A stretch of DNA of 22,188 nt, from positions 1 through 22,188 of the IMG/VR virus record IMGVR_UViG_3300040807_001282; one strand, written 5' to 3'. Below are positions 1 through 22,188 of this stretch, piece by piece. Both the position numbers and the translations under genes were made by a program. The stretch's first letter is position 1. The number at the start of each line of letters is the position of its first letter. The DNA is from a virus. The notes beneath the pieces were generated by a model that searched no databases, was not told the origin of the DNA, and saw only the letters and a list, made by a program, of their open reading frames with translations.

Positions 1-953
1 ATGGAGCTAAAGTTTATTTTGACCCAGTGGCTACAGCTAACTGGGTCAATCAGCTCGATAAAGGTGATAACAGAGTTCACTTTGAATATCATGGTGGTGA
101 GCCTATGCTTGCTCCTACTAAAGACCTATTTGATTTTTTCTTTAGAACATTTGATGTTTGGGAAAATAGAGCAACATATGGTATTACAACAAATCTCACT
201 TACAAATTAACAGAAGACAGATTAGACTTTTTTGATCATGTTATGGATGATGGTCGAATTGGTACTTCTTGGGATCCTACAATTCGCTTCGCAAATGAAA
301 AACAACGAAAGCTTTGGGAAGATAACGTTAAAGAATTAGTAAGTAAAGGTTTCCATTTAAAAGCTTTTATATCATTATCTAAAGACGTTGTCAATATGTC
401 ACCAAGGTTTATTACAGATTATATGATGAATCTTGGTATTAAAGAACTTTCTTGGGAACGTATTACTGGAAATGGTAATGCTTTATTATATGGTGATAAG
501 TTATATCCAACAAATAAAGAGTTGCAAGACTTCTTTATGAGATGTCATACAGAATGTGCAGATTTAAGAGGAGAATTTGAAGATGTCTTCATGGAAACAG
601 TCTATAACAAATTTGAAAAAGGACTCTTACACCAAGGAACGTTTTGCAGAGACTGTGAACAAAAATTATTTACGATTAATGCGACTGGTACTATTGCTGG
701 CTGCCCTAACGCTGCTCCTACCGATTATTATGGCCATATTAATCAATCAGTAGATGAAGTAATAAATACACCTAAGAGGGGAGAAGTTATAGCAAAAGAA
801 CTCTTCTTAAGAGATCCTCGCTGTTATACTTGCCCAGTCTTTGGATATTGCGGATCTGATTGCCACCAACTTGAATGGCAAGACGATGTTTGTCCAGCCC
901 CTAAAACTTTGATGATGGAATTATTGAATGGAATTAATCATAAAGCCCACTGA
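1..953 (+). CDS. Radical SAM/SPASM protein 1 (5' partial)
   Basis: Probable radical S-adenosylmethionine enzyme with a C-terminal SPASM domain, which in this family binds two auxiliary [4Fe-4S] clusters. The frame is open from base 3, so the true start and the CxxxCxxC cluster motif should lie left of the window. A GTG at 27 would drop conserved sequence and is unlikely to be the start. What is visible is the radical SAM GGEP motif (HGGEPML, near base 100) and, between about 650 and 890, a textbook SPASM pattern: C-X10-G-X4-C, then C-X2-C-X5-C-X3-C, then a last Cys. SPASM enzymes commonly modify peptides or proteins, for example in RiPP maturation or sulfatase activation, but the substrate here is unknown. 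The next gene starts 26 bases inside this one, which suggests translational coupling. Confidence 0.85.
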   Translation, partial: GAKVYFDPVATANWVNQLDKGDNRVHFEYHGGEPMLAPTKDLFDFFFRTFDVWENRATYGITTNLTYKLTEDRLDFFDHVMDDGRIGTSWDPTIRFANEKQRKLWEDNVKELVSKGFHLKAFISLSKDVVNMSPRFITDYMMNLGIKELSWERITGNGNALLYGDKLYPTNKELQDFFMRCHTECADLRGEFEDVFMETVYNKFEKGLLHQGTFCRDCEQKLFTINATGTIAGCPNAAPTDYYGHINQSVDEVINTPKRGEVIAKELFLRDPRCYTCPVFGYCGSDCHQLEWQDDVCPAPKTLMMELLNGINHKAH

Positions 954-1980
954 GGCATGTAACTTTAAATGTACTTTCTGTTCATCAACTAACATTGATC
1001 CAAAGAAAGCAAAGTTACTTGATCACGATTATATTTTTAAATTTCTAAAACGTTATCCTGAAACTAACACCATTATTGTAAATGGTGGAGATCCACTTAT
1101 GGTGGAACCTGATTACTATTGGAAAATTATTGATCATCTTGATGAACATAATTATCGTGCTAATATTAGTTTTACTACTAATCTTTGGCCTTTTGTAATT
1201 AAACCACAAAAATGGATTGATTTATTTCGTCATGAACGTATGGGAATTTGTACAAGTTTCCAATACGGTAAAGGTAGATTAAAAGGTGATTTTACTATTT
1301 TTACTGAAAAGGATTTTTGGAGAGCATCTGATATGATGCTTGATCTCGTTGGTTATAGACCAGACTTTATTGCTGTAATGACAGATGAAGACGCACCAGA
1401 TGCTATTCGTAATGTGGAACTTGCAAAAGAAATGAATGTCGAATGTAAGTTAAATTATGCTATGGCTTCTGGAGTACAAGGATCCACATATCGTTTAAGT
1501 AAGATCTATGAAACATATATAGAAATATACGATAGAGGTCTTTGGAAATGGGAATACAATACAAAACAAATGATGAAAAGGCTGCATGGTAATGCGACGT
1601 CTTGCCCGCAAAATAGAAGGTGTGATGAACATATCCGCGCTTTTAATCCTGGAGGTGATTATTATTCTTGCGGCTCTTTCGGTGATGATGGCGATTATCC
1701 TATCGATTTTGAATATGAATTAAATGGTGGTAAAGCAACACCTTTGCAAGATGATTTTAATATTCAAACAATGAAAAACGCTTGTTGGACTTGCCCAATG
1801 TTTGAAATTTGTAATGGTTGCAAAAAGACTGTACGTGATATGAAACGTGAAGGTATTACTGAAGCTCATTGTAAACATATGAAAACTTTAGCACCTCGCA
1901 TTCTTGAAATTAACGGGTTAGATCCTAATAGTGTAACCCCATATGTGAATGAGGAAGAAGATGTTCTCTGTATCAATTAA
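928..1980 (+). CDS. Radical SAM/SPASM protein 2
   Basis: 350-residue radical SAM enzyme. The CX3CX2C motif that binds the catalytic [4Fe-4S] cluster is at Cys11, Cys15 and Cys18, only ten residues from the start, so the ATG at 928 is well supported even though it lies inside the upstream gene and has only a weak GGA upstream. The GGDP version of the GGEP motif is at 53-56. The C-terminal third has SPASM-type cysteines: C-X10-G-X4-C, then C-X2-C-X5-C-X2-C and a final Cys in TEAHC. One spacing is C-X2-C where the usual SPASM pattern has C-X3-C. It is flanked by two other radical SAM genes and overlaps both. The reaction and substrate cannot be read from sequence. Peptide or protein modification is the best guess from the family. 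Confidence 0.88.
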   Translation: MELIIKPTEACNFKCTFCSSTNIDPKKAKLLDHDYIFKFLKRYPETNTIIVNGGDPLMVEPDYYWKIIDHLDEHNYRANISFTTNLWPFVIKPQKWIDLFRHERMGICTSFQYGKGRLKGDFTIFTEKDFWRASDMMLDLVGYRPDFIAVMTDEDAPDAIRNVELAKEMNVECKLNYAMASGVQGSTYRLSKIYETYIEIYDRGLWKWEYNTKQMMKRLHGNATSCPQNRRCDEHIRAFNPGGDYYSCGSFGDDGDYPIDFEYELNGGKATPLQDDFNIQTMKNACWTCPMFEICNGCKKTVRDMKREGITEAHCKHMKTLAPRILEINGLDPNSVTPYVNEEEDVLCIN

Positions 1981-2884
1981 TCCCACCTACTTTTGTAATT
2001 TTAATTGCGATTTTTGTTATTTAAGCAAAGAGCAATTACGTGATAGACAAACAGCTTCTATCGAAACGATTATGAAACGATTAAATGAAATAAATGAAAC
2101 AATTACACATATAGATCTATACGGTGGAGAGGTTGGATTATTACAAGACGATTATCTAAATGAATTAATTGATAGTATTAAAGCAGAATATAATCCAACA
2201 ATTTCTATTATTACAAATCTTTCTGCAATCCGTGAAGTATTTTTAAGACCAGATATTGATTTATCTGTGTCATATGATTTTGATGCACGAGAAAAAGAAA
2301 TGACTGTATTTACTAATATGTTAAAGCTGAACAGGCCGTTTTCAGTATTAACATTAGCATCAGAAAAAGTTATTAATAATGATGTAGATTATATGATTAA
2401 TATGTTTAATTCTTTGACTAATTTAATTGCTGTAGAGATTAAACCATTTAGTTCTACTACACACCGTACACAATATGTTACTGATTTGCAATATGAAGAG
2501 TTTATTAAAGAGTGGATTGATAGTCCAATTCCAAAAAATTGGTTGTTTATTAATCAAGATAAAATTGAGGAGTGCCTAGATGGAAATTATAATGCTTTTA
2601 GCGATAATCATGTTTATATTACTCCTAGCGGTAATTTTGCTGTACTGGATTTTGATTTATTGGGAAATGAAAGTTTTACAGAGCTCGATACTTTCGATGC
2701 ATATCTATCTTGGGCAAATAGAGAAAAGCAGTCAGGAGTCAGTGACATCTGCAAACAATGTAAATACTTCGGCGGATGCTTAACGGAGCATTATAAGTAT
2801 GTCGCGTTTGATCCAAAAATAAATGGTTGTAACGGTTATTTTAATCTACTAGAATGGTACAATGAAGAGCCAGTACGAGTATAG
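1961..2884 (+). CDS. Radical SAM protein 3 with degenerate SPASM region
   Basis: 307-residue radical SAM protein. Start chosen at the ATG at 1961 because AGGA lies five bases upstream; an in-frame ATG at 1949 has no such site and would add four residues. The cluster motif is Cys12, Cys16, Cys19 (CNFNCDFC) and a GGE motif follows in YGGEVG. The C-terminal part keeps C-X2-C-X5-C (CKQC then Cys in the GGC triplet) and a later Cys. The first SPASM pair is missing: the segment aligned by eye to C-X10-G-X4-C reads VYITPSGNFAVLD, and the fourth cysteine of the second set is replaced by His. It may therefore hold one auxiliary cluster, or none in the normal form. It overlaps its neighbours by 20 and 23 bases. 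Substrate unknown. Confidence 0.83.
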   Translation: MFSVSINPTYFCNFNCDFCYLSKEQLRDRQTASIETIMKRLNEINETITHIDLYGGEVGLLQDDYLNELIDSIKAEYNPTISIITNLSAIREVFLRPDIDLSVSYDFDAREKEMTVFTNMLKLNRPFSVLTLASEKVINNDVDYMINMFNSLTNLIAVEIKPFSSTTHRTQYVTDLQYEEFIKEWIDSPIPKNWLFINQDKIEECLDGNYNAFSDNHVYITPSGNFAVLDFDLLGNESFTELDTFDAYLSWANREKQSGVSDICKQCKYFGGCLTEHYKYVAFDPKINGCNGYFNLLEWYNEEPVRV

Positions 2885-3608
2885 AGTTCAATATGAACAG
2901 CAATATAGTAGAAATCTTGAGCCAGAATTAAGAACTGCTGAAGATGGTCACAGATATGCTATGTTTGTAAAAGGAAATACTTTTAATGTTGGTGGAAGAA
3001 CATATATATTCAAAGATCATTTAGGACAATATGTTAGTACTTTTGTAAGTCAATATTCTGATATTATAGATAATAATTTAGAGCCGGGCGTTAAAGATGC
3101 TGTACTTGCCTTACACGAAAAAGGTTATTTAACTTATACATCTTGCCAAGGACATGATGATTCTAAACACAGATATATTGGTGTAGTATTCAATACTAAT
3201 GAGCAAAAAAGAAAATTTATCAGAGAAGTAAACAAACTCAAGTGTGATATATATTGGTATGACCACGCAATAAATACGGTTGAAAGACCACAAACAAGCA
3301 TACCTTGGTGGTCAGACGCTATAAAATTGCATATTGTTTATAATGATAATTCTTTTGCTAATTCGGCAGTTGTTGACAGAAGAGATAAACCATACACAGA
3401 TGAAGAATTAACTAAATTTTGGAATATTCAAATGTGTAGAAACTACAATTATTACGAATCAATAATTTTGTGTTTTGGTTATCCTATGGTTGAAAAAAAC
3501 TTGTGGGAAAAAATTAAAAAGATATTTTTCTATAATCATTATAAAGTAACTAGTGCATATTTTAATTTTTTAAATAAAGTCAATCAATTACCGGAGTATG
3601 AGAATTAA
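2862..3608 (+). CDS. Unrecognised protein with SCQGH motif
   Basis: 248-residue protein that I cannot assign to a characterised family. It starts at an ATG inside the end of the third radical SAM gene (23-base overlap) with no clear Shine-Dalgarno sequence, which fits coupled translation. The most conserved-looking part is the middle: a helix-like segment GVKDAVLALHEKGYLTYT followed by SCQGHDD, then YIGVVF and a lysine-rich helix. Similar Ser-Cys-x-Gly-His segments occur in uncharacterised phage proteins as far as I recall. The Cys/His pair could bind a metal or be catalytic, but this is speculation. No signal peptide or membrane segment is seen. The aromatic C-terminal third has no recognisable domain. 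Its place between radical SAM and oxygenase genes suggests a role in the same process. Confidence 0.7.
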   Translation: MKSQYEYRVQYEQQYSRNLEPELRTAEDGHRYAMFVKGNTFNVGGRTYIFKDHLGQYVSTFVSQYSDIIDNNLEPGVKDAVLALHEKGYLTYTSCQGHDDSKHRYIGVVFNTNEQKRKFIREVNKLKCDIYWYDHAINTVERPQTSIPWWSDAIKLHIVYNDNSFANSAVVDRRDKPYTDEELTKFWNIQMCRNYNYYESIILCFGYPMVEKNLWEKIKKIFFYNHYKVTSAYFNFLNKVNQLPEYEN

Positions 3609-3609
3609 A

Positions 3610-4020
3610 ATGAAAGAATGGAAAGTTAGACAGCAGTATTTCGATATGATGAATCCAGATGCAGACTGGAAAGATGATTTAAACAAAGTAGATATCGTAG
3701 AAGTTGATGCTATGGATATTATTCCCGAAGCAATTCGACATTTTGAAGAGCATGTACCAGAATGGGTTTATCCATCTAAGTCTTATGTGGTAGCAATTTG
3801 TTATGCACATTGGATATCTCAAGATTTCGACGAAGATTTTTACGAAACATTAGCAGATCCAGAATTACTTCCCCACGATCCATATTTTGTTCCATATGAA
3901 GATGATAAACAAACATACGATGAAATTATTGAGGCAGTAACTCCAATTGATATGATTGGTATGGTACCAGATATTTACGAATATTATAGAGAAGAAATTC
4001 TGGAGTCTTTGATTGAATGA
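3610..4020 (+). CDS. Small acidic hypothetical protein
   Basis: 136-residue protein, rich in Asp and Glu along its whole length, with no recognised domain, signal peptide or membrane segment. The start at 3610 gives a TAA-A-ATG junction with the upstream gene, the same one-base spacing found at two later junctions in this run. An in-frame ATG at 3598 is possible, but the GGAG at 3593-3596 would be only one base away from it. The middle reads as a mixture of aromatic and acidic segments (SYVVAICYAHW, then repeated Asp/Glu/Tyr). The stop overlaps the next start as ATGA, so translation is probably coupled to the first oxygenase gene. Possible roles are a partner or substrate of the neighbouring enzymes; nothing in the sequence decides this. 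Confidence 0.65.
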   Translation: MKEWKVRQQYFDMMNPDADWKDDLNKVDIVEVDAMDIIPEAIRHFEEHVPEWVYPSKSYVVAICYAHWISQDFDEDFYETLADPELLPHDPYFVPYEDDKQTYDEIIEAVTPIDMIGMVPDIYEYYREEILESLIE

Positions 4021-4529
4021 ATTATGAAAAATTACAAATAGACGGTTATGACCATTTTAACGACCCACGCGTTTTTACTTATTTAGAATGGTTTTATAAA
4101 ACTCCTTTTATGATTACTTATCAAGGAGTAAAATATCCGATTACTTATTGGCCTATAGGTGTATGGCTTTTAAGAATGACGCAGAAAAAAATAGACGAAT
4201 TAATATTATCAGATGAGCTTTGCACATTTGGTAATGTGGATGCTTGGAGAGGTATAGATAATAAAACTGATGTGTGGCATACAGATCACATTGAAGGATC
4301 TAATCTTGCATTTCTCATGTATCTTACAGATATGGATGAATCTACTGGTGGTGGTATCCAAATTAAAAGAGCAAATTCATCCAATTATGCTACAATATAT
4401 CCTAAGAAATATGATATTGTTGTTTTGAATCAAAACGGCGATCAATTTAGACATAAAGTTATAAACTTAAAACAACCAATAAATAGAGATGTAGCAAATA
4501 TAGAATTTAATATTATGGAAAGGCTATAA
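4017..4529 (+). CDS. 2-oxoglutarate/Fe(II) oxygenase-like protein 1
   Basis: 170-residue protein of the double-stranded beta-helix oxygenase type related to prolyl 4-hydroxylases. The family couples oxidation of a substrate to decarboxylation of 2-oxoglutarate using an Fe(II) centre. The expected residues can be picked out: His88-x-Asp90 (WHTDH) as the first two iron ligands, His146 (FRHKV) as the third, and Arg157 as a plausible 2-oxoglutarate carboxylate ligand. Between them lie the typical YLTD...TGGG turn (102-113) and the strand before His146 (YDIVVLN). It is short for the family, so substrate-binding additions are minimal. It shares ATGA with the gene before and is followed by TAA-C-ATG of a second oxygenase. 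Substrate unknown; protein residue or small molecule hydroxylation are both possible. Confidence 0.78.
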   Translation: MNYEKLQIDGYDHFNDPRVFTYLEWFYKTPFMITYQGVKYPITYWPIGVWLLRMTQKKIDELILSDELCTFGNVDAWRGIDNKTDVWHTDHIEGSNLAFLMYLTDMDESTGGGIQIKRANSSNYATIYPKKYDIVVLNQNGDQFRHKVINLKQPINRDVANIEFNIMERL

Positions 4530-4530
4530 C

Positions 4531-5244
4531 ATGGATAATACAAATATTATAAAAATCCATCCTACACATATTCTAGTTAAAGAAATTCCATTTACAGACG
4601 AAGAAATGGATGAGCTGCGAGTTTGTGCAAAAGCAACGTGGACAGGCTATTACGAGCAAGGATTAGATAGTCATGACTATCAATGTAATTCCGATCCTTT
4701 TCCTCTTTTTACAAAAGAAAATTTAAATATTTTTCCAATTTTAGGTAAATTAAAAAATGAATTTGAAAAAGGCTTTTATGAATTGGCCATTTCTCACGAG
4801 GGAAATACATTAACAAGAGAACAAATTTCACACATGGTTGCTCAACAGCATGGGCAAATGCCAATTATGCAACAAGGTGATCTAATTGCGTTACATACAC
4901 ATCCTGGATCATTAGCTTATGGTATTTTTTATTTAGATGACGTTGATAATGAAAAAGATGGTGGTATACTTCAATTGTGGGATCCTTCATTCCATGTGAA
5001 TGCTGGCATGAGAAATCCACAAATTTATGAAGTGGATACTGTAGCTAGGAGATTAGTAATTGTGCCAACATACATTTGGCATAATGTTACACAATATTAT
5101 GGAAAATCTGAAAGAATTTCTGTTATTTGTAATTTGTCAATTCATCCAGATTTTGAAAGAGTTTTAACATATAGTGGTGTACAGGAAAACGGTGCATTTA
5201 CTGACAAAACAAAAGGTTCTGGATTTGATCCAGCGGCGGTGTAA
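4531..5244 (+). CDS. 2-oxoglutarate/Fe(II) oxygenase-like protein 2 (HxH type)
   Basis: 237-residue oxygenase-like protein with the layout of the phage/bacterial group known as 2OG-FeII_Oxy_5 (TIGR02466-like). The core reads His122-Thr-His124-Pro, a GIFYLDD strand, a GG...WDPS segment, VPTYIWH with His184 as distal ligand, and Arg195 in SERIS as likely co-substrate ligand. The first motif is HxH where the standard oxygenase triad has HxD; to my knowledge HxH is usual in this group and is not by itself a sign of inactivation. The start has AAAGG seven bases upstream and follows the previous stop by one base. A roughly 100-residue N-terminal part precedes the core and has no recognised motif. 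Substrate unknown. Confidence 0.78.
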   Translation: MDNTNIIKIHPTHILVKEIPFTDEEMDELRVCAKATWTGYYEQGLDSHDYQCNSDPFPLFTKENLNIFPILGKLKNEFEKGFYELAISHEGNTLTREQISHMVAQQHGQMPIMQQGDLIALHTHPGSLAYGIFYLDDVDNEKDGGILQLWDPSFHVNAGMRNPQIYEVDTVARRLVIVPTYIWHNVTQYYGKSERISVICNLSIHPDFERVLTYSGVQENGAFTDKTKGSGFDPAAV

Positions 5245-5245
5245 T

Positions 5246-5806
5246 ATGGAATATAAAGATTTATGGCCTACGACAGTAGGGTTTGGAAAATTTGATTCTG
5301 TGGAATTATCTCAGTATATTCTTATGAATTACGATATGAGCAATCCTCCTAGTGATATGCAAGGTAAAAACATTTTTAACGATCATACATCATATATGCA
5401 AAAATTTCAAAATGATGTTTATGGTGCTTTTAATAATTATTTAACACATACTATTGGTAAAAAGATTAGTGATTGGAAATATCATGAAATGAAAGCTTGG
5501 ATTACTGGGCATGATTATGAATATAATATGACTATTCATAATCACTCTGGTGCTCATTTATCTGGTGTATTTTATGTTTTAGCCGAAGATCAAAAATCTG
5601 GTGGCGATATTGTATTTTCTGATCCAAGAAGCAACGCTAATAGAGGTTATGACGAATATTTTGATCCTATGTTTGATAGACTTATTCACAGACCGCAAAC
5701 TGGTGATTATATGATTTTTCCAAGTTTCACGTATCATCATGTAAATCCATATTATTCAAATCTTAGAATTTGTGTTCCGGTTGATCTTTATTTGTACAGA
5801 GGTTAA
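5246..5806 (+). CDS. 2-oxoglutarate/Fe(II) oxygenase-like protein 3 (HxH type)
   Basis: 186-residue protein of the same 2OG-FeII_Oxy_5-like group as its neighbour. The start at 5246 places LWPTTVGFGKF at the N terminus, as this group usually begins, and gives a TAA-T-ATG junction. An upstream in-frame ATG at 5174 would add 24 unlikely residues overlapping the gene before. Visible core: His98-Asn-His100, HLSGVFYVL, SGGDIVFSDPRS, the strand DYMIFPS, His164/His165 and Arg174. The match to the group's consensus is better here than in protein 2. It is the last gene of the left run; a strong late promoter follows its stop. The two HxH proteins are probably distant paralogues and may act on related substrates. 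Confidence 0.83.
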   Translation: MEYKDLWPTTVGFGKFDSVELSQYILMNYDMSNPPSDMQGKNIFNDHTSYMQKFQNDVYGAFNNYLTHTIGKKISDWKYHEMKAWITGHDYEYNMTIHNHSGAHLSGVFYVLAEDQKSGGDIVFSDPRSNANRGYDEYFDPMFDRLIHRPQTGDYMIFPSFTYHHVNPYYSNLRICVPVDLYLYRG

Positions 5807-5810
5807 AACA

Positions 5811-5818
5811 TATAAATA
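5811..5818 (+). promoter_or_regulatory. T4-type late promoter (TATAAATA)
   Basis: Exact match to the T4 late promoter box TATAAATA, the -10-like element read by the gp55 late sigma factor in T4. It lies four bases after a stop codon and about 70 bases before the start of a small protein gene. The 14 bases starting here (TATAAATAGAAACA) are identical to those at 16686, ahead of the tail sheath gene. Confidence 0.75.
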
Positions 5819-5885
5819 GAAACATGAATGGTTTATGTCGACAAATAAAAAAACCAATACAAGTTAACTTAATGGAGAAAATAAA

Positions 5886-6305
5886 ATGGCTCTAACACTT
5901 ACATATTCTGTTACTAATCTTAAAGTAAAAGATCAAGTAAACAGCGAAGGTACAACTCTTTCCAATGCAGTTTGTCAAACATACTGGAAAGTTGTTGGTG
6001 AAGACGAAAACGGCAATCAAGCAGATTGGGCCGGTGCAACTCCTTTTACAGCTGAAAATGTCCCAGCTGCATCATTTATTTCTTTTGATGATCTAGTAGA
6101 AGAAGATGTTCTTGGTTGGATTAAAGCCGTAGTAGACGGTGATCCTACTTATAAAGCTCATATCATTGATCAGCTACAAAGAAAAATCGATCAAGATGCT
6201 GCTCGTGATGCAACAATGCCTTGGGCGCCTGATGTAACACCGCCGGCACCTGAAGTTGGTGAGGCTGATCCAAATGTAGCCGATCCAGTAGACCCAGAAG
6301 CATAA
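5886..6305 (+). CDS. Small phage protein, tandem paralogue A
   Basis: 139-residue protein of a family I associate with uncharacterised small proteins of marine T4-like phages (possibly the DUF7936 type; from memory, not checked). It begins with beta-rich TLTYSVTNLKV, then a conserved-looking NSEG, a WK strand, DENGNQADWAGATPF, a PAASFISF segment and EDVLGWIKAVV. It ends in a long tail rich in Pro, Glu, Asp and Ala. GGAGAAA sits six bases before the ATG, and the gene is the first after the TATAAATA box at 5811, so late expression is likely. The next gene encodes a shorter relative lacking the acidic proline-rich tail. A virion or assembly role is plausible from late expression only. Confidence 0.75.
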   Translation: MALTLTYSVTNLKVKDQVNSEGTTLSNAVCQTYWKVVGEDENGNQADWAGATPFTAENVPAASFISFDDLVEEDVLGWIKAVVDGDPTYKAHIIDQLQRKIDQDAARDATMPWAPDVTPPAPEVGEADPNVADPVDPEA

Positions 6306-6321
6306 GTAGAGGAATTCTATC

Positions 6322-6651
6322 GTGAATTATACCTGGAAAATAATGAACTTAGGTACAATGGATGAATTGAATTCTGAAGGCGAAGTTCTTCCGAATTCGA
6401 TTGTTTCTGTTCGCTGGAAGAAAATTGCTACAGATACAGATGGATCTACTGCAACATATCTAGGTAAAACAACACTAACTGCTGCAAATACACCAGCATC
6501 AGAATTTATTAATTTTAATAGTGTATCTCAAGATACTGTGCTCGAATGGGTTCAAAACTCTTTAGGTCCTGCCGAGATAAATACAATTAATAAAATATTA
6601 GAGAAGAAGATACAAGAAGGCAAAGTTAGAAAACAAACACCTAATTGGTAA
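6322..6651 (+). CDS. Small phage protein, tandem paralogue B
   Basis: 109-residue paralogue of the preceding protein. Shared positions include the N-terminal NL segment, NSEG (residues 13-16), a WK strand, DG followed by an aromatic and G-x-T, the TAAN-PASEFI-F block and VLEWVQ. The start is GTG at 6322, supported by AGAGGA at 6308-6313 with eight bases to the start; no ATG gives the conserved N terminus. It ends with a basic helix (NKILEKKIQEGKVRKQ) where copy A continues into an acidic proline-rich tail, so the two copies differ strongly in C-terminal charge. Only 16 bases separate the genes. Function unknown; duplication with divergence is clear. Confidence 0.75.
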   Translation: MNYTWKIMNLGTMDELNSEGEVLPNSIVSVRWKKIATDTDGSTATYLGKTTLTAANTPASEFINFNSVSQDTVLEWVQNSLGPAEINTINKILEKKIQEGKVRKQTPNW

Positions 6652-6682
6652 CTTTTTATTATTTTTATATTATGGAGAAAAG

Positions 6683-7717
6683 ATGCACGACTTGTTTATG
6701 GGTGGACTAGCGACTTATGCTTTAAAAAGAGGTGGTACTCTTCATCCTGTTTTACTACCAAAATCAGTACTAGGAAACGAAACTGGGATTATGAATCCTT
6801 CCATTTTTATTGACGATGGAAGGATTCTTCTCAATATTCGTCATGTCAATTATATCCTTTATCACAGTGAAGGTAAAAGGTTTCCACATCAGTGGGGACC
6901 GCTTGTTTATATTCATCCAGAAAATGACGTAACTCTAAGAACTCACAATGTAATGTGTGAGCTTGATGAGAATTTAAATCTTTTAGATGCTGGTAGAGTT
7001 AACATGGTTTTGGATACAGAACCAACTTGGAACTTTATTGGTTTAGAAGATGCTCGTTTATTTAAATGGGATGATAAACTTTATCTTTGTGGTGTTCGTA
7101 GAGATTGCTATGATAATAAAGGCACCGGTAGAATGGAACTCTGCCATATTCATAAAACTGAAAATGGTTGGGAAGAAATTTCGCGTCATCCTATTCCAGC
7201 ACCCGGAGAAGATAATAGCTTCTGCGAGAAAAACTGGATGCCAATTTTAGATAAACCATATCATTTTGTAAAATGGTGTAATCCTATTCAAGTTGTTAAA
7301 TACAATATTGAAGAAGGAACAACAGAAGTTGTTTTTGAGAATGAAGGTGAAAGAGCTCCTTTCGATAAAGACTTTAGAGGCGGATCTCAAGTATTGAGAA
7401 TTAATGAAAACCAGTATATGGCTTTTATTCATGAAACAAATCTTTTAAGAGATCCTTTTGGCCGTAAAGATGGAGACTATTCTCATCGTGTTCTAATTTG
7501 GGACAATGATTGGAATTTAATTCACGCATCTAAAAAATTCCATTTCCTTGGTACATATTACGATCATGTAACTAATACCGATTATAATATTGAATTTGTT
7601 ACTGGTGCTACTGTACTAAATAATGACATTCTAATTTCGTTTGGTTTTCAAGATAATGCTTCATTTATTCTCAGAATTCCATTAAACGTATTTTATGATT
7701 TTTTAACTAAAGGTTGA
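6683..7717 (+). CDS. GH130-like beta-propeller glycosidase/phosphorylase
   Basis: 344-residue protein resembling the five-bladed beta-propeller glycosidase and mannosyl-phosphorylase group (GH130 and relatives), which cleave or phosphorolyse mannosides and related sugars. Typical blade motifs occur in order: NPSIF (38-42), GLEDARLF (120-127), CEKNWMP (181-187), RGGSQ (232-236), and a late FVTGATVL...ILISFGFQD block. In the family the EDAR acidic residue region and the basic residues near RGGSQ line the active site. Length fits a single propeller with no signal peptide, so it acts in the cytoplasm or in a virion. GGAG at 6674-6677 is five bases before the ATG. It heads a three-gene sugar-related run, so host glycan or virion glycan processing is the likely job. 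Exact activity cannot be assigned. Confidence 0.72.
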   Translation: MHDLFMGGLATYALKRGGTLHPVLLPKSVLGNETGIMNPSIFIDDGRILLNIRHVNYILYHSEGKRFPHQWGPLVYIHPENDVTLRTHNVMCELDENLNLLDAGRVNMVLDTEPTWNFIGLEDARLFKWDDKLYLCGVRRDCYDNKGTGRMELCHIHKTENGWEEISRHPIPAPGEDNSFCEKNWMPILDKPYHFVKWCNPIQVVKYNIEEGTTEVVFENEGERAPFDKDFRGGSQVLRINENQYMAFIHETNLLRDPFGRKDGDYSHRVLIWDNDWNLIHASKKFHFLGTYYDHVTNTDYNIEFVTGATVLNNDILISFGFQDNASFILRIPLNVFYDFLTKG

Positions 7718-7721
7718 TTAC

Positions 7722-8963
7722 ATGCTAGCTCTTACACAATGTTTAAAAGATGTAGTTTATGATTTTGATAATCCTGAAAAACTATATGCTCTTGGTAAAG
7801 AATATGATAAATTAGAACAAGGGGCTGGTGCTTTTAGTTGGTATCTTAGAGCAGCAGATTTTGCTGATGGATTGACATGGTCGTCTCGTTGGATTCAGTA
7901 TAAGTCAATGATTCTAGGTGCGTTTATTTACCAACGAAATGGTAATAGAGATCATAGTGTTGAAGGTCTTTTAAAAATTGCGATTGAAACAATGCCCGAA
8001 AGACCTGAAGCTTATTACTTTCTTTCTAAATTTAAACAAGAAAGAAATGATTGGCGCGAAAGTTTAATGTATGCCCGCATTGGTGTAAATATTATTGATG
8101 AAGAAGAAACTTCTCCTCCAGATAATGATTTAGGTTATCCTGGAGATAATGCATTACGTTTATTATATGCTCGTGCTAAATGGAAAACAGATGGTCGAGA
8201 TGATTCTAAAAATCTTGCGTTTGATTTAAAATACAAAAGAAAATTAACACCACAATTAGATAAAGAAGTTACAGAACTCTTATCACAGCACGGTTATCCA
8301 AGCACTTTAAAATACACATATGGTGATGATGAGTGGTATAAATTTAAATTTGATGGAATTGAAGATATAGAACAAAACTATTCTCGTCATTTCCAAGATA
8401 TGTTTGTATTATCTGCTCTTAATGGTAAAGAAAATGGTACATTTATAGAGATTGGATCTGGGCATCCAGAACTTTTCAATAATACAAAACTTCTTGAAGA
8501 AGATTTTGGATGGAAAGGTTTATCTATTGACAACTCAGAAAGAATGTGTTATGAGTTTTCAAGAAAAAGAAAAACACCAGTGATGTGTGCTGATGGTTCT
8601 CAATTGGATTATAAACAAGTATTTAAACAACATTGTTTTGAACAACAAATAGAGTTCCTCAGAATTAATGCAGAAAAAGCTTCATTAGAAGTATTGAAGA
8701 AAATTCCGTTTAAAGTGCACGAGTTTGAAGTAATTCAATTCCAACACAATGCATGTTGGTGGGGACCTGAGTTTAGAAATGCTTCTAGAAAAATACTTAG
8801 TGAAATCGGATATATATTATTAGTACCGGATGTTGCAGTAAGCCCAGTTGAAAATTATGAAGATTGGTGGGTTCACCCAAATGTTGCTAAAAAACATCCA
8901 GAAATGAAACCTAAAAAGAAATTCAATTTTGCTTGGGATTATATGATGAAGGAGTTAACATGA
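7722..8963 (+). CDS. Repeat domain fused to FkbM-type methyltransferase
   Basis: 413-residue two-part protein. The first about 200 residues are helical and TPR-like (repeated A-x-x-x-Y-x-x-A and W-x-L-R-A-A patterns; MPERPEAYYFLSKF...YARIGV), similar to repeats attached to phage and bacterial glycosyltransferases. The second half is a class I SAM-dependent methyltransferase of FkbM type: FIEIGSGHP at about 241-249 is the SAM-binding loop, followed by NNTKLLEEDFGWKGLSID, the FkbM signature in which an acidic residue ends strand beta2. FkbM enzymes usually O-methylate sugars or polyketides. It follows the GH130-like gene by four bases with AAAGG before the ATG, and its stop overlaps the next start as ATGA. 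Methylation of a phage-associated or host glycan is the likely role, inferred from family and context. Confidence 0.78.
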   Translation: MLALTQCLKDVVYDFDNPEKLYALGKEYDKLEQGAGAFSWYLRAADFADGLTWSSRWIQYKSMILGAFIYQRNGNRDHSVEGLLKIAIETMPERPEAYYFLSKFKQERNDWRESLMYARIGVNIIDEEETSPPDNDLGYPGDNALRLLYARAKWKTDGRDDSKNLAFDLKYKRKLTPQLDKEVTELLSQHGYPSTLKYTYGDDEWYKFKFDGIEDIEQNYSRHFQDMFVLSALNGKENGTFIEIGSGHPELFNNTKLLEEDFGWKGLSIDNSERMCYEFSRKRKTPVMCADGSQLDYKQVFKQHCFEQQIEFLRINAEKASLEVLKKIPFKVHEFEVIQFQHNACWWGPEFRNASRKILSEIGYILLVPDVAVSPVENYEDWWVHPNVAKKHPEMKPKKKFNFAWDYMMKELT

Positions 8964-9715
8964 AAGCAGTTATCGTAACTGGCGGTTTTGATCCACTTCA
9001 CTCAGGTCATATCGCATACTTTAAAGCAGCCAAAGAGCTTGGATCTATTCTATTTGTAGGTGTAAATAGTGATGAATGGTTGACTCGTAAAAAGGGTCGT
9101 CCATTTATGCCAGCTGAAGAGCGTATGGCAATTATCAAAGAGATTGGTTGTGTTGGTCACGTATTCCAATTTGACGATTCAGATGATACTGCAATCGATG
9201 CTATTAAATACGTAAAAAATTATGTACCAAATAATACACCAATTGTTTTTGCAAATGGTGGTGATCGTACTAAAGACAATATTCCTGAAATGGTTTTTGA
9301 TGATGTCGAATTTGTGTTTGGCGTTGGTGGCGAAGATAAAAAGAATAGTTCTTCATGGATTCTATCTAATTGGGATAAACCAACTACTCAAAGACTATGG
9401 GGTAAATACAGAGATCTTGATGCTAATGGCCATTGGAAAGTAAAAGAACTTTCTATTGATATGGGTAAATCTTTATCTGATCAAAAACATTTTAAAAGAT
9501 CTGAGCATTGGCACATTGTTGATGGTGATCTACAAATGGATCTTGAATTTGCAAATGGTTACAAGACTTCTAAAGTTTATAAAACTGGCGAAAGTATTGA
9601 CATTCCAAAACTTGCATGGCATAAAGCAACCAATGTTGGTTCTGCTCCAGTTAAAGTAATTGAAGTTTGGATGGGATCTGAATTATCAGAAGAAGACATT
9701 GAAAGAAGATCTTAA
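8960..9715 (+). CDS. Nucleotidyltransferase-cupin fusion (cytidylyltransferase-like + ManC-type cupin)
   Basis: 251-residue bifunctional-looking protein. Residues 1-140 are a cytidylyltransferase-like domain: GGFDPLHSGH (8-17) holds the HxGH nucleotide-binding motif, and KNSSSWIL near the end of the domain matches the position of the ISSTxI-like motif. Residues 145-251 resemble the C-terminal cupin of mannose-6-phosphate isomerase/ManC proteins: RLWGKYR, an LSDQKHFKRSEHWHIVDG block with His177, Glu182 and His183 as metal-ligand candidates, IPKLAWHKATN, then VIEVWMGSELSEEDIER. The family pairing suggests activation of a sugar phosphate or alditol phosphate to an NDP-sugar plus isomerisation or sugar binding. 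GGAG at 8951-8954 fixes the ATG at 8960, which overlaps the previous stop. Substrate cannot be named. Confidence 0.82.
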   Translation: MKAVIVTGGFDPLHSGHIAYFKAAKELGSILFVGVNSDEWLTRKKGRPFMPAEERMAIIKEIGCVGHVFQFDDSDDTAIDAIKYVKNYVPNNTPIVFANGGDRTKDNIPEMVFDDVEFVFGVGGEDKKNSSSWILSNWDKPTTQRLWGKYRDLDANGHWKVKELSIDMGKSLSDQKHFKRSEHWHIVDGDLQMDLEFANGYKTSKVYKTGESIDIPKLAWHKATNVGSAPVKVIEVWMGSELSEEDIERRS

Positions 9716-9725
9716 TATTGTTTAT

Positions 9726-9739
9726 TAGACATAAGTCTA
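9726..9739 (+). other. Small hairpin after the sugar gene run
   Basis: TAGAC and GTCTA form a perfect five-base stem around the loop ATAA, eleven bases after the stop of the nucleotidyltransferase gene. No T-run follows directly, so it is weak as an intrinsic terminator; it could protect the 3' end of the upstream message or be chance in AT-rich DNA. Confidence 0.3.
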
Positions 9740-9754
9740 TTATAACCATAGAAT

Positions 9755-9777
9755 AAAAGGTTGTCAACTACTTTTTT
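9755..9777 (+). terminator. Possible intrinsic terminator
   Basis: AAAAG pairs with CTTTT, with an inner GTT/AAC stem and a two-base bulge, ending in a run of six T. The arrangement fits a weak Rho-independent terminator between the sugar gene run and the structural genes. Its last T is the first base of the TATAAATA box, so termination and a new late start would be back to back. The stem is short and AT-rich. Confidence 0.4.
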
Positions 9778-9784
9778 ATAAATA
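9777..9784 (+). promoter_or_regulatory. T4-type late promoter (TATAAATA)
   Basis: Exact TATAAATA box in a 100-base gap, about 30 bases before the first structural gene of the right half. Its place at a functional boundary, just after a candidate terminator, supports a real late promoter. Confidence 0.7.
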
Positions 9785-9815
9785 TTGATAAATTAGTTCA
9801 AAAAAGGAGATAATG

Positions 9816-10223
9816 ATGGCTTTTCAGTTATCAATCGACGCAAGAAATGCAACATTGCAGGCTTTAGAAACAAGTATTGGACCAAGTCCTATTCTTACGA
9901 TGAGCACAGGTACAGCTCCTGCAGATTGTGCACAAGCAAATACTGGCACTGTATTAGCAACAATGATTCTACCTACAGATTGGTTAGGTACACCTAATGC
10001 TGGTAACATTAACTTATCAGGCAATTGGCAAGACCTTTCGGCAGATGATAGTGGTACTGCTGGTTATTTTAGATTATATGATAGCACAGGTACAACATGT
10101 CATATGCAAGGTACAATTTCTGGTACTGGAGCAGGTGGCGATATGCAACTTGATAATACAAATATTGCTACAGGTCAGCAAATTACCGTTACTTCGTTTT
10201 CAATTACTGCTGGCGGAGCATAA
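9816..10223 (+). CDS. Putative small virion structural protein
   Basis: 135-residue beta-rich protein. I recognise the pattern of a small protein common in marine phages: an N-terminal helix NATLQALETSIGPSP, STGTAPADCA, LPTDWLG, SGNWQDLSADDSGTAGYFRLYDSTGTTCHMQGT and a closing ITVTSFSITAGGA strand. It is usually found among virion genes and annotated only as structural or hypothetical. Two adjacent ATG codons are available; the second (9816) lies six bases after GGAG at 9806-9809 and gives the usual MAFQ-type start, whereas the first (9813) is only three bases away. It is the first gene after the TATAAATA box at 9777. Part of the capsid or tail surface is a reasonable guess. Confidence 0.72.
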   Translation: MAFQLSIDARNATLQALETSIGPSPILTMSTGTAPADCAQANTGTVLATMILPTDWLGTPNAGNINLSGNWQDLSADDSGTAGYFRLYDSTGTTCHMQGTISGTGAGGDMQLDNTNIATGQQITVTSFSITAGGA

Positions 10224-10242
10224 CAAGAACGGATAATATCTC

Positions 10243-10830
10243 ATGTCCGCAAATGGTGCGTTCACATCGACATTAGATTTTGATTTTATTGGTGGTGGTT
10301 ATTTAACTATTCAAGGTGGGGCCGCAGGAACAATTGATCCTGTATTAAGCTCCACCTCAAAAGTTTTTATTGTTGGTCAATCTTCCAATAACTTCATCTC
10401 GTATGATATTGTTTCTGGGGCTCAAATGCCTCCAGCATCTGGCCGTTTAGAATACACTTTAGACTTTACCGTTTCTGCTACTGTCGAATTTGGTGTTCAA
10501 AGATGGGCTACAGCAAATACTAGAATTGAATTCACACTAGATACTGTACCCGCATATAATCTTACTCATTCATATTTAAACAAGACACTTACTTTTACGT
10601 TAGAAAGTCTTGCAGATCAATTCTCTCTTGGTGAATTAACTGTTAGTGCTTTTGATTATAGTTTTTCTGGTAAAGCAGTAAATGTTTCTACACATGTGTA
10701 TGATATAAAAGGTTTAAATAATGTTCAATTTAGAGATAATTATAATACTGTTTCATTATTAGAACATATTAATGACATCCAATTAGTAGATAATGGCTCT
10801 ACAGATGTTAGAATTTTGTCGCCTGCGTAA
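10243..10830 (+). CDS. Unrecognised beta-rich protein, probably virion-associated
   Basis: 195-residue protein with no family that I recognise. Composition is that of a secreted or virion beta-sandwich: many Thr, Ser, Val and Gly, no membrane helix, one Cys at most, and alternating hydrophobic strands such as RLEYTLDFTVSATVEF and KTLTFTLESLADQF. The N terminus SANGAFTSTLDFDFIGGGYLTI resembles the start of phage surface proteins. GGAT lies about nine bases before the ATG. It sits between a putative structural protein and a baseplate-type domain protein, so a tail or baseplate decoration is suggested by context only. Confidence 0.65.
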   Translation: MSANGAFTSTLDFDFIGGGYLTIQGGAAGTIDPVLSSTSKVFIVGQSSNNFISYDIVSGAQMPPASGRLEYTLDFTVSATVEFGVQRWATANTRIEFTLDTVPAYNLTHSYLNKTLTFTLESLADQFSLGELTVSAFDYSFSGKAVNVSTHVYDIKGLNNVQFRDNYNTVSLLEHINDIQLVDNGSTDVRILSPA

Positions 10831-10834
10831 TTTT

Positions 10835-10842
10835 AATAAATA
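10835..10842 (+). promoter_or_regulatory. Candidate late promoter (AATAAATA)
   Basis: AATAAATA, one base from the T4 late box and within the NATAAATA pattern described for marine T4-like phages. It lies just after a stop codon and 25 bases before the start of the BppU-like gene. Such boxes also occur by chance inside genes of this AT-rich sequence. Confidence 0.4.
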
Positions 10843-10866
10843 AAAGTAAAATCTTTGGAGAAAAAA

Positions 10867-11202
10867 ATGGCGGCTAGTTTTTATATAAAACAAAATGATA
10901 CTGCTCCCTCTATACAAGCTGTTCTTACAGATTCAAATGGTAGAGCAAAATCAATGGTAGGTGGCGCATCTGTTAGATTTAATATGTCTAAAGAAGATGG
11001 CACAAACGTAATTTCAGGTGGTATTGGATCATTTATAGTTCCATTATCTAAAGGAATCGTTGCATATGAATGGGCTGCCGGAGATACAGCAGACGCTGGA
11101 ATTTATAACGCCGAATTTGAAATTACATATACAAGTGGCCAAGTCGAAACCTTTCCAAATAACAGTTATATCAAAGTAATTGTAAAAGAAGAGTTGGCGT
11201 AA
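10867..11202 (+). CDS. BppU N-terminal-like baseplate/fibre domain protein
   Basis: 111-residue protein matching the pattern of the N-terminal domain of BppU-like baseplate upper proteins: KQNDTAPSIQAVLTDSNGRAKSM, GGASVRFNM, then GIVAYEWAAGDTADAGIYNAEFEITYTSGQ, a TFPNN segment and a final strand KVIVKEEL. The fold in that family is a small beta-sandwich that attaches receptor-binding parts to a baseplate. Start is the ATG at 10867, six bases after GGAG (10857-10860); an upstream TTG at 10855 would overlap this ribosome site and is unlikely. Here the domain stands alone with no receptor-binding part. In phages of this kind it may bridge tail or head to fibres. Confidence 0.72.
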   Translation: MAASFYIKQNDTAPSIQAVLTDSNGRAKSMVGGASVRFNMSKEDGTNVISGGIGSFIVPLSKGIVAYEWAAGDTADAGIYNAEFEITYTSGQVETFPNNSYIKVIVKEELA

Positions 11203-11212
11203 GGAGTAGCAT

Positions 11213-11956
11213 ATGGCACAGCCAACATCAAAAGACGAATTTAAAGAGTACATCCTTAGAAAGATTGGTGCTCCAGTTATTCAGATTAACGTATCTGAAG
11301 AGCAAGTAGATGACCGTGTAGATGAAGCGATTTCTTTTTGGAGAGATTATCACTATAACGGTATGCAACAAATTTATCTGAAGCATCTTATTACAGAGCA
11401 AGATGTTGCGAATGGATATGTTAAATTACCAGATCGTCTTTTAGGTATTTCAAATATATTTGATTTTGATACTTCAATTTCTACTGGTACCGGAATCTTT
11501 AACGTAAATTATCAGTTTGTTTTAAATAATTTAACAGATCTCACAGGTTATAGCATTCAAAATTATTGGATGACTATGTCACATCTTGCTTTCTTACAAG
11601 AATGGTTAGTAGGCAAACCTTTAATTAGATATAACAAACACGTTAATAAGTTATTCATTGATGCTGACAAATCTTCTTTTGTCGCAGGAAAATGGATTAT
11701 TGTAGAAGCATATGATATTATCGATCCTGATGCATATTCAGACGTATGGAGCGATAGATGGTTACAAAATTATGCTGCTGTACTAGTTAGAGAACAATGG
11801 GGTTTAAATCTTACTAAATTTACCAATGTACAATTAATTGGCGGTGTTTCTTTTAATGGCGAGCAAATTTTATCAGAAGCCAGAGAAGAAAGAAGAGCAA
11901 TGGAAGAAGAAGCCATTAATAATCTTCAACCACTAACATACAACTTTATTGGGTGA
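11213..11956 (+). CDS. 13: Neck protein gp13
   Basis: 247-residue homologue of T4 gp13, a head-completion/neck protein that joins the filled head to the tail. Recognisable features are the N-terminal helix KDEFKEYILRKIGAPVIQINVSEEQVDDRVDEAISFWRDYHYNG (first and last parts typical), the strand KWIIVEAYDIIDPD, the helix WLQNYAAVLVREQWG and the block NVQLIGGVSFNGEQILSEAREERRAMEEE near the C terminus. AAGGAG at 11201-11206 is six bases before the ATG. It is the first gene of the conserved 13-to-20 block and is followed within seven bases by gp14, its partner in the neck of T4. Confidence 0.9.
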   Translation: MAQPTSKDEFKEYILRKIGAPVIQINVSEEQVDDRVDEAISFWRDYHYNGMQQIYLKHLITEQDVANGYVKLPDRLLGISNIFDFDTSISTGTGIFNVNYQFVLNNLTDLTGYSIQNYWMTMSHLAFLQEWLVGKPLIRYNKHVNKLFIDADKSSFVAGKWIIVEAYDIIDPDAYSDVWSDRWLQNYAAVLVREQWGLNLTKFTNVQLIGGVSFNGEQILSEAREERRAMEEEAINNLQPLTYNFIG

Positions 11957-11962
11957 TGGGTA

Positions 11963-12643
11963 ATGGCAACCAATGTATACTTCAGTAACTACGATAACTT
12001 CAATGAACAAAATTTAATTGACGATCTAGTAATAGAATCAATTCAAATTTATGGCATTGATGTAACGTTTATTAGTGGCACGTTCAATAATATTGATACC
12101 ATCTTAAATGAAGATGATACGCCACTATACGATCAATCGTTTAAATTTGAAGTATATGTTAAAAATGTTGATGGCTTTGAAGGAGAAGGCGACTTCCTAT
12201 CTAAATTTGGTTTACAAATTAGAGATCAGATTACGTTTACTGTTGCTATTAGAACATTTGAACGTTATGTTACTCGCACTTGGCAAGATAAAATCAGACC
12301 AAAAGAAGGTGATGTTATCTGGCTACCACTTAATCAAAAGATGTATCGTATTACTTATGTTGAGCACGAGTCTGTATTTTATCAAACCGGCGCTTTACAA
12401 GTTTATGACATGCGCTGCGAGCTTATGGAATATTCTGGTGAAAGATTTGAAACTGGCATATACGAAATAGATCATTACTTTGATGGGCAGAATCAAACTA
12501 CAACATTTGTTACAACTCTTGCAGATGTTGCTAACAACGATCCAATTGCTCAAAACTATGACTTCGAAAAAGTCGCTGATGATATTATCGATTTCTCAGA
12601 AATTGATCCATTCAGTGAAAGCATTTCAATACAGGATTCATAA
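11963..12643 (+). CDS. 14: Neck protein gp14
   Basis: 226-residue homologue of T4 gp14, which forms the neck with gp13 and is needed for heads to bind tails. Supporting features are NEQNLIDDLVIESIQIYGIDV near the N terminus, the segment LSKFGLQIRDQITFTVAIRTFE, RPKEGDVIWLPLNQKMYRITYVEHE, FYQTGALQVYDMRCELMEYSGERFETG and an EIDHYFD run. These blocks in this order are the hallmark of the family. The ribosome site is weak (GGGT-type, near the gp13 stop), consistent with coupling to gp13 seven bases upstream. Ends three bases before gp15. Confidence 0.9.
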   Translation: MATNVYFSNYDNFNEQNLIDDLVIESIQIYGIDVTFISGTFNNIDTILNEDDTPLYDQSFKFEVYVKNVDGFEGEGDFLSKFGLQIRDQITFTVAIRTFERYVTRTWQDKIRPKEGDVIWLPLNQKMYRITYVEHESVFYQTGALQVYDMRCELMEYSGERFETGIYEIDHYFDGQNQTTTFVTTLADVANNDPIAQNYDFEKVADDIIDFSEIDPFSESISIQDS

Positions 12644-12646
12644 AGA

Positions 12647-13552
12647 ATGGCAATTGCAAATTATTTCTATAACAAAACAACGAGAAAATATGTAGCACTC
12701 TTTGGTACTATTTTCAATCAGTTGACTGTTGCAAGACAAGATAATGCTGGAACTACAGTACAATCTATGATTGTGCCTTTATCTTATGCGCCATTCCAAA
12801 AGATTTTATCAAGAGTTGTAGAAGATCCGGATCTTTTAAATAGCTCAAGATCTGCAATTAGTTTGCCTCGTATGTCTTTTGAAATTACTTCGATTATATA
12901 TGATCCTTCTCGTAAAATTTCATCTACTATAAAAATGCGCAAAGATGGTAAGCCTGAGGCAAATAAGTCTCGTAATTTCTTATACGCTGCAGTACCATAC
13001 AATTTAGATTTTTCTTTATATATTATGACAAAATATCAAGAAGATGCTACTCAGCTGATGGAACAAATTATTCCTTTCTTTACACCGGACTGGACATTTA
13101 GTGCCACAATGGTACCAGATTTAGATCCAATTGATATACCAATTGTACTAAACTCTATTACAAATGAAGAATTGTATGAAGGTGATTATACTGAAAGACA
13201 AAGCATTTTATATACACTAAACTTTACTTTAAAAGGCTATTATTTTGGCCCAGAAAAACAAAGAAAAGTTATTAAATTTATTGAAATGGATTATGCAACG
13301 ACAACTACGGCAAACGCTGAATTTGAAGAAACAGTTAACGTATTCCCAGTTAATCTTGCAAACACAGACATGATTTGGTCTGAAGTACAATTTGACGATA
13401 ATTGGGTAGCAAATACAGAATACGAAAATCCGTGGGGAGCAACACAGCCGTTTGAATTAGATATCTTTACATCAAATACAGATTTACAAACTGCAAATAG
13501 TGCTGCTATAGACCTTGGCTCTGGCTATGCAATAGATGATCTAAATACATAA
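12647..13552 (+). CDS. 15: Tail sheath stabiliser/completion protein gp15
   Basis: 301-residue homologue of T4 gp15 (about 270 residues in T4), a hexameric protein that caps the top of the contractile sheath and tube and connects the tail to the neck. Typical blocks: YFYNKTTRKYVALFGTIFN at the N terminus, VPLSYAPFQKIL, LPRMSFEITSIIYDPSRKI, YAAVPYNLDFSLYIMTK, DATQLMEQIIPFFTPDW and NFTLKGYYFGP. The C terminus is extended by about 60 residues, acidic and Thr/Asn-rich, which could mediate lineage-specific contacts. The stop overlaps a CATAAATA promoter candidate that would serve the next gene. Confidence 0.9.
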   Translation: MAIANYFYNKTTRKYVALFGTIFNQLTVARQDNAGTTVQSMIVPLSYAPFQKILSRVVEDPDLLNSSRSAISLPRMSFEITSIIYDPSRKISSTIKMRKDGKPEANKSRNFLYAAVPYNLDFSLYIMTKYQEDATQLMEQIIPFFTPDWTFSATMVPDLDPIDIPIVLNSITNEELYEGDYTERQSILYTLNFTLKGYYFGPEKQRKVIKFIEMDYATTTTANAEFEETVNVFPVNLANTDMIWSEVQFDDNWVANTEYENPWGATQPFELDIFTSNTDLQTANSAAIDLGSGYAIDDLNT

Positions 13553-13555
13553 ATA
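13548..13555 (+). promoter_or_regulatory. Candidate late promoter (CATAAATA)
   Basis: CATAAATA overlapping the gp15 stop codon, about 28 bases before the fibre-like gene. It fits the NATAAATA late box pattern. A promoter here would let the inserted fibre-like gene be expressed apart from the neck genes. Confidence 0.5.
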
Positions 13556-13582
13556 AAGATAAAACTATAGGAAACAGATTCA

Positions 13583-14626
13583 ATGGCACAAACGCTACAA
13601 CATAGAAGAGGAACCACTGCCCAGATAGCTCCACAAACTGGAACTATTGGTGAGATTCTTATTGATACAACAAAAAATACTGTAGTTGTAATGGACGGCT
13701 CTACTATTGGTGGTACTCCACTTGCAAAAGAGTCTGATATTCCTACTGCAGTTTCTCAACTAACAAATGATTCTGGTTACTTTACAATCGGTTATTGGAA
13801 TACGGTTAAATTTAGTAAAGATTATAATGATCTTACTAATAAGCCAACATTATTTAGTGGTGCATACGCAGATCTAACTGGCAAACCAACATTATTTAGT
13901 GGCGCATATGCAGATCTAACAGGTAAGCCTACAACTGTTTCATCTTTTACAAATGATTCTGGTTATTTAACAACAGTATCATTTGCTGATTTAACAGGAA
14001 AACCAACAACAATTTCTGGATACGGTATTACTGACGCATTCGATGGACAATATTCATCGTTAACCGGCTCTCCAACCATTCCAGCTGATGTTGCCGATTT
14101 AACAGATAATACAAATCTATTAGATCATTTTAGTGGTGCATACGGCGATCTAACTGGTGCACCCACAATTCCAGCTGATGTTGCAGATTTAACAGACACA
14201 ACAAATTTATTAACTCAAAACATTTTTGATCAGAGTTTGAATAGTGCTAATAACGTAGTATTTGCAAACGTTGATACAAATTATGTTTATGGTAATGGTC
14301 TTGGTTTAGAAATTTCAGGTGGTAGAAATACTTCTGGGGCAGGTGGTACACTTACTATTGTGGGTGGTACTTCCACTGGCGCAAAAGGTGGAGATCTCGT
14401 AATTGACGCAGGGCCAGGAGCAGGCGGTAATATTGGAGATATTTTATTTGGATCTGCATATCCTACAGATATATACATTGGCACTACAGGTGGCACAACA
14501 GACCTCGCTGGAACTATAAATGTTTCTGGCACTTTAACAGGTTATATTAGTATTGCTACATTACAAAGTGTAGCTGCTTCTGCAAACACATATGCTGAAT
14601 TTGCTGCTGCTATTGCTGCATTATAA
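13583..14626 (+). CDS. Tail-fibre-like repeat protein
   Basis: 347-residue fibre-like protein. It begins with LQHRRGTTAQIA followed by GEILIDTTKNTVVVMDGS, the small N-terminal attachment fold common to phage fibres and Mtd-like proteins. The middle (about 75-210) is made of collagen-free fibre repeats: YxDLTGKPT occurs several times, NDSGYFT/NDSGYLT twice, and a 17-residue PTIPADVADLTD unit twice. The C-terminal part is Gly/Thr-rich (SGGRNTSGAGGTLTIVGGTSTG), probably beta-helical, and ends with an AAASAN...AAIAAL helix. Such proteins form trimeric fibres or head whiskers and often bind hosts. AGGA lies ten bases before the ATG. In T4 no gene lies between 15 and 16, so this is an insertion in the block. 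Confidence 0.78.
   Translation: MAQTLQHRRGTTAQIAPQTGTIGEILIDTTKNTVVVMDGSTIGGTPLAKESDIPTAVSQLTNDSGYFTIGYWNTVKFSKDYNDLTNKPTLFSGAYADLTGKPTLFSGAYADLTGKPTTVSSFTNDSGYLTTVSFADLTGKPTTISGYGITDAFDGQYSSLTGSPTIPADVADLTDNTNLLDHFSGAYGDLTGAPTIPADVADLTDTTNLLTQNIFDQSLNSANNVVFANVDTNYVYGNGLGLEISGGRNTSGAGGTLTIVGGTSTGAKGGDLVIDAGPGAGGNIGDILFGSAYPTDIYIGTTGGTTDLAGTINVSGTLTGYISIATLQSVAASANTYAEFAAAIAAL
13847..13930 (+). repeat. Two tandem 42-base repeats in the fibre gene
   Basis: Two adjacent 42-base units encode the same 14 residues (TLFSGAYADLTGKP) and differ mainly at third codon positions. This indicates an in-frame duplication, old enough for silent change but held constant at protein level, or recent exchange between units. 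Confidence 0.85.
14072..14212 (+). repeat. Paired 51-base repeats in the fibre gene
   Basis: Two 17-codon units (14072-14122 and 14162-14212) encode PTIPADVADLTD followed by N/T-TNLL. They are separated by a DHFSGAYGDLTGA linker that belongs to the other repeat type, so the two repeat families are interleaved. Confidence 0.8.
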
Positions 14627-14636
14627 AGGTGATTAA

Positions 14637-15077
14637 ATGGATGATGATAAGATTTCATCTGCTCTCGGTATTAGGCCGTTAGCAGAAATTAGTGAAGAGG
14701 AAAAAAATCTACCGGCCGAAACAGTAGATGTTACACCTCTCCCTTCTGTTATGTCTGAAGATGATGATGAAAATATTCAAGACTTAGAAACGGTTCGTCA
14801 AAATATTCAAGGAATTATTGAAACTGGTAATGATGCAATGCGCGAAATGTTAGAGATTGCAAAACAATCTGAACAACCAAGGGCATTTGAAGTTGTTTCT
14901 ACTTTAATGAAAACAATGCTAGATGCCAATAAAGATTTTGCTGATGTTTCAACTAAAAAGAAATTCGCTAAAGAAGAAATTAATGCTCCTAAGCAAGCTG
15001 CTCAAGTAACAAATAACAATTTGATAGTCTCAACTGCTGACTTATTGAAAATGATTAAAGGTAACAACGATGGGTGA
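14637..15077 (+). CDS. 16: Terminase small subunit gp16
   Basis: 146-residue homologue of T4 gp16 (164 residues), the small terminase that forms rings, recognises viral DNA and regulates the packaging motor. The assignment rests on position directly before gp17, size, and a central helical region (DLETVRQNIQGIIETGNDAMREML then LEIAKQ and AFEVVSTLMKTMLDANKDFADV) that matches the oligomerising core of the family. The first 50 residues are acidic and probably flexible; the C terminus has a short STADLLKMIKG helix. AAAGG at 14625-14629 gives seven bases to the ATG. It overlaps gp17 by eight bases. Confidence 0.88.
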   Translation: MDDDKISSALGIRPLAEISEEEKNLPAETVDVTPLPSVMSEDDDENIQDLETVRQNIQGIIETGNDAMREMLEIAKQSEQPRAFEVVSTLMKTMLDANKDFADVSTKKKFAKEEINAPKQAAQVTNNNLIVSTADLLKMIKGNNDG

Positions 15078-16656
15078 TGGATACTTAGGTAATTCGCATC
15101 TTAAAAAAGTAGATCAGGAAATCGAATGGACTCCTGAGCTATTAAAAGAGTATATGCGTTGTGCTGAAGATCCTATTTACTTTGCCAAAACATATATCAA
15201 AATCGTTCACGTTGATAAAGGTCTAGTACCTTTTGATATGTACGATTATCAAAAAGAAATTTGTGATAAAATCTTTAATAATCGCCGAGTTGCAGTTTTA
15301 ACTGCTCGTCAGTCTGGTAAGACAACAACTGCGGTTGCTGTTATTCTTCATTACATATTGTTTAATGAATTTAAGACTGTAGCCATCCTTGCAAATAAAG
15401 GAGATGCCTCCAGAGAGGTTCTTGCCAGAATTAAATTAGCATATGAAGCATTGCCGAAGTGGCTGCAGCAGGGCATAGAAGAGTGGAATAAGGGTAATAT
15501 TGCATTAGAAAATGGTTGCCAAGTATTGGCTGGTACTACATCTTCATCAGCAATTCGTGGTAAATCTGTAAACTTTCTATATCTGGATGAGGTGGCATTC
15601 ATCGAGGGATACGACGAATTCTTCGCTTCAGTGTACCCAACCATTTCTTCTGGTGAATCCACGAAGCTTCTGATGACCTCTACGCCTAACGGATTAAACC
15701 ATTTTTGGAAAACGTGTAAAGGTGCAGAAGAAGGAACTAACGGATACAAATTTGTTAGAGTTATGTGGTATGATGTACCAGGACGAGATGAAAAATGGCG
15801 CAAAGAAACTATTGAATCGCTTGATCATGATGAAGAAAAATTCAATCAAGAATATTGTTGTGAATTCCTTGGATCATCTGGTACACTAATTAGTGGTAAT
15901 AAACTAAAACAACTATATCCAGATAATCCTATTCAACAGGGTGAAGGTTTCTTACAATACGAAAAGCCTACTGGAAATCATCAATACGTTATTACTGCAG
16001 ATGTTGCAAGAGGTAAAGGATTAGACTTTTCTACTTTTACGGTATTTGATATTACTGAAATGCCATATAAACAAGTGGCGACATTTAGAGATAACTTTAT
16101 TGGCCCAATTGATTTTGCATCTGTATTATATAGAATTGGTAAATTATACAATACAGCTGGAATTCTTGTAGAACTTAACGATATTGGTGGACAAGTTGCA
16201 GATGTATTATTAATTGATTATGGATATGAAAATCTATTATATACTCAAAACTCAGGTAGAAGTGGTAAAGTACTATCTGGTGGTTTTGGTAAAAACGTGG
16301 AAAATGGAATAAGAACTACAAAACTTACAAAAGGTACTGGTTGCTCAATGCTAAAAATGCTAGTAGAGCAAAATCAGCTTTTAATAAGAGACTTTGAAAC
16401 GATACAAGAATTGAGTCGTTTTTCCAAGAAGAAAGAATCTTATGAAGCTGAATCTGGATTTCATGATGACCTTGTAATGAATCTTGTTATTTTTGCTTGG
16501 ATGACAGAACAGCAATACTTCAAAGATATGACAGACATAAATACATTAATTAAACTTCGAGAAAAAACTGATGAACAAATTGAAGAGGAACTTTTACCCT
16601 TCGGCTTTATTGATGATGGCGCGGAATATTATGAAGAAGATGGACTTGTGCTATAA
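15070..16656 (+). CDS. 17: Terminase large subunit gp17
   Basis: 528-residue packaging ATPase/nuclease, somewhat shorter than T4 gp17 (610). The ATPase domain has Walker A in ARQSGKTT (79-86, Lys84), Walker B in FLYLDEVAF with Asp173/Glu174, and a coupling motif MTSTPNG soon after. The C-terminal RNase-H-like nuclease carries three acidic positions: Asp311 (ITADVARG), Glu368 (LVELND) and Asp466/467 (HDDLVMNL), matching the T4 metal-binding set. It packs DNA into proheads through the portal and cuts concatemers. AAAGG eight bases before the ATG supports this start inside the end of gp16. The shorter length is mostly lost at the termini. Confidence 0.95.
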   Translation: MGDGYLGNSHLKKVDQEIEWTPELLKEYMRCAEDPIYFAKTYIKIVHVDKGLVPFDMYDYQKEICDKIFNNRRVAVLTARQSGKTTTAVAVILHYILFNEFKTVAILANKGDASREVLARIKLAYEALPKWLQQGIEEWNKGNIALENGCQVLAGTTSSSAIRGKSVNFLYLDEVAFIEGYDEFFASVYPTISSGESTKLLMTSTPNGLNHFWKTCKGAEEGTNGYKFVRVMWYDVPGRDEKWRKETIESLDHDEEKFNQEYCCEFLGSSGTLISGNKLKQLYPDNPIQQGEGFLQYEKPTGNHQYVITADVARGKGLDFSTFTVFDITEMPYKQVATFRDNFIGPIDFASVLYRIGKLYNTAGILVELNDIGGQVADVLLIDYGYENLLYTQNSGRSGKVLSGGFGKNVENGIRTTKLTKGTGCSMLKMLVEQNQLLIRDFETIQELSRFSKKKESYEAESGFHDDLVMNLVIFAWMTEQQYFKDMTDINTLIKLREKTDEQIEEELLPFGFIDDGAEYYEEDGLVL

Positions 16657-16661
16657 TCGCG

Positions 16662-16669
16662 CATAAATA
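16662..16669 (+). promoter_or_regulatory. Candidate late promoter (CATAAATA)
   Basis: CATAAATA six bases after the gp17 stop, the first of two late-type boxes ahead of the sheath gene. The stronger box at 16686 lies 24 bases further on; this one may be a secondary start or chance. Confidence 0.4.
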
Positions 16670-16685
16670 ACCAAATCAATTAATT

Positions 16686-16693
16686 TATAAATA
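16686..16693 (+). promoter_or_regulatory. T4-type late promoter (TATAAATA) for tail sheath
   Basis: Exact TATAAATA box 57 bases before the tail sheath start, in the 93-base gap after gp17. It sits in TATAAATAGAAACA, identical over 14 bases to the promoter at 5811. The sheath is one of the most abundant virion proteins, so a strong late promoter is expected here. Confidence 0.8.
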
Positions 16694-16729
16694 GAAACAG
16701 TGATATATAAATTAAAAAACGCGTTTCTA
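16692..16729 (+). repeat. Inverted repeat in the sheath leader
   Basis: TAGAAAC (16692-16698) and GTTTCTA (16723-16729) are perfect seven-base inverted arms with 24 bases between them. The left arm lies in the initial transcribed region of the late promoter, so a transcript starting here could fold into a 5' stem near the ribosome site. The long loop makes it weak. Confidence 0.35.
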
Positions 16730-16749
16730 ATTTAATAAAGGAGAAAAAC

Positions 16750-18687
16750 ATGGCTTTTTCCGTAAGTCCTTCGGTAATAGTTCGTGAAGTGGATGCAAGT
16801 CAAGCCGTACCAGCCGTTGCAACTCCACCTGCGGCTATGGCCGGAATTTTTAAATGGGGTCCAACTAATGACCCGATTTTAATCACATCTGAAAATGATC
16901 TAGTTGATCGCTTTGGCAAGCCAGACGGTGGAAACTATGAAACATTTTTCACTGCTGCAGATTATCTATCATATTCGAATGCTCTTTGGGTTGTTCGCGC
17001 AGATGATGGCTCTGCTACTGCTTCTGGTACAACTCTTGTCTACGATGCAAATAACGACCTAGTTGTTGGCGACAGTACTTATGGTGCATTTGATGCAAAG
17101 TATCCTGGCGCATTAGGTAATGCTGTTGAAGTTGCTTGGGTAACCGCGGGTTCATTCTCAAATGAACTTGCAACAGTAGGTCAAATCCCAGCAGATAAAG
17201 TATCTAACACATCAGTAAGTCAAACAATTGCATTTAACTCAAATGAAATGGGCTTTGAAGTTGCAAATACTGCGCAGCTTGCAACACAACCAAGTGTTGG
17301 TGATATTCTTGTTATCGGTAATAATAGTGTTGGATACCAAGAGTTAGAAGTTGCTTCATTTACAGAAACAGAAGTTGAAGAAACATTTGGTTCAGGCAAT
17401 ACTGCTGTAACTGCTACTATTGCTTATCAGTACGACTTGACATTTACATCAAGATATACTCTTGCAGAAACAGATCTTTCTAAGATTTCTGTAACAAGAA
17501 AATGGAGACATAGCTCTATCTTCAGTGGTGCACCATCTGAAAATCATTTGCATGTTGCTGTTATTGATAAAACAGGTGCTATTTCTGGTGCTGCAAATAC
17601 AGTACTTGAAAAATTTGAAAACCTTTCAACAACATCCGGTGCTGTTACAGCGCAGGGTGCAACAAACTATTGGGTAAATGTAATTGAAAACATGTCTTCA
17701 TGGGTTCAAGTTGCAAATACTGCAGTTGTTGGTACTGCTTCTACGGCTATGGCAAGATATGAGCAAATGGCAAATGGTACGGATGCTACTACAGAATCAG
17801 GTGCAACACTTAGCGCATTAGCATTTGCTTGGGATACATTGAAAAATAGCAATGAGCTTGATATTTCTTTTGTTCTACAGGGTAAAGCTGACGATGCAGG
17901 TGTAAGAGCAAACTATATTGTTTCTAATATCGTAGAAACAAGAAAAGATTGTGTTGCATTCCTATCACCATCTAAAGAAGCTGTTGTGGATGAAGTTAAA
18001 TCAAATGCTAAGATGGAAAATGCAATTGCTTATCGTAACAAAATTCAAAACTCTTCTTACTGGTTCATGGATTCCGGTTATAAGTATCGTTACGACAAGT
18101 ACAATGATATTTACCGCTGGACACCTCTAAATGGTGATATGGCAGGTCTTGCCTCAAGAGTAGATGCTTGGGAATCACCAGCTGGTTATAGAAAAGGTGT
18201 TATTAAAAATATCGTAAAGCTTGCGTTTAATCCAAGCAAACCACAAAGAGATCAACTATATTCTGCAGACATTAACCCAGTTATGTCTCAGGTTGGTCAT
18301 GGCATTGTTCTATTTGGCGATAAAACTGGCCTTGGACTTACAAGTGCGTTTGATCGTATCAATGTTCGCAGACTATTCATTGCAGTTGAAAAATCAATTG
18401 CAACTGCTGCGGAAAGCTTCCTATTTGAGTTTAATGACGAATTCACACAAACTCAATTTAGAAACATTGTTGATCCATTCTTACGTGATATTCAAGGGCG
18501 CCGTGGTATTATTGACTACAGAGTTGTGTCAGACTCTACTGTTAATACTCCTGAAATCATCGATCAAAACAAATTCCGTGCAAGCATCTTTATCAAGCCT
18601 GCTCGTTCTATTAACGTTATCGAACTTACATTCGTGGCTACAAGAACTGGTGTGGAATTTGACGAAATCGTTGGCCAGATCGCTTAA
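16750..18687 (+). CDS. 18: Tail sheath protein gp18
   Basis: 645-residue contractile tail sheath subunit, close to the T4 length of 659. The N terminus FSVSPSVIVREVDAS with AGIFKWGP and WVVRA is characteristic: it threads into the neighbouring subunit in the extended sheath. The C-terminal core is also diagnostic: NKIQNSSYWFMDSGYKY (start of block), a Trp-rich segment ending WESPAGYRKG, the block TGLGLTSAFDRINVRRLF, then FRNIVDPFLRDIQGRRGI and KPARSINVIELTFVAT. The middle (about 90-350) is the variable outer protrusion region. An AAAGGAGAAAAAC leader stands directly before the ATG. Two late promoter boxes precede it. Confidence 0.95.
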   Translation: MAFSVSPSVIVREVDASQAVPAVATPPAAMAGIFKWGPTNDPILITSENDLVDRFGKPDGGNYETFFTAADYLSYSNALWVVRADDGSATASGTTLVYDANNDLVVGDSTYGAFDAKYPGALGNAVEVAWVTAGSFSNELATVGQIPADKVSNTSVSQTIAFNSNEMGFEVANTAQLATQPSVGDILVIGNNSVGYQELEVASFTETEVEETFGSGNTAVTATIAYQYDLTFTSRYTLAETDLSKISVTRKWRHSSIFSGAPSENHLHVAVIDKTGAISGAANTVLEKFENLSTTSGAVTAQGATNYWVNVIENMSSWVQVANTAVVGTASTAMARYEQMANGTDATTESGATLSALAFAWDTLKNSNELDISFVLQGKADDAGVRANYIVSNIVETRKDCVAFLSPSKEAVVDEVKSNAKMENAIAYRNKIQNSSYWFMDSGYKYRYDKYNDIYRWTPLNGDMAGLASRVDAWESPAGYRKGVIKNIVKLAFNPSKPQRDQLYSADINPVMSQVGHGIVLFGDKTGLGLTSAFDRINVRRLFIAVEKSIATAAESFLFEFNDEFTQTQFRNIVDPFLRDIQGRRGIIDYRVVSDSTVNTPEIIDQNKFRASIFIKPARSINVIELTFVATRTGVEFDEIVGQIA

Positions 18688-18693
18688 TAAATA
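18686..18693 (+). promoter_or_regulatory. Candidate late promoter (AATAAATA)
   Basis: AATAAATA beginning inside the gp18 stop codon and 21 bases before the tail tube start. It fits NATAAATA; a short leader of this kind would support extra tail tube expression. Confidence 0.4.
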
Positions 18694-18714
18694 GTATAAA
18701 AAGGAGAAAGACAC

Positions 18715-19248
18715 ATGGCATTTAATATCAATCAGTTCAAATCAGAACTTGTTGGTGGCGGTGCACGTCCTACGCTCTTCCAATGTCAGATCACTAACCC
18801 AATTAACTCAGCTGCCGATATCAAGATTCCATTCATGGTAAGAGCAGCTGGGATTCCTGAATCAACAGTAGGTCAGTACACAGTACCTTACTTTGGTCGT
18901 CAGGTTAAATATGCTGGTGATAGAACATTTGCAGACTGGACTGTAACGGTTATCAACGACGAAGATTTTGCCATCCGCAACGCAATGGAAGAATGGTTGA
19001 ATTTTATCAACTCTCACGATTCCAACGCAAGAGGATTGCCACAGCAATACAAATCAACCGGTCAGATTACTCAATACAGTAAAGACGGTTCAATCCTTCG
19101 TACATACATTTTCGAAGGTATGTTCCCAATTTCTGTGGATGGTATTCAGCTTGATTGGTCTCAAACAGACTCAATCGAAGAGTTTAATATTACATTCCAA
19201 TATGATCTATGGAGAGTTGAAGGTTCTACTGGCATTCCAACTACCTAA
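18715..19248 (+). CDS. 19: Tail tube protein gp19
   Basis: 177-residue tail tube subunit, slightly longer than T4 gp19 (163). It builds the rigid inner tube through which DNA passes. Supporting features: FNINQFKSELVGGGARPTLFQC at the N terminus (opening residues typical), IPFMVRAAGIPESTVGQ, VPYFGRQVKYAGDRTFADWTVTV in which the GR...AGDRTF pattern is diagnostic, ALEEWLN-type helix (AMEEWLNFIN) and a C-terminal YIFEGMFPISVDGIQLDW run. AAGGAG precedes the ATG. Its place directly after the sheath gene is as in T4. Confidence 0.94.
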   Translation: MAFNINQFKSELVGGGARPTLFQCQITNPINSAADIKIPFMVRAAGIPESTVGQYTVPYFGRQVKYAGDRTFADWTVTVINDEDFAIRNAMEEWLNFINSHDSNARGLPQQYKSTGQITQYSKDGSILRTYIFEGMFPISVDGIQLDWSQTDSIEEFNITFQYDLWRVEGSTGIPTT

Positions 19249-19273
19249 TTTTTATAATATGAGGAAATGACAA

Positions 19274-20848
19274 GTGAAGATTTTTGGATTTGAAATCAAG
19301 AGAGAAGTAGACGAAGTAGAAAATGCTGTTTCGTTTACTTCACCTTCTAATGACGACGGTGCTATCACCGTTGAAAGCAGCGCTCTTGGTGGATTTTATA
19401 GTACCATCCTTGATATGGAAGGTACTGCTAAAACAGAATCAGAATTAATTACAAAATATCGCGGACTTGCGATGCAGCCAGAGATTGCGCAAGCGGTTGA
19501 TGAGATTGTAAATGAAGCAATTAATATTGATTCTGATGAAAACGTTGTGGAAATCGTTTTAGACGATACAGATCTTCCTGATAAAGTTAAAGAAAAGCTT
19601 ACAGAAGAGTTTGAAGAAATTCTTTCTCTTCTAGATTTTTCAAGTAGTGCTTATGATATTTTTAGTAAATTTTATATTGATGGTCGTATTAACTATCATA
19701 TTATTATCGACGACGAAAATATCAAAGAAGGCATTCAAGAATTAAGATACGTAGATCCTCGCAAACTTAAACTTATTCGTGAAATGGATAAGAAAAAGTT
19801 AGATCCGCATTCAGGTATCCCAGTTAAAAAAGTTAAGAACGAATACTATATGTATTCAGAAAATGGTTTTGGTGGCGATAAAGGTTCTCAACAGTCTGGC
19901 GCTACAGGATATAAGATTTCAAAAGACTCTATTGCAAGAGTTACTTCTGGTCTAATGAATGAAAACAATTCATTAGTTTTATCTTATTTGCACCCATCAA
20001 TTAAGCCTCTTAATCAATTAAGGATGCTAGAAGATGCTACAATCATTTATACTCTTACAAGAGCTCCTGAAAGACGAGTTTTCTACATTGATGTTGGTAA
20101 CTTACCTAAATCAAAAGCTGAACAATATCTAAGAGATATGATGGTTCGCCATAAAAATAAATTGCAATATAATTCATCAACTGGCGAAATCACCGATGGT
20201 CGCAAAATGATGACAATGACCGAAGATTTTTGGTTCCCTCGTCGTGGTGGTGAAAGAACTACAGAAGTTGATACGATGGCTGGCGGTAATGCAGCTGGTC
20301 TTACTGATGATACAAACCTCCAGTATTTTCAACGTAAACTATTTAAAGCCCTTAAAGTTCCTTTATCTCGTTTAGAGCCAGAAACAATGTATTCATTTGG
20401 CCGTGTTTCTGAAATTACACGAGATGAATTAAAATTTGGTAAGTTTATTCGCCGCCTAAGATCTCGCTTTAGTGTTATATTTACACAGTTTATGGAAAGA
20501 CAGCTTGTTCTTAAAGGTATTATGACACCTGAAGAATTCGCCGAAATTAAAAATGATATTAGATACGACTTTATTGTCGATAACTATTTTGAAGAACTAA
20601 AAGAAGGCGAAATCCTTAAGGAAAGACTTACAACTCTTCGCGAAGTTGAAGAGCACATTGGTACATATTATTCTCGTGATTGGGTTCGTAAAAACGTTTT
20701 ACGGATGTCTGAAGAAGATATTAAAGAACAGTTAAAGCAAATTGAAAAAGAAGCAGAGGAAGAGCCTCAAGAAGAGCCAGAAGCGCCAGAAGCGCCCGAA
20801 CAAGAGCCACCTCAGCAGCAAGATTCAGCAAATAACATAAATGGATAA
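19274..20848 (+). CDS. 20: Portal protein gp20
   Basis: 524-residue homologue of the T4 portal gp20, also 524 residues. The portal dodecamer sits at one capsid vertex, nucleates prohead assembly and is the channel for packaging and ejection. Diagnostic runs: KYRGLAMQPEIAQAVDEIVNEAI, YVDPRKLKLIREM, the APERRVFYIDVGNLPKSKAEQYLRDMM block (first and last parts typical), EDFWFPRR, GGNAAGLTDDTNLQYFQRKLFKALKVP and SRLEPE. Start is GTG at 19274 with GAGGAAA nine bases upstream. The last about 30 residues are a Glu/Pro-rich disordered tail (EEPQEEPEAPEAPEQEPP) that the structured core does not need. Confidence 0.95.
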   Translation: MKIFGFEIKREVDEVENAVSFTSPSNDDGAITVESSALGGFYSTILDMEGTAKTESELITKYRGLAMQPEIAQAVDEIVNEAINIDSDENVVEIVLDDTDLPDKVKEKLTEEFEEILSLLDFSSSAYDIFSKFYIDGRINYHIIIDDENIKEGIQELRYVDPRKLKLIREMDKKKLDPHSGIPVKKVKNEYYMYSENGFGGDKGSQQSGATGYKISKDSIARVTSGLMNENNSLVLSYLHPSIKPLNQLRMLEDATIIYTLTRAPERRVFYIDVGNLPKSKAEQYLRDMMVRHKNKLQYNSSTGEITDGRKMMTMTEDFWFPRRGGERTTEVDTMAGGNAAGLTDDTNLQYFQRKLFKALKVPLSRLEPETMYSFGRVSEITRDELKFGKFIRRLRSRFSVIFTQFMERQLVLKGIMTPEEFAEIKNDIRYDFIVDNYFEELKEGEILKERLTTLREVEEHIGTYYSRDWVRKNVLRMSEEDIKEQLKQIEKEAEEEPQEEPEAPEAPEQEPPQQQDSANNING

Positions 20849-20851
20849 ATA
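20844..20851 (+). promoter_or_regulatory. Candidate late promoter (GATAAATA)
   Basis: GATAAATA overlapping the portal stop codon and 33 bases before the next start. It fits the NATAAATA late pattern and would serve the prohead genes that normally follow the portal. Confidence 0.45.
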
Positions 20852-20884
20852 TATTCAAATTAAATTTAAAGCCAGGAGATTCAA

Positions 20885-22188
20885 ATGAAATCCTTTAAAC
20901 AAATTATCTCAGAAATTGCAGTACCAAAACCTGCAGAGGAAAAAGCTTTCTGGGATCAACACTCACAAGCTACTGGTAAACATCCAGTTGCTACTGATGC
21001 ACAGCATAAAGGTATTGATAAGCCAAAAGCAAAGCGTAAAGCCGACCAAGAAGGCGATGCAAATTACGATAAAGCGGTGATGAATAAAGACACCCGCATG
21101 AAGGGTGCTGCTGTTGGTGTTAACGAGGCTGCAGATACTGCATCTCCAGACGAATCATCTATGGCAATGGATCAGGCAGACTTTATTGCATATGTTGCTG
21201 GCGAAATGAAAGAGCATCTGAAAGCAGGTAAAGAATTTCCAGAATGGATGCAAAACAAATTAAGTAAGCTACAACAAGCTGCCCAAGATTTACACGGTAA
21301 TTTTGGTGCTCATGGCGATGACATGGATGAAGCTCTTTCTAGTGGTCAAAAGAAATTAGACCATAACAAAAATGGCAAAATCGATGCTCATGACTTCCAT
21401 CTTATGAGAAAAAAGAAGATGAAAGAAGAAGCTAAGCTCGACGAAGCAACATTTTCTATGGATATAGATTATAACTATGAGAAAAAATTAGAAGCTGGAG
21501 CAAAAAAAGCTGGTCTTGGTGTAAAGTTTATTCAACATGGCGGCGCTACTGAAATGGTTCTTACTGGTGACAAAGATAAGATTACTAAATTCTTAAAAGC
21601 TCGTAGAGTTCCTGCTTCAGAAATTTCTAGTGGCTTTATTAAAGAAGAAGCAGAGCAAATCGATGAAATTTCTCAAGAAACTCTACGTCAGTACCACGGT
21701 AAAGCTGGTGCAGATCTTAGAGCAAAAAGAGATAAGCTTGACAAAGGTACTCTTACAACAGCAGATCTTAAAAAAGGTCAAAACCGAGTTAAAGGTTTAA
21801 ACCGCGCTGCTAATAAAATGGAAGAAGTCGAACAGCTAGACGAATTATCGCCAAAGACTTTAGATAATTATAAAACAAAGGCATCTATGGGTGACAAAAG
21901 TGATTCTGCCTTAAGAAAAAAAGCTCGTGCTCATAAAACATTGGGGAATGATGCTGAAGCTAAAAGACTTAAGGATAAAGCAAAAAAGCGTTCTGATAGC
22001 TTCACAAAAGCTGCGGCGCGCAGTTTGGCACAAACAACTGGTTATACTGGCGAAAAAGGATCTAAATTAGATAAGGCTGCTAACAAAATGCCGCAGTCAT
22101 ATCGCAAAGTTCCTCGTAAAGAAGAAGTAGAACTAGATGAAACTACATCTTCAGCGTTAAAGCGCCCAGTAACTCAAACTGGTTCAGA
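20885..22188 (+). CDS. Putative prohead core/internal head protein with EF-hand-like loop (3' partial)
   Basis: Open frame of at least 434 residues running off the right edge, with no stop. AGGAG about seven bases before the ATG supports the start. The protein is very rich in Lys, Glu, Asp and Ala and likely helical or disordered. The N-terminal region has KHPVATDAQHKG, a motif I recall from proteins after the portal in marine T4-like phages. Residues 159-170 (DHNKNGKIDAHD) match an EF-hand or dockerin calcium loop with Asp, Asn, Asn, Gly, Asp, Asp at the coordinating places. Acidic EE...(L/I)DE motifs recur at 182-187, 255-261, 314-320 and 414-419. In T4, genes 67, 68 and 21 (prohead core and protease) follow gene 20, so a core or internal head protein is the best guess. 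Confidence 0.72.
   Translation, partial: MKSFKQIISEIAVPKPAEEKAFWDQHSQATGKHPVATDAQHKGIDKPKAKRKADQEGDANYDKAVMNKDTRMKGAAVGVNEAADTASPDESSMAMDQADFIAYVAGEMKEHLKAGKEFPEWMQNKLSKLQQAAQDLHGNFGAHGDDMDEALSSGQKKLDHNKNGKIDAHDFHLMRKKKMKEEAKLDEATFSMDIDYNYEKKLEAGAKKAGLGVKFIQHGGATEMVLTGDKDKITKFLKARRVPASEISSGFIKEEAEQIDEISQETLRQYHGKAGADLRAKRDKLDKGTLTTADLKKGQNRVKGLNRAANKMEEVEQLDELSPKTLDNYKTKASMGDKSDSALRKKARAHKTLGNDAEAKRLKDKAKKRSDSFTKAAARSLAQTTGYTGEKGSKLDKAANKMPQSYRKVPRKEEVELDETTSSALKRPVTQTGS

Follow-up and report, generated by a model that had tools for sequence, protein, structure and literature searches.

The window analysed here is the whole 22,188-base virus record, a contig that represents a fragment of a T4-like phage with terminase, sheath, tube, portal, and head-tail adaptor genes. 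It opens with three consecutive, overlapping frames on the plus strand, P1 (positions 3–953), P2 (928–1980), and P3 (1949–2884), which a sequence-only reading had taken for adjacent radical SAM genes in a phage; that assignment held, with all three frames matching the phage radical SAM family phrog_1802 (8e-46, 2e-53, and 2e-33, respectively). The plus-strand genes that follow encode a 248-aa protein with no family assigned (X, 2862–3608), a 140-aa protein of phrog_20737 (Y, 3598–4020), and three proteins related to 2OG-Fe(II) oxygenases, of which the first (4017–4529) scores 24.9 bits, below the Pfam cut-off of 27, and is a conserved cluster member, whereas the second (4531–5244) and third (5246–5806) belong to PF13759, the third also to phrog_81. 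Y is likewise a conserved member, present in 58 loci, 11 of them in predatory bacteria. X is confined to the phage lineage of the window (15 loci, 0 in predatory bacteria) and is probably not a core part of the cluster. Because the window begins within P1, which is open at the 5' end, the CX3CX2C motif of this enzyme is absent from it; the motif is seen at Cys-19, Cys-23, and Cys-26 of the full-length, 348-aa copy (L008:5959–7005) in a sister contig, L008, that is 99.94% identical to the window contig over 12,434 nt. A cupin and two further radical SAM enzymes share the P1-P3 cluster in L008, as does a protein of 186 aa whose C terminus is CHTSCHSSCHSSRGRR; these additional genes lie just beyond the window.

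P1, P2, and P3 all have the characters of radical SAM enzymes, for the P1 of the window with the CX3CX2C known via the sister contig only. In non-redundant sets of homologues this motif is kept in 69/70 P1, 41/41 P2, and 38/38 P3 sequences, and P2 (37.8 bits) and P3 (37.3 bits) exceed the Pfam Radical_SAM cut-off of 29.5 bits. SPASM domains carry two auxiliary clusters on seven to eight cysteines, and both P1 and P2 have 8/8 of these. For P1, aligned with its homologues and with the SPASM domain of anSMEcpe (4k37), the pattern read from the sequence, C-X10-G-X4-C, C-X2-C-X5-C-X3-C, C, was confirmed, and P2 indeed has the shortened spacing noted before, C-X2-C-X5-C-X2-C. The eight ligands are kept in 66–70 of the 70 P1 homologues and in all 41 of P2, including the eighth Cys upstream of the first pair (66/70 and 41/41). 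P1 scores 30.9 bits against the NCBIfam SPASM domain TIGR04085 (cut-off 27) and 19.2 bits against Pfam SPASM, just below the cut-off of 21.5; P2 reaches only 20.3 bits against TIGR04085, yet has every SPASM ligand. The best solved-structure match of P1 is an anaerobic sulfatase maturase, as is the best NCBIfam match of P2, although neither falls in that family (TIGR03942; P2 44.8 and P1 16.6 bits against a cut-off of 349.45). Scores for viperin and NrdG were all far below the cut-offs.

P3 differs from its neighbors in that the complete ligand set of auxiliary cluster I is absent and the whole set of cluster II is kept (Cys-268, Cys-271, Cys-277, and Cys-294) in 38/38 relatives. With four cysteines, all of the cluster II set, it does not have the two-cluster SPASM constitution; Twitch domains are truncated SPASM domains with three or four cysteines for a single auxiliary cluster. 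The earlier description of P3, with CX3CX2C present, the first Cys pair missing, and a His at the fourth Cys of the second set, proved correct. Since this His-281 is invariant in 38/38 relatives, as is His-221, the replacement is not decay. Among the 38 relatives no further Cys that might complete cluster I is conserved: Cys-209 occurs in 4/38, and alignment columns 156 and 256, which are Leu and Ala in the P3 of the window, hold Cys in 15/38 and 14/38. The AF2 model of P3 (pLDDT 93.6) resembles ChlB, anSMEcpe, and SuiB, and most of the folds closest to it belong to SPASM enzymes that modify peptides. P3 probably works with a single auxiliary cluster at the cluster II site. It would then be a naturally occurring enzyme that has the second auxiliary cluster alone, its invariant His pair lying close, in sequence, to where the first would be bound. 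Repetition in 66–70/70 P1, 41/41 P2, and 38/38 P3 homologues means that none of these Cys patterns is due to chance.

Three related genes side by side, with Cys counts that form a gradient, had suggested recent duplicates within one phage that shed their auxiliary-cluster ligands step by step. We regard this as hardly credible: P2 has lost nothing (eight ligands in 41/41), P3 lacks one complete set as a unit in a state fixed in 38/38, and a tree places P1, P2, P3, and a fourth enzyme, R4, in four deep, separate clades with support of 99–100 on stems of 1.75–3.3 changes per site, hence not as a recent series within one phage. On this tree, which includes no outside radical SAM family and in which long branches meet, the four are ancient separate lineages; their best profile scores among each other (14–59 bits) fall in a range that also takes in their scores with radical SAM families outside the set (31–45 bits), which would suit old duplication and separate recruitment alike. 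Unrelated recent imports of the three are not supported, given that this set turns up again and again in phages and in bacteria.

The P1-P3-type cluster also encodes a small protein, here called CHS, usually directly beside P1, although in the lineage of the window the two genes do not adjoin and lie ∼6 kb apart. Its C-terminal tail is normally [C-H-x-S]x3-R-G-R-R. Among 153 motif sequences the repeat number is three in 152 and four in one, Ser fills the three positions that the pattern leaves open in 139/153, 121/153, and 138/153, the Gly of RGRR is found in 138/153, and the residue at position 11 is usually G, S, T, or N. Variants include tails with two CH units separated by NFPPP or NVPTPPP, the tail LCHYSCFTSSCHFSRGRR immediately after P1 in two loci (L190 and L191), an ending CHSSCHSSCHGSI with GSI in place of GSRGRR (L192), and a CHS relative (L209) that ends CHSSHSSHSSHSSRGRR, with Cys down to one and His kept. 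Structure prediction was confident for the body and not for the tail, and in the model the body is folded and the tail flexible. Searches of the body against solved structures in the PDB gave no match, by which the fold is not shown to be new, and the better BFVD matches include an Atu_ph07 protein of 296 aa, the length of the CHS protein of that phage. CHS has the accession YP_009611835.1 in Atu_ph07 and XYS97446.1 in Phosso. A 28-residue tail query and a 127-aa double-motif protein found no match in the phage collection.

Linkage of the tail to the enzymes emerged from a DNA scan for the motif that used no radical SAM information. This returned at least 120 stretches in IMG/VR and 19 in 84,980 species genomes, whereas a permuted motif (HC for CH) had 0 matches in IMG/VR. 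The matches listed comprise 110 distinct loci, 103 with enough flank, and in 99 of these 103 a radical-SAM-like gene lies between −1.5 and +6 kb of the motif; such genes number 241 over 516 kb close to the motif, compared with none over 200 kb of sequence at distances above 4 kb upstream. P1 ends no more than 1.5 kb upstream in 63/69 testable single-motif loci, in 59 of which the gap is at most 47 nt or there is an overlap, and downstream we found R4 in 41/43, P2 in 18/20, and P3 in 18/20 testable loci. In terms of genetic linkage only, this is the RiPP-type arrangement of a ribosomal substrate with its maturases (99/103 loci, 63/69 with P1). Conversely, of 30 loci found through P2, 13 have the strict motif, two P2-found contigs (L187 and L177) have three CH units located elsewhere, L190, L191, and L192 have the variant ends given above, and for each of the remaining 12 either the flank is short to one or both sides or the contig stops within about 10 kb of P2.

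The same association is seen in isolates and in bacteria. Seven phage records match P1-P3, and all six inspected carry the tail or a variant, the seventh being the GenBank twin of Atu_ph07. In 129 predatory-bacterium genomes of one order, the strict motif occurs in five, all among the 13 genomes with a strong P1 (p = 4.7e-6), and in seven of the remaining eight the cluster contains a variant tail, giving a tail or variant in 12/13. In one P1 genome (G104) the 9 kb covered showed no CHS protein, and three genomes with a chance pattern match have no P1. The enzyme set has stayed together in phages and on bacterial chromosomes alike. Further enzymes of the cluster are a KedN5-like B12 radical SAM enzyme and JmjC_2, with a tryptophan halogenase in one phage, and some extra radical SAM enzymes have weak NrdG-type matches. 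A fibre family lies upstream of CHS in 42/55 loci (13/55 are without it), and in predatory bacteria the CHS neighbor has both a prepilin signal and the fibre chaperone domain Peptidase_S74.

Together these data suggest, with a probability that we would put at roughly 0.7, that a RiPP-like maturase cluster modifies the C-terminal tail of a fibre-associated CHS protein and that the finished protein serves attachment. P1, P2, and P3 would be part of a phage-borne protein-maturation cluster, as the sequence-only reading had anticipated in proposing that the three act on one substrate, and because the enzymes co-occur with one motif protein, a common substrate is now the best reading. That substrate is most likely CHS, encoded in the same cluster; the genomic linkage of this candidate is strong and, being linkage, no proof that the tail is what the radical SAM enzymes modify. 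The CHS body could act as a built-in recognition domain, like the leader peptide in RiPPs, with Cys, His, and Ser of the tail modified by P1, P2, P3, R4, often a B12-type radical SAM enzyme, and others, assisted by the cupin/JmjC proteins and 2OG-Fe(II) oxygenases. We infer that the changes would most likely be cross-linking and hydroxylation. Gene neighborhood is the basis for placing CHS at the fibre tip: finished CHS would be carried on the tail fibre, or in predatory bacteria on a pilin-anchored fibre, and there serve attachment to the target cell. More tentatively, and at somewhat short of even odds, several kinds of phage and the predatory bacteria may have in common a multi-enzyme radical SAM assembly line whose product, on the tip protein of the attachment fibres, would be a non-standard Cys-His-Ser "claw," cross-linked or tailored in some other way.

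Other readings of the tail are less probable. One sees in it a redox tip or a metal-binding one, with a Cys/His site for iron, copper, or zinc, from which the enzymes would make a metallophore-like ligand, either as a siderophore mimic or as a carrier of bound metal at the fibre tip; three Cys-His repeats would supply six ligands, and both the retention of His when a single Cys is left and the near-constant repeat number agree with this, but tails in which NFPPP or NVPTPPP stands between two CH units fall short of six ligands, and we consider it rather unlikely. This metal-tip reading is a sub-case of the preferred explanation and not its opposite. The sulfatase motif has C-x-x-S-R spacing. 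The last repeat, C-H-x-S-R, has it too, and with P1 and P2 both carrying two auxiliary clusters and pointing to anaerobic sulfatase maturases as best matches, one could imagine oxidation of tail Cys to formylglycine. This is improbable given that P2 stays so far under the family cut-off (44.8 against 349 bits), that the Pro/Ala of sulfatases is not required at position 11, and that such chemistry has no need for four or more radical SAM enzymes.

Equally doubtful is the idea that CHS is merely a neighbor and the radical SAM genes serve auxiliary phage metabolism, such as nucleotide or DNA modification or reductase activation, as guessed for other phages with radical SAM genes in the accessible part of PMC3322345. 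The weak NrdG-type matches of some extra enzymes would fit, but the set stays together from phages to bacterial chromosomes, the SPASM architecture and the nearest folds are mostly those of peptide-modifying enzymes, and predatory bacteria would have no need of phage DNA modification.

If maturation of the CHS tail is borne out, viruses would build a tailored-peptide structure for their own particle with enzymes otherwise known from peptide natural products, and predatory bacteria would use the same device. It would give phrog_1802, phrog_35144, phrog_20767, and phrog_20737 a role in common and could account for the abundance of radical SAM genes in certain T4-like and jumbo phages. In the more tentative claw reading, RiPP chemistry would serve a part of a virion or predator fibre in place of a secreted peptide, and attachment would rest on a post-translationally built structure invisible to sequence-based receptor-binding prediction. 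Cultivated phages offer direct tests: Agrobacterium Atu_ph07, Sinorhizobium Phosso, Burkholderia FLC6, FLC8, and SURPRISE13, and Pseudomonas pPa_SNUABM_DT01. Our searches of the open-licence PubMed Central literature gave no description of such virus-encoded protein tailoring. The T4-like marine phage TARA_ERS488813_N000010, with 12 radical SAM genes (Nishimura et al. 2017, PMC5332604), is possibly of the same kind, having a T4-like genome and many such genes; in section 14 of that paper these are reported as Fe-S proteins, with no substrate or tail motif mentioned. The MAT fibres of Bdellovibrio, phage-like Peptidase_S74 fibres used at the prey surface, share with the CHS system such fibres in predatory bacteria, and in the accessible part of their account (PMC10769870) neither radical SAM enzymes nor a prepilin signal nor a CHS tail is named.

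Among the matches listed for P1-P3 no curated equivalog family is over its cut-off, only the generic SPASM domain for P1. Fold and ligand layout are shared with the SPASM peptide maturases anSME, CteB, SuiB, TigE, and ChlB, unlike which P3 has the cluster II set only; according to the available text of PMC12636437, enzymes of the ChlB type occur in combination with hydroxylation of Asp and His that depends on alpha-ketoglutarate. For AhbD heme synthases, excerpts of PMC10452713 report the CX2CX5CX2C spacing, as in P2, and that many keep only cluster II, as in P3. AhbD acts on a tetrapyrrole, and its family is not among the matches listed for P1-P3 (the best 25 of 47 for P2 and the best 25 of 61 for P3).

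The His-Xaa-Ser system HxsA/HxsB/HxsC/HxsD (TIGR03979, TIGR03978, TIGR03977) likewise combines a substrate-like protein bearing terminal His-x-Ser repeats with co-encoded radical SAM enzymes, and one CHS relative (L209) even ends CHSSHSSHSSHSSRGRR. Hxs is reportedly the subject of a 2011 paper by Haft and Basu. The accessible part of PMC9062424 cites Haft and Basu 2011 on this system. None of the proteins described here belongs to it, as P1 scores 25.8 bits against 370 for HxsB, P2 27.7 against 267.9 for HxsC, and the L209 CHS relative 16.2 against 121.65 for HxsA. Unlike Hxs, the CHS system has a Cys-His-x-Ser repeat with an RGRR end and at least four radical SAM enzymes together with oxygenases, and it adjoins fibre genes.

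The window, an entire virus record of 22,188 bases, derives from a T4-like phage, as its terminase, tail sheath, tail tube, portal, sheath stabilizer and head-tail adaptor match phage families, and the radical SAM genes P1, P2 and P3 (3-953, 928-1980 and 1949-2884, + strand) overlap within its first 2.9 kb, all belonging to the phage family phrog_1802 ("radical SAM domain-containing protein"). The contig start truncates P1, so that its CX3CX2C falls outside the window. We therefore took full-length P1 (L008:5959-7005, 348 aa) and the gene content upstream from the sister contig IMGVR_UViG_3300040751_001912 (99.94% identity over window 1-12434, 99.84% over 8102-18215). Upstream lie a fourth radical SAM enzyme, R4 (374 aa, phrog_1802), a 649-aa B12 radical SAM enzyme (radical SAM and B12-binding Pfam matches, both below cut-off; best NCBIfam match a KedN5-type methyltransferase, 94.9 bits against a cut-off of 700), a cupin, proteins A and B without an assigned function, and a small protein of 186 aa that matches phrog_35144, a family with no annotated function, and ends in YCHTSCHSSCHSSRGRR. 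We call this the CHS protein, after its tail, normally three C-H-x-S repeats followed by R-G-R-R; CHxxCH occurs nowhere in the window.

Scanning IMG/VR with a DNA pattern encoding CHxxCHxxCHxxRxRR-stop gave at least 120 stretches, 119 of which hold the reading frame (110 distinct among the matches listed), and a control pattern with CH turned to HC gave none. The 84,980 species genomes yielded 19 stretches, including two without such a frame and one low-complexity chance match. Among 153 distinct CHS proteins, serine fills the free tail positions in 139, 121 and 138 and glycine is present in 138; the repeat number is three in 152 and four in one. Ten of the 13 invariant columns among 37 aligned full-length proteins fall in the tail, and in a model (190 aa; 37 sequences) the body is confident whereas the last block, the tail, has a pLDDT of ∼51; as modelled, the CHS protein is folded except for a flexible tail. 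One protein (L192:6872-7453) ends CHSSCHSSCHGSI and not ...GSRGRR, either a genuine truncation or a sequencing error. Two separate IMG/VR records (L045:3-362 and L142:9167-9676) have a stretch of the CHS protein, before and in the tail, that is identical, and possibly represent one phage population.

The CHS gene is closely linked to radical SAM genes. Counting as radical-SAM-like any frame >250 aa with CX3CX2C near its start, as well as any gene that phmmer, used without profiles, relates to P1-P3, R4 or the B12 enzyme, we found such a gene between -1.5 and +6 kb in 99 of the 103 motif loci with enough flank among the matches listed; of the four exceptions, L058 and L101 are truncated contigs, and L054 and L133 belong to the window's lineage and have their radical SAM genes further along. 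Control flanks >4 kb upstream of the motif held 0 in 200 kb, versus 241 in 516 kb near it (matches listed). P1 lies upstream in 63 of the 69 single-motif loci with ≥1 kb upstream among the matches listed, overlapping or ≤47 nt away in 59; the other six are L054, L133, L057 and three relatives of a tandem short-CHS type (L060, L128, L131). Downstream, again among the matches listed, stand R4 (41/43), P2 (18/20) and P3 (18/20). Conversely, a CHS protein was present in all six records inspected among seven phage records matching P1, P2 and P3, the seventh being a GenBank twin of Atu_ph07, and in eight of 13 contigs found with P3, the other five ending before its expected place. In the short-CHS group, mostly two in tandem, a different radical SAM-like family starts ≤∼90 nt from the last CHS gene at most loci and ∼1.8 kb downstream of it in L060, L090, L109 and L128. 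Tandem-CHS phages (L110:5361-12881, L109:3864-9424) also carry nearby about five additional, divergent radical-SAM-like genes with a motif like LSGCxxxCxGCFV and only weak family matches, and may resemble the published T4-like phage in which 12 radical SAM genes are reported.

The association extends to predatory bacteria. Across 129 genomes from the order to which a Bacteriovorax genome belongs, P1 is strong (>330 bits) in 13, with weak matches (≤55 bits) in 22 others, and all five genomes with the strict motif are among the 13 (Fisher p = 4.7e-6). Variant tails, sought in the eight strong-P1 genomes lacking the strict motif, appeared in the same cluster in seven (CHGNFPPPCHGSRGRR in four, CHTNVPTPPPCHASRGRR, CHSSHSSHSSHSSRGRR and CHSNHCSHSNHGSRGRR in one each); no CHS tail was found within 9 kb in G104, a strong-P1 genome. 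These variants retain His-x-Ser and the final SRGRR more strictly than Cys. The CHS neighbour carries a Peptidase_S74 fibre chaperone domain in 7/7 tested and a prepilin signal above the Pfam cut-off in 4/7. Proteins joining a prepilin N-methylation signal to the phage Peptidase_S74 domain (L204:6453-7544, L205:6683-7780, L206:7576-8703, L149:5961-7142) are apparently pilin-anchored tail fibres, and passages of PMC10769870 describe Bdellovibrio Peptidase_S74 fibres acting at the prey surface.

We aligned relatives of P1-P3 from loci fetched up to L165 after removing near-copies. The eight SPASM cysteines are each retained in 66-70 of 70 P1 sequences, and C266, C306, C309, C315 and C319 align with five cysteines of anSMEcpe (4k37), which we take to be C276, C317, C320, C326 and C330; in anSME these act as auxiliary-cluster ligands. 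The sequence-only reading had proposed stepwise loss of SPASM ligands along the three genes. This does not hold, since P2 lost nothing (all eight in 41/41) and the P3 state is fixed, C268, C271, C277 and C294 being the only SPASM cysteines it retains, in 38/38; the shortened C-X2-C spacing it saw in P2 is real, and the resulting CX2CX5CX2C equals that of AhbD. In the account of AhbD in PMC10452713, the CX2CX5C...C set serves auxiliary cluster II, and the earlier cysteines with the fourth of the series serve cluster I; by this rule P3 keeps the whole of cluster II without any cluster I ligand, a state with precedent in the AhbDs reported there with cluster II alone. His221, His281, Asp236 and Glu241 of P3 are likewise invariant (38/38) and lie near the sequence places of cluster I ligands. 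On these alignments, the P3 ligand state is settled and not one of decay. Its predicted structure (mean pLDDT 93.6) is nearest to ChlB, anSMEcpe, SuiB, CteB (entries 5why and 5wgg) and TigE (Z 17.6-21.2), with viperins at Z 15.8-18.2, so that the closest folds to the model are mostly peptide-modifying enzymes.

P1, P2, P3 and R4 may have arisen by duplication or by separate recruitment. Each forms one clade (support 99-100) in a maximum-likelihood tree for which 18 sequences were drawn from every group (72 in all); the tree does not decide between these origins because long branches meet in it (stems 1.75 to 3.3 changes per site) and it has no outgroup. The best profile scores among the four (14-59 bits) overlap those to outside families.

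A, B, the window protein Y (3598-4020), the cupin, one 2OG enzyme family, P1-P3 and R4 are common to phages and predatory bacteria, and protein X (2862-3608), two small DUF-like proteins, GH130-like and FkbM-like proteins and an adenylyltransferase are restricted in this sample to the window's phage lineage. The GH130-like protein (6683-7717; 18 loci of this lineage) has weak, sub-threshold likeness to mannoside phosphorylases and adjoins a possible FkbM-type methyltransferase (7722-8963), itself beside an adenylyltransferase-like protein (8957-9715); the three may form a set for handling sugars. Two adjoining genes annotated dihydrofolate reductase lie between R4 and P2 in a Burkholderia phage cluster (L016:16001-17178). 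In one phage cluster a tryptophan-halogenase-like gene (L190:13154-14503; PF04820, 256.8 bits) stands directly 3' of P3; with it, protein maturation by a phage cluster would include halogenation. L204 encodes JmjC_2 (52.9 bits, cut-off 22), a family whose relatives hydroxylate His or Arg.

A tail-fibre C-terminal family, assigned through PHROG tail-fibre matches of seed proteins, lies upstream on the same strand in 42 of the 55 distinct motif loci with ≥3.5 kb upstream among the matches listed, ≤16 nt from the CHS gene in 13 of the 42. We propose a RiPP-like system with a small structural protein, CHS, as its substrate: the body would be the recognised part, several radical SAM enzymes together with oxygenases would modify the tail, and the finished product would be mounted near the fibre end. 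The gene content (cupin/JmjC, 2OG-Fe(II) oxygenases, B12 radical SAM, L190 halogenase) fits such putative peptide tailoring. Our first guess for the modified or metal-binding residue is His, because it is kept best among the tail variants; thioether links via Cys come next.

Passages of PMC8066314, PMC11898562, PMC6143709 and PMC5332604 note radical SAM genes in this and other types of phage and there give no tail role, and we found no account of the CHS tail or of a tail/radical-SAM link in our searches of the open-licence PubMed Central literature. No cluster member reaches the cut-offs of the His-Xaa-Ser system, and we set family membership aside; as an idea, that system is the nearest known to the one proposed here.

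Follow-up and report, generated by a model that had tools for sequence, protein, structure and literature searches.

A putative RiPP-like radical SAM and oxygenase cassette of phages and its candidate substrate, the Cys-His repeat tail of a protein encoded beside filament genes

Introduction

The virus record IMGVR_UViG_3300040807_001282 of IMG/VR, analysed here at its complete length of 22,188 bases (the window), opens with a run of eight closely spaced genes encoding radical SAM enzymes (rSAM), Fe(II)/2-oxoglutarate (2OG) oxygenases and proteins without assigned function. What does such an enzyme set modify? To our knowledge, radical SAM enzymes are not known to act on virions. A first-pass annotation of the window had proposed a single multi-step modification, with the virion proteins encoded just downstream, or a host surface sugar, among its candidate targets. 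Here, by following the run beyond the edge of the window and across other phages, bacterial chromosomes and plasmids, we arrive at a different candidate.

Results

The run comprises the following genes, the first of which is truncated by the edge of the window.

1..953, plus strand: R1, radical SAM/SPASM enzyme, 3' part (ORF 3-953, 5' end outside the window; SPASM match)
928..1980, plus strand: R2, radical SAM/SPASM enzyme (PF04055, phrog_1802)
1949..2884, plus strand: R3, radical SAM enzyme with a short (twitch-like) second cluster domain (PF04055, phrog_1802)
2862..3608, plus strand: U4, accessory protein without assigned function (13 of 35 loci)
3598..4020, plus strand: U5 (phrog_20737), core protein without assigned function (recurrence, AF2 model)
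4017..4529, plus strand: OX6, Fe(II)/2OG oxygenase-like (HxD...H)
4531..5244, plus strand: OX7, 2OG-FeII_Oxy_5 oxygenase (PF13759)
5246..5806, plus strand: OX8, 2OG-FeII_Oxy_5 oxygenase, the final cassette gene in this phage (PF13759)

The earlier reading of positions 1 to 5806 as three radical SAM proteins, two unknowns and three 2OG oxygenases in tight packing is borne out by the ORF list and by family searches, and the overlaps, ATGA junction and one-base-gap junctions that it described are present in the ORF coordinates. R1 and R2 overlap by 26 bases, R2 and R3 by 32 (20 if the ATG at 1961 is the R3 start), R3 and U4 by 23, and U4 and U5 by 11 (a one-base gap if U5 starts at 3610, the start used by its relatives); the start of OX6 overlaps the stop of U5 (ATGA, 4017-4020), and single-base gaps lie 5' of both OX7 and OX8. 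The run is followed by tandem DUF7936 genes, glycan-type genes and T4-like structural genes (tail-sheath stabiliser, neck, terminase). Measured against a relative (locus L006), cassette genes are under purifying selection, with dN/dS values of ~0.08 for R2, ~0.085 for R3, 0.16 for U5, 0.14 for OX6, 0.40 for OX7 and 0.15 for OX8, a set from which U4 (dS saturated) and R1 were left out. We have almost no doubt that these genes form a conserved, functional cassette rather than a series of chance ORFs.

R1 exceeds the cut-off of the NCBIfam SPASM model TIGR04085 (30.9 bits against 27) and matches phrog_1802 (E = 8e-46); R2 and R3 score above the PF04055 cut-off (E = 3e-9 and 4e-9) and likewise match phrog_1802. 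The CX3CX2C motif is found in R2, R3 and complete copies of R1, eight extra SPASM-type cysteines are conserved in R1 and R2 (fewer in R3 and in R20, a further family of the wider cassette), and the radical SAM cysteines are at least 93% conserved in the R1, R2, R3, R6, R20 and B12-rSAM families. Motif, PF04055 match and SPASM cysteines together place these enzymes in the radical SAM superfamily (SPASM group). OX7 and OX8 belong to the Fe(II)/2OG oxygenases by profile (PF13759, above cut-off, E = 4e-9 and 1e-13) and OX6 by its metal triad, HxD...H, which is present even though its PF13640 score falls below threshold (24.9 of 27 bits). Oxygenase ligands are also at least 93% conserved across cassettes, in the patterns HxD...H...R (OX6), HxH...H...R (OX5) and H.D...H (cupin), and the JmjC-like cupin is probably an Fe(II) oxygenase too. 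R1 aligns over its full length with the peptide maturases PapB, DarE and DynA, with scores far under their cut-offs, and the B12-rSAM of the cassette is nearest to KedN5-type methyltransferases.

The run does not stand alone. A second contig, L001, matches 12,434 bases of the window at 99.94% identity and extends it upstream, adding in order a tail fibre-like gene (matching phrog_19602), F9, F7, F12, the radical SAM gene R6, a B12-type radical SAM gene, a cupin gene and the complete R1 (348 aa, L001 8980-10026), of which the window holds residues 33-348. On this alignment the window run is the 3' (second) half of a larger conserved enzyme cassette.

Searching IMG/VR with R2 returned 30 loci, and R1, R2, R3 and U5 co-occur in ~30 other phage loci. 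R2, R1 and U5 each matched an identical set of seven phage records, every one from a jumbo phage (Burkholderia FLC6, FLC8 and SURPRISE13; Agrobacterium Atu_ph07, with two records; Sinorhizobium Phosso; Pseudomonas pPa_SNUABM_DT01), and the copies there sit in clusters with several rSAM genes; R2, the most conserved cassette gene, is 53-59% identical to its jumbo-phage copies. The cassette is carried by marine T4-like phages, jumbo phages and Bdellovibrionota chromosomes, the Bdellovibrionota copies forming one group among the phages in the R2 tree (support 91/74). Its core across loci consists of R1, R2, R3, R6, U5, F7 and F9, with the cupin in most phages, while F12, R20, the B12-rSAM, OX-type oxygenases and U4 (a minority gene) vary; added genes include a tryptophan halogenase (L015, L026), DHFR genes (FLC6) and NifU/IscA Fe-S assembly genes (L023). 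The stretches of Atu_ph07 and Phosso examined contain R1, R2, R3, U5, the cupin and the F9 tail, but no oxygenase of the OX6-OX8 type was recognised in them; these three are variable accessories. Co-conservation in related phages had been set beforehand as the point on which the idea of a coupled module could fail, and the module stays together in very distant phages. The proposal that both enzyme classes belong to one multi-enzyme module also holds up: the cupin, a probable oxygenase, accompanies R1 in most phage cassettes, and the coupling of radical SAM and oxygenase enzymes therefore seems to be general.

The likely target of the cassette is encoded upstream, outside the window.

L001 2407-2967, upstream of the window: F9, small protein and likely substrate, recognised by its C-terminal tail and its place in the same gene run

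The last residues of F9 (median length 185 aa) before the stop codon read CHxSCHxSCHxSRGRR or a closely similar sequence, and nearly every complete cassette encodes an F9. Among the R2-selected loci that span the F9 position, which reveal the tail independently of any motif pattern, all but L023 encode a protein with this ending (R1, F7 and R6 are present in L023, with no recognisable tail protein); the tail of L028 lacks RGRR and that of L066 has four repeats. Aligning 50 diverse F9s shows no variation at the six Cys/His positions and almost none at the arginines, against a mean column identity of ~30-32%. A motif scan of IMG/VR found at least 115 loci with the tail exactly at a stop codon, and cassette genes are visible within a few kb in 112 of the 115 listed, the other three being short fragments. 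These loci were selected by their Cys, His and Arg letters, and not by C-terminal placement, neighbourhood or the Ser and Gly positions; the Ser/Asn positions and the glycine of RG, which the search pattern does not fix, are ~90% conserved. Many of the 88 genome matches of the same scan were discarded as chance occurrences that are not C-terminal.

A ribosomal precursor with a conserved core beside its maturases is one mark of a RiPP system, and the F9 tail is invariant, C-terminal and adjacent to the cassette; annotation of the cassettes turned up neither a leader peptidase nor a recognition domain resembling an RRE. From this pattern we think it very probable that the F9 tail is the substrate of the cassette. 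The virion proteins encoded just downstream of the run, one of the candidates named at first, are probably not the target, as the DUF7936, glycan-type and neck genes are either confined to close relatives or part of the standard virion complement, and comparison of loci ruled out the DUF7936 pair, the glycan-type genes and the T4 neck genes as members of the system; a host surface sugar found no support.

The remaining proteins gave few leads. Pfam, PHROGs and NCBIfam searches returned no informative match for U4, F7 and F12 (none at all for U4), U5 matched only the uninformative phrog_20737 in PHROGs, and F9 has no NCBIfam match. Profiles of F9, F7 and U5 found nothing credible in a sequence search of the PDB, nor did an AF2 model of U5 (pLDDT 92) find a PDB match with Foldseek and VIA-align; a fold model of F9 (pLDDT 72) matched only uncharacterised viral proteins in BFVD, its Atu_ph07 counterpart included.

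The gene immediately 5' of the cassette points towards a filament: among 71 distinct proteins encoded there, 55 match phrog_19602 (tail fibre), 58 phrog_22593, 14 Peptidase_G2 and 7 collagen. For Atu_ph07, mass spectrometry assigned most virion proteins to clusters, one of them CDS 170-215 (PMC6102473). The F9 of this phage is gp170 (CDS 170), the first of that cluster, which suggests that F9 may be part of the virion particle; the F9 of FLC6 is gp72.

In Bdellovibrionota, where F9 was found in 11 of the 129 genomes searched within the class, the cassette is embedded among chromosomal genes. All nine genomes with F9 and a Peptidase_S74 gene on one contig have such a gene no more than 15 kb from F9, although the genomes measure 2.5-4.2 Mb and give 2-13 S74 matches each. 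Most of the S74 proteins so placed are chimeras with prepilin-like N-termini, adjoining a conserved ~195-aa protein and a ~120-aa Tat-like protein. Similarity of the ~195-aa protein to the phage fibre end (hhalign probability 33%) is only suggestive of homology. The tails here vary (CHSSHSSHSSHSSRGRR, CHSNHCSHSNHGSRGRR and CHGNFPPPCHGSRGRR), retaining the His residues and terminal RGRR and losing the Cys of the inner repeats, to the point where CHSSHSSHSSHSSRGRR has one Cys only; since His and RGRR persist and inner-repeat Cys does not, we infer that His may lie at the centre of the chemistry.

The same ending occurs on Pseudomonas megaplasmids, where a type IV pilus operon runs directly into several rSAM genes and a gene for a small tail-bearing protein with a signal-peptide-like N-terminus, which ends in GYCHNACHGACHGACHGSRGWR in Rms139 and GYCHSACHGACHGACHGARGWR in pQBR103. 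The F9 profile scores 14.0 bits on this protein with its tail and -0.3 without; as the carrier is otherwise unrelated to F9, the tail has the look of a modular target. The plasmid rSAMs are distant (~24% identity to R1). Pilus and rSAM genes are also found on a Vibrio plasmid, but no CH tail appears in the 19 kb of it that were examined.

Discussion

Gene content, co-conservation, tail invariance, C-terminal placement and neighbourhood are established here at the level of sequence. Drawing on these, we propose, with a probability of roughly 70%, that a RiPP-like cassette modifies the F9 tail and that the product is displayed on a host-contacting filament. The substrate would be the C-terminal tail of F9, (CHxS)3-RGRR; the radical SAM/SPASM enzymes R1, R2, R3 and R6, joined in some phages by R20 or a B12-rSAM, would act on its repeated Cys-His-x-Ser units, as would the Fe(II)/2OG or cupin oxygenases, with F7, F12 and U5 as putative substrate-handling partners. 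The likeliest products may be crosslinks between side chains together with hydroxylations, with His, Cys and Ser at their centre, a detail of the model that we offer only tentatively; and because enzyme content differs so much between cassettes, one fixed chemistry is unlikely. The modified F9 would then be displayed on, or at the tip of, the tail fibre encoded by the adjacent gene, and such filament display of the finished protein seems to us reasonably probable. The same tail may be put to use next to pilus/fibre chimeras in Bdellovibrionota and next to a type IV pilus on Pseudomonas megaplasmids.

The tail might instead be left unmodified, as the metal-binding tip of a trimeric fibre, and the enzymes would then act on another substrate, such as the adjacent fibre shaft. 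Repeats of Cys and His readily serve as metal ligands, T4 gp37 has iron-binding HxH motifs, collagen is a classic 2OG hydroxylase substrate (7 of the 71 neighbouring proteins being collagen-like), and the OX genes vary independently of the F9 tail. We nevertheless judge this unlikely: the tail keeps company with a multi-rSAM cassette in nearly all the motif loci listed (112/115), it is also borne by the unrelated plasmid carrier protein, and one-Cys Bdellovibrionota tails such as CHSSHSSHSSHSSRGRR would be odd for a fixed metal site. An assembly of several rSAMs, 2OG oxygenases, a B12-rSAM and an occasional halogenase does resemble natural-product sets, and F9 could on that basis be the precursor in a conventional RiPP pathway whose small molecule or released peptide (a toxin, antimetabolite or signal) has no filament role. 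Yet the annotated cassettes contain no recognisable gene for a protease, a transporter or immunity, F9 is large with its tail at the extreme C-terminus, and fibre and pilus genes are constantly nearby, all of which makes a released product decidedly improbable.

Phage radical SAM and oxygenase genes for DNA modification exist, and R3 gives a partial match to viperin, such that the enzymes might hypermodify phage DNA or nucleotides, or R3 might make nucleotide analogues. This we consider very improbable indeed, given that the match to the viperin model NF038283 (41.6 bits against a cut-off of 180) covers the radical SAM core only, on which count R3 was rejected as a viperin, that R1 and R2 carry SPASM-type cysteines typical of peptide maturases, and that the cassette is also found in bacterial chromosomes beside pilin-like genes.

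How, then, does modification and display of the F9 tail compare with systems already described? The His-Xaa-Ser (Hxs) system, with its protein HxsA and maturases HxsB and HxsC, shares C-terminal His/Ser repeats and paired radical SAM/SPASM enzymes, and the Bdellovibrionota tail CHSSHSSHSSHSSRGRR holds true His-x-Ser repeats; the cassette differs in its extra Cys, terminal RGRR, oxygenases and fibre context. Hxs membership was rejected, all three models remaining below cut-off: the highest HxsA score among all genomes and records tested is 14.9 of 121.65 bits, R1 reaches 34.8 of 370 bits against HxsB and R2 27.7 of 268 against HxsC. Proteusin/polytheonamide RiPP pathways apply several rSAMs, a B12-rSAM and a 2OG hydroxylase to a ribosomal precursor, a set mirrored in the cassette; here, however, F9 has no match among NCBIfam models, no export or cleavage gene was recognised, and the candidate target forms the terminus of a larger protein whose gene adjoins that of a fibre. 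Chimeric fibre (MAT) proteins of Bdellovibrio with an S74 chaperone serve prey recognition (PMC10769870), and cassette-bearing Bdellovibrionota have an S74 fibre protein nearby, but radical SAM genes go unmentioned in that paper, and most cassette-side S74 proteins are prepilin-like at the N-terminus and come with the cassette. The Pseudomonas megaplasmids (pQBR103, pQBR57, IncP-2) combine the pilus operon, several rSAM genes and the same C-terminal tail, with enzymes only distantly related to R1; the pairing of an rSAM cluster with a type IV pilus on them has been described with its function left unclear, and the passages of those papers that were consulted describe neither the tail nor a phage link (PMC4989453, PMC7070040, PMC13391042). 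The earlier surmise that no phage system with this layout has been described still stands, in that neither a described system nor the tail motif strings were found in the open-access literature searched, a scope outside which subscription papers and most preprints lie. Within it, and with none of the named systems tested (Hxs, viperin) fitting, the cassette is apparently undescribed.

If our proposal is true, many marine and jumbo phages chemically remodel a protein of the apparatus that contacts the host with up to ~nine radical SAM enzymes, while something very similar takes place next to the pili of predator-type bacteria and Pseudomonas megaplasmids. As the same tail occurs with related or similar enzymes beside pilus genes, this may be a new way of preparing the parts with which cells are gripped; that phages, Bdellovibrionota and conjugative plasmids share one mechanism, in which multi-radical-SAM enzymes make an unusual, perhaps adhesive or metal-binding, gripping tip for a filament, we would put at slightly short of even odds. 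The F9 tail peptide, CHSSCHASCHNSRSRR, offers a direct target for mass spectrometry. The same proposal, if true, would also answer a question stated as open in PMC7070040, namely why a radical SAM cluster is conserved with the type IV pilus on Pseudomonas megaplasmids.

The following features lie in the window and in related cassettes at other viral loci from IMG/VR (L-numbers).

Window 5886-6651: downstream of the cassette, a pair of DUF7936 (phrog_7802) proteins encoded in tandem
Window 6683-9715: glycan-type genes for a 344-aa protein, a 413-aa protein and a cytidylyltransferase-cupin fusion
Window 13583-14626: a tail protein carrying the Major tropism determinant N-terminal domain (PF18454)
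L015:14841-16133: flavin-dependent tryptophan halogenase gene within the phage cassette (PF04820, E 7e-87)
L026:13154-14506: flavin-dependent tryptophan halogenase gene within the phage cassette (PF04820, E 5e-76)
L009:7482-19838, and also L068: roughly nine radical SAM genes gathered in one phage cassette (families R1, R2, R3 and R6, plus five R20)
L023:13068-14078: NifU/IscU-like gene and two IscA-like Fe-S assembly genes, after the gene for the core protein U5 (phrog_20737) in the phage cassette

The tandem DUF7936 pair is retained in close relatives, and the glycan-type genes are restricted to them; neither the 344-aa nor the 413-aa protein has a match in Pfam, and the latter, judged by eye, appears FkbM-like. 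We read the gene content of L023 as a phage-borne Fe-S supply adjoining the radical SAM enzymes.
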